This document shows, in pieces, positions 1 to 64,000 of a DNA stretch of 64,000 nt. A program made the position numbers and the translations under genes. Source of the DNA: Pseudoalteromonas sp. DL-6 (lineage in GTDB: Bacteria > Pseudomonadota > Gammaproteobacteria > Enterobacterales > Alteromonadaceae); NCBI RefSeq assembly GCF_004328665.1, contig NZ_CP019770.1, positions 2,356,001 to 2,420,000 on the forward strand, in the 5' to 3' direction. Position 1 is the stretch's first letter. Every line of letters starts with the position of its first letter. The notes under the pieces were generated by a model. That model was given only the letters and a program-made list of their open reading frames with translations. It did no database searches and was not told where the DNA came from.

Positions 1-221
1 TCGCGATAAGCCTCGAGCTTTGAAGCCTTAATCGCCATAAGTTGTTTTTGAGTGTCATTACTTCCCGACTGCAAACTAATGGGCGCGTACCCTATTGCTT
101 TTAATACAGGGTAATTATTTGGCTCAACATATTTATATTCAACGTGCTTATCAAATATATTGCTACAACCGCTTAACGTTAAGCAGCCTAATGTGATCAT
201 TAATGGCATTACTCGCATCAT
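1..221 (-). CDS. flgP: FlgP-like LPP20-family outer membrane lipoprotein, partial (C-terminus outside window)
   Basis: Reading down from 221 gives a short signal peptide ending in the lipobox Leu-Ser-Gly-Cys, then a stretch matching the start of Vibrio-type FlgP (motifs VEPNNYPVLKAIGYAPI and AIKASKLEAYR). FlgP is an outer membrane lipoprotein of the H-ring around the sheathed polar flagellum. Two tandem ATGs (221 and 218) follow an AAAGG ribosome site. The gene runs off the left edge, so only about 73 codons are visible. It diverges from flgT, the same head-to-head arrangement seen in Vibrio. Confidence 0.8.
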   Translation of the reverse strand, partial: MMRVMPLMITLGCLTLSGCSNIFDKHVEYKYVEPNNYPVLKAIGYAPISLQSGSNDTQKQLMAIKASKLEAYR

Positions 222-254
222 ACAGGGCCTTTAAAAACTAATTAAACTCAGTTA

Positions 255-270
255 TGCACGTTTAATGCCA
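255..270 (-). promoter_or_regulatory. Sigma54-type promoter for flgP
   Basis: On the minus strand this reads TGGCAT-N5-GTGCA, the -24/-12 architecture of RpoN promoters (TGGCAC-N5-TTGCA) with the required 10 bp between GG and GC. It sits about 34 bp upstream of the flgP ATG. Sigma54 control of flgO/flgP/flgT-type genes is known in Vibrio. Two deviations from consensus keep confidence moderate. Confidence 0.5.
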
Positions 271-303
271 GTGATACCTATATTCTGTAACAACAAATAA
301 TAG

Positions 304-319
304 TGGTACATTACTTGCT
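304..319 (+). promoter_or_regulatory. Sigma54-type promoter for flgT
   Basis: The bases read TGGTAC-N5-TTGCT, a near-consensus RpoN -24/-12 element with exact GG-to-GC spacing. It lies about 40 bp upstream of the flgT start and back-to-back with the similar element for flgP. Transcription would start near 330. Confidence 0.6.
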
Positions 320-357
320 GAGACTCATTAACGCTAACGTTTAATTGGAGTAAGAGT

Positions 358-1545
358 ATGAAGTCGTTTTTAAAAGCAGTATTAGCAGGATTAAGCACCA
401 CTGCGGTATTAACGTTTTCACCTTTTACCCACGCTCAGTGGTATGAGTCTACAGGCCATGCGGTTATTCAAAATAGCGACATTCCCGGTGCAAAGGCCGC
501 TGCAATAAAAGATGCAATTACCCAAGCCCTTGTATTCTCTGGGGCACGGGTGAGCTCGGTGCAAACGCTTGTTGATGGTGTTTTAACCCAAGATCAGCTA
601 AAAATAAGTAGCCAAGGCGAAATTCAAAAAATAGAGCTTGTCAGTGAAAACCGCAGCAGTGATGAGTTTGCAATTACCTTACGCTTAGATATCTTTGCGC
701 AAACAGAGCAATGTCCACAAAGTAACTTTAATAAGTTTATAGCTGTCACGCAAAGCCAATTAACAAATCGTGAACAAGCGAGAATGGGTCAAATATTTGA
801 CATTAACAAAGCAGTCAGTAAAAACATTTATACCTCGTTGCAAAAATCAAAAATGAGTGCAATACCCGTTGCCTATTTCAATAAAGCGATAAAAGTCGAT
901 ACTTACTTTAATCAACAACATGACTACTCTAATAGCCAGTTAGAGGAAATTTCATCGCGCAGTAACGCGCAATATGTGTTGTTAAGCCAAATTACCAGTT
1001 TATCCACCACCGATAAACTCAATAGCGACTATGCATTTTGGCAAGATGAAAGCTATCAGCGTCACTACCAAATAGAGTTTAGTTTATTTAATGGCACTAC
1101 TTATGAGCCCTTGTGGCAACAAAGCTATCAAAGCCAAGCCATCTGGCCATTTGAAAAAACAGCCATTATTGATGTAAACAGTAATCGTTTTTGGCAGTCG
1201 CCTTTTGGTCAAAGTATTAGTGAGATAAACCAAACCCTAAGTTACGATTTGCAAGCAGCCATGGCGTGTCTACCCACCCAAGGCAAAATTATGCACATGG
1301 AAAATAATAAACTCGTCATTAATTTAGGAAAGGCACATGGCTTAGAAAAAGGCCAACAGCTGAGTATTGCTCATCATAATTATTTAACAGACGCGCAAGG
1401 CAACACCATGCCGCATACTATAACCACTTTGAACCGTATTCGTGTAGAGCAGCTATATCAGCATAGCGCCATTGCCGTCAGTATTAATGATCAGCCTTTA
1501 CCGGGCGTACAAATTAACGATATTGTGGAAGTTGCAACGCCCTAA
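358..1545 (+). CDS. flgT: Flagellar assembly protein FlgT (H-ring component)
   Basis: A 395-residue secreted protein. A signal peptide of about 26 residues ends THA before QWYESTG. Length and sequence fit FlgT, the periplasmic protein that builds the H ring around the LP ring of sodium-driven polar flagella. The N-terminal domain (about residues 27-115) ends with a Cys-containing linker, a TolB-like middle domain follows, and the C-terminal SH3-like part (about 310-395) carries VINLGKAHGLEKGQQL. A GGAG ribosome site precedes the ATG. Its 3' end overlaps oxyR by 4 bp in convergent orientation. Confidence 0.88.
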   Translation: MKSFLKAVLAGLSTTAVLTFSPFTHAQWYESTGHAVIQNSDIPGAKAAAIKDAITQALVFSGARVSSVQTLVDGVLTQDQLKISSQGEIQKIELVSENRSSDEFAITLRLDIFAQTEQCPQSNFNKFIAVTQSQLTNREQARMGQIFDINKAVSKNIYTSLQKSKMSAIPVAYFNKAIKVDTYFNQQHDYSNSQLEEISSRSNAQYVLLSQITSLSTTDKLNSDYAFWQDESYQRHYQIEFSLFNGTTYEPLWQQSYQSQAIWPFEKTAIIDVNSNRFWQSPFGQSISEINQTLSYDLQAAMACLPTQGKIMHMENNKLVINLGKAHGLEKGQQLSIAHHNYLTDAQGNTMPHTITTLNRIRVEQLYQHSAIAVSINDQPLPGVQINDIVEVATP

Positions 1546-2441
1546 AGTACTTGGGCTAGCTTAACTTTTAAATTATCGTGAGCGCTTAACCAATCAGCTA
1601 ACTGCTCAACCCCAGATAAATGCGGGTAGTGCTTTCGACAGGCTAATACAATATTACGTTGCTGATTAGGAAAAATAGGCAAATAATGAATTCCCTCTCG
1701 GGGTATTGCAGCAAGTTTTGGCACAAACGTAACCCCATCGTCCATTGCCACCAGCGCTAGTAAGGTTTCTAAGCTGTTGCCTTGGTACTGGCTAGAAACA
1801 TCCACTCCTGCCGAAAAACAAAACTGCTGAGCTTGATCTTTAAAGCAATGCCCATCACTTAACATTAATAGGTTACTGCCTTGAAGATCTTGCAGTGCTA
1901 CCTTTTTATTTACAGCTAAACCGTTATCAGCAGATACCGCAACTAAAAAATCTTCTTTATATACATTAATCGTATGGTAATTTTTTAGTTCAGGCACATC
2001 CGCTAAAATTGCAAAATCCACCTCGCCACTGTCCAGCGCAGCTAAAATGGTAGAAGTTTGCATTTCAGTAAACGAAAACTGGCTTTGAGGAAATGCCGCT
2101 TTCATTGATGTAAGCAGCGTAGGTAATAAATACGGAGCAATAGTAGGAATAATGCCAATACTTAGTTTGCCCTGTAACGGTTGGTTAGAAGTAGCAGCCA
2201 GTTCTTTTAATATTTGAGTTTGCTCTAATATAAGGTTGATTTGTGTCAACAAACGTTCACCTTGGGTTGTTAAGGTAACGTGCTTAGTTGAACGGTCAAA
2301 TAATATAACCCCTAATTCTTGTTCTAGCTTTTTAATTTGCCCACTTAAGGTAGGCTGGCTTACAAAGCAGGCATCGGCCGCTTTGCGAAAATGTTTAAAA
2401 TGCGCAACGGCTTTTACATATTCTAAATCTTTTAAGTTCAT
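1542..2441 (-). CDS. oxyR: OxyR hydrogen-peroxide-sensing LysR-type regulator
   Basis: LysR-type regulator with an N-terminal winged HTH (ACFVSQPTLSGQIKKLEQELG) and a substrate-binding-like domain. The motif GHCFKDQAQQFC holds the two redox cysteines. Taking the ATG at 2441 rather than the upstream GTG at 2447 puts them at 199 and 208, exactly the E. coli OxyR positions, so that start is preferred (about 299 aa). It is divergent from a peroxiredoxin gene with an OxyR-like operator between them, consistent with direct control. Oxidation forms the 199-208 disulfide and switches on peroxide defence genes. Confidence 0.93.
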   Translation of the reverse strand: MNLKDLEYVKAVAHFKHFRKAADACFVSQPTLSGQIKKLEQELGVILFDRSTKHVTLTTQGERLLTQINLILEQTQILKELAATSNQPLQGKLSIGIIPTIAPYLLPTLLTSMKAAFPQSQFSFTEMQTSTILAALDSGEVDFAILADVPELKNYHTINVYKEDFLVAVSADNGLAVNKKVALQDLQGSNLLMLSDGHCFKDQAQQFCFSAGVDVSSQYQGNSLETLLALVAMDDGVTFVPKLAAIPREGIHYLPIFPNQQRNIVLACRKHYPHLSGVEQLADWLSAHDNLKVKLAQVL

Positions 2442-2449
2442 ATTCACAC

Positions 2450-2480
2450 TTAAACTGATAGCTTATACCTATCAGTTTAA
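2450..2480. promoter_or_regulatory. OxyR-type operator in the oxyR/prx divergent region
   Basis: A perfect 12-bp inverted repeat, TTAAACTGATAG and CTATCAGTTTAA, separated by 7 bp. The core is ATAG-N7-CTAT, the half-site pattern known for OxyR. It overlaps the oxyR 5' region and ends 13 bp before the -35 of the peroxiredoxin promoter, suitable both for autoregulation and for activation. Confidence 0.75.
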
Positions 2481-2493
2481 TACAAACAAACGA

Positions 2494-2523
2494 TTGGAAC
2501 TATATTTAATTGTTCGCCATAAT
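2494..2523 (+). promoter_or_regulatory. Probable sigma70 promoter of the peroxiredoxin gene
   Basis: TTGGAA (2494-2499) and CATAAT (2518-2523) are spaced by 18 bp, just downstream of the OxyR-like operator and about 30 bp before the start codon. The weak -35 and long spacer would suit an activator-dependent promoter. Confidence 0.45.
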
Positions 2524-2554
2524 GGCTATCAACAAATCAAGAGGAACTAAAAAC

Positions 2555-3283
2555 ATGTTAAACAATATTGAAGGTCAAACAATCCCTAACGTTACATTTG
2601 CAACGCGTCAAAACGACGAGTGGAAATCAGTGACTACCGATGACATTTTTAAAGGCAAAACGGTCGTTGTGTTTTCACTACCAGGCGCATTTACACCAAC
2701 GTGTTCATCAACTCACCTACCACGCTACAACGAGTTAGCTGGTGTACTTAAGCAAAATGGCGTTGACGACATTGTTTGTGTATCTGTAAACGATACCTTT
2801 GTAATGAACGCATGGGCTGAGCATCAAGAAGCGCAAAACATTACCTTATTACCAGATGGTAACGGCGAATTTACTGACGGCATGGGTATGCTAGTTGATA
2901 AAAACGATTTAGGTTTTGGTAAGCGCAGCTGGAGATACTCTATGCTGGTTAAAGATGGCGTAGTAGAGAAGATGTTCATCGAGCCAGATTTACCAGGCGA
3001 CCCGTTTGAAGTATCAGACGCTGACACTATGCTTGATTACATCAACCCAACTCAAATAAAACCAGAGGCGGTTACTCTATTTACTAAGCCTGGCTGTCCT
3101 TTCTGTAAAAAAGCAAAAGAGCTACTTACAGCTAAAGGCTTTGCTTTTGAAGAAATCGTAATGGGTGCTGGCGCATCACTTACTAGCCTTAAAGCAGTAT
3201 CGGGCCGTGAAACCGTACCACAAGTATTTATTGGCGGTAAGCACATTGGCGGCTCAGACGATTTAGAAAAATACTTTGCTTAA
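2555..3283 (+). CDS. Peroxiredoxin-glutaredoxin fusion (hybrid Prx5)
   Basis: A 242-residue two-domain enzyme. The N-terminal Prx5/AhpE-like domain has the peroxidatic Cys50 in [15 protein letters not shown]. The C-terminal glutaredoxin domain (about residues 168-242) has the CPFC redox pair at 181/184. This is the Haemophilus/Vibrio-type hybrid, which reduces hydrogen peroxide and alkyl hydroperoxides using glutathione. The start at 2555 is chosen because GAGGA lies 9 bp upstream and the protein then matches the family length; an in-frame ATG at 2510 lies inside the promoter region. A terminator follows directly. Confidence 0.92.
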
Positions 3284-3294
3284 TTAAGTAAATA

Positions 3295-3323
3295 AAACAG
3301 GGGCTGCAACGCCCCTGTTTATT
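3295..3323 (+). terminator. Rho-independent terminator after prx-grx
   Basis: AAACAGGGGC and GCCCCTGTTT form a perfect 10-bp stem around a 6-nt loop (3295-3304 with 3311-3320), followed by TTTATT. It ends just before the ribosome site of the next gene, so it may only attenuate read-through. Confidence 0.75.
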
Positions 3324-3337
3324 AAAGGAAAAACACT

Positions 3338-4786
3338 ATGAAAGAATTGCAAACCGACGTTGTTGTTATAGGTGCAGGTACCGCTGGTTTAAGTGCCTAC
3401 CGTAATGCTAAACAATTTACTCAAAACGTACTTATGATTGAATCAGGCCCATACGGTACAACCTGCGCACGTGTTGGTTGCATGCCAAGTAAGTTATTGA
3501 TTGCTGCAGCAGAAGCCGCGCACTCAATAGAAATGGCACCTGCCTTTGGAGTTCACAGCTCAAAACCTGTTATTGACGGTAAAGCCGTTATGGCACGAGT
3601 TAAAAGTGAGCGCGATCGCTTTGCAGGATTCGTAGTAGAAGCCGTAGATGAAATACCTAGCGAAGATAAAATTCGTGGCTATGCACAGTTTTTAGACGCC
3701 AACCGCGTGCAAATAGATGAGCACACCATTATCACTGCTAAACGCTTTGTAATAGCAACAGGTTCACGCCCATCTTACCCTGGCGTATTTAATAACTTTG
3801 GCGACCGACTGATTATTAATGACGATGTATTCGACTGGGATGATTTACCAGAATCAGTAGCCGTATTTGGCCCTGGCGTTATAGGCCTTGAAATTGGCCA
3901 AGCGTTGCACAGATTAGGGGTAAAGGTAAAACTCTTTGGTGTAGGTGGTGCCATAGGCCCATTAACCGACCCAGTAGTTAAAGATTACGCTAATACCGTA
4001 TTTGCAGAAGAATTTTATGTTGATACCGACTCAAACGTTTCAGATATGAAACAAATAGGTAATAAAGCAGAGCTAACCTATACCGACAAACAAGGTGTTA
4101 AACACACCGAGCAGTTTGACTATGTTCTGGCTGCAACCGGGCGAGTACCTAACACCGATAAACTAGGGTTAGAAAACACCGGCATAGAGCTTGATGAACG
4201 TGGCGTACCACTCGCTGATGCCCACACTATGCAATGTGGCGACTCTCACATATTTATTGCCGGCGATGCCAGTAACATGATCCCACTGCTTCACGAAGCA
4301 TCCGATCAAGGAACAATCGCAGGGCAAAACGCAGGCCGCTACCCTCAAGTACGTGCGGGTTTACGCCGCGCTAAAATTGCCGCTGTGTTTAGCGACCCAC
4401 AAATAGCCATGGTTGGTGAAAGCTTTAAAGAAATTAGCCAACGATTAGGCAGCTGTGATTGCTTTGAAATAGGCGAAGTCAGCTTTGAAAACCAAGGTCG
4501 TAGCCGCGTTATGCTAAAAAACAAAGGTCACATGCGTGTGTATGCCGAGCACGGCACAGGCTTATTTTTAGGTGCTGAATTTATAGGCCCACAAGCAGAG
4601 CACATTGCTCACTTATTAGCATGGGCTGTACAAAACAAAATGACTGTACCGCAAATGCTAGATATGCCTTTTTATCACCCTGTTATTGAAGAAGGCCTGC
4701 GCACTGCACTGCGTGATTTAAACGCTAAATTAAAATTTGGCCCAGACATTATTAACCATTGTATGGAATGTGGCCCAGGCGCATAA
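3338..4786 (+). CDS. Dihydrolipoamide dehydrogenase-like FAD disulfide reductase
   Basis: A 482-residue pyridine nucleotide-disulfide oxidoreductase. It shows the FAD-binding GAGTAG (about residues 12-17), redox-active Cys43/Cys48 in TTCARVGCMPSK, an NAD-binding GPGVIGLE motif near 187, the second FAD motif IFIAGDAS, and the C-terminal catalytic HPVIEEG. It is not beside 2-oxoacid dehydrogenase genes but next to the Prx-Grx gene, as in some Vibrio genomes, suggesting a role in peroxide or thiol homeostasis. A C-terminal CMECGPGA tail adds an extra CxxC. AAAGGA precedes the ATG. Confidence 0.82.
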   Translation: MKELQTDVVVIGAGTAGLSAYRNAKQFTQNVLMIESGPYGTTCARVGCMPSKLLIAAAEAAHSIEMAPAFGVHSSKPVIDGKAVMARVKSERDRFAGFVVEAVDEIPSEDKIRGYAQFLDANRVQIDEHTIITAKRFVIATGSRPSYPGVFNNFGDRLIINDDVFDWDDLPESVAVFGPGVIGLEIGQALHRLGVKVKLFGVGGAIGPLTDPVVKDYANTVFAEEFYVDTDSNVSDMKQIGNKAELTYTDKQGVKHTEQFDYVLAATGRVPNTDKLGLENTGIELDERGVPLADAHTMQCGDSHIFIAGDASNMIPLLHEASDQGTIAGQNAGRYPQVRAGLRRAKIAAVFSDPQIAMVGESFKEISQRLGSCDCFEIGEVSFENQGRSRVMLKNKGHMRVYAEHGTGLFLGAEFIGPQAEHIAHLLAWAVQNKMTVPQMLDMPFYHPVIEEGLRTALRDLNAKLKFGPDIINHCMECGPGA

Positions 4787-4813
4787 CACATCACTAATAC
4801 ACACTTGCTACTC

Positions 4814-4843
4814 AAAGCCAAAACCATTGTTTTGGCTTTTTTT
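4814..4843 (+). terminator. Rho-independent terminator after the disulfide reductase
   Basis: AAAGCCAAAAC pairs with GTTTTGGCTTT across a CATT loop and is followed by a run of T. Confidence 0.85.
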
Positions 4844-4919
4844 ATGTTAAAAACTGGTATATAAAATGGAGTTTAAACTGCTACACTCAGATTAATAAAC
4901 AAACAAAAATGGACCGAAA

Positions 4920-5852
4920 ATGAGCAATAATAAATATAGACTTGTCACTCGCAGCGATTTTGACGGCCTAGTGTGTGCCGTATTACTTAAAGATTTAGAT
5001 TTAATCGACGATATTTTATTTGTGCATCCAAAAGACATGCAAGACGGTAAAATAGCCATTACCAGCAACGACATTACCACTAACCTCCCCTATGTTGCCG
5101 GTTGTCATATTGCATTTGATCATCACTTGAGTGAAACCGTTCGTAACGCAAGCGATATAAAAAACCACATTATTGACCCAGATGCGCCCTCTGCAGCACG
5201 TGTTGTATACGACTATTATGGTGGCGCTGAAAAATTCCCTAATATTTCAACTGACATGATGGAAGCGGTTGATAAAGGGGATTCTGCACAATTTTCAAAA
5301 GACGAAATTTTAAACCCAACTGATTGGGTACTGATGAACTTTATTATGGATGCGCGCACAGGGCTTGGCCGTTTTCGTGAATTCAAAATTTCTAATTACC
5401 AGTTAATGATGAAGTTAATTGACGCCTGTAAAGATCACAGCATAGAACAAATACTAGCAATGGAAGATGTTGCCGAGCGTGTTGCGTTATACCACGAGCA
5501 CAACGCACAGGCTAAAGAGCAAATAGACCGCTGCTCATCAGTACACGACAACTTAGTGGTCCTTAATTTAACCGAAGAAGAGACCATATTCGCCACTAAT
5601 CGCTTTGTTATTTATGCCATGTTCCCCGAGTGTAATATCTCAATTCATAAAATGTGGGGGCTTAAAAAGCAAAACGTGGTGTACGCCATTGGTAAATCAA
5701 TCACCAACCGCAGCTCAAACACCAATGTGGGCGAGTTATGCCTTAAATACGGCGGCGGCGGCCATTTAAATGCCGGTACTTGCCAAGTAGACACTGACAA
5801 AGCTGAGCAGGTACTGAGCGAGCTTATTGCTACGATCACTAGCGATGGCTGA
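4920..5852 (+). CDS. DHH-family phosphoesterase (exopolyphosphatase-like)
   Basis: A 310-residue cytoplasmic protein. N-terminal DFDG (residues 13-16) and a later FDHH (about 66-69) are the metal-binding motifs of the DHH superfamily, and C-terminal KYGGGGHLNAG is the DHHA1-type GGGH substrate motif. Relatives cleave polyphosphate ends, cyclic dinucleotides or nano-RNA; the substrate cannot be decided from sequence. It stands alone between two terminators. The ribosome site before 4920 is weak. The 3' UTR contains the long heptad repeat described separately. Confidence 0.8.
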   Translation: MSNNKYRLVTRSDFDGLVCAVLLKDLDLIDDILFVHPKDMQDGKIAITSNDITTNLPYVAGCHIAFDHHLSETVRNASDIKNHIIDPDAPSAARVVYDYYGGAEKFPNISTDMMEAVDKGDSAQFSKDEILNPTDWVLMNFIMDARTGLGRFREFKISNYQLMMKLIDACKDHSIEQILAMEDVAERVALYHEHNAQAKEQIDRCSSVHDNLVVLNLTEEETIFATNRFVIYAMFPECNISIHKMWGLKKQNVVYAIGKSITNRSSNTNVGELCLKYGGGGHLNAGTCQVDTDKAEQVLSELIATITSDG

Positions 5853-5864
5853 GTTATAGCCTCA

Positions 5865-6012
5865 GGGTTCGGGGTTCGGGGTTCGGGGTTCGGGGTTCGG
5901 GGTTCGGGGTTCGGGGTTCGGGGTTCGGGGTTCGGGGTTCGGGGTTCGGGGTTCGGGGTTCGGGGTTCGGGGTTCGGGGTTCGGGGTTCGGGGTTCGGGG
6001 TTCGGGGTTCGG
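5865..6012 (+). repeat. GGGGTTC heptanucleotide tandem array, about 21 copies
   Basis: 148 bp of uninterrupted 7-bp units, essentially perfect, starting about a dozen bases after the stop codon of the DHH phosphoesterase and ending 15 bp before its terminator. The G-rich strand is the sense strand, so the transcript would carry some 20 GGGG tracts separated by UUC. Read on the other strand it gives a spurious ORF of Glu-Pro-Arg-Thr-Pro-Asn-Pro repeats, which I do not consider a gene. Confidence 0.97.
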
Positions 6013-6027
6013 CAAAGTATTTTATAG

Positions 6028-6055
6028 AGCGAGCTAATTATAGCTCGCTTTTTTA
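6028..6055 (+). terminator. Rho-independent terminator of the DHH gene
   Basis: AGCGAGCTA pairs perfectly with TAGCTCGCT across a 4-nt loop and is followed by TTTTTTATT. It lies directly after the heptad array, so the array is inside the mRNA. Confidence 0.85.
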
Positions 6056-6320
6056 TTATGCATAATTTAATGGAGGGCTTCTTTGAGCGAAAACCTGTCA
6101 TTGATATTGGATAATATAATAGTCAATTGGGTGATCAAACTGCACTTTGCGCATATATTCACGAAAATGAGCGACGCGCGCATATTGTTCTATTTAACTT
6201 TATTCAACGTTTTAGAAAACTTAGTAATAGTAATACCTTAGCTTATTTGATAAAACTATATTATGCAGAAAAATGAGCGTAGCGTCGGCAGAAATATGCG
6301 CGATGAGCGCACTATTAAAT
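6056..6320. other. Gene-free stretch left of the IS91-type element
   Basis: No supportable gene. It holds two related AAAATGAGCG motifs (near 6165 and 6271) and a GCGCGCATAT/ATATGCGCG inverted pair (about 6176-6185 and 6295-6303). These may belong to the end of the mobile element or to an older insertion. A GTTC tetranucleotide, the kind of target IS91 uses, is at 6187-6190, but I cannot fix the boundary. Confidence 0.4.
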
Positions 6321-6371
6321 TGTTGAACTAAGCCGCTACGCGGAGATCCTATTCTATATCATTTGAGCCAC

Positions 6372-6408
6372 ACTTACCTTGGGGTTATCCCATAACTTGG
6401 AGGTAAGT
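6372..6408 (+). promoter_or_regulatory. Hairpin covering the ribosome site of the recombinase gene
   Basis: ACTTACC (6372-6378) pairs with GGTAAGT (6402-6408), and GTTAT (6384-6388) pairs with ATAAC (6392-6396), with symmetric TTGGG/TTGGA internal loops. The strong ribosome site GGAGG (6399-6403) is in the 3' arm, so folding could restrict translation. Confidence 0.5.
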
Positions 6409-6409
6409 C

Positions 6410-7243
6410 ATGAATACACTCATTGAACAAGTCAAAACTGAAATAGCCTATCGTGGTTATTCGCAAAGTACATGTAAAAGCTACTGTGAACATTTACTAA
6501 AACTCAGTCATTATTTTAATAAACCGCTCGATTCGATTACTGATGAGGAACTTAACGCCTTTTTTAACGATCCTGCGATTCGTAAACTTTCTAGAGCAAG
6601 CCAAAAAATACAGATAAACAGTACTTGGTTTCTGTTTAAGAATATTTTACATCGGCCACTTAACTTAGATATTGTACTGCCAAAAGTAAAACTTCGCGCA
6701 CCCGCGTATTTATCGCGCGATGACATGCGACGGCTTATAGAAAGTTGCACCGATATGCGCTTAAAAACATTGATTATGGTGTGCTATGGGTGTGGCTTAC
6801 GTATTAATGAACTGCTACGCATTAAAGTGCAAGATATCGATGGACAGCGTAAAACTATTTTAATTGAACAAGATAAAGGGGATAAATCACGATATGTGGT
6901 TGTATCAGATAGCGTGCTGGCTCAATTACGTTGTTATTGGAAAATGTATCACCCAACAGGTTGGATGTTCTATTCACGGTTATTAATGGATAAACCTATG
7001 TCAGCATCAACCTTCAGGAAGCCATTGAGAAAACATGCACAAGCGTGTGGCTTAAAGCACTGTAATCCACATACTTTACGCCATGCTTATGCAACACACC
7101 AACTTGAATCAGGTATGCCACTTCATCAACTGCAACATCAGCTTGGCCACAGTGATATTAAAACCACACAAAGTTACTTACACTGGTTACCTGAATTAGG
7201 GCATGGCGGCATTGATTTACTTGCGAGTTGGGGTAAACAATGA
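6410..7243 (+). CDS. Tyrosine recombinase (integrase) of the IS91-type element
   Basis: A 277-residue phage-integrase-family protein with an N-terminal SAM-like core-binding domain (about 1-85) and a C-terminal catalytic domain. Visible catalytic residues are Arg in CGLRINELL, the His-x-x-Arg box HTLRHAYATH, the later His in QLGHSDIKTT and the tyrosine in QSYLHW. Integrases of this kind accompany a subgroup of IS91 transposases. The GGAGG site is 6 bp upstream of the ATG. Its stop overlaps the transposase start (ATGA), indicating translational coupling. It is not an integron integrase, because no IntI-specific insertion is evident. Confidence 0.88.
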   Translation: MNTLIEQVKTEIAYRGYSQSTCKSYCEHLLKLSHYFNKPLDSITDEELNAFFNDPAIRKLSRASQKIQINSTWFLFKNILHRPLNLDIVLPKVKLRAPAYLSRDDMRRLIESCTDMRLKTLIMVCYGCGLRINELLRIKVQDIDGQRKTILIEQDKGDKSRYVVVSDSVLAQLRCYWKMYHPTGWMFYSRLLMDKPMSASTFRKPLRKHAQACGLKHCNPHTLRHAYATHQLESGMPLHQLQHQLGHSDIKTTQSYLHWLPELGHGGIDLLASWGKQ

Positions 7244-8328
7244 ACGCCTTACACCTCGCTGATATTTTAAACTCAAGCCTTGAGAGTTATCGCCAACATC
7301 ATACGGTGAGTTATCAACAACTGCGCGTGTGTCAGCACCTTCAATCATGCAGAACGGGTCAGCTCGGTTATCAAGCATGGCAATGTGATAACTGTGGGGA
7401 GTCGCAAAAGATTGGATGTAGCTGTCGAGACCGTCATTGCCCGCGTTGCCAAGGCATGGCTACGGCTAAATGGGTGCAAAAACAGCAGGAGGATTTATTA
7501 CCATGTAGGTATTTCCACCTTGTTTTTACACTCCCGCATGAGTTGAATATCATTGCGCACTACAACCCAAACGCGTTGTATCAGTGTTTATTCAAAGCCA
7601 CATGGCAAACGCTGAGTAAATTTGCGAAACGAAAGAGGCATGGTCAGTTAGGCATGACAAGTGTACTGCATACGTGGGGGCAAAACTTAGGTCAGCATAT
7701 CCATTTACACTGTTTGATACCCGCAGGCGCGCTTGATAAAGCGCACTGGCATGAAATAGAAAAAGGCTATTTATACCCCGTTAAAGCATTATCAACAGTG
7801 TTCAGAGGGAAAATGCTGGCGGCGCTCAATGAATGCGATAGTTCATTTACGAAGATAAACACGCCAACCAAATGGTGTGTTTATAGCAAAGCCTGTTTAA
7901 CGTACAGTGAAAAGCTAGTTAGTTACCTTGCTCGTTATACCCGAAAAGGCGTGATGTCAGAATCGCGATTAGTGTCAGCGACTGAAGAAACAGTGAGCTT
8001 TAAATACCGCGATTATGCAGATAACAACCGCGATAAAGTCATGACTCTGAGTTGTGATGAATTTTTACGGCGCTACTTACAACATGTATTGCCCAAAGGG
8101 TTTATGCGCATTCGCCACTATGGCTTTTTAGCTAATGCGTGTCGCAAGCGAAAGTTAGCATTAATAAGGTCACAAGAATCACACAGAGGTAAAGTGGAGA
8201 AGCTAAAGACAGAAAACGTAACACTGATACCGCATTGGCCTTGCCAGTCATGCAAGACAGGTACCTTACGATTTATTGGTGTGATGAATATAGATGTGGC
8301 GACAAATAAAATAGCGCGAACGAGTTAG
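7240..8328 (+). CDS. IS91-family HUH (rolling-circle) transposase
   Basis: A 362-residue transposase. The N-terminal zinc-binding domain has Cys pairs in WQCDNCGESQKIGCSCRDRHCPRCQ (about residues 43-70). The HUH metal site is HIHLHCLIP, and YLARY supplies two tyrosines four apart, the Y2 signature of IS91. It nicks and joins single-stranded DNA in rolling-circle transposition. Length is near the family norm, so the gene appears intact. It overlaps the recombinase gene by 4 bp. Confidence 0.9.
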   Translation: MNALHLADILNSSLESYRQHHTVSYQQLRVCQHLQSCRTGQLGYQAWQCDNCGESQKIGCSCRDRHCPRCQGMATAKWVQKQQEDLLPCRYFHLVFTLPHELNIIAHYNPNALYQCLFKATWQTLSKFAKRKRHGQLGMTSVLHTWGQNLGQHIHLHCLIPAGALDKAHWHEIEKGYLYPVKALSTVFRGKMLAALNECDSSFTKINTPTKWCVYSKACLTYSEKLVSYLARYTRKGVMSESRLVSATEETVSFKYRDYADNNRDKVMTLSCDEFLRRYLQHVLPKGFMRIRHYGFLANACRKRKLALIRSQESHRGKVEKLKTENVTLIPHWPCQSCKTGTLRFIGVMNIDVATNKIARTS

Positions 8329-8673
8329 CAGTCTTGCTTGCTGCATCAAATCAATGAGTTAACCTGCTTAATTGCTCAGGCTAGCGGCCTCTGTACGTGT
8401 AAAAAATATAATTGCTTATTAAGCCAAATTTAGGTGTAATGAATACATAATAAGCGCTGAGCAATGCAGGGAAAGCTTACATAACACTAGCTAAGCTGAT
8501 TAAATTAGCAAGGAAAGTGAGAGCCTTCAAAAAGCAAATTCCCATAGCATAAACAACACCAACTCTGACACATCGAGCAGGTAGCGGCTCAGTCCAACAA
8601 GCGATTATACAACACAAACAGCGTGTCGCATAAATACTAAAATGTTATATTTTCAAACTGATTGGAGTATTAA
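8329..8673. other. Non-coding stretch between the IS91-type element and the first cassette
   Basis: No supportable gene. It includes the right-hand inverted sequence of the element (8581-8599). A GTTATAT at about 8644-8650, just before the first cassette gene, may be the remaining crossover end of an attC or attI site disrupted by the insertion. Confidence 0.45.
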
Positions 8674-8961
8674 ATGAATTCAGAAGTTAAAATCGATATC
8701 CTATTTGCTGGGCTATTATTGATTCCAATATTGATCCTTGCAATTCCTTATCTTAAAAACAAGTTAGTTCTCCTTTCTCGCGGTAAAGCTTTTTCAATTA
8801 TCTCATTACCAATATCAGCATATTTAATTTATGACATATCAATTGAAAGCAATGTTTTCGGCTTAATCGGTTTGTGTGTAGCGTATATAGTTTTCTTTTC
8901 TACTTATGCCGCTTCGATATCACTATTGGCTGTTTCAACAAAAAACGAAAACTTGGCGTAA
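8674..8961 (+). CDS. Cassette gene 1: small membrane protein, unknown function
   Basis: A 95-residue very hydrophobic protein with about three membrane segments (residues about 8-26, 37-55 and 60-85). A TTGGAG ribosome site precedes the ATG. The stop is followed within 10 bp by an attC site, so this is a promoterless gene cassette. I recognise no family. Low GC and its cassette position indicate lateral origin. Confidence 0.7.
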   Translation: MNSEVKIDILFAGLLLIPILILAIPYLKNKLVLLSRGKAFSIISLPISAYLIYDISIESNVFGLIGLCVAYIVFFSTYAASISLLAVSTKNENLA

Positions 8962-8967
8962 TAAAAA

Positions 8968-9065
8968 TATAACAAGGCACTCAAAAGGACAAAAAACAGT
9001 TGGCTTTTTACTCCTTCGTCGCTAATTTTAGCCAACTATTTTTTGCCTCTTAGTGAGGCGTTATA
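8968..9065 (+). repeat. attC recombination site 1
   Basis: It starts TATAACAAGGC and ends GAGGCGTTATA. The two halves are extensively complementary, with inner arms AGTTGGC and GCCAACT around a central loop. The terminal TAAC/GTTA cores and imperfect palindrome are the defining marks of an integron attC site; crossover would be in GTTATA near 9060. Confidence 0.88.
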
Positions 9066-9081
9066 AAGCACGGAAGTTTTG

Positions 9082-9450
9082 ATGAAAGCCTCAACTATTG
9101 AGTTCACAAGTTATAGTGGTAATCAAACACATATTGAATCAATCAACTACGATTTAGACTATTTAAAAGTAGTAGTTGTCGCTGATTCTAATTTACGAAT
9201 TGAAGTATGTTTTCATCAGCCAATCGGATTTAGGTGTCTTGATGAAGGTGATTTATTAGAGTTTTGGGCAAGCAATAAAATAACGAGTAATTGGCTTTTA
9301 CAAATACATGATTTTGGTTGGTTGGCTCAAGAAAGTAATCGCGCTGGCTTCTTATCCAAAGACACTATGTTAAGTGAGTATTTGATTAAAGGCAGCAATG
9401 AGTGTTTAAATGTTCTAAGCACAGATAAGCCAGTAATAAGTTTGGTATAA
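9082..9450 (+). CDS. Cassette gene 2: hypothetical protein
   Basis: About 122 residues, soluble, acidic. The ATG at 9082 is chosen over an adjacent TTG because GGAAG is properly spaced. Motifs such as FRCLDEGDLLEFW and IHDFGWLAQES look like a small compact domain, perhaps related to immunity or antitoxin-like proteins, but I recognise no family. It is flanked by attC sites on both sides, so it is a complete cassette. Confidence 0.7.
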   Translation: MKASTIEFTSYSGNQTHIESINYDLDYLKVVVVADSNLRIEVCFHQPIGFRCLDEGDLLEFWASNKITSNWLLQIHDFGWLAQESNRAGFLSKDTMLSEYLIKGSNECLNVLSTDKPVISLV

Positions 9451-9456
9451 ATGCTT

Positions 9457-9552
9457 TATAACAAGCTAATAAATAAGGACAAAAATCAGTTGACTGTTTT
9501 CGTTCCTCAACATTTTAGCCAACAACTTTTTGCCCATTATTAGGGCGTTATA
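9457..9552 (+). repeat. attC recombination site 2
   Basis: It begins TATAACAAGC and ends GGGCGTTATA, with inner complementary arms near AGTTG and CCAAC. Length (96 bp) and layout match the first site, so both probably belong to one integron lineage. Confidence 0.85.
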
Positions 9553-9568
9553 TGTCCAAAGGAAACAA

Positions 9569-9892
9569 ATGAAATTTAATCATTTAGGCATACCAACCAA
9601 AGATAGGTTCGAAGGTGAAATTGATCTTCCTCATTTAAAGATGACGGTATCGGATCATGAAAATAATCCTTACGGAATTCAATGGCAACGGTACTGGGAA
9701 GGTGCACCATATCCAGATCTTGTTAAAACAGTGCCGCATGTTGCTTTTGTTGTAGATGACCTAAGAAAGGCAATAAAAGGTAAAAATGTAATTATTGAGC
9801 CTAATTCACCAAGTAAAGGGCTGATTGTAGCATTTATCGAAGAGAACGGTGCTCCAGTAGAACTAATGGAGTATGAGGATGAAAGCATATAA
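9569..9892 (+). CDS. Cassette gene 3: VOC (glyoxalase-fold) family protein
   Basis: About 107 residues. An N-terminal FNHLGIPT, central HVAFVVDDLRKAIKGK and C-terminal GAPVELMEYE form the beta-alpha-beta-beta-beta modules of the vicinal-oxygen-chelate superfamily (glyoxalase, fosfomycin or bleomycin resistance, dioxygenase). Metal ligands are plausibly the His of NHLG, His of VPHVAF and Glu of VELME. The start at 9569 follows AGGA; the longer in-frame start at 9530 would lie inside attC site 2. Substrate unknown. Confidence 0.78.
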   Translation: MKFNHLGIPTKDRFEGEIDLPHLKMTVSDHENNPYGIQWQRYWEGAPYPDLVKTVPHVAFVVDDLRKAIKGKNVIIEPNSPSKGLIVAFIEENGAPVELMEYEDESI

Positions 9893-9957
9893 CAAGTTGC
9901 TGCACTCGGAAAAATTACTCGCTGCGCTCCTAATTTTCCGGTGAGCAAGGCGTTACC
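9888..9957 (+). repeat. attC recombination site 3 (short form)
   Basis: A 70-bp imperfect palindrome from TATAACAAG to AAGGCGTTACC, with arms CGGAAAAATTA and TAATTTTCCG. It overlaps the stop codon of the VOC gene. It is shorter than the other two sites and has a different right core (GTTACC). Confidence 0.8.
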
Positions 9958-10523
9958 ACTGTCTGCTCATGGCACTCAGCCGATAGTCGGTATAGAGTGG
10001 TTTAACTTACAGTGTAAAGCAGTTATTTATATCGCTAACGTGGTAAGTTGAGTTGTTTCTGATTAATTCATCATTTTTGTCGGATGGCGTAGCTCCGCCA
10101 CTTATCCGACCTACGTCAAAATGTAGGTTGGTTAAGCCGAAGGCGCCACCCAACAGGCTTTCAAATTCACTTTTTTCCGCAAATGGCACAAAGCTGGCAT
10201 TGCTACAAATATACTACATAGATTTCATATAGAAACAAAGAAAAGACATAACTCATTGATTTTATTGGTAGCTCCTGCAACCATCACATTGAACACCTAA
10301 TAAACTGATTAATAACAAAATAATAAAAACAAAAAGTAAGCAGTGTAACTTACAGTGTAACAAAAACACTTTCTCTGCGTAGATATTAAAATACAAAGTT
10401 AAATGTATATAAACCTGTAGGTTCAGATCATAAAATGTACTTTTTTAGTTAACTCAGGATATGTAGTTAACTTTTATAAAATTATATTTAAATGGCACTA
10501 TTCAATACCTCTCCATTTTAAAC
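9958..10523. other. Non-coding boundary region between cassettes and island
   Basis: No supportable gene in 566 bp. It contains two adjacent hairpin units (about 10079-10110, arms GTCGGAT/ATCCGAC, and about 10127-10154, arms GTTGG/CCAAC), typical of dispersed intergenic repeats in Proteobacteria. A 14-bp direct repeat AACTTACAGTGTAA lies at 10004 and 10347. Two copies of TAGTTAACT sit at 10446 and 10464. The candidate distal att site is at 10266-10279. Confidence 0.6.
10079..10154. repeat. Paired palindromic intergenic repeat units
   Basis: GTCGGAT...ATCCGAC is followed by CCTAC...GTAGG and GTTGG...CCAAC. The paired TCGGAT and GTAGGTTGG hairpins resemble widely dispersed non-coding repeat families; copy number elsewhere cannot be judged here. 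Confidence 0.55.
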
Positions 10524-11495
10524 TTACTTCGGGTAGACCCATTCTCTATTTTTATTTAGGTCTTTATAAACATCTTGGAAAAATGAGGTGTTTTTGGGTT
10601 TAATAGTAAAGGTATTATTTTCTATAATCTTATCCCTGAAAATATCTACTCCTTTACCTATTTGTACAACGTGCTTATCAATACAAAGCATTCGGTCATG
10701 TGCTTTTTGTCCAAACAATCGGTCCTTGCAAAGAGAAAAATTAATGTCGATTTTTCCCTCTCGGAAGTATGGCTTTTTTTTCAAGGTATTATCAATAAAG
10801 TCTTTTAAATCAGCTGAATTTATTACTGAGTTATACCTATCGCAAGCAGAGAAGATATCTAACTTATAATTTGTTTCATAAGATGCTAATTTTTGAACTA
10901 ACCACTCAAGTGAAGACTTATTACCGTTTTGAAAATCTTGCATTAAATTTTCGGCTAAGTATCGGTCTATAACAGTTATTGTTTTTGAGTGACGAACAAG
11001 ACTACAAAACCTAGTATTCCAGACAATATCAATATCATCATTCGCTGTAATGTCACTCTCGCAATACTTTGAACTATTGTTAAAGTTAATCGATTCATTC
11101 AGGTTACTAGGCGAGACTATTTCTAATTCATTACCTTCTTTTATTAAGCTTTTTTCTTCATAAATATCAAGGAACTCGCTAGCAATCAAGCCAGTATAAA
11201 CACGATTTTTGTAAAATTTTCTTTCAAAATCAGTAATACCTTCTAAATCAGACAACCTATTTTTTTCAATATCAATTTTAAATGTTTTAAAACTTGTTAA
11301 AGCTATAATCCATTTTTGTTTATACTTCTCTGGAATAACCTTAAGCGCTTCTCTAATCTCTCTCATGCTATCATCAGACATAGCCAGACACCCATAACGC
11401 TCCCAAGAATTGAGAATACTTTCACTCATCATAGGGATCTCACGTAAAAGGTTATCTTCAAAAAGCTCTTCATCAAAATAAAATGGGGTAATCAT
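10524..11495 (-). CDS. Putative PLD-like effector paired with the DUF3696-type ATPase
   Basis: A 323-residue protein with no signal peptide or membrane segment. Near residues 264-280 it has AHDRMLCID followed by IGKGVDIF. This fits the phospholipase-D motif H-x-K-x4-D with Lys replaced by Arg, plus the trailing Gly-rich strand, so a PLD-like nuclease or hydrolase fold is plausible but unproven. Its ATG directly abuts the TAG of the ATPase gene, and GGAG within that gene supplies the ribosome site, so the two are translationally coupled. Low GC compared with the hsd genes. Last gene of the restriction operon. Confidence 0.65.
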   Translation of the reverse strand: MITPFYFDEELFEDNLLREIPMMSESILNSWERYGCLAMSDDSMREIREALKVIPEKYKQKWIIALTSFKTFKIDIEKNRLSDLEGITDFERKFYKNRVYTGLIASEFLDIYEEKSLIKEGNELEIVSPSNLNESINFNNSSKYCESDITANDDIDIVWNTRFCSLVRHSKTITVIDRYLAENLMQDFQNGNKSSLEWLVQKLASYETNYKLDIFSACDRYNSVINSADLKDFIDNTLKKKPYFREGKIDINFSLCKDRLFGQKAHDRMLCIDKHVVQIGKGVDIFRDKIIENNTFTIKPKNTSFFQDVYKDLNKNREWVYPK

Positions 11496-12845
11496 CTACT
11501 CTCCAAATATTTCATTGAGTCTTTCTTCAAAAAAGCCTTCAGGCCAAGCTGTTGTAAAATCACCATCGTCATCTAAGCTAATTCGTGTTACTTGTGCGCC
11601 GGTTTCACCTACATCAACGTACAAAACAGAGATCATTTCTTTTGAGATTCTTTTTTCTCTGATTCGTCTTTGGATTCGAAGCATTAAGGCTTCGCTATGT
11701 GTTTCAACAATCCACTGGTTTTTACCTGATTCAACCGAATCAATAAATAAATCAGCTAAATGGGCTTGTAAACGAGGGTGAAGATGTATTTCTGGCTGCT
11801 CGACACATATACTATTTTTATCTGATACAACAGCTTCAAATATTATAGGTAAAACTTGGCCTATCCCAAATCCTACATCTTTAGGTGTTATTACAACGTT
11901 ATTTCGTAAATCTTTTAATTGTAAGCTAATTAGAGGGCCTGTATTTATATCACCTAAATCTTTAATATCTATTTCATATGGGATATTAAATTCTTTTAAA
12001 AATTTATTAATTTTGTCTCGCTTTGAAACACTTAAAGATCTCAACGCCAAACCTAAATTTTGCTTTCCTAATCCCTTTTGATAAACATCAGTTTCACTGG
12101 AATAAAACTTCTTAGGAGAGCTTCTTAATGGTCCAAGGTATTTGAGACTATCAAGCACATAACCTATATCATCAGCTACTTTCTCAGTATATTCATATAG
12201 TATTGAGCTTGGCTCATTTCGACTTGCTGGTAAGTTATAACGTCCTGAAATATTGAATGGTTTCGTGAGTTCTGTATCCAGCTTTGTATATGAATTACCA
12301 TCCGTAGATTTTAATTTATAGTTTTGGCTAATAGCATTGCGTAAACTTTTTGCACCATCTAATTTGTATAAAACTTCAGAACCGGCATCTATTGGAGCGC
12401 TAACAGTAAAGTTAACCTTTTCAATATTTTTATCCACAACTGAAAAATTAAACTTATTGAGAAAACTATAATTATTAAACGACCGGTATTCAAATTTAAC
12501 GCTTCTTTTACTCGAATTCGAGAATAGTAAATTATATGAATAAGTATTCTTGAACTCTTCAGCATCATGATCACCATCATAGTGAAGAGAAAATGACATT
12601 TTCTTATTATTATCTTGAATATTAACTAATGACTCATAAGTGCCTAGCACAATCGAATCACCAGATGTAATTAACTCTCCTCTTTTAGATTCTGAACATA
12701 GAGTTTGTTTTAACATCATCAATGATTGAATTATCGAACTTTTGCCTGATGAGTTAGGACCAAAAATTAAAGTTATCGGCGCAAATGGTAACGATTGCTT
12801 ACTCGCAAATGATTTAAAGTTTTCAATTTCAAAATTAGTAATCAT
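11496..12845 (-). CDS. AAA ATPase, SMC/RecF-like with DUF3696 C-terminus
   Basis: A 449-residue ABC-type ATPase. Walker A is GPNSSGKSS (about residues 30-38). Walker B and the following loop are SICVEQPEIHLHPRLQ, and WIVETHSEAL is the switch histidine strand. The C-terminal DDDGDFTTAWPEGFFEERLNE is typical of DUF3696. Such ATPases accompany effector proteins in several antiphage systems (Septu, PARIS and related AAA_15/AAA_21 pairs). Its ATG overlaps the hsdS stop (ATGA), so it is expressed with the restriction enzyme. The partner is the gene immediately downstream. Confidence 0.82.
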   Translation of the reverse strand: MITNFEIENFKSFASKQSLPFAPITLIFGPNSSGKSSIIQSLMMLKQTLCSESKRGELITSGDSIVLGTYESLVNIQDNNKKMSFSLHYDGDHDAEEFKNTYSYNLLFSNSSKRSVKFEYRSFNNYSFLNKFNFSVVDKNIEKVNFTVSAPIDAGSEVLYKLDGAKSLRNAISQNYKLKSTDGNSYTKLDTELTKPFNISGRYNLPASRNEPSSILYEYTEKVADDIGYVLDSLKYLGPLRSSPKKFYSSETDVYQKGLGKQNLGLALRSLSVSKRDKINKFLKEFNIPYEIDIKDLGDINTGPLISLQLKDLRNNVVITPKDVGFGIGQVLPIIFEAVVSDKNSICVEQPEIHLHPRLQAHLADLFIDSVESGKNQWIVETHSEALMLRIQRRIREKRISKEMISVLYVDVGETGAQVTRISLDDDGDFTTAWPEGFFEERLNEIFGE

Positions 12846-14686
12846 GATTTTTTACCTTCAAAAACAGCACTTTCAACAATGATGTCGGTTAGGTGGAGCT
12901 TAGTGGTTTGTGCATCGGTTAAACGGGCTTTGAGTTGGTCGCAAAGTGCCATTAGTTCATCGACTTTGGTTACGATACGACGTTGCTCTTCTACTGATGG
13001 GAGAGGTACTTTTGTAGTTGAAAGTCTGTTAAGAGCCATCTTTTGAACTCCAACTTGTTTGGTCTTATCAAAAAATTGCTCTTGAGCGAAATCACTATCT
13101 AAATATTTAAACAAATAATATTTCTCGACCCCTATAAATGGGGTCAATCTAGCCGCATTTTCAGTTAAATTCATGCCGTTGAACCTAATCGGTATTAAGC
13201 CACATTTACCGATGGTCGCACCGACAATGGTCATGTATAAATCATCCGTAGTTATTATATAATTGCTGATTTGAGATTGGACATCTTCAGTAATATAGTG
13301 AAGATCGTCTTCTCTAATGCTGCCATTTCTCATATCAGATACTCGAATATAGATATAAGGGGTTACTTCCCTAGATAATACTTGCCCTTTAGGTAAACGT
13401 TTTCCGCCCCGAATTGTAACTAACTCACCTAGATTAACCCACTCCCAGCCTTTGGGTAACTCAAAGGGTTTTTCTTCGTCGGTAATTTCTGGCAGTGGCT
13501 TTTGCTTTTTAATTTTTTTGTCTTTAATCAGTTGGGCTTTTTCTGCTGCTATGCGCTCTAGGAGTTTGGCGGCGGGCTCGTCGGTTGGGTTTTGTGGGAC
13601 GAGTTTGCCCATTACTGCTAGTTGTAAAATGGTTTGTTTTAGCGTGTCGATGCTGGCGGTGGTGGTAAATAGCGTGTCGAAGTGCTCGCTTAAACGTTGC
13701 CAGTTTTGTTGGAACTGTTCAGCTGTTTGTTCCGGTGTTGCGCCTTGCTCTGGTGCTTTCAGCAAGGCCTCTAACAGCACTTCAACTAATGTTTGATGTG
13801 CCGCAATACTATTTTCAGTTTGCGTCTCTAGCGCATCACACAAGCCCATTAACTCATCGACTTTACTAGCGATACGATGTTGTTCTTTCAAAGGCGGTAT
13901 AGCAGTAACTAGCGGGTTTAACTTCTCTAATGAAATATTGGCAATATTCGTTGTTTGGCTAGCACTACCTATTAATTCACTCTTGATTAATGGACAGCGC
14001 AGTAAACACATTAAATAGCTAGGACTTAAATTATATGGTCTAATAACACTGAGAAACCCCCCGAATGAGGCTTTTTCTGAGGGGATTGAAGAAACATAAG
14101 ATACCTTTCCTACTAACTCTCTGCTATTTGCCATAGACATAACAATGTCTCCTAGCTCAAGGTATTGCTCATCTCTTTTTACAAATCTGCTTTCGACAAA
14201 GAGCAAATCATCCCACTCTAATTTATCTTGCACGTTAGCTGTTCTCAAACAAGCAACCCTAGTAGGGCTCGCTTCTCTGTATTTTTCGCTGGCAGGAAAT
14301 GTTATTCCACGGATAATAGATACAACATCGCCTAGTCGTGAATAACTCCAAGTTACTGGCAGTCCATACGGTTTTTCATCTTCGCCAATTTCTGGTAGTG
14401 CTTTTGGCTTTTTGATTTTCTTATCTTTTACCAATTGCGCTTTTTCAGCAGCTATACGCTCTAGTAATACTGAAGCGGGTTCGTCATTTGGATCTTGTGG
14501 CACTAATTTGCCACGTACTGCGAGATCTAAAATAAGCTCACGCAGTTTTTTAATACCGTGAAGTGAAAATTTTTTAGATGAGCCGCGACCTGATGACGAT
14601 TTTTGCTCGATGGCCGTTGTCCAAATATCAAGATGTTCGGTTATGAACTGCTCTGCGTTTGTGTTTGGTGTTTTTGACTCAGCCAT
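12842..14686 (-). CDS. hsdS: Type I restriction-modification specificity subunit HsdS
   Basis: 614 residues, long for HsdS. Two target-recognition domains (about 112-260 and 412-570) are each preceded by a near-identical conserved block (about 47-110 and 349-410) carrying LLERIAAEKAQL and KDKKIKK. This internal duplication is the usual HsdS arrangement; each TRD reads one half of a bipartite DNA target. The start overlaps the hsdM stop (TAATG). The TRDs probably define a distinctive target sequence that cannot be predicted here. Confidence 0.93.
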   Translation of the reverse strand: MAESKTPNTNAEQFITEHLDIWTTAIEQKSSSGRGSSKKFSLHGIKKLRELILDLAVRGKLVPQDPNDEPASVLLERIAAEKAQLVKDKKIKKPKALPEIGEDEKPYGLPVTWSYSRLGDVVSIIRGITFPASEKYREASPTRVACLRTANVQDKLEWDDLLFVESRFVKRDEQYLELGDIVMSMANSRELVGKVSYVSSIPSEKASFGGFLSVIRPYNLSPSYLMCLLRCPLIKSELIGSASQTTNIANISLEKLNPLVTAIPPLKEQHRIASKVDELMGLCDALETQTENSIAAHQTLVEVLLEALLKAPEQGATPEQTAEQFQQNWQRLSEHFDTLFTTTASIDTLKQTILQLAVMGKLVPQNPTDEPAAKLLERIAAEKAQLIKDKKIKKQKPLPEITDEEKPFELPKGWEWVNLGELVTIRGGKRLPKGQVLSREVTPYIYIRVSDMRNGSIREDDLHYITEDVQSQISNYIITTDDLYMTIVGATIGKCGLIPIRFNGMNLTENAARLTPFIGVEKYYLFKYLDSDFAQEQFFDKTKQVGVQKMALNRLSTTKVPLPSVEEQRRIVTKVDELMALCDQLKARLTDAQTTKLHLTDIIVESAVFEGKKS

Positions 14687-16158
14687 TACTTGCCCTCAAC
14701 ATCTTTTGAAAGGGCAGCTGACAATATGCCTTTAAGCTGATCGCGCAGGGCTTGTATGTCGGCTTGTTGCTTTGAGTAGTCGGCTAGTAGCTCTTCTAGG
14801 TTATGGCTGATTACTTCGCCTACATGTGGGTTTTTAATGTCGAGGTTATAGTTACGAGCAATAATATCGTCGATTGATACTTTCCAGGCCTGCTCTGTCT
14901 CAGTACGGCTGGCAAAGCCGTCTGCTTCGTTGCCCCACCATTCGAGCTCCGTTTTGAACTCTTCAAACTTCATTGGTTTGGTTTTGTTGTAGTTTTTAAC
15001 GCCTGCTGGGTATGGGTGCTCGTAAAACCATACGTCTTTTGTTGGTGTCCCTTTGGTAAAGAATAGTATGTTGGTTTTAATACCGGTATACGGGTTAAAC
15101 ACGCCATTGGGTAAGCGTATTATGGTATGTAAGTTACATTCCTCTACCAATAGTTTTTTAATTTTGGTTTTTACGCCTTCACCAAACAAAGTGCCGTCTG
15201 GCAATACAACCGCAGCGCGACCTTTAGTGTTGAGCAGTTCTATAATAAGCTGTAAGAACAAATCGGCTGTTTCGCGAGTTTGCATGTCGCTTGGGAAGTT
15301 TTTTTCTATGCCGTCTTCTTCAGTGCCGCCAAATGGTGGGTTGGTGATGATGACATCTACTTGGTCGTCCCAGCTTGAAAGCGGTTTATTTAGTGTATTG
15401 CCGTGTTTAACTTGTACCGGTACTTCAATGCCGTGAAGCATCATATTGGTAGTACACAGTAAGTGCGGGAGTTGTTTTTTTTCTACGCCGTGTATTTGCT
15501 TTTGCAATATTTGGTGATCGTCGCCCGATTTAACATAGTTTGCTTTTACGTGGTCGAACGCACAGGCTAAAAAGCCACCGGTACCACAGGCAGGGTCCAT
15601 GATTGACTCGCCTAGTTTTGGGTCGGTTACCGCCACTATAAATTTAGTAATGGCGCGCGGGGTATAAAATTCGCCCGCGTTACCTGCGCTTTGTAAGTCT
15701 TTTAGTATTTGCTCGTACAGGTCGCCAAATAAGTGGCGCTCTTTTGAGTCGGTAAAGTCTATTTCGTTAAGTTTGTTTATCACTTGGCGTAGTAGCGTGC
15801 CGTTTTTCATGTAGTTAAAGGCATCGCTAAACGCTTGGGTGACTACATAGCCGCGTGGGTTTTTATCTATAGGTGCAGTTAGGTTTTTAAGCTCAGGGAA
15901 TAGCTTATCGTTTACAAACTCTAGTAGCTCATCGCCCGTTATGCCTTCGTTATCAGCCGCCCAGTTACGCCATAAATACTGCTCGGGGATTGGCTCGCGA
16001 TAGTCGTCTAGTTCAAGCTCTAGCTCTTCTTCTTGCGCGTCGAATACTTTTAAAAAAAGTAACCACGACATTTGCCCAAGGCGTTGTGCGTCGCCATCGA
16101 CACCGGCATCTTTACGCATAATATCTTGAATAGACTTAATAGCTGAACTGATAGACAT
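14686..16158 (-). CDS. hsdM: Type I restriction-modification DNA methyltransferase HsdM
   Basis: 490-residue N6-adenine methyltransferase. It has an N-terminal HsdM helical domain, the SAM motif DPACGTGGF and the catalytic NPPF (VDVIITNPPFGG). It methylates the recognition sequence together with HsdS, protecting host DNA, and forms the M2S core of the restriction complex. It is separated from hsdR by about 118 bp and overlaps hsdS by one base. Confidence 0.95.
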   Translation of the reverse strand: MSISSAIKSIQDIMRKDAGVDGDAQRLGQMSWLLFLKVFDAQEEELELELDDYREPIPEQYLWRNWAADNEGITGDELLEFVNDKLFPELKNLTAPIDKNPRGYVVTQAFSDAFNYMKNGTLLRQVINKLNEIDFTDSKERHLFGDLYEQILKDLQSAGNAGEFYTPRAITKFIVAVTDPKLGESIMDPACGTGGFLACAFDHVKANYVKSGDDHQILQKQIHGVEKKQLPHLLCTTNMMLHGIEVPVQVKHGNTLNKPLSSWDDQVDVIITNPPFGGTEEDGIEKNFPSDMQTRETADLFLQLIIELLNTKGRAAVVLPDGTLFGEGVKTKIKKLLVEECNLHTIIRLPNGVFNPYTGIKTNILFFTKGTPTKDVWFYEHPYPAGVKNYNKTKPMKFEEFKTELEWWGNEADGFASRTETEQAWKVSIDDIIARNYNLDIKNPHVGEVISHNLEELLADYSKQQADIQALRDQLKGILSAALSKDVEGK

Positions 16159-16276
16159 AGTATTCTCTTGTTTGATTATTTTTATAAACAGCGGCTAAAA
16201 GCAAATATGAAAGCTGTTTAATTTAAATGGTTTAATGCTTTGCTGACGCTAATACATAGCAACAGCAAACATAAAT

Positions 16277-18736
16277 TTAGGCTGTTTTAGGCGCTGGCAT
16301 TTGGTAAATTTCGGCCTCGAGCTCTTTAAGTGCTTGCTCGTATTGTGGTTTGCCACCAAAGCCTTTTTTTACTATTTCACTTAGGCTGCCAATTTCGTTA
16401 AACGGCGCCACTTTAAGCGCTTGCATAGATTCTATTTCTTGCACGCCTACATCGGCGTATTTTAACAGAAGGTTCTCGAGTACGGTGTGCGCGGTACCCG
16501 AATATTTAGTGAAATAGTTACGCTTTTGTACGTTATCTGCGCGCTCTTTACGGGTAAGGGGTGGTTGGTCGTAAACTACATGGCAGATCATATCAAATGG
16601 GTCCATGTCTTTGCCGACTTCTTCCTCAAGCGCGGACCAAATAATGCCTTCTTCGGCAAGTTCATCTATTACTGCTTGCTTACGGTCTGACTCATTCCAA
16701 CGTTTTACAAAGTCATCCAGTGAGCTGTATTGCTTGCTCATGGTTTTACGGGTGTAATCTATAAACGATTCGGTAACGAGTTTACCGTCGGTATCGTAAT
16801 ACTGTACTCGCTCTGCCACTTTATTAACGGTAACACCTGATACGCGGTACTTAACCATTTTGTTAGTTTCGTCGTCCCATTCGCCATCAAGCGTGCCATC
16901 GCCTTTGGGGTCGTTAATGGTGTCGTTATTGGCATCGGTTGTATCGTCAGTGGTTGATTGATCATCGAATACGCTATCAGGCTGCTCTTCGGCAGTTGTA
17001 TCGTCTTGTGACTCAATATCAACGTCTTCGTCTTCAATATCAGTGGGCGTTACTTTAATTACTTTTTCGGGGGTGCCATCAAAGCGTTCATCGGCAAATA
17101 ACTCGGTGGCTTTTTTAAAGTCGAGTATGGTAAACCACAGCTTGCCGTAGCGGTCATCAATACGGGTACCACGACCAATAATTTGTTTAAACTTGGTCAT
17201 TGATTGGATGTTTTGATCAAGCACTACTAGCTTACAGGTTTTAGCGTCTACCCCTGTGGTCATAAGCTCTGAGGTGGTAGCAATTACTGGGTAAGGGCGT
17301 TTAGGGTTTATAAAGTTGTCGAGCTGGCCTTTGCCTAGTTCGTCATCGCCGGTGATCTTCATCACGTATTTATCGTTTTTAGCCATTTGCTCTGGGTTTA
17401 AGTTGGCAATGGCGCGGCGCATACGTTCCGCGTGATCTATGTCGTTACAAAACACGATGGTTTTAGCCATAGGGTCTGTACGTTTTAAATAGTTGGTAAT
17501 GGTTTCGGCCACTAGTTGTGTACGCTCGTCAATCACCATTGTGCGGTCAAAGTCTTTTTGGTTGTATATGCGGTCTTGTATTACTTCTCCGTTGTTATCA
17601 ACCTGCCCTTTTGTTGGTCGCCAGCCTTGTAGATCTACATCAAGGTCGACACGTACCACTTTGTATGGTGCTAAAAAGCCATCTTCTATGCCCTCTTTAA
17701 GGGAATAGGTATACAAAGCTTTATCAAAATAATCTTCGCTTGAAACTTCTTCAGTTTCTTTGGGGGTTGCGGTTAAGCCTACTTGAGCAGCCCCTTCAAA
17801 GTAGTTGAGTATTTCGCGCCATGCGCTATCTTCACTTGCGCTTCCTCGGTGGCACTCGTCAATAATAATGAGGTCAAAAAAGTCTGGCTCTACTTGCCTA
17901 AACGCTTTTTGAGATTCTTCTGGCCCTGTTAGCGCTTGGTATAGTGCTAGGTGTATTTCGTAAGCGGGGTCGATTGTTCTGCCGGTAATTTTGGTCATTG
18001 AAGTACCAAACGGCTGAAAGTCATTAATACGAGTTTGATCGACCAATATGTTGCGGTCGGCTAAAAACAAGATGCGTTTTTTAGCGCGTGATTTCCATAA
18101 GCGCCAAATGATTTGAAACGCAGTATAGGTTTTACCGGTTCCTGTTGCCATAACTAGTAATACACGGTCTTTACCAGACGATATAGCCTCTACTGTTTTA
18201 TTAATGGCTTGGAGCTGATAGTAACGCGGGTGCTTACCACTACCATCGTCATAATAGGCTTGGTTTATTATAGGAAGTTGCGATTCTGTATAGCCCTTGT
18301 AGGCACAATATTTAGCCCAAAGCTCTTGTGGTGATGGGAAGTCTTCTAAGCGTATTTCGGTTTCGAGGTTATTCGCATCAGGCGTGCCTAGCTTAGTTTT
18401 ATCGTGGAAAATAAAGCCATCGCCATTAGAAGCAAATATAAACGGTACATCAAGCAGCCTGGCGTAATCTAAGCCTTGTTGTAGGCCTTTGCCTACTTCA
18501 TGCTTATTTGCTTTAGCTTCAATGACAGCAAGCGGCATACTGGGTTTATGGTAAAGGACTATGTCAGCCGATTTAACCGTTTTACGTACACCAAGTTGCC
18601 CACGGACTATTACTTTACCGTCACGTAATTTAACTTCTTGGCGTATTTGGGTTATATCATCCCAGCCTGCGGTTTTAACTGCGGGTAGAATAAACTTACT
18701 GATTATATCGGTTTCGCTGAGCTTTCTTTTATCCAT
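16277..18736 (-). CDS. hsdR: Type I restriction endonuclease subunit HsdR (EcoEI-like)
   Basis: About 819 residues from the ATG at 18736; an in-frame upstream start at 18802 would add 22 residues that look non-conserved. N-terminal nuclease motif ADIVLYHK...VIEAKA, then an SF2 translocase with ATGTGKT (Walker A) and [16 protein letters not shown] (motif VI). An unusual acidic linker rich in Asp, Thr and Asn occupies about 50-60 residues after the helicase, followed by a C-terminal HsdM-binding domain. It cleaves unmethylated DNA at a distance after translocation. First gene of the operon. Confidence 0.93.
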
Positions 18737-18802
18737 ACTTAAACCATCCCTAAATACTGTGCTACAAGCCAACAAGGCTTTGCGTACAACTCGTTGATTC
18801 AA

Positions 18803-19218
18803 CGTGTTTCATGCTGTTTAGTGATGCTATATAAAATACGGTTAATAAGCAAAAATAAAAGGCATACAAAATAATGAGGCCGATAGCTGTATGCGTATAT
18901 ACAGTTCAAATGGTACATAAACATAAAAAGTCAAATCGATTATTTGCTACTTTATTTGTTCCCTACACCAAGTTAACCCATTAACTATCATAAACTTAAT
19001 AAAATATGTGTTCTCTTATTTGTTCCCTAATGTTCCTTTACTTGTTCCCTTTGGCCATAAACCTATTTTGTTTAATAACTCACTCCTAGTTACGGTTTAA
19101 GCAAGCCTCACTTTTGACTACTAATTTATAAAAGTAAAGCTCGCACAAGCTTTATAGGTGTTGAAATGTTTTGGTTTTAAGTAGTTTTTAAATAAATGGG
19201 CGAGCAGTCCTTTTAGTG
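18803..19218. other. Intergenic region upstream of the restriction operon with repeated motif
   Basis: No supportable gene in about 416 bp. The 14-bp sequence TTATTTGTTCCCTA occurs at 18952-18965 and 19016-19029. A third partial copy, TTGTTCCCT, is at 19042-19050, with a degenerate TGTTCCTTTA between. The repeats lie upstream of hsdR (minus strand) and could be operator sites for its expression. Confidence 0.6.
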
Positions 19219-20121
19219 CTAGGTCTTATTAAAACTGCGAGCACTATCGTAATCATCTAGCCATTCATCTACAGTCTGATCCTGTGGCCTTCGTGTATTA
19301 CCTCCCTTGTATTGCTTTATAGAAGGGGGTATGGCATTACTTGATACCGCACTACCTTGTTTACTTATATCGTAGTTAGGAACACTCGTAGTTTTAGTTG
19401 TAAGTGGTTCAAACGACTCGTACTTTACCTCTCCCGTAGTGTGACTAGCTTGTACCCATTGATGTATTTGGGCTAGCTCGTTTTTGCTGCCACCGCTATG
19501 CGACACTACTTGTTGCCCCTGAAGGCTGCCACTATTTAGCGCCACCAAGTTGCCACTCCTTTGCCACCTACTTGCCATTGAGTTGCCTTGCTCTAAACCC
19601 ACAATTATTTGCTGATGAGTGACATTGGCAAAAGATAGCTCATTACCTTCGAGCTTATTTTTATCCCTAAGAGTTGCTTGCCAAAAATACTCACTCATTA
19701 CATTTATCTTTTTGTAAAGCTCACACGGCCGCCTTGGTTTAGGCATAGCTAACCGGTTCCAAAGTTTCATTAATCCACTTTGCTTTGCTGCTGTAAACTT
19801 TTTACCTTTATAGCGTCCAGGTTGTTTTATCCTATTAAGTGACACGTTAAAAATTGTGTAGTAATCAGCATGCGTAGTTAGCTCGTAAAAGCGCAAAGTG
19901 ATGCCATCATATTGACCTTTTTTATAACCACCTACAGTAAAGTTTGTATAGGCATATATTGGCTGCTGGGTAACTTGACTAATTTGGCTAACTAAGGAGT
20001 TAGCATGTTCATTAATCCAATCAGTTGGCACCGCTTCACCGCTTTTTGGAGTTATATTTAATTTACCGTTAGTAATACTTACAACGTCACCTCGGTTAAT
20101 TAAATATTCAAGCTTAACCAT
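19219..20121 (-). CDS. Unknown island protein, 300 aa
   Basis: A soluble 300-residue protein with no signal peptide. The N-terminal half is basic with aromatic segments (HADYYTIFNVSLNRIKQPGRYKGKKF). The C-terminal half is low-complexity, rich in Ser, Thr, Gln and Gly, and looks disordered, ending with DEWLDDYDSARSFNKT. It follows a winged-helix protein gene by 8 bp, so it is probably in one operon with alpA. The basic N-terminus could bind DNA, perhaps in element replication or transfer, but I recognise no family. Confidence 0.65.
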   Translation of the reverse strand: MVKLEYLINRGDVVSITNGKLNITPKSGEAVPTDWINEHANSLVSQISQVTQQPIYAYTNFTVGGYKKGQYDGITLRFYELTTHADYYTIFNVSLNRIKQPGRYKGKKFTAAKQSGLMKLWNRLAMPKPRRPCELYKKINVMSEYFWQATLRDKNKLEGNELSFANVTHQQIIVGLEQGNSMASRWQRSGNLVALNSGSLQGQQVVSHSGGSKNELAQIHQWVQASHTTGEVKYESFEPLTTKTTSVPNYDISKQGSAVSSNAIPPSIKQYKGGNTRRPQDQTVDEWLDDYDSARSFNKT

Positions 20122-20129
20122 GTACCCTC

Positions 20130-20510
20130 CTAGCAGCCCATGAGGTTATTAATTGGTTTTAAAAGCTCAGTTTCTTGCTCTGATGTGTATTCAGCTAATT
20201 TACGATGAACACGGCTTTTATTTATGGCCTTAATGATATTTTCAGCTATTTCTAAAGAGGAGAAACTGTATTTAAGATAAGTACCGATGCCATCTTTGTT
20301 TGGTATTTTTTCACGATTAAATTTAAAAAAATATTCACGTTCAAGATTCGTGAAATAATTTCTTCCGCTTTTTAAATCTACGTTATTCAAAATATCTAAC
20401 TCAGTCGCGCCAACAGGGTGAGCAAGAATATATAGGGTAGCTCGCTCTTTTTTAGACTGTGGTTTTTTAGAGGCTGGATTGGCGGTTTTACTACCGCATA
20501 CAGCACTCAT
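20130..20510 (-). CDS. Small basic winged-helix-like protein, unknown function
   Basis: 126 residues. After a Lys/Ser-rich N-terminal tail, residues 25-85 (ATLYILAHPVGATELDILN...GRNYFTNLEREYFF) resemble a winged helix-turn-helix. It starts on the last base of the alpA stop (TAATG) and precedes the 300-residue unknown gene. Position suggests a regulator or accessory DNA-binding protein of the island. Confidence 0.65.
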   Translation of the reverse strand: MSAVCGSKTANPASKKPQSKKERATLYILAHPVGATELDILNNVDLKSGRNYFTNLEREYFFKFNREKIPNKDGIGTYLKYSFSSLEIAENIIKAINKSRVHRKLAEYTSEQETELLKPINNLMGC

Positions 20511-20710
20511 TATGCAGCCCCTTTGTGGTGTTTTACACTTGGTAAGTTTTCAAGCCATTGCTTAATATCGCTCTCAAGCCAACCCACCGAGTTTAAACCC
20601 AGCTGCTTTCTTTTTGGGAATAAACCTAAACGCTCTTTGCGTCGAATGGTTGATCGGCTTAAGCCTGTAAGCTTGATTACTTCTTTGGTACGTAAAATTT
20701 TGTTGTTCAT
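20510..20710 (-). CDS. AlpA-family HTH regulator / excisionase
   Basis: About 66 residues from ATG 20710; a TTG at 20740 is in frame but lies inside an inverted repeat. ILRTKEVIKLTGLSRSTIRRKERLGLFP is the MerR/AlpA-type helix-turn-helix, and GWLESDIKQWLE is the characteristic tail. AlpA proteins activate or act as excisionases for P4-like integrases such as the one at 21780-23018. It probably controls excision of this island. Confidence 0.85.
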   Translation of the reverse strand: MNNKILRTKEVIKLTGLSRSTIRRKERLGLFPKRKQLGLNSVGWLESDIKQWLENLPSVKHHKGAA

Positions 20711-20714
20711 TGAA

Positions 20715-20747
20715 ATCCGCCTTGTTTCTTTATAGGTCAAGGCGGAT
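20715..20747 (-). promoter_or_regulatory. Inverted repeat at the alpA ribosome site
   Basis: ATCCGCCTTG (20715-20724) and CAAGGCGGAT (20738-20747) are perfectly complementary across 13 bp. In the mRNA the second arm contains GGCGGA, the only plausible ribosome site for alpA, 4 bp from the ATG. It could be an RNA hairpin blocking translation or a protein operator. Confidence 0.55.
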
Positions 20748-20870
20748 ATTAGAGATTCAAAAAAAAAAGTTCCTGCAAGCTAAAGGTTGGTTTCAGAAAC
20801 CTAACATAACTTTCTATTTTTTATTTTTTATTTTTAATTTATTAATTAATAATTATTAATTAATAACAGC

Positions 20871-21767
20871 TTAGTCTTGAACTTTTTTCAACCACTCATT
20901 AATTATTTTCGGGATTGTTTCATTTTCAAGTGGTGGCTCATGTGTACTTGGCCAAAATAGCGGTGCTTTATCAATAACAAGCTTTGCTATCTTGGCACCC
21001 TTTATTGTGCCTGTCGATGTTACACATTGGTTGCGGTATTGGGCTAAAACGGCTAGTGCCGCTCCAAGAACTTCTTCACGATCCTTGGCATAGACTTCAG
21101 CTCTACCTGGGCGCTTTAAAGGATACAAACTATTTCCTGAACAACTTTGATTTTCTGTACTTATCTTAATTTTTTTTAACGCTGAAAAAGCAAAAAAATC
21201 ATCTCGCTTTATAAATAAATCATTAAACTGAGGATAGAAATATTCAATATAAGTAAATGGTATTTCATCTTTCGGAATATCTTGAGAAATCGAACACATT
21301 GCCCAAACTTGCCCATTTTCAGAAACTACTCTCTCAATTGGCTCTGTTACCTCTAGCTCATTACCAGTATTACCTCTGTTTGATAAATTTTTTGCTAGCA
21401 GTTCTTTAATTCGAGGATAAGCTTCCATTAAATCTAACTTGTAATAACCAACTAATTTATATACCTCATGCTCTTCGTTGTCATAATAAGGAAAACTATA
21501 CTTAATACCTATATGCCTATCTTGAAAAAAAATTTTTGACTCCTTATTGTGATAACTATAAGGGCTCTCAACAGAGTGTTCTAAGTACTCACTAGAAGGA
21601 TTATTTTTTTCGCACTTAAACCCATTTTTATTGTCAAAGTAGACATAAAACGAAAGCTCTTGTTTAAAATAACTCTCAATAAGTTCAATTAATAATGTTT
21701 GACTGGTATAGCGTGAGTTATTTTTCAACAACCAAATGGCGTGCTCAAAATCAATAAATTCATCCAT
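20871..21767 (-). CDS. Unknown integrase-adjacent protein, 298 aa
   Basis: A 298-residue acidic soluble protein. The N-terminal part contains IDFEHAIWLLKN and several Tyr-rich segments. The last about 75 residues (EEVLGAALAVLAQYRNQC...TGTIKGAKIAKLVIDKAPLFWP...PPLENETIPKIINEWL) look like a separate helical domain often found beside integrases in genomic islands. No function is known to me. It lies just downstream of the integrase by 12 bp, probably co-transcribed. Confidence 0.65.
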   Translation of the reverse strand: MDEFIDFEHAIWLLKNNSRYTSQTLLIELIESYFKQELSFYVYFDNKNGFKCEKNNPSSEYLEHSVESPYSYHNKESKIFFQDRHIGIKYSFPYYDNEEHEVYKLVGYYKLDLMEAYPRIKELLAKNLSNRGNTGNELEVTEPIERVVSENGQVWAMCSISQDIPKDEIPFTYIEYFYPQFNDLFIKRDDFFAFSALKKIKISTENQSCSGNSLYPLKRPGRAEVYAKDREEVLGAALAVLAQYRNQCVTSTGTIKGAKIAKLVIDKAPLFWPSTHEPPLENETIPKIINEWLKKVQD

Positions 21768-21779
21768 AATATTATTTTC

Positions 21780-23018
21780 CTAAATTGCTTTTAGATGGGC
21801 ATTTCCAGTAACAGAGTAATTACCCTTACTAGCTTCTTCAATATGATTAGACCACCAGCACATCATTTTTCTTCTGCGTTCTAAGTAATCAGTTCGGTTG
21901 TAGGCAGCACGAACTTTATTCTTATCTACATGTGCCAAAGCGGCTTCAATAACATCAGCATCAAAACCTTGCTCATTTAATGTGGTGCTAGCAAGTGCTC
22001 TTAACCCATGCGCTGTTTGCTTACCTATTAAACCCATGCGCCTAAGCGCTGCGCCTAAAGTTTCTCGGCTGGCATGCGCTCTAGGGTCTTTATCAGCAGG
22101 GAAAATAAATTCTCGATGCGCACTAATAGGTTTTAGGTACTCGAGTATAGCTAATGCCTGCGGTGATAAGGGAACTGTGTGTGGTTTGCGCTTTTTCATT
22201 CGCTCAACGGGAATATTCCATAGCTTATTTTCAAAGTCTATTTCATTCCAAGCAGCGCCGGCAGCTTCACCAGGGCGGACCATGGTATGTAGTTGCCATT
22301 CAAATAAGCACCGTGTCATCAACTTAATATTAGCGCTATTCACTATGCTAATAAGTTTAGGAAGCTCCTGGGGTGTGAAGCTAGCCATGCTGTTATGCTT
22401 GGCAGAATCAAACGCTTTACTTATACCACTTAGGTTATTTGTTTGTATTCGGCCTGTGTTAATAGCAAACTCCATAACCTCATTTACTCTGCGACAAATA
22501 CGCCCAAGAATATCGAGCTTATCAGCTGCGGCTAGAGGCTTTAATGCCGCAATTGCTTGTTGTGCCGATAACTTGCTAATCGGCACTTTCCCTAAAGAGG
22601 GAAACAAGTGGAGCTCAAAACCTCTTCGTAAATTAAAAGCATATCGCGCGCTTACTTTTGGCTCTTTTAAGGCTATCCACTCTTTAACTACGGCTTCAAA
22701 TGTACTTTTAGCTTCAGCAGCTTTATGGTTTGCAAATGCCTCTTTATGCTCTTTAGGATCTATGTTCTTTGCTAATAAGGCTCTGGCCTCATCTCTGCTC
22801 GTGCGAGCATCAGACAAAGTTACATCTGAATACATACCAAAACTAATTTGAGCTCTTTTTTTTGTGTAGGGTTTAGAGTAAGTAAATAACCACATTTTTG
22901 AGCCATTTGGCTTAACTCTTAAAGCAAGGCCTTTACCATCAGATAAAAGATATTCCTTTTCTTTTGGCTTCGCTTTTTTTACTTGGGTGTCATTTAATGG
23001 GGTAACTAATTTAGGCAT
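21780..23018 (-). CDS. P4-type site-specific tyrosine integrase
   Basis: 412 residues. An N-terminal DUF4102 arm-binding domain (PLNDTQVKKAKPKEKEYLLSDGKGL), a SAM-like core-binding domain, then the catalytic domain with Arg in MVRPGEAAGAAW, HGLRALAST, His in ALAHVDKNKVRAAY and a nucleophile Tyr in RTDYLERR. These integrases insert islands into tRNA 3' ends. The gene lies 258 bp from tRNA-Arg, whose 3' end faces it, so that tRNA is the likely target. Confidence 0.93.
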   Translation of the reverse strand: MPKLVTPLNDTQVKKAKPKEKEYLLSDGKGLALRVKPNGSKMWLFTYSKPYTKKRAQISFGMYSDVTLSDARTSRDEARALLAKNIDPKEHKEAFANHKAAEAKSTFEAVVKEWIALKEPKVSARYAFNLRRGFELHLFPSLGKVPISKLSAQQAIAALKPLAAADKLDILGRICRRVNEVMEFAINTGRIQTNNLSGISKAFDSAKHNSMASFTPQELPKLISIVNSANIKLMTRCLFEWQLHTMVRPGEAAGAAWNEIDFENKLWNIPVERMKKRKPHTVPLSPQALAILEYLKPISAHREFIFPADKDPRAHASRETLGAALRRMGLIGKQTAHGLRALASTTLNEQGFDADVIEAALAHVDKNKVRAAYNRTDYLERRRKMMCWWSNHIEEASKGNYSVTGNAHLKAI

Positions 23019-23114
23019 TTAACGCTCCACTGTCGAACGGGTAACCAGCGCTTAGAAAACAAAAAAAGTTATAATTTAAATTCTTTCTTTAATTTTCATC
23101 TGGTTACGACTTTA

Positions 23115-23162
23115 TGTTACACCAAGTACTGAATATTGGTTCGGTGTAACAAACAGTGTAAC
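23115..23162. promoter_or_regulatory. Clustered GTGTAAC motifs: candidate integrase arm sites
   Basis: GTTACACC (23115-23122), CGGTGTAAC (23142-23150) and CAGTGTAAC (23154-23162) lie between the integrase start and the tRNA. Similar CAGTGTAAC pairs are at 10341-10361 at the proposed opposite end. Confidence 0.45.
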
Positions 23163-23276
23163 TAAAAATTTGAATTATGGCGACACCCTATGAACCAAGG
23201 TGAAATGCTAAAACCTTTCATACAAAGGGTCGAAGGGTAATTGTGGTGTGTAGTGAATCACCCTAAATAGTAGTTG

Positions 23277-23351
23277 TGGTAGCCCCTGCAGGAATCGAAC
23301 CTGCAACTGCCCCTTAGGAGGGGGCCGTTATATCCATTTAACTAAGAGGCC
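23277..23351 (-). tRNA. tRNA-Arg (anticodon CCU)
   Basis: A 75-nt cloverleaf on the minus strand with encoded CCA. The anticodon stem CCCC/GGGG encloses the loop CTCCTAA, giving anticodon CCU. The T arm carries GGTTCGATTCC, and the D arm and anticodon stem resemble E. coli tRNA-Arg(CCU). The acceptor stem would have a G1-U72 wobble. The 3' end faces the integrase, a common island target site. Confidence 0.93.
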
Positions 23352-23418
23352 ACATCGAGCTTACAGCTTACAAAAATTATAACGGCATCTGGTTTTTTAT
23401 ATCAAGTATCAAATTAAG

Positions 23419-24096
23419 TTAATTGCTTGATAAATATATATCTTCTTTATTTAGTACGTAAAGCGGTATAAATGTTCGGCTGCTGGCGGCAAGGCGCTTA
23501 TTTTCAATATTTATCACGCGAGCATTAATAACAACCCCATCGGCACGGTAAATTAAAGTACCCGATAAAACATGGCTGGCTATATTCGTACCTGCAAGCT
23601 TTCGAGTGTCTCGCGTGAATGTAAAGTCACCTTGATTGTTTACGGTAATTAAATTCGCTGTTTTAAAATCAACCGCACTATAACCAAATTTTTGCAGCTG
23701 ATGTATAAAGGTTTCTGATAACTGATTACCTAACTGGCTTGCTGTAGTTAAACTTGCGTCTAAATCAACGAACGAGGTGACTGCAATCGCTGCATCTTGC
23801 GGGGCTACTTGCATAGTGTCGGTTAAATCAAGTGCCATTTGCTCTACGTAGTTAACTAAACTTTTATGATGCTTGTTTGGGTTAAATTGCGTTGTATCGG
23901 CGTATTGTTCTTGCTCGTTATTTTGCTGCATTTGCGCCATGATCTGGTTAAAATCAAGATTGCTTACCACTGTTTGCTCAGGCTCAGACTTGGCGGGTTC
24001 AGTCATATTAGATTCACCAAGTAAATTACAACCTGAAATAAATATTGATAACGCACTTATGCTAATTAAAGCCGAGCGTTTAGCTAAGTTAACCAT
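23419..24096 (-). CDS. FlgO-like outer membrane lipoprotein (paralogue 3)
   Basis: About 225 residues from ATG 24096, chosen because GAGG is correctly spaced. A signal peptide ends in the lipobox ISGC. The body has the FlgO-family pattern VNYVEQMALDLTDTM, ITSFVDLD-like strand (AVTSFVDLDASL), GNQLSETFIHQLQKFGYSAVDFKT and GTNIASHVLSGTLIY...NARVINI. FlgO is an outer membrane lipoprotein linked to flagellar stability in Vibrio. Here it sits far from flagellar genes, last in a surface-fibre operon. Confidence 0.8.
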   Translation of the reverse strand: MVNLAKRSALISISALSIFISGCNLLGESNMTEPAKSEPEQTVVSNLDFNQIMAQMQQNNEQEQYADTTQFNPNKHHKSLVNYVEQMALDLTDTMQVAPQDAAIAVTSFVDLDASLTTASQLGNQLSETFIHQLQKFGYSAVDFKTANLITVNNQGDFTFTRDTRKLAGTNIASHVLSGTLIYRADGVVINARVINIENKRLAASSRTFIPLYVLNKEDIYLSSN

Positions 24097-24104
24097 GGTA
24101 AACC

Positions 24105-24782
24105 TCACTTACTCGCTTGTTTTAGCATGATGCCATCAGCACTGTTACTGCTATTTAACGCATCAATGACCGATTGCGGAATAAAGCCCTGTGCAGAGCC
24201 TACAACCGCTTTACTCGCTAAGCCAACAATTCGTGCATTTACTAATATACCGCCTTGATGGTTTACTAGCGTACCCGCTAATACGTAACTAAAGTTTTGT
24301 TCTTGGTTTAGCTCTAAATAATCGCGGCTAAAAACAAAATCGCCACCAGGGGTTACACGCATATAATCGGTGGTTTTAAAATCAATGACCGGCACACCAA
24401 AATTATGCAGTTCGTGCATAAAACTCTCTGCGATTTGGTTACCTACTAAATCAGCATTGTTGTAGTCACGGTCTAAAAAAACAAAACTCGATACCGCCAA
24501 TGGCGTTTTAGTATTTACGTACTGTAAGTTTTCCGCCATGTCTTGCATGATGCCACGCACATAGTGATTAATATTTTTACGTGTTGGTGTATTTACTTGT
24601 TTGTTTTTATTCATCACTGCAGCTTTATTTTGATACAGCGAATCTGTATTTGTTGGTGCAGCTACAGGGCGTTGCTCAAAAAACATAGGCGCATCGTCGT
24701 TAATTTGCGTGTCACTATGGTTTGTCATTTGTGAACAACCAAAGCCCAGTGGCAAACATAAAGTTAATAGTAGGCGTTTCAT
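24105..24782 (-). CDS. FlgO-like outer membrane lipoprotein (paralogue 2)
   Basis: 225 residues. The lipobox is GFGC after a short signal peptide. This copy is closest to canonical FlgO: VNTKTPLAVSSFVFLDRDYNNADLVGNQIAESFMHELHNFGVPVIDFKTTDYM, then GGDFVFSRDYLEL and SYVLAGTL...NARIVGL. GGAG precedes the ATG. It ends a few bases before the start of the next paralogue. It may act as a periplasmic-facing outer membrane ring component; function inferred from family only. Confidence 0.83.
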   Translation of the reverse strand: MKRLLLTLCLPLGFGCSQMTNHSDTQINDDAPMFFEQRPVAAPTNTDSLYQNKAAVMNKNKQVNTPTRKNINHYVRGIMQDMAENLQYVNTKTPLAVSSFVFLDRDYNNADLVGNQIAESFMHELHNFGVPVIDFKTTDYMRVTPGGDFVFSRDYLELNQEQNFSYVLAGTLVNHQGGILVNARIVGLASKAVVGSAQGFIPQSVIDALNSSNSADGIMLKQASK

Positions 24783-24794
24783 GTGTGCTCCTAA

Positions 24795-25388
24795 TTAATA
24801 TTCACTGCGGTAAATAAAGTCACCGCGCTGCTGTATTTTTTCATTACTCCACATCACATTGATGGGAATTTCAGTGCTTGCGGCAGATACAATTTGATTA
24901 GTTTGCATATTTACCATGCGAGCATTAACAATATAAGCATGTTCTTGACGGGTTAGAGTACCGGTGATCACAAAGTCAATAATCTGACGCTGCTTTAAAT
25001 TACTGGTACTGCGACTTAACACTGAATCAGCGCTCGCTGATAAATTAAGCTGGTTTTCAAGCCGGTATTCAACTGTGTTGTACCCTAACTGAGTAAATTG
25101 GGTTATTAAGCTTTCTTGAACTTGCTGACTAAGCCCTGCTCCCTGCCCTTGGGCAATTTGTGAATCCAAAGCATTGGCTAAATAAAAGCTGCTGACCGCA
25201 ATTGATGCGGTGCTTTTAAAAGGCTCTTTGATATGGCTAAGCTGGGCACTCAAGCTATTCACGTACTGGTCGAGCGTATAAGGTGCCATGACTGCTTTAG
25301 GCGCATCAGTGCTTATACTCGGCTTTGGCTGGGGTGTTAAGCTACAGCCCGCTAAATTTAATAATAGTAAGGGTAACAAAAGGCGCAT
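24795..25388 (-). CDS. FlgO-like outer membrane lipoprotein (paralogue 1)
   Basis: About 197 residues from the second ATG (25388), which has AGAGGA at the right distance. Lipobox LAGC. Shared FlgO features: LDQYVNSLSAQLSHI, IAVSSFYLANALDS, VQESLITQFTQLGYNTVEYR and FVITGTLTRQEHAYIVNARMVNM. It is the most divergent of the three. The three copies are adjacent and co-directional, implying ancient tandem duplication. Confidence 0.75.
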   Translation of the reverse strand: MRLLLPLLLLNLAGCSLTPQPKPSISTDAPKAVMAPYTLDQYVNSLSAQLSHIKEPFKSTASIAVSSFYLANALDSQIAQGQGAGLSQQVQESLITQFTQLGYNTVEYRLENQLNLSASADSVLSRSTSNLKQRQIIDFVITGTLTRQEHAYIVNARMVNMQTNQIVSAASTEIPINVMWSNEKIQQRGDFIYRSEY

Positions 25389-25455
25389 AGTTGCCATCCT
25401 CTAAAAACATAATAGTTACAAAGCAATTATTATGCCTAATACCCTAGATACATAT

Positions 25456-26112
25456 TTATTTTAATGGCTGTTGGGTGTAATGGCTCACAATGCAGTTGAT
25501 TTGGCGCTGTTTAAGTTTATCGCAATCGGCAGCGGCATTGGCTTGATTTTGATAAGCCCCAAGCTTTAAACGGTAGTAAGTCATGCCACTCACGTTAATA
25601 GTTTCTACATTCGCCACAAATTCGCCCTGAAATAACGAAGATGCACTGGCCTTTATTTGATTTAAACTTTGGCTAAGTCGCTCTTTGTCGGTAACGGCTG
25701 CCACTTGTAAGGCAAATAAGGCTTTAACGGCTTGTTTTTCATCAGCTGTATTCGATGCCACTTTAGCTTTTTGTACAACTTTTGGTGCTACTGTTTCAGC
25801 CGAAGTTTTAGCTGTTGGTACTACAGGCGTATTTATTGATGCAGAGCCTTGTTTTGCTACCGCATTTAATTGGCTTATTAATAACTTTAAGTCTTGTTCA
25901 ATCACTAATAAACGTTCAACACCTGCTTTGGCTGCTTGCCATTGCTGAGACGATGCTTTTAGCTGCGCCAACTCTTCCTCAGAAAGATTGGCACTCGCTT
26001 GCATTGGCTGAGGAGATTCTGCAGTTTTGGGGGTGCTGCATCCTGATATAAAAAGAGCAGCAATACAGGCAATTAGTATTGAGTAGCGTTTATATAAATT
26101 AGCATATTGCAT
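25456..26112 (-). CDS. SPOR-domain lipoprotein A
   Basis: 218 residues. Signal peptide with lipobox ISGC. An N-terminal helix (LAQLKASSQQWQAAKAGVERLLVIEQDLKLLISQL) is shared with the two other SPOR lipoproteins here. An Ala/Thr/Val linker follows, then a C-terminal SPOR domain (about 130-218) with FALQVAAV, YYRLKLGAYQNQANAAADCDKL and CIVSHY. SPOR domains bind denuded peptidoglycan. Two Cys in the domain could form a disulfide. It lies 18 bp after the usher-like gene. Confidence 0.8.
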   Translation of the reverse strand: MQYANLYKRYSILIACIAALFISGCSTPKTAESPQPMQASANLSEEELAQLKASSQQWQAAKAGVERLLVIEQDLKLLISQLNAVAKQGSASINTPVVPTAKTSAETVAPKVVQKAKVASNTADEKQAVKALFALQVAAVTDKERLSQSLNQIKASASSLFQGEFVANVETINVSGMTYYRLKLGAYQNQANAAADCDKLKQRQINCIVSHYTQQPLK

Positions 26113-26130
26113 GGTTAAACCTTATTGTTA

Positions 26131-29121
26131 TTAGTGGCTAATAAGTTGCGCTTGGACTTGGCAGTTCAAGCCTTTTACTTTTAATTCTGCACATACTTGT
26201 TCAAGTTCCCCTTGCGCAGACTCGGCATAAGCGACGGCTAAAATATACCGTTTTTGTTTTTCGTCTTTAATATAAAAAGCATCTCGCTTTGATTGCTCAT
26301 TTAAATGACGTTTAATAAGTTGATAATACGCTTTCATAATTGGCAATGATGAAAACCCACCCGCATTAGCAATATACGCTGGCGTTTGTGTTTTTTCTTT
26401 AAGCTCAAAGTCAACGCCCATTACGACTTCGCCTTGCGCTGGTAATTTAACCACCACCTGTTGCGTATCTTTTAAGGATTTACGTTGCTTAAACTCATCA
26501 TCTATAACCGCTTTATATTCGCCAGGGCGTAAATCGGTAAACAAATAATAGCCATCATAGGCAGCTTGCGTTTGCGCCACTTGCTTACCTTGTTTGTCGA
26601 GTAATTTTACGGTAGCAAAAGGCTGTACTTCACTACTGCCTTGCTCATCTTGTTTGTAAACAATTCCCTCTAATTCACTACTGTTATTAAGCGGTATTTC
26701 CATATATTCAACAAAGCCGGCACGCGGCGTAATAGAAAAGCCATCGTTGGCGGCAACTAAAAAAGGATCGCTAATACTATCTGGCTCTATCACTATGTCG
26801 GTTGTTCTATTTGCTGGCATACCTTTAAGAATCGCTAAACCATTTTCGTTGGTTACAGCTCGGCGATAGTTTTGAACTCCTTTTACCTTAACGCCCTCAA
26901 TTCCCTTTTCTCCATCATCTTGAATATTGTTATTATTTGAATCAAGAAAGACTCTAACCATTAAAGTGCCAGAGTTTGCGAGGCTTCTTTTACTTAAAAA
27001 GTACTCGTCAGTGTTCGTATCAAAACCAATACTAAAGCGACTAAATAAACCTAGTCGCCAATTATCATCATCGTCGTAACTCATTGTGCTATTTAAGCTA
27101 AAACTATCGCTTTGCCAATTTAGACCCAACTCCATAGAAACTAAATCATTTATACGGGAGTTTCTTAGTGTGAATTCAGATTGTAAATTCTGAGATAAAC
27201 TACGGCTTAATTCTGCTTGGTAACCCAGTATAGTTGAACCGGAGTCTGCGCTGTAGTCAACACTAAAACGAGTGTATGTTTTACCAAATCTATGTTGAAG
27301 ACGCATACTGCCAAGTGTTGTTGCATCATCTAAAGAATCAAACTTTCGCCAAATTAAGTTGTTACTAACAACGGTACCGCCTAAATTATAAGATAAGGTA
27401 TTATCAACACTTAAATATGAGTCGCTAAACTCTCTGTTGTTATAGGCGAGCGTATTTTGATAACTCAAACTTCCAAATGATTTATCAAACAACTTTCCTG
27501 CCGTATATAATCGATAACTTTCAGTTTTCGCTGTTTCTGTATCACCAACTATTTTCTCATTGTTTTGAGACAGACTTAAACGTACCGATTGACCAATTAA
27601 TTCACCTCTAGCAGCTACCTCTAGCTTATCTTCATCGTTATTATTTTTTTCATAATCTAGATTAAGTAATACTTTATCAAATATACTTAGGTTTGAACCA
27701 AAAGCATAATTGTTAACATTATCACCCGAATTGCTATTTAATATTGATGTACCAGCATAAACCGATAAATAATCAGTTAATCCCGTTTCATAACGACCCG
27801 CTAGCTGCCAACCTTTGCCCTCTGTCGAATAAAGTGATTGATTAAATAACTGCTCACCTTGCTCAGTAATCGACAACTCATAAAACGATTCATCTGCTGA
27901 CAAACTATTACCATCTATAAAATATTGCTCTGTTTTTCGCTCTACTTGCCCTTGTGGGCCGTAAAAAATCAGCTCAAAATTATTAGCACCAAACAATAAA
28001 TCAATATCTTCAAATAAATAACGCCCATCAGCTAAACTAAACTGCTGCGCTAGCAGTACATCATTACGGTATAACTCAACATCCCACCCTGGTTGAATAG
28101 CACCCGTTAAATTAATTTGATTACTATTAACCTGTTTAAAAAGTGGTTTGTTATCAACTTTTACTCCTCTGGCGTAACTACTATTAAATTGTTTACCGAC
28201 TTGAGTTGCTAATACATCTCCAAATTGAACAGTTGTCGCATTTAAGGGACCTAATAACCGTGCATCTTTACTTTGACGGCTAAATGATAATCTTGAATCT
28301 GATAGTAAATCTTGTTTTCGCCCTGCAAAAAAATACTGAGCATTAAAATAGGCTAAGTCATTTGACCCTAATACAGAGTACCCTATCGCTGAATCCGTAT
28401 TACTCTTGGTTGCACTAAGCTGCACATCAGCAAGAGGAGATGAAATTGCACTGTATGGACTGGCCTTCCACTGTAATATAGCTTGACGAGACTCTATATT
28501 AGTAACAGTTTCTCGCTGCTCTCTTTCGCGTTTTAATTCTATAGGTAATTTGGTAGGGGAGCTTACATATAGCTCAAGTGCTGAATATTCAATATCAATA
28601 TCTAACGAAAACCACTGCGCTAGCAAGTTACTATCAACAAACATATCGCCGTTATCAGCATAAGCTTGTTGGCTGTTAAATGAATATCTAGCGCCGTTAA
28701 TTTGTGCTGTGTTTGTATTTAGGTCTAGATAAAACTGATTATCTTCACGAATAAACCACCCTTGAGCAATAAGGTCATCGCTATTTATATCGATAGCAAA
28801 ATCCAGGCTTTCTGAAAAACTTAATAAATCTATTAATACACCGGTTTTACTTTTCACCCCGAGCATTTCACCCAGGTAATTTTTTTTCACGAACGATGAA
28901 AAAAATAATAACTCACCTTCGGGGATGCCATCACCTTGCTGCACATTAAGCTCAGGCTCTGTTCTTTCATTTAAAGCTTGTTCAGTGTTGTATTGCTGCC
29001 ATTTTTTATCTATTTTTTTTATGCTAGCAAGAATGGCCTGATTGTCAGGCTCTGCTGCTAATAATGGACCAATTGATAAAAAAATGATCAACAACCACTT
29101 TAAGCGTTTAAAGTAATACAT
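26131..29121 (-). CDS. Usher-like outer membrane protein with C-terminal SPOR-like domain
   Basis: 996 residues. Signal peptide (about 1-22). N-terminal periplasmic domain (about 25-215), then a long Asn/Tyr/Ser-rich beta-barrel region (about 215-730) with usher-like PGWDVELYRNDVLLAQQ and FEDIDLLFGANNFELIFYGPQGQ, the E-set/plug style of the CS1/TcfC alternative ushers. Next come two Ig-like modules: VFLDSNNNNIQDDGEKGIEGV, which is SdrD-B-like, and a carboxypeptidase-regulatory-like one. The last about 70 residues (YILAVAYAESAQGELEQVCAELKVKGLNCQVQ) resemble SPOR. It would secrete the DUF4402-like subunits. It starts 3 bp after the chaperone stop. Confidence 0.72.
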   Translation of the reverse strand: MYYFKRLKWLLIIFLSIGPLLAAEPDNQAILASIKKIDKKWQQYNTEQALNERTEPELNVQQGDGIPEGELLFFSSFVKKNYLGEMLGVKSKTGVLIDLLSFSESLDFAIDINSDDLIAQGWFIREDNQFYLDLNTNTAQINGARYSFNSQQAYADNGDMFVDSNLLAQWFSLDIDIEYSALELYVSSPTKLPIELKREREQRETVTNIESRQAILQWKASPYSAISSPLADVQLSATKSNTDSAIGYSVLGSNDLAYFNAQYFFAGRKQDLLSDSRLSFSRQSKDARLLGPLNATTVQFGDVLATQVGKQFNSSYARGVKVDNKPLFKQVNSNQINLTGAIQPGWDVELYRNDVLLAQQFSLADGRYLFEDIDLLFGANNFELIFYGPQGQVERKTEQYFIDGNSLSADESFYELSITEQGEQLFNQSLYSTEGKGWQLAGRYETGLTDYLSVYAGTSILNSNSGDNVNNYAFGSNLSIFDKVLLNLDYEKNNNDEDKLEVAARGELIGQSVRLSLSQNNEKIVGDTETAKTESYRLYTAGKLFDKSFGSLSYQNTLAYNNREFSDSYLSVDNTLSYNLGGTVVSNNLIWRKFDSLDDATTLGSMRLQHRFGKTYTRFSVDYSADSGSTILGYQAELSRSLSQNLQSEFTLRNSRINDLVSMELGLNWQSDSFSLNSTMSYDDDDNWRLGLFSRFSIGFDTNTDEYFLSKRSLANSGTLMVRVFLDSNNNNIQDDGEKGIEGVKVKGVQNYRRAVTNENGLAILKGMPANRTTDIVIEPDSISDPFLVAANDGFSITPRAGFVEYMEIPLNNSSELEGIVYKQDEQGSSEVQPFATVKLLDKQGKQVAQTQAAYDGYYLFTDLRPGEYKAVIDDEFKQRKSLKDTQQVVVKLPAQGEVVMGVDFELKEKTQTPAYIANAGGFSSLPIMKAYYQLIKRHLNEQSKRDAFYIKDEKQKRYILAVAYAESAQGELEQVCAELKVKGLNCQVQAQLISH

Positions 29122-29124
29122 CGC

Positions 29125-29949
29125 CTATTTCAAATTACCGATAATTGCATTATTGATTGGCGCAAACTTTTCACTAAAAATAGTATCGCGATATTCTTTA
29201 AGCCCTGTATAAATGACGCGAATTTGGCCATTTTTCGGGATATTTTGATCTGCAAAAATTGGTATCGTCGCCGTTGTTCTTTTTAGTTCTGGGTAAATAC
29301 TAAAATCGTTTAACATGGCGATCTTTTTCTCTGTATCCGTTCCTTTTTGCTTAAAGAAAACTTCTAGCTTACCAAAAGAACTAAAGTCACCCTCTCGCTT
29401 AATTTCAATCTCAAGCGCCTTTTTTTCTGGGCTGTGTATAAGCTGTAAATTACTGATATTTACATTGGGTTTTTCAGCACCTTTTCGCAAAATAACGGGA
29501 ATCGTGTAGCTTAAGAGTAAGTTTACCTTGATGCCTAGTCTCTGTTGCTGACTTTGAGCTTCATTAGGGAGTGCTTTAAAGGCTAGATGAGAGCGGTATT
29601 CCTGCTCTGCTAAACCTTTCGGCTTTCGAATAGCAAGCTTAACTATTTGCCTTTCTCCTGGCGCTAATCTAACTTGCGATGGGCTGATCCTAACCATATT
29701 TTTAAGTGAAGATGAACTTTCTTGATCAGCCGCTAAATTAGCATACCCTCCGCCAGCTAGTGCAACTTTGTCTTGCCACTCCAACCTGTAGGTTTTAGGT
29801 TCATTAGAGTTATTAACAACAATAACTTTAGCAACACGCTGACGCTCATCAAAATTAACTCTTGTTGGAGAAATAAGTAAGTTTGCATAAGAATGAAAGC
29901 TAATTAAAATAAAGCTTACTAAGATAAAAAAAGTTTTTATTATTGTCAT
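29125..29949 (-). CDS. Periplasmic fimbrial chaperone, PapD-like
   Basis: 274 residues with a signal peptide (about 1-22). ANLLISPTRVNFDERQRVAKVIVVNNSNEPKTYRLEW and APGERQIVKLAIRKP are the first Ig-like domain signature of pilus chaperones; Arg of SPTRVNF and Lys further on match subunit-carboxylate-anchoring positions. EYRSHLAFKALP and LSYTIPVILRKG form the F1-G1 region that donates a strand to subunits. It lies between the putative subunit genes and the usher, as in chaperone-usher operons. Confidence 0.82.
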   Translation of the reverse strand: MTIIKTFFILVSFILISFHSYANLLISPTRVNFDERQRVAKVIVVNNSNEPKTYRLEWQDKVALAGGGYANLAADQESSSSLKNMVRISPSQVRLAPGERQIVKLAIRKPKGLAEQEYRSHLAFKALPNEAQSQQQRLGIKVNLLLSYTIPVILRKGAEKPNVNISNLQLIHSPEKKALEIEIKREGDFSSFGKLEVFFKQKGTDTEKKIAMLNDFSIYPELKRTTATIPIFADQNIPKNGQIRVIYTGLKEYRDTIFSEKFAPINNAIIGNLK

Positions 29950-29970
29950 TTAATCAATATCTCTAGTTGT

Positions 29971-30420
29971 CTAATAATTTAACGTCACTTCAATTGTAGT
30001 ATCAAAGATACCATCTTTATAAGTATTTCCGTCACCTGAGGTACTTAATTGCCCCCCAACTCTCAATAACGCAGTCCCTGTGGTATCGGTTGTAATAGTC
30101 GCATTGTATATGAGTTGATTTAAAATAAGTGATGCACCACCGAAAATATTATTTAAAGGTTGGTCGTTTATAAAGTCACTTACATTTACTTGAATGCGAG
30201 CTGGATACCCTTCGAGCAACAATTCAGCTGCATGGCCTTTTTCAAGTAAATATATCTTATTGGTTAAGGTATTTGTATTACTAGGCAACAAAGTTATAGA
30301 GCTAACACTTTGATTATCACTAATAACAATTTTACCAAAGTTCAATTGCTCAAGTGGTGTTACCTGCGCGTACGAACCTGAAGTTAAGAAAGCTGCTAGA
30401 ATGAATAAAATTAATTTCAT
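29971..30420 (-). CDS. Minor DUF4402-like fibre subunit
   Basis: 149 residues with a signal peptide (about 1-18). FGKIVISDNQSVSSITLLPS and the C-terminal YKDGIFDTTIEVTLNY echo the larger subunit gene immediately upstream (YIDGTYSGSFTLELNY). The terminal Tyr after a beta-strand is typical of chaperone-bound pilus subunits. It could be a tip or adaptor subunit. No adhesin domain is visible. Confidence 0.62.
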   Translation of the reverse strand: MKLILFILAAFLTSGSYAQVTPLEQLNFGKIVISDNQSVSSITLLPSNTNTLTNKIYLLEKGHAAELLLEGYPARIQVNVSDFINDQPLNNIFGGASLILNQLIYNATITTDTTGTALLRVGGQLSTSGDGNTYKDGIFDTTIEVTLNY

Positions 30421-30425
30421 AAAAT

Positions 30426-30450
30426 AGCCTGCTTTACAATAAAGCAGGCT
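30426..30450 (-). promoter_or_regulatory. Stem-loop between major and minor subunit genes
   Basis: A perfect 10-bp stem AGCCTGCTTT/AAAGCAGGCT with a 5-nt loop, in the 37-bp gap after the major subunit gene. There is no long U run, so it is more likely an mRNA-stabilising or partial-termination element, as known downstream of major pilin genes. Confidence 0.65.
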
Positions 30451-30457
30451 TTGCTCA

Positions 30458-31048
30458 TTAATAGTTTAATTCTAATGTGAATGAGCCACTGTAAGTGCCA
30501 TCAATGTAGTCACTCGTAGGTGTAGTGGCATCTGTAGTTAATGTAGCACCAACATTAAATGTCGCTTCACCATTTGCGTCTACCTGAATTGTAGTTGTCG
30601 CTGCACTGTTAGGCGTCGCGCCAGTTAGCACATAATACGTTGGAGTACCCAAAGTAAATGCTGCAGTACCAGCAGGTGCTGCATCAGGTGAAATAGCAGT
30701 TTCTGTCGGATTTGTAATTGTCAGTGAACCGAAAGGTGACACGCCAGAAACAGAAAAAGCGGCTGGTGCACCTGGTACTAAAATTGCGATTTCAGCATCT
30801 GCAATCGATGTAGAAGCTGTTGTAGGTGAGGTCGCTGGGTTTGCAGCTAACACAAGGGTAGCTGTTTCAGTTGTTGTTAAATCCGCTGAGGCACGAATTG
30901 TTCCAAAATCTAGTGCCGAATCGTTAGTCAAGGTAAAAGCATTTTGAACTGTAACACCTGCTTGAAACGAAACCGATTCAGCTACAGCACCGAAAGAAAG
31001 AACTGCCATTGACGCAGCCAACGCTGCTTTAGTAAATATTTTGTTCAT
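30458..31048 (-). CDS. Major DUF4402-like fibre subunit (pilin-like)
   Basis: 196 residues with a clear signal peptide ending AVAES. The mature protein is rich in Thr, Ala, Ser and Pro: VQNAFTLTNDSALDFGTIRA is the DUF4402 N-terminal pattern and GSFTLELNY the C-terminal strand. No Cys in the mature region. Placement first before the chaperone and usher genes, plus a downstream stem-loop, suits a highly expressed structural subunit. Confidence 0.7.
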   Translation of the reverse strand: MNKIFTKAALAASMAVLSFGAVAESVSFQAGVTVQNAFTLTNDSALDFGTIRASADLTTTETATLVLAANPATSPTTASTSIADAEIAILVPGAPAAFSVSGVSPFGSLTITNPTETAISPDAAPAGTAAFTLGTPTYYVLTGATPNSAATTTIQVDANGEATFNVGATLTTDATTPTSDYIDGTYSGSFTLELNY

Positions 31049-31067
31049 AGTTTTCCCTTAGATATAA

Positions 31068-31096
31068 ATTATAAACCTGTCAGTCAGGTTATGTTA
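31068..31096 (-). promoter_or_regulatory. Promoter with palindromic spacer before the major subunit gene
   Basis: On the minus strand a consensus TATAAT (31068-31073) is preceded by AACCTG-N5-CAGGTT (31074-31090) filling the usual 17-bp spacer. A weak -35 TAACAT is at 31091-31096. A palindrome between the -10 and -35 is a typical repressor or MerR-like site. Confidence 0.5.
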
Positions 31097-31184
31097 AGTA
31101 TCGGCCAAAATCACTAAAAAGTTAGAAAATATTTACTTTATTTTGATTTATAATAACAGGATGCAGAAATAAACGTTAAAAACC

Positions 31185-31790
31185 TTAAACACCCTCTGAA
31201 AATGCCGCTAAGGTACACTTATTACCTATTTTGTAAAAAAACAAACACAGCTGCGCTGCTTGCTGCTGATTTTTCAAAGGGCCTGCTACAACATCATAAA
31301 ACGTAGTGGATTCTTTTTGTTGTTCATTAATGCGGTATTTTAAAATACTGTTTAATTGAGGGTATTGCTCTTTTAGTCGCTGCACTTGCCTTTTGGCTCC
31401 AGTAGAAATTAAATAGCGACCAATTTGCACACCGTAAATCGCTTTATTTGTACTGGTAGTATTATCAGCTAAAACGGTTTCTGATGAGGGTTGTAAAGGT
31501 TGCTTAGAGCCATACTCAACACGTTTAATTTTCTCTTTCATCGGCTCTGGTACGGTATCAATATCTGTTTGTGCAGAAAGTGCTTGAATCAATAACGATA
31601 AGTCTTCTTCCATGGTGCTTAAGCGCGCTATTTGCTCTTTGTTGTTATCCCATTGCTCTAGGTAAGGTTTTATATCTTTTTTACTAACAAGATCGTCGCT
31701 TTGAGGGTTTGAGAGCATTAGTTGGTTGCTGCACCCAACTAATGCAAATGGTATTAGTAATATTATTAAACGAAGTTTCACTTTAGGCAC
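31185..31790 (-). CDS. SPOR-domain lipoprotein B
   Basis: 201 residues; lipobox LVGC after a hydrophobic signal. N-terminal LEQWDNNKEQIARLSTMEEDLSLLIQAL matches the helix shared by the other two SPOR lipoproteins. C-terminal part IYGVQIGRYLISTGAKRQVQRLKEQYP...YDVVAGPLKNQQQAAQLC is SPOR-like. It lies upstream of the subunit genes, separated by 136 bp that contain the subunit promoter. Confidence 0.75.
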   Translation of the reverse strand: MPKVKLRLIILLIPFALVGCSNQLMLSNPQSDDLVSKKDIKPYLEQWDNNKEQIARLSTMEEDLSLLIQALSAQTDIDTVPEPMKEKIKRVEYGSKQPLQPSSETVLADNTTSTNKAIYGVQIGRYLISTGAKRQVQRLKEQYPQLNSILKYRINEQQKESTTFYDVVAGPLKNQQQAAQLCLFFYKIGNKCTLAAFSEGV

Positions 31791-31846
31791 CTATTACAAA
31801 AAACTAGCTATAGCTATTATGCAATAAAAGCGCCAAGTAAATTATT

Positions 31847-32749
31847 TTATAATCTGATTGGTTTATCCGTGTAATTACTCACAAAGCAATCAACTTTATA
31901 AAATTTAAACACTTCACAATCATCCTCGGCGCTCTTAAAGTTATAGTATTCACCTAACTTTAATCGGTAATAGGTTTTATTATTGACCTTGGCTTTTTCC
32001 ACGTTAGTAGTAATTTTATCTCTGAATAGAGGCGCCGCTTTTCTATTAATTTTCTTCCACTGCTTAGCAACACTCTCTTCTGAATCAAGCGACGCTACCT
32101 GCAAAGCAAATACCTTTTTATTAGTATCAACCATTGCCACTTTTGTTGCCTTCGATATTTTAGAAGCGACCTTTTTATTCATCCTTGGATTAATAGCTTT
32201 CACTGGCGAACGAACAGAGCGGTTACTGTAGCTTTTTGAAGGGGCTGTAATCATTTTTTTAGGTACACTTGCATAGCGACTGTTATATCGCTGATTTTGT
32301 AGATCGTCCCTATTAGTTGGTTTTGCGTAGCGATTACTATATCTTTGCTTTGGGCGCTCAACTTTATCTGACGTGCTTGCGTAGTTATTACCATACCTGA
32401 GGTTTGGCGATGTATTAGCCTTAATTGATGAGCGTGCATAGCGATTGCTAACAGCCTGATTTGATTGCGCTATTGCTTTACTATTAATAATATCTAAATT
32501 ATCAACTAAATATGTAAGCTCGCGTTCTAATTTTAATAGCCGCTCAATACCAGAGCGCGCCTGTTGCCATTGCAAGGCGGCATCTTTTAGCTGTGCAAGC
32601 TCAAGTGCGGTAATGGTTACATATTCGGGCGAGTCTTTAACTTGTTCATTTAACGATGTTTTATCAGGCGATATTGTACAGCCACTCCCTATTAACATAA
32701 GTAAAGCTATAACTAGATATCGGTGATACTTTATGCTGTATTCACACAT
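31847..32749 (-). CDS. SPOR-domain lipoprotein C with repetitive Arg-Tyr linker
   Basis: About 300 residues from ATG 32749; an upstream TTG at 32767 is in frame. Lipobox GSGC. N-terminal LAQLKDAALQWQQARSGIERLLKLERELTYLVDNL is the shared helix. Residues about 95-190 form a basic, repetitive linker with repeated motifs like RYSNRYA and RYNSRYA. C-terminal SPOR domain (FALQVASLDSEESVAKQWKKI...YYRLKLGEYYNFKSAEDDC). It is first in the cluster. The basic Arg/Tyr linker could cross or bind the peptidoglycan layer. Confidence 0.78.
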   Translation of the reverse strand: MCEYSIKYHRYLVIALLMLIGSGCTISPDKTSLNEQVKDSPEYVTITALELAQLKDAALQWQQARSGIERLLKLERELTYLVDNLDIINSKAIAQSNQAVSNRYARSSIKANTSPNLRYGNNYASTSDKVERPKQRYSNRYAKPTNRDDLQNQRYNSRYASVPKKMITAPSKSYSNRSVRSPVKAINPRMNKKVASKISKATKVAMVDTNKKVFALQVASLDSEESVAKQWKKINRKAAPLFRDKITTNVEKAKVNNKTYYRLKLGEYYNFKSAEDDCEVFKFYKVDCFVSNYTDKPIRL

Positions 32750-32787
32750 TGATTGTTTCTCTTTCAACAGTTTAGACCACTAAATTG

Positions 32788-32806
32788 AGCCAATTTGCGA
32801 TTGGCT
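32788..32806. promoter_or_regulatory. Palindrome upstream of the surface-fibre cluster
   Basis: AGCCAAT and ATTGGCT flank 5 bp, about 40-57 bp before the first start codon of the cluster. It fits an operator position but is short. Confidence 0.35.
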
Positions 32807-32930
32807 TAATAAAGCACGTTAACTACAAAACAACTTGGGTTAACATAAAGATTACAACACAAACCCAGATCTGTCTGTATAACTGCAAAAATAGTTATAG
32901 TTAAAATTATGTAAAAGTGATTTTACAATC

Positions 32931-32955
32931 AAAAAAAGCGCCATATAGGCGCTTT
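32931..32955 (-). terminator. Rho-independent terminator after galU
   Basis: On the minus strand AAAGCGCC pairs with GGCGCTTT across a 5-nt loop and is followed by seven T. Confidence 0.85.
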
Positions 32956-32973
32956 AAATAATGATAAGTTTAT

Positions 32974-33852
32974 TTAGATTAATGTTTTAATGAAGGTTTT
33001 AAGCTCATCAGCAAATTCATCACGGCGCAAAGCAAATTCTATCGTCGCCTTCAAATAACCAACTTTACTGCCACAGTCATGGCTTCGGCCTTTAATAGCA
33101 TAAGCGTCTACTTTTTCGTCTTGCATAAGCATCGCAATTGCATCTGTTAGTTGAATCTCATCCCCTGCACCTTGAGGTGTCTTAGCTAATAATGGCCAAA
33201 TATTTTTGCTCAACACATAACGACCAACCACAGCAAGATTTGAAGGTGCCTCGTCAACGGGAGGCTTTTCTACCATGCTCTTAATGGGTGAGCTTTCACC
33301 TTGGTTTAACTCAACATCACCTAAATCAACAACACCAAATTTATCTACGTCATCTTTAGGAACTGGTTCAACCATAATTTGGCTGTGTTTACTTTGCTCA
33401 AAACGAGAGATCATCTCTGCTAAGTTATCTTTCGTTAAATCACTTTCTACTTCATCGATAATAACGTCGGGTAAAATAACCACAAAAGGTTCATCCCCTA
33501 TAATAGGGGCTGCACAGTTAATAGCGTGACCTAACCCTTTTGCCTCACCTTGACGCACATGAATAATTGTCACGTCGTTAGGGCAAATAGACTGTATTTC
33601 GGCAAGCAATTGCCGCTTTACACGTTTCTCTAACGTTGCCTCTAATTCAAAGCTAGTATCAAAATGGTTTTCGATTGAGTTTTTACTCGAATGCGTTACT
33701 AACACTATCTCTTTAATGCCAGCGGCAACGGCTTCGCTAACAACGTATTGAATGAGTGGACGGTCTACAACTGGCAGCATTTCTTTTGGAATTGCTTTAG
33801 TTGCCGGTAACATACGCGTTCCAAGGCCCGCTACAGGGATCACTGCTTTCAT
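32974..33852 (-). CDS. galU: UTP-glucose-1-phosphate uridylyltransferase
   Basis: 292 residues. [37 protein letters not shown] is the nucleotidyltransferase signature at the N-terminus; the acceptor-site motif VEKPP is at about 190. It makes UDP-glucose for surface polysaccharides and trehalose. The first Met matches the family start. Followed by a terminator. Confidence 0.95.
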
Positions 33853-33869
33853 TATGCTCTCCTTATTTT

Positions 33870-34721
33870 TTAAACTGAAAATGGGTACTGAATCGCTTCA
33901 TGGCATTGATAGCCAACCACCTCAAAGTCATCACGTGTTACCCATGTTTCAATGTCTTCGAGCGACTTAATCTCTGGGTTGATTTTTAATTGGGGAGAAG
34001 CAAATGGCTCGCGCTTTAATTGCACATCTCGCATTAAATCAAGCTGGTTCTCATAAATATGAGCATTGGTAATTTTATGATATGCCTTACCCGCTTTATG
34101 GCCGGTAATTTGCGCAACTAACGCAAGTAATACAAAGCATTGAATTTGATTGAAATTAAGCCCTAGTGGAACATCACAGCTGCGTTGGTAAGACGTTAAA
34201 TAAAGGGTATCGCCCAATAACGAAAACGTATGCGTATGCATACATGGACGCAGGCAACCAAGTTCAAATTCACCCGGGTTGTAAAATGTAATAATTTCGC
34301 CGCGATCATCTATGCCATTTTTTAAATTATTAATGACTTTTGCCAGTTGATCCAGTGTTGAACCATCAGGGCGTTGCCAACCACGCCCTTGAACACCATA
34401 AACTCGCCCCATATCATCCTCACCTTTGCGGTTAGGATTATTGAGCCACGCATTATTTTCATTGGCGTTGGCATCCCAGGTTTTACAGCCTATATTACGA
34501 AACTGTTCAGCACTGTCGTACCCTCTTAAATAGCCTAACAATTCGGCAATCGCCGCTTTGTAATAGCTCTTTCGAGTAGTGATCATAGGAAACTGATTAT
34601 TAGCCACATCGTATTCTAAATCAGCGTTTATAACCGTTAAACAACGCGTACCAGTGCGTTTATTTTCAACCCACTGTCCTTGGTCAACAATGCGCTGACA
34701 TAATTCTAAATATTGTTTCAT
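33870..34721 (-). CDS. thyA: Thymidylate synthase
   Basis: 283 residues, somewhat longer than E. coli ThyA (264) but like the Vibrio-type enzyme. The nucleophile region is [14 protein letters not shown], and [19 protein letters not shown] binds dUMP. It converts dUMP to dTMP with methylene-tetrahydrofolate. Downstream of lgt by 13 bp, the conserved lgt-thyA operon. Confidence 0.95.
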
Positions 34722-34734
34722 CTAACTTCTTCTT

Positions 34735-35538
34735 TTAAACTTTTGCCGCTGTTTGCGATTGTGGTTGTTTATACGCCCAAATCAGTAAGCCTAACCCGCC
34801 AATTATCATCGGTAACGATAGAATTTGCCCCATTGAAATAAAGTCGGCAAATAACCCCAATTGAGCATCGGGTTGGCGAAAATACTCAATACAAAATCTA
34901 AATACGCCATAGCCTAATAAAAATACACCCGATACACTTCCTGCAGGGCGTGGGCGTTTAATAAACCATAATAATATGACAAACAATACAAAGCCTTCAA
35001 AAAAAGCTTCATAAAGTTGTGATGGGTGACGTGCAAGCGGGCCTCCTGTTGGGAATACCATAGCCCATGGTACATCGGTAGTGCGACCCCATAATTCGCC
35101 ATTAATAAAGTTACCAATACGCCCGGCAAGTAAACCAACAGGCACTAAAGGTGCTACAAAATCGCCAACTTGTAATAAGGATTTTTTACGTGTCCAAGCA
35201 AAAATAGCAACAGCAGTGATCACCCCAAGTGTGCCGCCATGAAACGACATGCCACCTTGGTCGATTCTAAATAAATATAAGGGGTTTTCAATGAAATAGC
35301 TAAATTGATAAAACAGAACATAACCAATACGACCACCTAATATAACGCCCAGCATGCCGTAAAAGAGTAAATCACTGACTTCGTCTTTAGTCCAACCCGA
35401 ACCCGATTTTTTCGCTTGACGATTAGCAAACCACATCGCAAACGCAAAACCAATTAAGTACATTAACCCATACCAACGAACGCTAAGTGGTCCAACAGAA
35501 AATATTATTGGATCAATTTGAGGAAACTCCAGTGCCAT
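34735..35538 (-). CDS. lgt: Prolipoprotein diacylglyceryl transferase
   Basis: 267 residues with about seven membrane segments. The Lgt signature [18 protein letters not shown] (about 140-157) and the HGG motif MSFHGGTLG (catalytic His) are present. It adds diacylglycerol to the lipobox Cys of prolipoproteins, including the many lipoproteins of the surface cluster in this window. Confidence 0.95.
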
Positions 35539-35550
35539 AAAAATAAACCT

Positions 35551-36360
35551 TTAGCTAAAAACCATTTTAATAGCGATGAAAACCAGTAACATCGCGAAAA
35601 CTTTCTTAATTGTATTCACAGGTAAGTAGTGCGTTGCCTTAGCCCCAATAGGCGCTATAAACCATGAGGTAACAACAATCCCAAATAAAGCGGGTAAATA
35701 TACAAACCCCATAAAACCATGCGCTAAGTCAGTTACTTGCCAACCAGCGCTGATGTAACCAATAGAACCAAAAAAAGCAATTACAATACCACATGCAGCA
35801 GCGCAACCAATTGCCTTTTTAATATCAACCGAAAAATAATGCAACATAGGCACAAGTAATGCGCCACCACCAATACCTATCAATCCAGACAAAGCGCCCA
35901 TTACCGTACTAATACTACCCAGTACAGGGCCTGTGGGCAGAGGATGTTCTGCGCCCACTTTATTACGAGCAGAAAGTACCATTCTCATTGCAATAAAAAC
36001 CACACTGACCGCAAACACCGTTCTTAACATTTTCTCAGGGATAAAGCTGGCAGCAAAACCACTAACCAATGCGCCAATGGCCACACCCGACATAACCCAG
36101 GGGGCAATTTTCCAAGGCACATTATCATTTTTATGATGAGCTAATGCTGAAGAGGTAGAAGTAAATAAAATTGAAGCTAAAGATGTTGCTATGGCAATAA
36201 CTAACACATGATCAGCAGCGGCTACATCAAAACTAAGCAGCAAACTACTTAGCACTGGCACAATAATTAAACCACCGCCTATACCTAGTAGCCCTGCTAA
36301 AAAACCAACAACGCAACCTAATAGCGCACAACTTGCAACTAGAAGTCCTAGTTCATACAT
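35551..36360 (-). CDS. TauE/SafE-family sulfite/sulfonate permease
   Basis: 269 residues, about eight membrane segments in two homologous halves; each half has the Gly-rich signature (LAGLLGIGGGLIIVPVLSSLL and LSGLIGIGGGALLVPML). The family exports or imports sulfite, sulfoacetate and related anions; the specific substrate is unknown. It sits inside the ptsP-lgt operon, a position where E. coli has no such gene. Confidence 0.9.
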   Translation of the reverse strand: MYELGLLVASCALLGCVVGFLAGLLGIGGGLIIVPVLSSLLLSFDVAAADHVLVIAIATSLASILFTSTSSALAHHKNDNVPWKIAPWVMSGVAIGALVSGFAASFIPEKMLRTVFAVSVVFIAMRMVLSARNKVGAEHPLPTGPVLGSISTVMGALSGLIGIGGGALLVPMLHYFSVDIKKAIGCAAACGIVIAFFGSIGYISAGWQVTDLAHGFMGFVYLPALFGIVVTSWFIAPIGAKATHYLPVNTIKKVFAMLLVFIAIKMVFS

Positions 36361-36425
36361 AGTTATCTCTAATACATTTAATTATATGTATATTTTAATT
36401 GATTATATAAACAATTACAGCTCTA

Positions 36426-38690
36426 TCATTTAGGTGTATAAAATAAATTACCTAGCTGATGCTCTATCATAAAATTACGGGTTAAACGTAGCACTTGTTT
36501 AGCGTTAGGCTGTGCTAAACATTCACTTAGTAAATGTTCCATGTCGCTTACATTTAAGCGCCTTAGCACCCACTTTACTTTGTTTAGTGACGATAAGTTC
36601 ATGCTTAAGCGCCTATACCCCATAGCAATCAGTAATATTGCGCCTTCGGGGTCGCCGCCAAGCTCCCCACATAAACTAAAAGGTAGTTCGTAATGCTCAC
36701 ACTCATTGGCAATATTATTTAGTACGCGCAATACCGCGGGGTGATAAGGATTAAACAAATCGGCTACACGTGCATTTGCCCTGTCTACGGCTAATAAGTA
36801 TTGAGTTAAGTCGTTACTACCGACTGAGCAAAAATCAACTTTTCTAGACCACTCTGGTAGCATAAATACACTCGAAGGTACCTCAAGCATAATGCCAATA
36901 TCTGGCTTTTCTATTAGTTGCTCTGGAAATGCTTCGCTTAATTCATAATAAGCTTGATTAAACAGTGCCAGTGACTCTTCAACTTCATCAGTGCCACTGA
37001 TCATCGGTAACATTATTTTTAAATTACCTAAGCCAATATTGGCTTTTAACATCGCTTTGAGTTGATCTAAAAAAAGCTCGGGGTGGTCTAAGCTAATTCT
37101 AATACCACGCCATCCTAAAAATGGGTTTTCTTCGGTGATATTAAAATAATCTAAAACTTTGTCGCCACCAATATCTAAGGTACGCATAACCACCGGATTA
37201 GGATAATAGCTGCTAAGTACTTCGCGGTACCACTTTTCCTGTTCTTGTTGCGAAGGAAACTGCCCCTTTTGCATAAACCACGCTTCGGTTCTGTAAAGGC
37301 CAACACCATCACAAATATGGGCACTATTTTGTTGGGTATTAAGCTCAAGCCCTGCATTAAGCAATAAACTAATATGCTCGCCGTCTAACGTGATTGCTGG
37401 CAGTGCTTGTTCTTCTAAAAATCGATTGTTAAGCAAGTTATCTTGGTATTGTAACTCGGTATACTCATCAATAAGCATTTGCGAAGGCGAAATATATAAA
37501 CGCCCAGAAAAGGCATCTAAAATCATTTCTTTGCTATCAAACTGCAATAGCGGTAAATCTTCAATACCCCAAATCGCAGGCACACCCATAGCACGAGTTA
37601 AAATAGAGGCGTGGCTATTAGCTGAACCATTAATGCTCACAACCCCAGCTAAACGCTCATTGGGCACCTCTGCTAACATCGCAGGGGTTAATGTATGCGC
37701 TATTAAAATGGTGTTTTCAGGGTAGTCTTTTATTGCGTGCTCGGTATTCACTAAATGATGCAGCACCCGTAAGCCAATGTCTTTTACATCAACTGCACGC
37801 TCTTTAATGTAAGGGTCTTGCATTTCGTTAAACTGCGCAACTAAACGTTCAATCACAATTTTTAATGCACTTTTTGCACACCACCCCTCTTGTAATTGCG
37901 CTTCTACATTATGACCTAAGCTTTTAGCATCTAATAATTGCTGATAAACATCAAATACAGCCAGCGCTTCTTGCGGTATGGTGTCGCTTAATGTCATCGA
38001 TAAGGTACTAAACTCTTTACGGGTTGCAGCAACCGCTTGGGTGAATAAACGCCGCTGTTCATTAACATCGCTATTTTTAGTAAGCTCTATAGACTTAAAG
38101 TTAAGTTTAGGAATAACAACAAATGCTTTACCTATGCTGATCCCTGGTGCACTAGAGACGCCTTTTAATACAGACGTTTGATGGGAAGACTCATCTTGGC
38201 GCAAAACTTCTTTTATTTCGGCATGGGCTAATTGCGAAGCTAACTGCGCAGAAAGCGTTATTAAAAACGACTCTTCATCTTGAGAAAATACCCGCGCCAT
38301 TTTTTGTTGGACAACAATAACACCTAAAACTTTTTTTTGATGAACAACAGGCACAGATAAAAAAGCGTTATAGCCTTCTTCGTTAACTTCTGGGGAGAGT
38401 TTGAAACGAGGGTGCGATTTTGCAAAAGCAATGTTAATTGCTTCTTCACGTTGAGCAACAAGCCCTACAAGTCCTTCGGTAAAGCCTATCCGAAATTTGC
38501 CCACAGCATCAGGGTTTAAACCTTCAGTGGCCATCAATACAAAATTATCTTGGCTGTAATCAGCAAAATAAATGGAGCAGCACTGGGTATTCATGGCATC
38601 TTTTACCATTTTCACAAAGCACACTAACGCACTGTCTAAATTCGCTTGTTGCGAAACAGACTCAGCTATCGCTCTGAGTGTTGCCAGCAT
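36426..38690 (-). CDS. ptsP: PEP-protein phosphotransferase PtsP (EI-Ntr)
   Basis: 754 residues. N-terminal GAF domain (about 5-160), then an enzyme-I core: phosphohistidine in GSANSHASILTRAMGVPAIWG, metal/PEP site in LEVPSSVFMLP and SVGSNDLTQYLLAVDRAN, and C-terminal GELGGDPEGAILLIAMG. First enzyme of the nitrogen-related phosphotransfer chain. It follows rppH by 23 bp, as in E. coli. Confidence 0.95.
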   Translation of the reverse strand: MLATLRAIAESVSQQANLDSALVCFVKMVKDAMNTQCCSIYFADYSQDNFVLMATEGLNPDAVGKFRIGFTEGLVGLVAQREEAINIAFAKSHPRFKLSPEVNEEGYNAFLSVPVVHQKKVLGVIVVQQKMARVFSQDEESFLITLSAQLASQLAHAEIKEVLRQDESSHQTSVLKGVSSAPGISIGKAFVVIPKLNFKSIELTKNSDVNEQRRLFTQAVAATRKEFSTLSMTLSDTIPQEALAVFDVYQQLLDAKSLGHNVEAQLQEGWCAKSALKIVIERLVAQFNEMQDPYIKERAVDVKDIGLRVLHHLVNTEHAIKDYPENTILIAHTLTPAMLAEVPNERLAGVVSINGSANSHASILTRAMGVPAIWGIEDLPLLQFDSKEMILDAFSGRLYISPSQMLIDEYTELQYQDNLLNNRFLEEQALPAITLDGEHISLLLNAGLELNTQQNSAHICDGVGLYRTEAWFMQKGQFPSQQEQEKWYREVLSSYYPNPVVMRTLDIGGDKVLDYFNITEENPFLGWRGIRISLDHPELFLDQLKAMLKANIGLGNLKIMLPMISGTDEVEESLALFNQAYYELSEAFPEQLIEKPDIGIMLEVPSSVFMLPEWSRKVDFCSVGSNDLTQYLLAVDRANARVADLFNPYHPAVLRVLNNIANECEHYELPFSLCGELGGDPEGAILLIAMGYRRLSMNLSSLNKVKWVLRRLNVSDMEHLLSECLAQPNAKQVLRLTRNFMIEHQLGNLFYTPK

Positions 38691-38713
38691 ACACTGCTCC
38701 TTTTTATGTAAAA

Positions 38714-39232
38714 CTACCTTTTATTTCGCCAGTGATCTTTTTGTTGCTCTCGCTTATTAAAGGGCATAGCAAAGGGAGCAAACTCCTTCATAACACGTCG
38801 ATAAACGTCCCGTTTAAACGACACAACCTGTCTAACCGGATACCAATAACTTACCCATCGCCAATCATCAAATTCAGGATGATGGGTTTTCAGTAAGTTA
38901 ACATCTTCATCTTTACAGCGCAGTTTTAGTAAAAACCATTTTTGTTTTTGCCCAATACACACCGGACTTGAATCGCGGCGGATTAATCGTTTGGGTAATT
39001 TATAGCGTAACCAATGTTTTGAGCTTGCAACTATTTCTACATCTTCTGGTCGCAAACCTACTTCTTCGTGTAATTCACGGTACATAGTTTGTTCTGGTGT
39101 TTCACCATCATCAACACCACCTTGGGGAAATTGCCAAGAATGTTGACCATAACGTCTGGCCCAAAACACTTGCCCCTGATTATTGCAAATCACAATTCCG
39201 ACATTGGCACGAAAACCTTCGGCATCAATCAC
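38714..39232 (-). CDS. rppH: RNA pyrophosphohydrolase RppH
   Basis: 172 residues. Nudix box [26 protein letters not shown] (about 35-60). It removes pyrophosphate from the 5' end of mRNAs, starting decay by RNase E. Upstream of ptsP; divergent from mutH across a 528-bp gap. Confidence 0.95.
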
Positions 39233-39760
39233 CTTAGTGCCTCATTTGTAAGTCGATTTTTTATGATTGTTCCACATTAGTTGCAATACGGCAAATACTA
39301 TTACGCGCAAGCCTCGTGAACGCCTTCGCGCAAGGTAAATTAATGACGAAATCCGTTGCATATTAATAACAAACAGCTCTGGCATGAATTAATACATAAA
39401 AACCACACTGTTTGTGTTGGTTACTCACAGCTTGTGCATAACTTTCATAAAACACGCTCATTTAGCAAACAAATCCACAATACAAGATCAAAAAAGTGAT
39501 GTTCTCCACAGAATCTGTGGATAAACATGTTTATACATCTGTATTTATCCTTACAACAATTATAGACCTTAATTAAAACCGAACACTAAAAACAAAAAAA
39601 ACAATATATTTCAGCTGCTTATCTAAAACTATAGTTTTAAAGCAGTGCATAAAATTGCACCAACCACACCGCGTACAAAAATCAACCAACCGCTAAAGAT
39701 ATCCACTACCAAGCTAATTTGCTATCATGACACTGCTATTTATTCAACTAAATTAACAGT
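39233..39760. other. rppH/mutH intergenic region with DnaA-box-like sites
   Basis: 528 bp with no supportable gene. TGTGCATAA (39433-39441) and TGTGGATAA (39516-39524) are complements of the DnaA box TTATNCACA. The second overlaps a 17-bp palindrome TCCACAGA-A-TCTGTGGA (39505-39521). The stretch to 39600 is AT-rich. Promoters for rppH and mutH must lie here. Confidence 0.6.
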
Positions 39761-40432
39761 ATGCAACCTTTAAAACCTCATTCAATTAATCAACTAATGC
39801 AACGTGTCAATAATATTGCAGGGCTTACACTTGGCCAGTTAGCACAGCAGTATCATTTTAAAACACCTGATGATTTGTTACGTGAAAAAGGCTGGACGGG
39901 CCAACTGATTGAATATGTATTAGGCGCAACGGCCGGTTCAAAACCGCTCCCCGACTTTGAAGATTTAGGTATAGAGCTCAAAACATTGCCCATTTCATAT
40001 AAAGGCAAACCATTAGAAACCACGTTTGTGTCGGTTACCCCACTAATGAATGTAACCGGTATGACCTGGCACACAAGTAGCGTACGTAAAAAGTTGAATC
40101 ATGTTTTATGGCTACCTATTTTAAGTGAGCGCGATATTGCCCCGTTTGATAGAACCATAGGCAGTGGCTTTTTATGGCAACCTAGTGCGGTACAAGATGC
40201 ACAATTACAGCGTGACTGGGAAGAGCAAATGGAGCTTATAGCCCTTGGCCGGGTAGATGAAATATCAGGACATTTAGGGGATGTAATGCAAATACGACCA
40301 AAAGCAGCGAATAGCCATATTGTTACCGACGCTATAGGCCCAAACGGGAAAATAATTAAAACCCTGCCGCGTGGCTTTTATTTAAAAACCAGTTTTACCG
40401 GTGAAATTTTAAAGCAGCAATTTCAGCTTTAA
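39761..40432 (+). CDS. mutH: DNA mismatch repair endonuclease MutH
   Basis: 223 residues. The catalytic triad pattern DFEDLGIELKTLP (Asp...Glu-x-Lys) matches MutH. It nicks the unmethylated strand at hemimethylated GATC sites, implying Dam methylation in this organism. Single gene; converges with eno. Confidence 0.94.
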   Translation: MQPLKPHSINQLMQRVNNIAGLTLGQLAQQYHFKTPDDLLREKGWTGQLIEYVLGATAGSKPLPDFEDLGIELKTLPISYKGKPLETTFVSVTPLMNVTGMTWHTSSVRKKLNHVLWLPILSERDIAPFDRTIGSGFLWQPSAVQDAQLQRDWEEQMELIALGRVDEISGHLGDVMQIRPKAANSHIVTDAIGPNGKIIKTLPRGFYLKTSFTGEILKQQFQL

Positions 40433-40549
40433 TTGATGAAAAGTAATTAACGTTTGGCTTGTTTAACTTAGACATTCGCACTGCTTGCTTAACGCCCGTA
40501 GCTCGATGCTCGTAGCCCGTTCCTTTGTCTCTTTTTTGCTATTTTTTAC

Positions 40550-40578
40550 AAAAAATCCCCGCCTAAGCGAGGATTTTT
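40550..40578. terminator. Bidirectional terminator between mutH and eno
   Basis: AAAAATCCCCGC pairs with GCGAGGATTTTT across CTAA with one mismatch (40551-40562 with 40567-40578). A/T runs on both sides allow termination in both directions. Confidence 0.8.
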
Positions 40579-40606
40579 ATAATCTTAAATATCAGAACCT
40601 AAAAAA

Positions 40607-41941
<1,335 letters not shown>

Positions 41942-41970
41942 CTAACCTGAGTTGGCTAGCCTTAGAAACA

Positions 41971-42001
41971 AAAAAGGCCGCGCATCATGCACAGCCTTTT
42001 T
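41971..42001 (-). terminator. Rho-independent terminator after pyrG
   Basis: AAAAAGGC and GCCTTTTT bracket an imperfect stem (CGCGCA/TGCACA), with a T run on the minus strand. Confidence 0.7.
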
Positions 42002-42004
42002 AAA

Positions 42005-43654
<1,650 letters not shown>

Positions 43655-43800
43655 TCAGGAATTAAAAGGAATATAATACCCAAACAAGTGATTTTGGAAT
43701 ATAAACAAGACGGGGCGAAATTGTACCAAAACATAGCTGAGCAATCCAGCTATAAATGGCAAATCTGTGCACAAAAAACAGACATTTTTTATGTCCCTAT

Positions 43801-44622
43801 TTATTTAATTTTTTTTATCGCATCCCATGCCGCATCCATTTCTTCTAAAGACGCAGACTCAATACATTTACCCTGGGTAATTAAGTAATTTTGCACCTTT
43901 TCAAATCGTGCAGAAAACTTATCGTTGGCACTACGAAGTAATTGCTCCGGATCACGTTTAACATGGCGCGCTACATTCACGGTAGCAAACAACAAATCAC
44001 CTAGCTCTTCTGCTGTATGCGCTGAGTAAGGGTTATGAGCTAAGGCTTCTTTGACTTCCTCAACCTCTTCACTCACTTTATCTATAGCTCCATGATAAGT
44101 AGGCCAATCAAAACCTAAAGCGGCTACACGTTGTTGAATTTTTTTAGCTTTTGTTAAGCTAGGTAAACTGTTTGGTATATCTTGCCATAGTGCTGAGCTT
44201 TCATCTTGAGGTTTAGTAGCACGCTCTTGTGCTTTTATTGCTTGCCATTGCGCGGCTAATTCGGCATCAGTTGTGGGTGTGTCTTGCGCTGTAAATACAT
44301 GCGGATGACGACGCACTAGCTTTTCATTTAACTGGGCCACCACATCATTAAAATTAAATAATTGCTGCTCTTGCGCTAGTTGCGCATAAAACACGATTTG
44401 AAATAACAGATCACCTAGCTCACCTTTGAGTTCACTTAAATCGCCGCGCTCAATACAATCAGCCACTTCATAAGCCTCTTCAAGGGTATGAGGTACGATT
44501 GACGCAAACGTTTGCTTGAGATCCCAAGGGCATCCGCCCTCAGGGTTTCTTAGTGTTTGCATTATTTCCAGCAGTTGGCTTAAAGCCTCATTATTAGCCT
44601 GATTACTGCCCTCGTTTTGCAC
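43801..44622 (-). CDS. mazG: Nucleoside triphosphate pyrophosphohydrolase MazG
   Basis: About 273 residues if the GTG at 44622 is used; AGGGG lies 9 bp upstream. A longer frame from 44691 would overlap relA by 89 bp. Two MazG domains are visible: GGCPWDLKQTFASIVPHTLEEAYEVADCIE with the EExxE-type metal site, and EEVEEVKEAL...HTAEELGDLLFATVN. It hydrolyses NTPs and can lower ppGpp-related effects. Its start overlaps the relA end by 20 bp, so it is coupled to relA. Confidence 0.9.
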   Translation of the reverse strand: MQNEGSNQANNEALSQLLEIMQTLRNPEGGCPWDLKQTFASIVPHTLEEAYEVADCIERGDLSELKGELGDLLFQIVFYAQLAQEQQLFNFNDVVAQLNEKLVRRHPHVFTAQDTPTTDAELAAQWQAIKAQERATKPQDESSALWQDIPNSLPSLTKAKKIQQRVAALGFDWPTYHGAIDKVSEEVEEVKEALAHNPYSAHTAEELGDLLFATVNVARHVKRDPEQLLRSANDKFSARFEKVQNYLITQGKCIESASLEEMDAAWDAIKKIK

Positions 44623-46759
44623 TGTGTACCCCTTCGATCTGATGTAGCTTAGACAGCACTTTGTTTGTGCCCTGTAAGTCATGTACCTCAATTTGCATCA
44701 CAAAAATAGCTGTTTGTGTGCTATCAACCGTGTTTACGTTCATATTGAGCACATTAACTTTTTCATTGGCCAGTGCAGAACTGATGTCACGAATTAGCCC
44801 AGAACGATCACTGGCTTCAATACGAATAGTTAACGCATAAGAGCTACTAATATCATCTGACCAACTTACTGAAATAACGCGTTCTGGGTGCTTGCTTTTT
44901 AAATTACTAAACGAGTCACAATCCTCTCGGTGCACCGCAATACCGCGCCCTTGAGTAATATAACCAATGATTTCATCACCAGGTACTGGGCGACAACAAC
45001 GAGCAACATGGCTCATTAAACTGCCGACCCCATCAACCACAATACCGTTTTTATCACCGGTCACTTTACTAGGCGATTTGAAACGAATTACCGGCTCATG
45101 CTCTGTTCTGTCGGTAATAAAGTTAAGCATTTGGTTAAGGCGAATATCGCCTGCGCCAATGGCGACCATTAAGTCATCAAGTTCTCTAAAATTAAACCGC
45201 TTTATAGCGGGGTCTAAATCTTTGTAAGTTAGCTCTAATTTTTGTAACTCATTATCAAGAATCTCTTTACCCGCACTTAAATTTTTATCGCGGTCGAGCT
45301 GTTTAAACCAATGGTGGATTTTGGCTCTAGCGCGAGACGATTTAATATAACCCAGCGACGGATTCAACCAATCACGGCTTGGGTTTGGCTGCTTTTGGGT
45401 TAGTATTTCAACTTGGTCACCAGTGCTTAACTGATGAGTAAATGGCACTATTTTACCAAATATTTTTGCACCAATACATCTATGCCCTACATTGGAGTGA
45501 ATGTAGTAAGCAAAATCAAGAGGTGTTGCCCCTAGCGGTAAGTCAAAAATATCTCCACGAGGGGTAAATACATAGACGCGGTCTTCAACCACTTGGTTTT
45601 TAAGCTCTTGTGCTAAGTCGCTACCATCGACCACTTCTTCTTGCCATTGCAGTAACTTACGCAACCAGCTAATTTTTTGCTCATAGCCTGAACCACGCCC
45701 TGGTAATGCGCCTTCTTTGTACATCCAATGCGCGGCGACACCCAGCTCTGCATCTTGATGCATGTCGTGCGTTCGTATTTGAATTTCAACGGTTTTACCC
45801 TCAGGACCAAACACAACCGTATGAATAGATTGATAGCCATTTTGTTTTGGGGTCGCAACGTAATCGTCAAACTCTTTATTTAAATGACGCCAATTAGTGT
45901 GCACTATACCTAGAGCACCGTAGCAATCTTGCAATCGTTCAACCACAATTCGCATGGCGCGTATATCAAATAGCTGATCAAACTCGTAGTTCTTTTTAGC
46001 CATTTTTTTATAAATACTGTAGATATGTTTTGGCCTGCCGTACACCTCAGCTTTAATACCCGCTTCATGGAGGCGTTGTTTGACCTGTTCAACCATATCA
46101 ACCATATACGCTTCACGGGCAAGGCGCTTATCATCGAGTTGCTTAGCAATATTTTTATAAATATCGGGGTGCAAATAACGAAAAGCTAAATCCTCAAGCT
46201 CCCATTTTAATTGACCAATACCAAGACGATTGGCAAGCGGTGCAAATATATCAGCGGTCTCTTTAGCGGCAACTACTCGCTCTTCTTCTGCGGCATCTTT
46301 GACGTTGCGTAAATGGCAAACCTGTTCGGCTAATTTAATCACCACAGCGCGCACATCTTCCACCATGGCAAGCAGCATCCGGCGAATATTATCGACTTGC
46401 ACAGTGCCGTTGCCTTGATGAGCTAAGGTACTTATGGTAGCCATTTGTGACACACCTGTAAGCAGTACTGCAACATGGTTGCCTAAATGCTCTTCTACCG
46501 CATCAATGCTCACTACATCATTTAAATAATAAGGGGTTAAATAGGCGGTGGCTAAAGAGTCAGCATCTAAATTTAACTCAACTAAAATCTCCACCATTTC
46601 TATAGCGGTATTTTGTCGCTCGCTGTTATCGCACGTTTGGCAAAGCTGCTGCGCTTTGTTGAGTAAGCTGATTTTTTCTTGAGACAAATCAAGAGATTCT
46701 ACGCGTGAAAAAAAGTCACCCGCTTTATCATGTTGATGAGATTGACGTGTCGCTACCAT
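44603..46759 (-). CDS. relA: GTP pyrophosphokinase RelA
   Basis: 718 residues. The HD region (about 40-180) lacks the HD catalytic pair, as expected for RelA rather than SpoT. The synthetase domain contains YQSIHTVV, the TGS domain VYVFTPRGDIFDLPLGATPLDFAYYIH, then the zinc-finger CCRPVPGDEI and a C-terminal ACT domain. It makes (p)ppGpp on stalled ribosomes. Confidence 0.95.
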   Translation of the reverse strand: MVATRQSHQHDKAGDFFSRVESLDLSQEKISLLNKAQQLCQTCDNSERQNTAIEMVEILVELNLDADSLATAYLTPYYLNDVVSIDAVEEHLGNHVAVLLTGVSQMATISTLAHQGNGTVQVDNIRRMLLAMVEDVRAVVIKLAEQVCHLRNVKDAAEEERVVAAKETADIFAPLANRLGIGQLKWELEDLAFRYLHPDIYKNIAKQLDDKRLAREAYMVDMVEQVKQRLHEAGIKAEVYGRPKHIYSIYKKMAKKNYEFDQLFDIRAMRIVVERLQDCYGALGIVHTNWRHLNKEFDDYVATPKQNGYQSIHTVVFGPEGKTVEIQIRTHDMHQDAELGVAAHWMYKEGALPGRGSGYEQKISWLRKLLQWQEEVVDGSDLAQELKNQVVEDRVYVFTPRGDIFDLPLGATPLDFAYYIHSNVGHRCIGAKIFGKIVPFTHQLSTGDQVEILTQKQPNPSRDWLNPSLGYIKSSRARAKIHHWFKQLDRDKNLSAGKEILDNELQKLELTYKDLDPAIKRFNFRELDDLMVAIGAGDIRLNQMLNFITDRTEHEPVIRFKSPSKVTGDKNGIVVDGVGSLMSHVARCCRPVPGDEIIGYITQGRGIAVHREDCDSFSNLKSKHPERVISVSWSDDISSSYALTIRIEASDRSGLIRDISSALANEKVNVLNMNVNTVDSTQTAIFVMQIEVHDLQGTNKVLSKLHQIEGVHSAKRGQ

Positions 46760-46767
46760 AATGCGCT

Positions 46768-48093
46768 TTACCTCCGTTGAAATAACGCCATAGTTTCGAT
46801 ATGCCCCGTGTGAGGAAACATATTCATTAGCCCTATTTTATTCAACTCAAAGCCGGCTTGCGAAATAATAGCGCTGTCACGGGCTAAAGTAACAGGGTCG
46901 CAAGAGACATATAAAATCGCTTTAAACTGCGTTAATGGAAGCTGTTCTAAAACTGCCATAGCACCAGTGCGTGAGGGGTCGAGCACTAAAACATCTAATT
47001 CTTTATTAAACCATGGCGCTTTTTTAATGCTAGTGGTTAAATCAAAGCAATGAAACTGAGTATTAGTAATAGAGTTAGTGTGCGCATTTTGCGTTGCTAA
47101 TGCAACCGCCGAAGCCACGCCTTCAATTCCTGTTACTGTTTTAGCCTGTTTGGCTAGCACTAAAGAGAAGTTACCAATACCACAAAATAAATCCAGAACA
47201 TTTTCATCGCCTTGAAGTGCTAACCACTTTGCAGCTTGAATTAACATCGCTTGATTTACACTCGCGTTAACCTGGATAAAGTTACTGAGCCCAAACTCAA
47301 ACGTTATATTTAGCTGTTCAAGCTTATAAAATGGCATAGCTAAATGTGAATGATCAATGGTGTCACTGTCACTTTGCCACACTAATTGCCAATTATGAGC
47401 TGCCACACTTTGCTCAACAAACGCTTTATCTGTGGGCGAAATCGCTTTTGTATGACGAATAACAATAAAAGATTGTTCATCAGCGGCACATAACTGTAAA
47501 TGACTAATACTGTGCAGCGTCTTGTGTTGATTAATGACTTTATCAAATACATTAAATACATCGGCAAATACGTCACTTAATACTGGGCACTGATTAATAC
47601 TAACAATGCTTTTAGAGCCACGTGCCCTATAGCCTACCCGCATTTTTTTTGCGGCCTTGTCGAACATAACAGCAACCCGAGCACTGCGTCTATAGTGGGT
47701 TGCTTGGCTGAGCAGCGGAGCTTGCCAGTTCAAATTAGTTAATTTTGCAAACTTGGCAAATAATTGATTCACCGCCGCCTGCTTTTCAATTACCTGTTGT
47801 GTGGCATCTAAATGCTGTAGCTGGCAACCACCGCATTGGCTGTAGTGTTCACAAATAGGCGCTGTACGATATTCACTAGCTTTAATTATTTTAAGCGTAT
47901 CAGCTTGGCTGTAACGTGCTTTATCATCAACTAACTTGGCTTTTACTCGCTCACCAGGTAATGCTCCACTAACAAAACACACTTTATTATTGTACTTAGC
48001 AATACCACGGCCATGGTGATCCATTGCTGTAATATCGAGTTCTAGCGATTGCTGTTGTAGTGGTTTTTTCTTTGCTTTGAATATTTGTGCCAT
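46768..48093 (-). CDS. rlmD: 23S rRNA m5U1939 methyltransferase RlmD
   Basis: 441 residues. N-terminal TRAM domain (about 15-70), iron-sulfur cysteines in CEHYSQCGGCQLQH plus CPVLS, SAM site NVLDLFCGIGNFSL, and catalytic Cys in VSCDPVTLARD. First gene of the rlmD-relA-mazG block, divergent from barA. Confidence 0.95.
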   Translation of the reverse strand: MAQIFKAKKKPLQQQSLELDITAMDHHGRGIAKYNNKVCFVSGALPGERVKAKLVDDKARYSQADTLKIIKASEYRTAPICEHYSQCGGCQLQHLDATQQVIEKQAAVNQLFAKFAKLTNLNWQAPLLSQATHYRRSARVAVMFDKAAKKMRVGYRARGSKSIVSINQCPVLSDVFADVFNVFDKVINQHKTLHSISHLQLCAADEQSFIVIRHTKAISPTDKAFVEQSVAAHNWQLVWQSDSDTIDHSHLAMPFYKLEQLNITFEFGLSNFIQVNASVNQAMLIQAAKWLALQGDENVLDLFCGIGNFSLVLAKQAKTVTGIEGVASAVALATQNAHTNSITNTQFHCFDLTTSIKKAPWFNKELDVLVLDPSRTGAMAVLEQLPLTQFKAILYVSCDPVTLARDSAIISQAGFELNKIGLMNMFPHTGHIETMALFQRR

Positions 48094-48195
48094 GAGGCAT
48101 TACCTTAAAGGTTGATGAATTACGTCTCTACTTTGAGAATAGCTATGAGTATGTATATACTCACATTTAATAAAAATGATAATAATGCTCAGATT

Positions 48196-50982
48196 ATGAC
48201 CAAACTAGGCTTGCGCGATTCTGTTTTAACACTCACCCTGATCCCCACAGTGATCATTGGGCTATTACTAGGTGGTTATTTTACAATAAATCGTTACATT
48301 GAGCTTGATGAAATTTTATATCAACAAGGCACAACAATTTCTGAGCCTTTAGCGATTGCTCTTGAACAACCTTTACTGGAAAAAAATAAAAAACTACTTA
48401 ACCGTGTTATTCGTTATACACACAACAAACACTCACCAGCGGTTAAATCAATTGCTATTTTTAATGATAACAACCAACTTATTATAACCAGTAATTATCA
48501 TCGCTCGTTCGATACCTTAATTGAGCAAACACAAATTGACAGCTTTAAAGCCACACATGTTCAGCAAACTGAAGAATTAGTGACTTTCTTTACCCCTATC
48601 ATTAACCATACAACACCCAATAGCGACTGGGATACTTCTGAGTTTCAAACCACATTAGGTACCGTGGTGATCCAACTTAATCGCGACAAGGCCGTTATTG
48701 GTCAGCAACGCGCATTATTAGTTAGCGGTATTATTATTATCTTTGCTTTAGTATTAGCTGCTATTTTAGCACTAAAACTTAGTCGTATGTTTATGACACC
48801 GCTAAATAAGTTAGTACTTGCTACCGACAGGTTAATTGAAGGGAAAAGACAAACAGGGTTAACTGAGCCCATGAATGGTGAGTTTGAACTATTGCGTGAA
48901 GGACTCAATACCATCTCCCACTCTATGGTGATGCAAAAAGACGAAATGCAAAAAAATATTGATCAGGCAACTAGCGATTACCGCGAAACACTTGAACAAT
49001 ACGAAACGCAAAATATACAGCTCACTATGGCTAAAAAAGAAGCCCAAGATGCTAACCGCGTTAAGTCTGACTTTTTAGCAAAAATGAGTCATGAATTGCG
49101 TACACCACTTAACGGGGTAATTGGCTTTACTCGCCAGCTTTATAAAACACCGCTAAATAAAAATCAAAAAGATTACCTTGATACCATTGAGCTCTCAGCA
49201 AACAGCTTACTGACCATTATTAGTGATATATTAGATTTCTCTAAATTAGAAGCAGGCGCTATGGAGCTTGAATCGATTCAATTTCAATTACGCGACAGCG
49301 TAAACGAAGTGATGACATTACTGGCACCTAGCGCTCACGACAAACAACTTGAGCTCTCTATTTATATAAATCCTCAGGTGCCCGATCACTTAACCGGTGA
49401 CCCCACACGGTTTAAACAAGTGCTTATTAACTTGTTAAGTAACGCGATTAAGTTTACTGAAAAAGGTGCGATTAAAGTCGATATTAGCCATCGTTTATTA
49501 GATGAGGAGCGCACGTCCATTTTAGTGTCGGTTGCTGACACCGGGGTGGGCATTCCTGCCGATAAACAAGACGCGTTATTTACCGCCTTTGGTCAAGCCG
49601 ACTCCAGTATCACCCGCAAATTTGGTGGCACTGGCTTAGGGCTTATTATTACTAAACATATTGTTGAGGCAATGAATGGCCGTATTACCTTAAATTCAGC
49701 TCCAGGTAGTGGCACATGCTTTACTTTTAATGGCGTATTTAGATTACCAAACCACGTATTCACCAACGATTTGCCTACCCAGTCATTAATTGGTAAGCGT
49801 GTGCTTTACTTAGAGCCACATAAACATACTCATCATGCCGTACTTTCATTATTACAAGAGTGGAAAATCAGCGTCACCCCATGTCATAGCGAAAGTGAAT
49901 TTTTAGAGTGTATCGAGAAATCAGAGATTAATTTTGATATATGCCTTATTGGTCACATGGCATCGGTTGACGATATGCAGCGCTTAAAAAGCTATGTAAA
50001 AGCGGTTAGGGAATCAACCGATTATTTATATTTAATGCTTAATACTGTATCGCATAATATGCGTGAAGCTTTTATAGGCAGCGGCGCAGATGCCTGTTTA
50101 AGTAAACCGCTCAACCATCGTAAATTATGTGAGTTATTAGCCGCACCATATCGACTTGATCACCCGGCGCATAACATAGATCAGCATGAACAAACTCTAC
50201 TGCCATTAAAGGTATTAGTGGTAGATGATAACGACGCTAATTTAAAATTAATATACACCCTACTAAATGAACAGGTTGAATTGATTGATACCGCGCATAA
50301 TGGTTCACAAGCTTACAGCTTAAGTAAAAGTCATAAATATGATGTGATTTTTATGGATATTCAAATGCCGATAATGGACGGCATTACAGCCTGCAAACTC
50401 ATTAAAGAGTCATCTTTAAATGAAGATACACCTATTATTGCCGTAACTGCGCATGCACTTAATAGTGAAAAAGAACAATTATTAAAAGATGGTTTTGAAG
50501 GCTATTTAACTAAGCCAATTGACGAAGATATGCTCAACCAAATTATTTGCGATCATAGTCCGCAGTTACCTGTAAGCCGTGATAAGTCAAAAAGCACATT
50601 TGAACATAGCACCGCGCCTTTTGATAGCACTCGGCTTGATTGGACGTTGGCGCTGCAACGTGCAGGCGGTAAACCCGAATTAGCCAATGAGATGCTTAAT
50701 ATGCTGTTATTAAGCGTGCCCGAAACCCTAAACTTATTAAATCAAGCAATCGTCAGTAATGATTGCCATCAAGTACTCAGCGTGATCCATAAGTTTCATG
50801 GAGCGTGTTGCTACACCGGCGTACCAAAGCTAAAAACCTTAGCTGAAACGATCGAAACATCACTAAAAAATGAATGCGTACTTGATAATATAGAGCCCGA
50901 ACTGTTTGAACTTCAAGACGAGCTGGAAAACTTACTTGTTGATGCCAACATTGATAACAACAATAAAAAAGACGAGCTATAG
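48196..50982 (+). CDS. barA: Hybrid sensor kinase BarA
   Basis: About 928 residues from ATG 48196, which aligns with the family start MTKLGLR; an in-frame ATG at 48112 would add 28 residues but looks non-coding. Membrane segments at about 12-32 and 178-198 flank a periplasmic sensor. HAMP, then HisKA with MSHELRTPLNGVIGF, HATPase with DTGVGIPADKQ, a receiver with VVDDNDANLK and FMDIQMPIMDG, and a C-terminal Hpt with HKFHGACCYTG. It phosphorylates UvrY/GacA. Confidence 0.92.
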   Translation: MTKLGLRDSVLTLTLIPTVIIGLLLGGYFTINRYIELDEILYQQGTTISEPLAIALEQPLLEKNKKLLNRVIRYTHNKHSPAVKSIAIFNDNNQLIITSNYHRSFDTLIEQTQIDSFKATHVQQTEELVTFFTPIINHTTPNSDWDTSEFQTTLGTVVIQLNRDKAVIGQQRALLVSGIIIIFALVLAAILALKLSRMFMTPLNKLVLATDRLIEGKRQTGLTEPMNGEFELLREGLNTISHSMVMQKDEMQKNIDQATSDYRETLEQYETQNIQLTMAKKEAQDANRVKSDFLAKMSHELRTPLNGVIGFTRQLYKTPLNKNQKDYLDTIELSANSLLTIISDILDFSKLEAGAMELESIQFQLRDSVNEVMTLLAPSAHDKQLELSIYINPQVPDHLTGDPTRFKQVLINLLSNAIKFTEKGAIKVDISHRLLDEERTSILVSVADTGVGIPADKQDALFTAFGQADSSITRKFGGTGLGLIITKHIVEAMNGRITLNSAPGSGTCFTFNGVFRLPNHVFTNDLPTQSLIGKRVLYLEPHKHTHHAVLSLLQEWKISVTPCHSESEFLECIEKSEINFDICLIGHMASVDDMQRLKSYVKAVRESTDYLYLMLNTVSHNMREAFIGSGADACLSKPLNHRKLCELLAAPYRLDHPAHNIDQHEQTLLPLKVLVVDDNDANLKLIYTLLNEQVELIDTAHNGSQAYSLSKSHKYDVIFMDIQMPIMDGITACKLIKESSLNEDTPIIAVTAHALNSEKEQLLKDGFEGYLTKPIDEDMLNQIICDHSPQLPVSRDKSKSTFEHSTAPFDSTRLDWTLALQRAGGKPELANEMLNMLLLSVPETLNLLNQAIVSNDCHQVLSVIHKFHGACCYTGVPKLKTLAETIETSLKNECVLDNIEPELFELQDELENLLVDANIDNNNKKDEL

Positions 50983-50990
50983 CTCGTCTT
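50965..50990 (-). terminator. Terminator of pdxJ overlapping the end of barA
   Basis: AAGACGAGCT AT AGCTCGTCTT is a perfect palindrome including the barA stop codon. On the minus strand it is followed by six T, so it terminates the pdxJ transcript. On the plus strand the T run is poor. Confidence 0.7.
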
Positions 50991-51010
50991 GTCTATTGTT
51001 ATTTATGATT

Positions 51011-51742
51011 CTAAGCGCGAGCTTCAAGCATTAAGCGTTTCATGTCACGCACTGCTTTATCTAAACCATCAATCGCTGCACGGGCAATAATAGCGTGACC
51101 AATATTAAGCTCGTAAATCTCTGGCATCGCTGCAATTGGCTTCACGTTGTGATAATGCAAACCATGGCCGGCATTAACAATTAAGCCAATACTCGCTGCA
51201 TACTTAACGCCTTGGCGGATGTGCTCAAGCTCTTTTGCGGTGTCTTCATCATTAGTTGCATCTGCATAGGCCCCAGTATGAATTTCAACATAAGGTGCAC
51301 CACAGGTTTTTGCCGCGTCTAACTGCGCTTTATCAGCATCTATAAACAGTGATACTTTAATACCGGCTTGCGTTAGGGTTTTAGTCGCTGCGGCTATTTT
51401 ATCAATATTACCCGCTACATCTAAGCCACCTTCGGTAGTAAGCTCTTCACGTTTTTCTGGTACTAAGCAAACATATTCAGGTTTAACCTCAAGTGCAATC
51501 GCAATCATTTCATCGGTTACTGCGGTTTCAAGGTTCATACGTGTTTGAATGGTTTTAGCCATCACATACACGTCGCGATCTTGAATGTGTCTGCGGTCTT
51601 CACGTAAATGAATCGTAATGCCATCTGCACCGGCATGTTCTGCAACACTGGCTGCATGGGCTGGATCTGGGTAAGAAGTACCTCGAGCTTGGCGAAGCGT
51701 TGCAATATGATCTACGTTCACGCCTAGAAGAATATCTTTCAT
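51011..51742 (-). CDS. pdxJ: Pyridoxine 5'-phosphate synthase
   Basis: 243 residues. [21 protein letters not shown] is the PdxJ N-terminus and [14 protein letters not shown] the active-site loop. It makes PNP in vitamin B6 synthesis. Last in the rpoE-to-pdxJ direction of the block, following recO by 21 bp. Confidence 0.96.
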
Positions 51743-51763
51743 GTTTGTACCTGTGAAATTTGT

Positions 51764-52456
51764 TTATTGAGAGCTAATAAATAACTCACGACTTTTTAAT
51801 GGCTTATTGCCCAATAATGGCTTTAATAAATAACGACTTAATTGCTTTGCCATATATAACACATCCGCTTGGCTAAAGTCATGATTTGCTATGGCATTAA
51901 GTTGTGAACCGGTGAATCCAGAACGCGAGTCATGTTGCACTGAAAACCCTACTTCTGCGAAGTAGCTATACGTTTGTGCCTCGTCAATTGGCTCACCGTC
52001 AGCGTCAAAACTAAAATCGACTCCATATCCTAGCAGCTCTAACAGTTGAAATTCATAAGAACGCAGTACCGCTTGCATGTCACTACCGCTATTAAGGTTT
52101 TCTAGGTGTGTTTTATAAAGTTGAAAAACTTGATCAATGGGCTCATTAATCGGCACAATGCGATTAGTTAGCTCATTTAAATAAAAGCCACAGTAAAGCT
52201 TATCACCGGTTAGAAATAACGGGTTGCCGTAGAGCTCAAATTTATTAATATATTTTAAATCGTATTTGCCATTGTAATGGACGAGTAAGGATTGAAATGG
52301 TTGTAATTGGGCTTTATGTTTAGTGGCCTGGCGACCACTAACTCGAGCGAGCATTCTAAGCTGACCAACGCCTTCTACCAGCATATCTAACATTACTTGC
52401 GAGTCACTGTAGGGACGTCGGTGTAATAAATAGGCTTTGTAAAAGTCGCTGTCCAT
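51764..52456 (-). CDS. recO: DNA repair protein RecO
   Basis: 230 residues. N-terminal OB fold (KAYLLHRRPYSDSQVMLDMLV) and an alpha-helical C-terminal part ending in KPLKSRELF. RecO loads RecA with RecR on SSB-coated DNA. Placed between era and pdxJ, the conserved order. The zinc-binding Cys set is absent, as in many gammaproteobacteria. Confidence 0.92.
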   Translation of the reverse strand: MDSDFYKAYLLHRRPYSDSQVMLDMLVEGVGQLRMLARVSGRQATKHKAQLQPFQSLLVHYNGKYDLKYINKFELYGNPLFLTGDKLYCGFYLNELTNRIVPINEPIDQVFQLYKTHLENLNSGSDMQAVLRSYEFQLLELLGYGVDFSFDADGEPIDEAQTYSYFAEVGFSVQHDSRSGFTGSQLNAIANHDFSQADVLYMAKQLSRYLLKPLLGNKPLKSRELFISSQ

Positions 52457-52476
52457 ATTAGGCTATTCGATACTTA

Positions 52477-53409
52477 TTAATCTTCACCGTAGCCTAAGCT
52501 TCTTAAGGCACGTTCATCGTCAGCCCAGCCCGATTTTACTTTAACCCATAATTCTAAAAATACTTTATTTTCAAGCATTTCTTCTAGGTCTTTACGCGCT
52601 TCACGGCCGATCACTTTTAGCTTTTCGCCTTTGTTACCGATAACCATGCGCTTTTGCGTTTCACGCTCAACCAAAATAAGGCCATTGATGTGCCAAATAC
52701 CGTTTTCTTGCCATTTAAACTGCTCTATTTCCACAGTCACTGAGTAAGGTAGTTCCTCACCCATAAAGCGCATAAGCTTTTCACGGATCACTTCAGCAGC
52801 CATAAAGCGCATTGAGCGGTCAGTAACGTAGTCGTCTGGAAAATAAAATTCGCACGGCGGTAAACGTTTAGTCACTTCATCTTTGATCAGGTTAATGTTT
52901 TTACCCTGAGTCGCAGATACAGGCATAATGCCTATAAAATCAAACTTATCGCCTAACCACTTCATATGTGGCAGTACAAGGTCACGATCTTTTACCTGGT
53001 CAATTTTGTTAATAACTAACAATACCGGCTTGCCACTTTGGCTCACTTTGTTAAGTACCATCTCGTCATCGGCATTCCAATGAGTGCCTTCAACAACAAA
53101 AATAATCAGTTCAACATCGCCAATTGAGCTCGACGCTGCACGGTTCATTAAACGGTTAATGGCGCGTTTTTCTTCAACGTGAAGACCTGGGGTATCTACG
53201 TACACCGCTTGGTGTTTACCCTCAGTATGAATACCCATAATACGATGGCGCGTGGTTTGTGGCTTACGTGAGGTAATACTGACTTTTTGCTCAATAATTT
53301 CATTAAGCAAGGTTGATTTACCCACATTAGGACGGCCAACAATCGCAACCATGCCACAAAATGTGTCTATTTCGCCTTCATGAGGCTGTATTAAGGTATC
53401 AAGATTCAT
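52477..53409 (-). CDS. era: GTPase Era
   Basis: 310 residues. G1 GRPNVGKS, G3 DTPGL, G4 NKID, and a C-terminal KH domain (about 215-300, [21 protein letters not shown]). Needed for 16S rRNA maturation and 30S assembly. Its start overlaps the rnc end by 11 bp, indicating coupling. Confidence 0.96.
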
Positions 53410-54076
53410 TTTTAAGTATCTTCAATGCTTTTTCGGCCGCTTTTTGTTCGGCTTTACGCCTTGAGCTGCCAACAGAAATAATGCTATCCATTCCATCAAC
53501 GATACATTCAACCGTGAATGTTTGATTGTGTGCCTGACCTTTAGTATCTACTACAGTATAGCCAGGTAATGATAGCTTACGAGCTTGCAAATACTCTTGC
53601 AGCAGGGTCTTAGGATCTTTTTGATTAAGCCCTGGTGAAATAGCATCTAAACGTGATTCATACCACGCTAAAATAAGCTCGCCGCAGCGATCAATGTCTG
53701 AATCTAAAAATACAGCACCAATTATGGCTTCAACTGCATCTGCAAGGGTCGACTCGCGTCTAAACCCGCCACTTTTTAGCTCGCCTGGGCCTAAACGTAG
53801 GTAATCACCTAGCTCAAACTCAAGGCCAAATTCAGCTAACGTCTGGCCGCGAACTAAAGTCGAACGCATGCGGCTTAAATCGCCTTCACGTGCTTTAGGA
53901 AATTTAGCGTACAAGGCATTGGCAATTACAAAGCTCAAAATCGAGTCGCCCAAAAATTCGAGTCGCTCGTTGTGTTGACCTTTATGGCTGCGGTGCGTCA
54001 TTGCTTGCTCAAGTAGGCCTTGATCAGCAAATGTGTAGCCAATTCTTTTGTATAACTCTGTTACATTTTTTTTCAT
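53399..54076 (-). CDS. rnc: Ribonuclease III
   Basis: 225 residues. Catalytic signature [21 protein letters not shown] and Glu in [14 protein letters not shown]-terminal dsRNA-binding domain (about 155-222). It processes rRNA and double-stranded mRNA. In the lepB-rnc-era-recO-pdxJ operon. Confidence 0.96.
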
Positions 54077-54078
54077 TG

Positions 54079-55014
54079 TTACTGAATATTACCTAGGCGT
54101 TCAAAACGAACACCAGTTGGAACCCATCCTGGTAAAATGTCATCTGGGCCATTATCAAATTCAAAACTCATCCATATAAAGACAGCTTTACCCACCAAGT
54201 TTTCTTTTGGTACAAAGCCCCAAAAGCGACTATCTTGGCTGTTATCGCGATTGTCACCCATCATAAAGTAATGATCAGCAGGCACCACCCATTCATCCGC
54301 AGGAGTGCCCAATTGCTGGTAGTAACGCCCTTTTCGTTCAGGCGATTTTGGGTTAATTAAAATATCATGGCTAGACGTAGTTAAATCTTCATTTAAACGC
54401 GCTAAAGCCATTGGGCCTTGCATAAATTCATCATCATTAATTAATTTAAAATCAATTTTATTGAATTCGTTGCAAAGAAACGCGCCTTTTTGAACTTCGC
54501 CTTCTTCACATTTTGGTTGAATATATAAACGCTTATCGCGGTAAACAATTTTATCGCCAGGTAAGCCTATAGCACGTTTAATATAATCAACTCTTTCATC
54601 TAATGGGTATTTAAAAACAACAATATCGCCACGCTCTGGTTCGCTCACATCCACTAACTGGCTGCGCCATACTGGGTCTTTAATTCCATAAGAATACTTT
54701 TGCACTAAAATAAAATCGCCTACTAATAAGGTTGGCATCATTGAACCCGATGGGATCTGAAACGGCTCAAAAATAAACGATCTAAAAATAGTGATAGCAG
54801 CAATCATCGGAAAAATCGACTTTGCTGTTTCAGTAATGACTGGCTCAGGCGCAATCAATGCTGCTGTTTCTTCATCAAGTTGGCCACCGGCAGAAGTTTG
54901 TGCAATTGCCAAACGCTCCTGCCTTTTAGGGGCAAACATTAAGTGATCTATTAACCATATTAGGCCTGAGCCTAAGGTTAATAACACCAATAAAACTGAA
55001 AAGTAGCCAGCCAT
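54079..55014 (-). CDS. lepB: Signal peptidase I
   Basis: 311 residues. An N-terminal membrane segment (about 4-24), a second near 68-85, the catalytic Ser in [14 protein letters not shown] and the Lys in [12 protein letters not shown], and the [14 protein letters not shown] box. It removes signal peptides from secreted proteins, including the fibre subunits here. Two bases separate it from rnc. Confidence 0.96.
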
Positions 55015-55030
55015 TTATTATCCTTTATTT

Positions 55031-56818
55031 TTATTTACCAACTTTTAAAATGGCTAAGAACGCTTCTTGAGGCACTTCAACGTTACCAAGTTGCTTCATT
55101 CGCTTTTTACCATCTTTTTGTTTTTGAAGTAATTTTTTCTTACGACTCACGTCACCACCGTAACACTTCGCGATTACGTTTTTACGTAGTTGCTTTACAG
55201 TTGTACGGGCGATTACATGCTGACCAATTGCTGCCTGAATCGCAATATCAAACATTTGACGCGGTATAAGCTCTTTTAACGCATCAGCAAGCTGACGACC
55301 ACGAGACTGCGCGCTTTCGCGGTGTACAATAATAGCTAGAGCATCGACGCGCTCGCCATTAATAAGTATATCTACACGTACCATGTCTGAGGTTTGGAAG
55401 TGCTTAAAGTTATAATCAAGCGACGCAAAACCACGACTGGTTGATTTTAACTTATCAAAGAAATCCATTACCACTTCAGCCATTGGCAGTTCATACGTTA
55501 CTGCAACTTGCTTGCCGTGATAGCTCATTTTAGTTTGCATACCGCGCTTATCAACACATAACGTGATTACGCTTCCCAAGTACTCTTGTGGTACTAAAAT
55601 ATTTGCTTCTACTACTGGCTCACGTATTTCTAAAATATCGTTTACGGCTGGTAGGTCAGACGGGTTATCTATTTGTGTAGTGCCCTCTTTAGTCACTACC
55701 TCATAAATAACCGTTGGTGCTGTGGTGATTAAGTCAATGTCGTATTCACGCTCTAAACGCTCTTGAATAATTTCCATGTGCAGCATACCTAAGAAGCCAC
55801 AACGGAAACCAAACCCTAACGCGGTTGAATTTTCTGGTTCAAAGAATAACGACGCATCGTTTAAGCTTAGTTTGTTAAGTGCATCACGGAACGACTCGTA
55901 ATCATCTGACGCAATTGGGAACATGCCCGCGTAGACTTGTGGTTTAATTTTCTGAAAACCAGGTAAGCGCAGTGGTGCCGCATTTTTTTGATGAGTAATA
56001 GTATCGCCTACTGGTGCACCGTGTATTTCTTTAATACCGGCAATAACAAACCCTACTTCACCTGTGCGTAAAACACCGGTGTTAGTTTGTTTAGGCGTAA
56101 AAATACCCACATGATCTGCGGTATGTACGTTCTCGTTTGACATGATTTTAATTTTGTCGCCAGCGCGTAATTCACCATGCTTAATACGCACTAGCGATAC
56201 AACGCCTTGGTATGGGTCAAACCAAGAATCGATAATTAGCGCTTGTAATGGTGCGTCTTTATCACCAACTGGTGGCGGTACATCTTTAACGATCATTTCA
56301 AGTACTTCAGCAATACCCACACCTGTTTTGGCGCTACATTGCACGGCATCAAGGGCATCAATACCAATAATGTCTTCAATTTCTTCGGCTACACGTAATG
56401 GGTCGGCTTGCGGTAAATCAATTTTATTCAGAACCGGTATAACTTCTAAGTCCATTTCAATGGCGGTGTAACAGTTAGCTAATGTTTGTGCTTCAACACC
56501 TTGGCCGGCATCAACAACCAATAATGCGCCTTCACACGCTGCTAGTGAGCGTGATACTTCATAAGTAAAGTCAACGTGCCCAGGAGTGTCGATAAAGTTG
56601 AGCTGGTACGTTTCACCATCGTTTGCTTTGTAGTTTAACGTTACACTTTGCGCCTTAATGGTAATGCCACGTTCACGTTCAATATCCATTGAATCTAGAA
56701 CCTGCTTCTGCATTTCACGGTCGGTTAAACCACCACAAACTTGGATCAAACGGTCAGAAAGGGTCGATTTACCATGGTCAATGTGGGCGATGATCGAAAA
56801 ATTACGGATATGCTTCAT
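55031..56818 (-). CDS. lepA: Elongation factor 4 (LepA)
   Basis: 595 residues. GTPase motifs [17 protein letters not shown] and NKIDLP; EF-G-like domains and the LepA-specific C-terminus ([24 protein letters not shown]). A ribosomal GTPase acting in initiation and back-translocation. 16 bp upstream of lepB. Confidence 0.97.
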
Positions 56819-56860
56819 AAACTGGATTCTAAACTTCTATTTTAAAGGACTAAGGTCGCA

Positions 56861-56911
56861 TGCCTAAATAACTTGAAAATACTTGCTGTGCATTTTCAAG
56901 TTACTGTGGCA
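56861..56911. repeat. Large inverted repeat between rseC and lepA
   Basis: AACTTGAAAAT (56870-56880) and ATTTTCAAGTT (56892-56902) form a perfect 11-bp stem with an 11-nt loop, with TGCC and GGCA pairing outside. No T run, so not a standard terminator. Confidence 0.7.
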
Positions 56912-56940
56912 TAAAAACGCAATTTTACATTTAATTGGCG

Positions 56941-57390
56941 TCAATCACCATCTATTTGAGTTAAAGGGAGACTAATTGGATGAATTTTTATCACTTTAAT
57001 CTCATGTCTAAGTGATTTTACCCATGTTTTAGCAATTAAAAAGCCGGTGATGCCACCCAATATCGCTGCTAAAATTTGCCAGCCTTCGGCCAATAATATT
57101 AATTCACTGCTTATTAAGGCGAAGATTAAACTCAAAAACAAGGGCAACATGTAAACGGCAAAGGCATGTTTTACAACATGGCTGTCATCCAGTGACAGGG
57201 TCACTTTTTGCCCCACCTCTAATTGCGTTTCAAATTTATAGGGCAAGGTTTTTTTGGCGGTACCAAATAACTTGCTAAACACCTGTGAGCCACAACGTCC
57301 ATTACAGCCTTCACAGGCCTGTTTTTGTTGGGCTTCTAAATGCGCAACGTGGCCACTAAGGGCCACGACGGTTAACGTTTGTTCTATCAT
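56941..57390 (-). CDS. rseC: SigmaE regulator RseC
   Basis: 149 residues. N-terminal Cys cluster CEGCNGRCG, two membrane segments at about 74-94 and 100-118. RseC is an inner membrane protein modulating sigmaE and linked to Rsx/SoxR reduction. Last gene of the rpoE-rseABC operon. Confidence 0.93.
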   Translation of the reverse strand: MIEQTLTVVALSGHVAHLEAQQKQACEGCNGRCGSQVFSKLFGTAKKTLPYKFETQLEVGQKVTLSLDDSHVVKHAFAVYMLPLFLSLIFALISSELILLAEGWQILAAILGGITGFLIAKTWVKSLRHEIKVIKIHPISLPLTQIDGD

Positions 57391-57400
57391 AATTTAGTTT

Positions 57401-58354
57401 CTATAATGCCCGTGATACCGACTCTGCAATCGCTTTAGCACTCGTTGTTGGGATATTCCCCACCACAGACACATCAAAATTTCCGCCGTTGTGCACATAT
57501 ATAGTGGTTGCACCCGAGGTCAGTGCTCCGCTTAAACGCTTGCCCGGTAGTGGTCGTTGTACAAATACTGATACCTCAACGAATCCATCAGAAAATAAAT
57601 AGTAGTCTGTTAATTCATTGTTTAAGTCGAGCTTATGTCTATCTGACTTGAGTAGTTCAAACCCTTCAGGTAGCCAACCAATAGTCCAATTCATGGCATT
57701 TGCTTTGCTTTGTTCAGCAATTGAATTAGCGGGTAATGGGGTTGGAAAATTACGATTAAGTACTTCTAATAATAAGCTTGCCGGTTGCTCAGTTACACTG
57801 ATATGGGTAAGTTGTAATTGCTCAAGTGCTTCGCCTTGATGATTAACATAAGCGGCTTTTAATAATAACGAAGACTCAGTATCAATCCAAATCCAATAGT
57901 TATATTTGTCATCGTTTTTAGATTCAATTCGAACCAGCTGAGCAGGACGCCCCGCAATACGGCCTTTACCACCAAGCACAAAATCATAATGCGCACTTAG
58001 GCGATTAATATCTTTAAATAAAACTTCTGGGATGGGACCTGCAATTGAGTCGGTTGTTAACGAGTAAGGTTCTGATTGTGGCTCAAAGTAGGTAACTTGG
58101 TCGTCAATACGGATCATTTCAAGGCCAGCGCCATTGAGCAAACTTAAATGCTCAAGCTCTATATCACCTTGTTTAGCATGCACCCAGCGGTAGGGCTCCA
58201 TACTTTTACCTTTAACAACAACAAAAGAGGCGTCGAAATTACGAGTGTGAACTGCACTGGCCATTTCAAGCAGTAAATCTTTAGCGGGGTTTGTGTCATT
58301 GGCAAAAGTGTTAAAACTTAACACCAATGACATAATAAAAGTGATTACTTTCAT
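57401..58354 (-). CDS. rseB: SigmaE negative regulator RseB
   Basis: 317 residues with a signal peptide (about 1-18) and the MucB/RseB two-domain architecture (LolA-like N-terminal domain, C-terminal from about 210). Periplasmic; binds RseA and shields it from DegS until mislocalised lipopolysaccharide or porins release it. Confidence 0.95.
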   Translation of the reverse strand: MKVITFIMSLVLSFNTFANDTNPAKDLLLEMASAVHTRNFDASFVVVKGKSMEPYRWVHAKQGDIELEHLSLLNGAGLEMIRIDDQVTYFEPQSEPYSLTTDSIAGPIPEVLFKDINRLSAHYDFVLGGKGRIAGRPAQLVRIESKNDDKYNYWIWIDTESSLLLKAAYVNHQGEALEQLQLTHISVTEQPASLLLEVLNRNFPTPLPANSIAEQSKANAMNWTIGWLPEGFELLKSDRHKLDLNNELTDYYLFSDGFVEVSVFVQRPLPGKRLSGALTSGATTIYVHNGGNFDVSVVGNIPTTSAKAIAESVSRAL

Positions 58355-58358
58355 CTAA

Positions 58359-58973
58359 TTAGTTTTTTTCCTCTGGCGATGTTTCATCTGTTTTAGCTGT
58401 TTTTAACGAATGAGCAACACGCGCTTGACGCTGATGTTCAAGTACTAATGCGCCAATGCGTTGCTGTTGAAGCTCGCGCAAGCCTTGCTCTGCGTTATCA
58501 AGTGCTGGTGCTGATGAGTAGCTTACTGGCGACGCCATGCCGGTTAACGGCGTGGTTTGCAGTAAAGGAATTTCATTTTGTGGAGCATCTTCACCTTGCG
58601 GTAAGGTGTTCACGCCAACAATAGTAAACATTGCTACACTTGCTGCAATTGCCAATTGGGCAACCGGTTTACGCCAATTAAACGCCACTACTTTGTTGTC
58701 TGTTTCGGTGCTTGAAGGGGTTGCCACACTGTCAGACTGGCTAAAGTCTGCATAAACGGGCTCACTCTCAAGTGCTAACGAAATGCGATCGCTAATATCA
58801 AAGTCCATATTATTGTTATTTTCTTTAGCTCGCATTGCATCACCGATTAACGCGTAACGGCCAAACGTAGCAACATCATCTGATGCAATAGCGGCATCAT
58901 TTAAAGTTTGCTCACCGTCAAGTAATGCTGATAACGATTCGTTATCTAAGCGGTTAACGTGTGCTTTTGTCAT
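58359..58973 (-). CDS. rseA: Anti-sigmaE factor RseA
   Basis: 204 residues. N-terminal anti-sigma domain (NRLDNESLSALLDGEQTL), one membrane segment at about 107-125 and a periplasmic tail with Gln-rich region. It holds RpoE inactive at the membrane. Two bases separate it from rpoE. Confidence 0.93.
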   Translation of the reverse strand: MTKAHVNRLDNESLSALLDGEQTLNDAAIASDDVATFGRYALIGDAMRAKENNNNMDFDISDRISLALESEPVYADFSQSDSVATPSSTETDNKVVAFNWRKPVAQLAIAASVAMFTIVGVNTLPQGEDAPQNEIPLLQTTPLTGMASPVSYSSAPALDNAEQGLRELQQQRIGALVLEHQRQARVAHSLKTAKTDETSPEEKN

Positions 58974-58974
58974 A

Positions 58975-59556
58975 CTAAGACTCGCCTATCAATGGGTTTA
59001 ATTTATTATCAATTGCTTCACGGGCACGAAAAATACGCGAACGTACCGTCCCGACTGGGCAATCCATCACCACGGCTATTTCTTCATAGCTCATACCCTC
59101 AATTTCTCTAAGAGTAATCGCGGTTTTAAGATCTTCAGGCAAACTATCAATCGTATTAAAAATAACAGCGCGTACTTCTTCGCTTAATAGTAAATTTTCA
59201 GGTGACGCGTTAGAACGCATTGAATCTGCACCTTCATAAAACTCGGCATCCTCAGCATCTATATCATTTGCTGGCGGTTTACGCCCTTGAGCCACTAAAT
59301 AATTTTTAGCACAATTAACGGCGATACGGTAAAGCCAAGTATAAAAAGCACTGTCACCACGAAAGTTTGGAAGGGCACGGTACGCTTTAATAAACGCCTC
59401 TTGTGCTACATCAGCAATGTCACCTTGATTTGATACATAACGTGAGATCAAACCGGCAATCTTGTTCTGATACTTCTTAACTAATAGGTTAAAGGCGTTT
59501 TTATCTCCCTGCTGAACCCTTTTCACTAACGCTAAATCTAATTCCTGCTCGCTCAT
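58975..59556 (-). CDS. rpoE: RNA polymerase sigma factor RpoE (sigmaE)
   Basis: About 193 residues from ATG 59556, close to E. coli RpoE (191). GAGGAG 10 bp upstream and family alignment to MSEQELDLALVKRVQQGD decide the start; the frame is open to 59709 but that part covers the promoter. Regions 2 (DVAQEAFIKAYRALPNFRGDSAFYTWLYRIAVN) and 4 (MSYEEIAVVMDCPVGTVRSRIFRARE) are complete. Controls envelope stress. Confidence 0.95.
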   Translation of the reverse strand: MSEQELDLALVKRVQQGDKNAFNLLVKKYQNKIAGLISRYVSNQGDIADVAQEAFIKAYRALPNFRGDSAFYTWLYRIAVNCAKNYLVAQGRKPPANDIDAEDAEFYEGADSMRSNASPENLLLSEEVRAVIFNTIDSLPEDLKTAITLREIEGMSYEEIAVVMDCPVGTVRSRIFRAREAIDNKLNPLIGES

Positions 59557-59622
59557 TCGAGCCGGTACTCCTCTGATTGATTCTTGCTTATTATTCATAG
59601 TGTCGCCATTGTTCACACCTAC

Positions 59623-59649
59623 TCTGACCCTTAGATGAATAAAAAGTTC
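59623..59649 (-). promoter_or_regulatory. SigmaE-type promoter upstream of rpoE
   Basis: On the minus strand GAACTT (59644-59649) and GTCAGA (59623-59628) are spaced by 15 bp, close to the sigmaE pattern GGAACTT-N15-GTCTGA. It lies about 67 bp before the rpoE ATG and implies autoregulation as in E. coli. Confidence 0.65.
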
Positions 59650-59800
59650 TGACTCATATTGTTTTTTTATAAAATAGCTACAAATTACGCGTTTATACGC
59701 TAAAACCACTTAGTAGTAGTTCAACAAATATGGTACAACTATAAGTATTAAAAATAAATATTGCTCTATCTGAGCATTGTAACCGCAAAGTACCTCACAG

Positions 59801-61411
59801 ATGAACCAAAATAAACATCACATTACCGATGTCGCTATTATTGGTAGCGGCGCAGCAGGCTTATCACTTGCTTTATCTTTGGCTAATTACTGTAACGTTA
59901 CCGTGATCAGTAAAGGTGAATTAACCGAAGGTTCTACTCTTTATGCCCAAGGCGGAATTGCCGCTGTTTTTGATAAAAAAAATGACAGTATAGAGTCTCA
60001 CGTTGAAGATACCTTAGATGCAGGTGGCGGTTTGTGTGACAGAGAAGCTGTTCATTACACTGCCAGTAATGCGCATGACTGCCTACAATGGTTGATTGAT
60101 CAAGGCGTACCTTTTGATATGGAATTTGATAGTAAAGGTAAAGAGCGCTTTCATTTAACCCGCGAAGGGGGTCATAGCCATCGACGCATTTTGCATGCTG
60201 CCGATGCCACTGGCAAAGCAGTGCAAACAACGCTGATTAGCCAAGTTCAAGCGCACAACAATATCACCTTGTTAGAGCATTACAATGCGATTGATCTAAT
60301 TACAGATAAAAATATCGGTAAGACGGGGTCACATGTTCACGGTATGCATGTGTGGAATAAAAAAGCCAAAAAAGTAGAAACTATTGGCGCAAAATTTGTT
60401 GCCCTAGCTACGGGTGGCGCAAGTAAAGTGTACCTTTACACCTCTAACCCTGATGTTTCTAGTGGTGATGGCATTGCAATGGCGTGGCGTGCGGGATGTC
60501 GCGTTGCTAACATGGAATTTAATCAATTTCATCCAACCAGCCTTTATCATCCAGAATTACAAAACTTTTTAATTACCGAAGCAATGCGTGGGGAAGGTGC
60601 CTATTTAAAACGCCCTGATGGCACTCGCTTTATGAAAGAGTTTGATGAACGAGAAGAACTCGCTCCGCGCGATATTGTAGCGCGCGCTATCGACTTTGAA
60701 ATGAAACGCCTTGGCGCAAATTGCTTATATTTAGATATTAGCCATAAAGACAAAGATTTTATTATTGAACACTTCCCTACTATCTACGCTAAATGCTTGA
60801 GTGTAGGGCTTGATATAACCAAAGAGGCAATCCCTGTCGTTCCCGCAGCACATTACACCTGTGGTGGCGTAATGACCGACTTTAACGGCAAAGCGGATTT
60901 AGCAAATTTGTACGCTGTGGGTGAAGTGGCTTATACCGGCCTGCATGGTGCTAATCGCATGGCGAGTAACTCGTTATTAGAGTGCATTGTGTTTGCCCAT
61001 GCAGCAGCAAAAGATATTTTGAGTAAAATAGAGACCGCACCCGCGCTGGTTGATTTACCTAGTTGGGACGAAAGTCGTGTATCTAATTCAGATGAAGAAA
61101 TTGTCATCACTCACAACTGGCATGAGCTACGATTGTTTATGTGGGATTATGTTGGGATTGTACGCTCAACTAAACGCCTTGAACGTGCGCTTCATCGTGT
61201 TGAGTTACTACAACAAGAAATACACGACTATTACGCAAACTTTAGAGTAAGTAATAACTTACTTGAATTACGTAATTTGGTGCAAGTTGCCGAGCTTATA
61301 ATTAGAAGTGCAATGGAACGTAAAGAAAGTCGTGGACTACACTTTACCATTGATTATCCAGAGCAAAATGAGAACCCAACGCCCACTATTTTGACCCCTC
61401 CGCGTAATTAA
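59801..61411 (+). CDS. nadB: L-aspartate oxidase
   Basis: 536 residues. FAD motif [17 protein letters not shown]; substrate loop [24 protein letters not shown] and the helical domain end [31 protein letters not shown]. It oxidises aspartate to iminoaspartate in NAD synthesis. Divergent from rpoE, as in E. coli. Confidence 0.96.
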
Positions 61412-61805
61412 TTGCTTCAAGCGTTGCCCGTTTTAAACGCGCATAACTTTGTTCATCAACACTATTGGCTGAAATAATCAGCCAATAGTTTTTACTAAAA
61501 CCATTAATATACAACCACACACTCTGACCAAGTAACCGGCTTTGTTTACTAATTACACCTTGAATTTGCCTGCCAGAGCCTTCAAAGCGAAATTGATTCG
61601 GCTCTAAAAGTATAATGCCCTGCTGTGGCTGAGCAGCGACGATTTTTCGCCAAACGATAATGCCAGCAACACTATTAAGTGCAATACAAAAAAGAGTTGC
61701 CATCACCGAGTTCATAAATAGGCACAACACTAAAGTCAGCACACAACAAAAGACCACAATAGATTTGTGGTCTGTTTTATTATCTGTAACAGTAAATCTA
61801 TACAC
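61386..61805 (-). CDS. YgfX-like inner membrane protein
   Basis: 139 residues with two membrane segments (about 15-32 and 34-52) and a cytoplasmic C-terminal part ([35 protein letters not shown]). It resembles YgfX/CptA, encoded beside sdhE in many gammaproteobacteria. The 3' end overlaps nadB by 26 bp convergently, and the 5' end overlaps sdhE by 8 bp. Confidence 0.75.
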
Positions 61806-62049
61806 GAACTCGGTCTAAAATTAGCTGAACCATGCTGTTTAGCTCTGCGTCTTTACATTCTTCATGGCCCATAAACCAAGCGAATAAATCTGGGTCTTCT
61901 TGGGTTAATAGACGCTGAAAAATCGCTTGCTGTTTAGCATCTAACGAATCATAAGCTTCTTCAACAAACGGCATAAACAAAACATCTAGCTCTAACATGC
62001 CACGGCGACAAGCCCAACGGATACGTGCTTTACTATGTATTTCAACCAT
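61798..62049 (-). CDS. sdhE: Succinate dehydrogenase flavinylation factor SdhE
   Basis: About 83 residues from ATG 62049, preceded by TGAGGT. The motif CRRGMLELD contains RGxxE, which inserts FAD into SdhA. Formerly YgfY/CptB. Paired with ygfX as expected. Confidence 0.92.
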   Translation of the reverse strand: MVEIHSKARIRWACRRGMLELDVLFMPFVEEAYDSLDAKQQAIFQRLLTQEDPDLFAWFMGHEECKDAELNSMVQLILDRVRV

Positions 62050-62199
62050 TTTAAACCTCATATTTAATTAACTCGAGTTTACCAAATATGCGTTAATTTA
62101 ACAGCACTAAGTTATAAAAACATCGTCTGTTAGTCGCTGTACCATACGCTTTAACTACGTTATTATGTGACCTCATTTGTTATTGCAAAGAAGGTGTTT

Positions 62200-63111
62200 A
62201 TGTCTCAGGTTTATGCATGTCCTTTATCACATCAGGTTATTAGCCTCTCAGGCGCAGATAAATTATCGTATCTCCACGGACAAATCACTCAAGATCTAAA
62301 TAAACTTAATAACAGCAACTTTTTGTGGGCAGGTCACTGTAGTGCAAAAGGTAAGTTATGGGGTGTATTTAAGCTATTTTCTTATCAACAAAGTTACTTT
62401 TTAACAGGCTCAAGTGCAGAAGTAGAGCACTCTCTTGCTGAATTAAAAAAATATGCTGTATTTGCAAAAGTTGAAATTAATAAAGCCTCAGAGCGATTAA
62501 TTGGTTTACTTGGTGATGACCTAACAGACTTACTCACACAATTGGATATTCACTTTAGCGATGACGCCACAGCCTGTGACTTCGCCCATGGTAAAGCACT
62601 GAAACTGGCACCAAACCGCGTTTTATTGATGGTTGATAGCCAATTTTGCCTACCTGACGACGTGTCAACTCTCGACAACGATGCCCTATGGCAACAAGCG
62701 TCTATACTCGCTGGTGAACCGCAATTAAGTGTCGATGCGATTGATGAGTACGTACCGCAAATGGTTAATCTGCAAGCCATTAACGGCATTAGCTTTAAAA
62801 AGGGTTGCTACACAGGCCAAGAAACCGTTGCACGTATGAAGTACCTAGGCAAAAACAAACGTGCTATGTATATCGTTTCTGGGCAAAGTGAAGGGTTACT
62901 CGAAGCACCCGACATTGAAACTCAATTAGGTGAAAACTGGCGCCGCGCAGGTAAACTTATTGCGCAAAGCTATAATGAACAAACACAGACTTTAACTGGT
63001 TTGGTCGTGTTGCCAAACGATACTGATATCGATCAGACTCTTCGTGCAAAACACACCCCTTCGGTAGAGCTAAACATTCTGCCTCTACCTTACTCTCTTG
63101 AAGATGAATAA
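62200..63111 (+). CDS. ygfZ: tRNA-modifying protein YgfZ
   Basis: About 303 residues from ATG 62200 (GAAGG upstream); the longer frame from 62167 adds 11 non-family residues. GcvT-like folate-binding protein with the signature KKGCYTGQETVARM. Helps maintain iron-sulfur enzymes such as MiaB. Divergent from sdhE/ygfX. Confidence 0.93.
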   Translation: MSQVYACPLSHQVISLSGADKLSYLHGQITQDLNKLNNSNFLWAGHCSAKGKLWGVFKLFSYQQSYFLTGSSAEVEHSLAELKKYAVFAKVEINKASERLIGLLGDDLTDLLTQLDIHFSDDATACDFAHGKALKLAPNRVLLMVDSQFCLPDDVSTLDNDALWQQASILAGEPQLSVDAIDEYVPQMVNLQAINGISFKKGCYTGQETVARMKYLGKNKRAMYIVSGQSEGLLEAPDIETQLGENWRRAGKLIAQSYNEQTQTLTGLVVLPNDTDIDQTLRAKHTPSVELNILPLPYSLEDE

Positions 63112-63122
63112 TAGGAATGACT

Positions 63123-63608
63123 ATGATCGTTGCAGCAAATAAAGTGGTAAAAATGCATTACTCTGTTTTAGATAATGACGGAAATACCATTGATAACTCA
63201 TTTGGCGGTGAGCCATTAATTTTTATCGTTGGTACAGGCTACCTGATCTCAGGGCTTGAAAATGCGCTGCAAGGCAAGCAAGCTGGCGATACACTAAGTG
63301 TAAAAGTAGAACCAGAAGAAGGTTACGGTGAGCGTCATGATCACTTAATGCAAGCCGTACCAAAATCAATGTTTGAAGGTATGGAAATTGAAGTGGGCAT
63401 GCAATTTCGTGCAACCACCGATGACGGCGACCAATCAGTAATGATCATCGATATTCAAGATGAAGAAGTCATTGTTGATGGTAACAACCCACTTGCCGGT
63501 ATTACACTTAACTTTGATGTAGAAATTTTAGAAGTACGCGATGCAACAGCCGAAGAGCTTGAGCATGGCCACGTACATGGCGAAGGCGGTTGTGGTCACG
63601 AGCACTAA
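63123..63608 (+). CDS. FKBP-type peptidyl-prolyl isomerase (SlyD-like)
   Basis: About 161 residues; ATG 63123 is favoured over 63117 because AGGA is then 6 bp upstream. FKBP segments KVVKMHYSVLDNDGNTIDNS and YLISGLENALQGKQAGD, an IF (insert-in-flap) domain with EPEEGYGERHDHLMQAVPKSMF, and a short His-rich tail (HGHVHGEGGCGHEH) that could bind nickel. Shorter tail than E. coli SlyD. Terminator follows. Confidence 0.9.
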   Translation: MIVAANKVVKMHYSVLDNDGNTIDNSFGGEPLIFIVGTGYLISGLENALQGKQAGDTLSVKVEPEEGYGERHDHLMQAVPKSMFEGMEIEVGMQFRATTDDGDQSVMIIDIQDEEVIVDGNNPLAGITLNFDVEILEVRDATAEELEHGHVHGEGGCGHEH

Positions 63609-63624
63609 GCCCTAATTCAGTAAT

Positions 63625-63650
63625 AAAAAAAGCGCCTGAGGCGCTTTTTT
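63625..63650. terminator. Bidirectional terminator after the slyD-like gene
   Basis: AGCGCC pairs with GGCGCT around TGA, flanked by six A and six T. Confidence 0.85.
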
Positions 63651-64000
63651 TATAGCATATTATTATGCGTACGTAATTTAACTTGAGGCTCTGCTGCTGG
63701 TACTTCGCCTGGGGTTATTTTATCTTCAAGCGCAGCAACTAGCCCCTCTTGGTCATTCGTGCCTAAGCGATACTGAGTGCCATCTTTAAGCGTTAATTGC
63801 ACCGCACTAAAGCCTGATACCGAATAAATCCAACCATCATGTGTAATGCGAATACCAATACCATGACGGTATGAGTTTTGTACTGCCTTTACATCCACTA
63901 TGTCTTCTAATGCTAATTTTTGGCCGGCAACACCTGGACCAAATGCCCAGCTAACATGGGTATCATCAACTTTAATAGTTAAACCGTGGAACAAAAAACC
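63650..64000 (-). CDS. Hypothetical PH-like-domain protein, partial (N-terminus outside window)
   Basis: The frame stays open to the last base (upstream codons GGT TTT TTG before the visible FHGLTI), so the real start is outside the window; a TTG at 63994 is unlikely as the start. The visible about 116 residues contain LTIKVDDTHVSWAFGPGV, VDVKAVQNSYRHGIGIRIT and YSVSGFSAVQLTLKDGTQYRLGTND, typical of small membrane-anchored PH-like proteins of unknown function. A preceding membrane part is likely but not visible. Confidence 0.7.
   Translation of the reverse strand, partial: GFLFHGLTIKVDDTHVSWAFGPGVAGQKLALEDIVDVKAVQNSYRHGIGIRITHDGWIYSVSGFSAVQLTLKDGTQYRLGTNDQEGLVAALEDKITPGEVPAAEPQVKLRTHNNML

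Follow-up and report, generated by a model that had tools for sequence, protein, structure and literature searches.

The window, the 64,000-nucleotide stretch of marine bacterial DNA analyzed here, carries ten genes at 23419..32749 (minus strand), and all ten are real, as the earlier note had observed. That note read them as a single composite surface machine. Of this reading, the part that stands is that the SPOR proteins belong with the usher; FlgO as a component of the machine does not, and the ten genes are better divided into two. We consider it likely that these are adjacent, separately promoted units: a SPOR-tailed chaperone-usher system, comprising two DUF4402 subunits, a PapD-type chaperone, a 996-aa usher and SPOR lipoproteins, and a flagellar outer-membrane ring set, FlgO1-2-3, which neighbors tRNA-Arg and flgT and is preceded by a sigma54-like promoter of its own. 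The gap of 58 bp between SPOR C and FlgO1 counts against two separate units, since a terminator scan found none in it and read-through is likely. The tRNA-Arg(CCT) gene (23277..23351, minus strand) adjoins FlgO at those Pseudoalteromonas loci that were read, and flgT (358..1545, plus strand) marks the end of the flagellar cluster; here, oxyR-prx-lpd-DHH and an inserted island lie between flgT and FlgO. The island is carried at the window's tRNA-Arg, and a second copy of the end of this tRNA gene was not found within the window.

Usher, chaperone, subunits and SPOR lipoproteins

The two subunits, subunit 1 (30458..31048, minus strand, 196 aa) and subunit 2 (29971..30420, minus strand, 149 aa), each match the DUF4402 model PF14352 with an E-value of 4e-7, and the former is likely the major fiber subunit. 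Its predicted structure is all-beta (pLDDT 89.0), and the best PDB matches are CfaB and other pilins, which are weak (E 0.02 or weaker). Of 160 subunits, 147 end in Tyr or Phe. The PapD-type periplasmic chaperone (29125..29949, minus strand, 274 aa) matches PF00345 with an E-value of 6e-8; a chaperone ORF lies beside the usher in 77 of 79 loci.

The usher (26131..29121, minus strand) comprises an N-domain, a barrel at about 225-710, SdrD_B-like domains at about 720-900 and a SPOR-type tail. The Pfam Usher model PF00577 found no match in the window's genome even at an E-value of 10, at which an E. coli control matched, and none among 26 members of this usher family. The reading that the 996-aa protein is no usher because this model is silent was rejected on the predicted fold, which is that of FimD/PapC (E 1e-27) and includes an outer-membrane barrel of usher type, a plug and periplasmic domains. 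Searches of solved structures with the usher, the usher alignment or the SPOR-lipoprotein alignment returned no usher or SPOR match. In the databases, these ushers are named MSCRAMM family, SdrD B-like, SPOR domain-containing, sporulation or hypothetical protein; such miscellaneous names, together with the evasion of the Pfam model, suggest that a widespread secretion family may have gone unnoticed.

The tail, codons 905-996 of the usher (26134..26409, minus strand), is predicted to adopt a SPOR-type fold with the topology beta-alpha-beta-beta-alpha-beta. PF05036 matches 4 of 26 usher family members, the window usher's own tail scoring below the Pfam threshold and matching a local SPOR HMM weakly (E 0.012); in the second usher of the genome, a SPOR tail is detected by Pfam. 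Related usher tails align with the SPOR lipoproteins at 98.35% in HHalign, and no relation to FlgO was found by the same comparison (0.31%). According to the excerpted text of PMC6895207, a Gln in strand beta-1 of SPOR domains contacts the glycan. This residue is present in 7 and missing from 81 of 88 usher tails; in the window usher, an Asn takes its place.

SPOR lipoprotein A (31847..32749, minus strand) has 300 aa when counted from the ATG at 32749, the ORF opening at a TTG at 32767, and displays a GSGC lipobox and a helix with the pattern QW..RL..E.EL. Lipoprotein B (31185..31790, minus strand, 201 aa) has a GTG start and a VGC lipobox, and lipoprotein C (25456..26112, minus strand) has 218 aa. 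Their PF05036 scores of 31.4, 25.3 and 38.5 bits (E 2.5e-7, 2e-5 and 1e-9) are all above the 21-bit cut-off. The glycan-contacting Gln is present in A, B and C and in 86 of 131 members across the family; 29 of the 45 members without it have His. Two Cys late in the domain are invariant, and the N-terminal helix is conserved, with a signature of its own.

The claim that the SPOR proteins are part of the usher system is supported by their proximity to ushers, the perfect co-occurrence of whole-length forms with strong ushers across the order and the SPOR-type tail of the usher itself. For 77 of 88 ushers, SPOR lipoproteins are encoded no more than 6 kb away. In the order sample, where at most 18 first-look candidates were scored per genome in the rows listed, whole-length relatives occurred only in the five of 148 genomes that have a strong usher match (Fisher 1.8e-9). 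The stricter proposition that they depend on the usher holds in this sample and fails in the genus, where SPOR genes (E 1e-15; at most 34 candidates scored per genome) persist in 15 of the 32 genomes lacking a strong usher, and seven of 48 strong-usher genomes miss the threshold. The genus sample of 80 genomes was taken as Pseudoalteromonas from its named loci and proteins. At locus L138, one SPOR lipoprotein copy is truncated and the FlgO genes are open.

FlgO genes and promoter-like sites

All three FlgO genes encode lipoproteins matching PF17680 and solved FlgO structures: FlgO1 (24795..25397, minus strand; E 2e-32; PDB 9yfg, E 9e-15), FlgO2 (24105..24782, minus strand; E 6e-42; PDB 9yds, E 6e-36) and FlgO3 (23419..24108, minus strand; E 2e-39; PDB 9yds, E 2e-27). 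The earlier note had placed them in the usher machine, and this assignment is not supported. Among the order genomes, 85 have both FlgO and FlgT (in one of these, G111, the FlgO match is weak and lies inside a 390-aa frame), three have FlgO alone, four FlgT alone and 56 neither. Within the genus, 79 of 80 genomes have FlgO and 48 a strong usher, and FlgO is retained in 31 of the 32 without one. Its place by tRNA-Arg is kept where the usher core is gone, the tRNA gene adjoining FlgO in all 11 retrieved genus genomes in which no usher matched. Elsewhere, flgT adjoins FlgO at L018, L030, L084 and other loci, and FlgO is solitary at L083, L088 and L092. The FlgO tree resolves three paralogue lineages mixing usher-linked, flagellar and solitary contexts, with several deep nodes poorly supported, and contains no clear usher-only clade. 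As a main reading, an usher-specific FlgO was rejected in view of the co-occurrence with FlgT, the usher-less genomes and a separate promoter. FlgO1-2-3 most likely serve the flagellum; a role as collar of the usher is unproven and less likely.

Promoter-like sites were scored against the sigma54 -24/-12 consensus. The site TTGGCGCTTTTATTGCA (31820..31836, minus strand) precedes SPOR B and agrees with it at 7 of 8 positions, and TAGGCATAATAATTGCT (25422..25438, minus strand) precedes FlgO1 as the FlgO unit's own site; in usher-less relatives, all ten scorable FlgO cases have such a site. Intergenic sigma54-like sites were found in 55 of 93 usher loci, which are related sequences rather than independent cases, versus 2.5 expected in shuffles, and 38 loci have none. 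This frequency suggests flagellum-type control. By gene, the sites precede the first FlgO in 74 of 95 cases, flgB in 22 of 23 and flgT in 35 of 41, with flgA preceded by one as well; in the usher clusters they precede 45 of 99 SPOR genes, 17 of 40 ushers and 2 of 117 DUF4402 genes, and among unlabelled ORFs 13 of 674. A sigma70-like promoter, TTAACA-18-TATAAT (31068..31097, minus strand), matches 11 of 12 positions before the first subunit, in a scan that overall returned 26 sites versus 29.6 in shuffles. Directly 3' of subunit 1, the hairpin scan found an 11-pair hairpin (30426..30450, minus strand), a possible attenuator. Among 15 loci examined, stable hairpins follow subunit 1 in L004, L005, L022, L023 and L041, and none was found in L009, L013, L026, L047 and others.

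Interpretation and alternatives

We propose that a thin fiber of the two single-domain DUF4402 subunits is exported through a divergent usher of the FimD/PapC type bearing an extra, predicted SPOR-type domain at its periplasmic C-terminus. The dedicated outer-membrane SPOR lipoproteins would most likely bind denuded glycan and so hold or place the usher at the cell wall. For the usher tail, in which the Gln is mostly lost, docking to the SPOR lipoproteins or to other wall proteins seems more likely. Transcription probably starts at the sigma54-like promoter before SPOR B, so the fiber is likely controlled in the same manner as the polar flagellum. FlgO1-2-3, under their own putative sigma54 promoter and bordering the flagellar cluster, would be the flagellar outer-membrane ring set.

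A single machine, in which FlgO rings the usher as an outer-membrane collar and the SPOR proteins anchor it to the wall, appears improbable to us. It would account for FlgO adjoining the usher in 47 of the 48 genus genomes with a strong usher, as read from coordinates, and the 58 FlgO chains per PDB entry make a large ring plausible; against this stand the tracking of FlgT rather than the usher, the usher-less genus genomes that keep FlgO and the separate FlgO promoter. The recurrence of the pairing in other genomes, which the earlier note had made a touchstone, is partial. The search took 50 of 78 loci, leaving aside 25 Pseudoalteromonas loci, L067, L077 and L081, and with L045 also missing it covered 49 genomes. 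Outside the genus, 17 of 46 genomes have FlgO and the usher no more than 10 kb apart, in five gene orders. The flanks mostly have no flagellar genes, as in Paraglaciecola, Colwellia, Bowmanella, Alteromonas and others. Additional usher-linked FlgO genes occur where a genome has another FlgO set, and FlgO also flanks a second usher type (L085, L094, L095, L133-L136). Elsewhere FlgO is distant: it is absent from the 10 kb on either side of the usher at loci of Shewanella, Psychromonas, Glaciecola and Desulfobacterales, is about 13 kb off in Thalassomonas, is not close to the usher in three (G030, G036 and G056) of the five order genomes with a strong usher match and sits on a separate contig in G242. 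A slightly more doubtful variant is a sigma54-controlled usher fiber that is produced alongside the polar flagellum and shares its outer-membrane hardware. The SPOR-tailed usher, with the help of the SPOR lipoproteins, would then fix the pore to denuded glycan at the new pole, and rings of FlgO paralogues would surround the flagellum as well as the usher.

About as improbable as the single machine is the idea that the SPOR modules have ceased to bind peptidoglycan and act solely as protein-protein adaptors, which aid folding or insertion of the divergent usher and give it neither a polar nor a cell-cycle-dependent position. The loss of the Gln from most usher tails and about a third of the lipoproteins, as well as the conserved N-terminal helix, which suggests a protein partner, are consistent with this; its retention in the three window lipoproteins and most of the family argues against it, as does the statement in the excerpted text of PMC6895207 that all known SPOR proteins function in division or morphogenesis. 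Very unlikely, in our judgment, is that FlgO and the usher are neighbors only because fimbrial operons have long tended to insert into the interval from thyA/galU to flgT, as into a hot spot, which would render the FlgO and sigma54 links functionally meaningless. The same interval does hold two usher types in different genomes (L123 versus L135 and L136), and the window's tRNA-Arg bears an island, but sigma54-like sites before the usher cluster recur in distantly related lineages whose gene orders differ (among them Desulfobacterales L070 and L072 and the proteobacterial MAG L079), and FlgO-usher linkage is also seen outside this interval.

Comparison with known systems

Ushers are commonly viewed as free-standing outer-membrane pores. 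A family with a cell-wall-binding-type module, its own SPOR lipoproteins and apparent sigma54 drive would make it testable whether fiber secretion can be coupled to a particular site in the cell and a particular stage of the cell cycle; the locus also illustrates that a FlgO gene beside another operon can be mistaken for part of it. A literature search, with subscription papers and bioRxiv outside its scope, found no paper on DUF4402 with an usher, and absence from print is not claimed; by their titles and the starts of their abstracts, the three papers co-mentioning SPOR domains and chaperone-usher systems and the four co-mentioning FlgO and ushers concern other subjects.

The window system resembles the FimD/PapC pathway of type 1 and P pili in its usher barrel with N- and C-terminal periplasmic domains, as predicted, its PapD_N chaperone and its small secreted subunits. 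It differs in that the usher escapes PF00577 and carries SdrD_B-like C-terminal domains and a SPOR-type tail, and in its SPOR lipoprotein partners, its sigma54-like promoters and a cluster with no larger tip adhesin gene. With FtsN, DamX, DedD and RlpA, the lipoproteins share a terminal SPOR domain, a membrane or lipid anchor, a low-complexity linker and, in most members, the beta-1 Gln. Unlike these proteins, they are linked to an usher cluster and have their own helix signature, and the usher's SPOR domain, joined to an outer-membrane pore, mostly no longer has the Gln; the invariant Cys pair is also placed differently from the FtsN pair described in the excerpted text of PMC6895207. The FlgO unit corresponds to the Vibrio H-ring of FlgO, FlgP and FlgT in its FlgO domain and lipobox, its co-occurrence with FlgT, its flgT neighborhood and its sigma54-like site. 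In contrast to the flagellar H-ring case, there are three FlgO paralogues, versus one in Shewanella (L109), and in the usher-bearing species of the genus FlgO abuts a chaperone-usher operon.

The SPOR-type tail of the usher

Residues of about 905-996 of the 996-residue window usher (26131..29121, minus strand) are predicted to adopt the beta-alpha-beta-beta-alpha-beta topology, and in related ushers this tail can be aligned with the SPOR domain found in the small lipoproteins (HHalign 98.35%, E 1e-14); usher tail and FlgO show no relation by the same method (0.31%). Pfam SPOR matches 4 of 26 members of the usher family and also a second usher of the same genome (G000:C2:55517-55696). With an HMM derived from the lipoproteins, 47 of 88 usher tails score better than E 1e-3, another 22, including that of the window usher (E 0.012), match weakly, and 19 give no match; strong tails (E 1e-14 to 1e-19) are carried by the large ushers of loci L070, L072, L075 and L079. 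These four proteins, of 1318-1560 residues, come from Desulfobacterales and a proteobacterial MAG, and a sigma54-like site scoring 8/8 lies upstream of the usher in three of them. FimD C-terminal domains align to the window usher up to residues 906-909, by model ranges, and the tail comes after them, so that it should be periplasmic. The second usher, of 1072 residues, lies with a DUF4402 gene and a chaperone gene in a cluster on another contig (L082, G000:C2:53396-55693), which neither SPOR lipoproteins nor FlgO adjoin. One genus genome has its usher gene broken into two frames (G256:C2:1070526-1072888).

The earlier note had proposed a single composite machine in which SPOR and FlgO proteins form a peptidoglycan-bound collar for the usher. 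As regards the SPOR proteins, their tie to the usher system holds up well: 77 of 88 ushers have SPOR lipoproteins within 6 kb, and among the 148 genomes of the order, the five with whole-protein lipoprotein matches, helix included (G000, G056, G030, G061 and G036, the last in two pieces), are exactly those with an usher match of at least 460 bits (Fisher 1.8e-9). Five other order genomes match the lipoproteins in the SPOR part alone, and nine further ones have weaker usher matches without a whole-length lipoprotein. The link is looser inside the genus, where a lipoprotein match occurs in 41/48 strong-usher genomes versus 15/32 others (Fisher 3.9e-4). By our own pattern, a lipobox is present in 104/123 SPOR lipoproteins versus 95/816 other ORFs; their common helix signature is found in 97/131 versus 1/1116 among others, and their C-terminal SPOR domain carries two invariant cysteines in a 25-row alignment. 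In RlpA, Q270 is described as a glutamine contacting glycan (PMC6895207). The equivalent residue is kept in 86/131 SPOR lipoproteins, all three of the window included, and in just 7/88 usher tails. The lipoproteins would thus grip the cell wall, and the usher tail would grip the lipoproteins.

Both window DUF4402 subunits are short, and the last residue is Tyr or Phe in 147/160 relatives. CfaB and type 1 pilins are among the best matches to the subunit 1 model (pLDDT 89.0), none of them below E 0.02. A larger tip adhesin gene was not found in the window cluster. A predicted hairpin 3' of subunit 1, not kept in all relatives, would fit an excess of this subunit.

FlgO genes beside the usher

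FlgO1-2-3 (23419..25397, minus strand), the sole FlgO genes of this genome, all match FlgO of known structure (entries 9yds and 9yfg, each with 58 chains), with E 6e-36 for FlgO2, 2e-27 for FlgO3 and 9e-15 for FlgO1. The usher-bearing Pseudoalteromonas loci share the gene order thyA–galU–SPOR–DUF4402 x2–chaperone–usher–SPOR–FlgO x3–tRNA-Arg. Directly after tRNA-Arg follow flgT–flgN–flgA–cheV in L018, L030, L037, L042 and others, oxyR/prx/lpd genes intervene before flgT in L012, L013, L054 and others, and in several loci the fetched flank stops short of flgT. In the window, tRNA-Arg and flgT are separated by an island (6410-23018) whose genes were named by reading the sequence: a recombinase and IS91-like transposase (6410-8328), an ATPase (11496-12845), type I restriction genes (12842-18802) and an integrase (21780-23018). 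Its G+C drops to 0.32 at 10-12 kb, and the window holds no second copy of the tRNA-Arg end.

The FlgO collar is possible, but it is not the best reading. FlgO has a described role in the H-ring (PMC7990780), and in the order sample 85 genomes carry both FlgO and FlgT, 3 have FlgO only (weak matches inside 520-727-residue frames), 4 have FlgT only and 56 have neither. In the 80-genome genus sample, FlgO is present in 79 and a strong usher in 48; FlgO lies within about 6 kb of the usher in 47 of these 48, by coordinates that we read ourselves. G207, the one genome lacking FlgO, lacks the usher too. In the fetched loci of 11 genus genomes without an usher match at 1e-50, no trace of subunit, chaperone or usher genes was seen, and all retain two to four FlgO genes, with tRNA-Arg on one side and galU or thyA on the other (L130 and L139 show no galU); nine of the fetched stretches include flgT, and SPOR genes are left in six. 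One of them, L138 (10418-11933), has a truncated SPOR gene and three open FlgO genes, and constitutes a natural test of dependence. FlgO, accompanying FlgT, kept in usher-less genomes and assigned to the H-ring, is therefore best read as flagellar. Gene neighbourhoods outside the genus nevertheless still speak for a FlgO link: of the 46 non-Pseudoalteromonas genomes that were searched, 40 have a FlgO match and 17 have FlgO within 10 kb of the usher, in five gene orders. Fetched flanks contain no flagellar marker in 15 of these 17 (exceptions L047 and L061), and in five a further FlgO set is located on a different contig (L103-L107). FlgO likewise flanks ushers of a second type (L085, L094, L095, L133-L136), which have no SPOR lipoproteins of the window family nearby except a doubtful one in L133. 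FlgO is divided into at least three paralogue lineages, and extra usher-adjoining copies occur in genomes with another FlgO set (L041, L044, L048, L049-L051, L053, L063). A single ancient neighbourhood, inherited from a common ancestor, could account for much of this linkage, though not clearly for all of it.

Sigma54-like sites at usher loci

Flagellar genes use the sigma54 consensus. In the window, sigma54-like sites lie in the gap between the lipoprotein gene SPOR C and FlgO1 (TAGGCATAATAATTGCT) and upstream of another lipoprotein gene, SPOR B (TTGGCGCTTTTATTGCA). A first scan for GG-N8-TTGC up to 200 bp upstream of genes found the pattern at 83/114 first FlgO genes, 7/156 later ones, flgB 23/23, flgA 31/34, flgT 36/43, cheV 0/29, thyA 0/44, galU 0/36 and 79/1200 unlabelled ORFs. 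A second scan, restricted to intergenic sequence and scored with a threshold of at least 6/8, gave sites for 45/99 usher-cluster SPOR genes, 17/40 ushers, 6/28 chaperones, 2/117 DUF4402 genes and 13/674 unlabelled ORFs; the flagellar controls were flgB (22/23), flgT (35/41) and flgA (21/33). A few scored sites lack TTGC (for example L023-L025).

A site is present in 55 of 93 usher loci versus 2.5 expected from shuffles, which ignore kinship. By our count, Pseudoalteromonas contributes 19 of these 55 loci and other organisms 36, including Psychromonas, Paraglaciecola, Glaciecola, two Desulfobacterales MAGs and one proteobacterial MAG, and the site sits upstream of whichever gene heads the usher unit. 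From this recurrence, sigma54 appears to drive the usher operon throughout the family. The window cluster belongs to a variant of the chaperone-usher pathway, a family of SPOR-tailed ushers, probably under sigma54 control, with SPOR lipoproteins of its own and adjoining flagellar FlgO genes.
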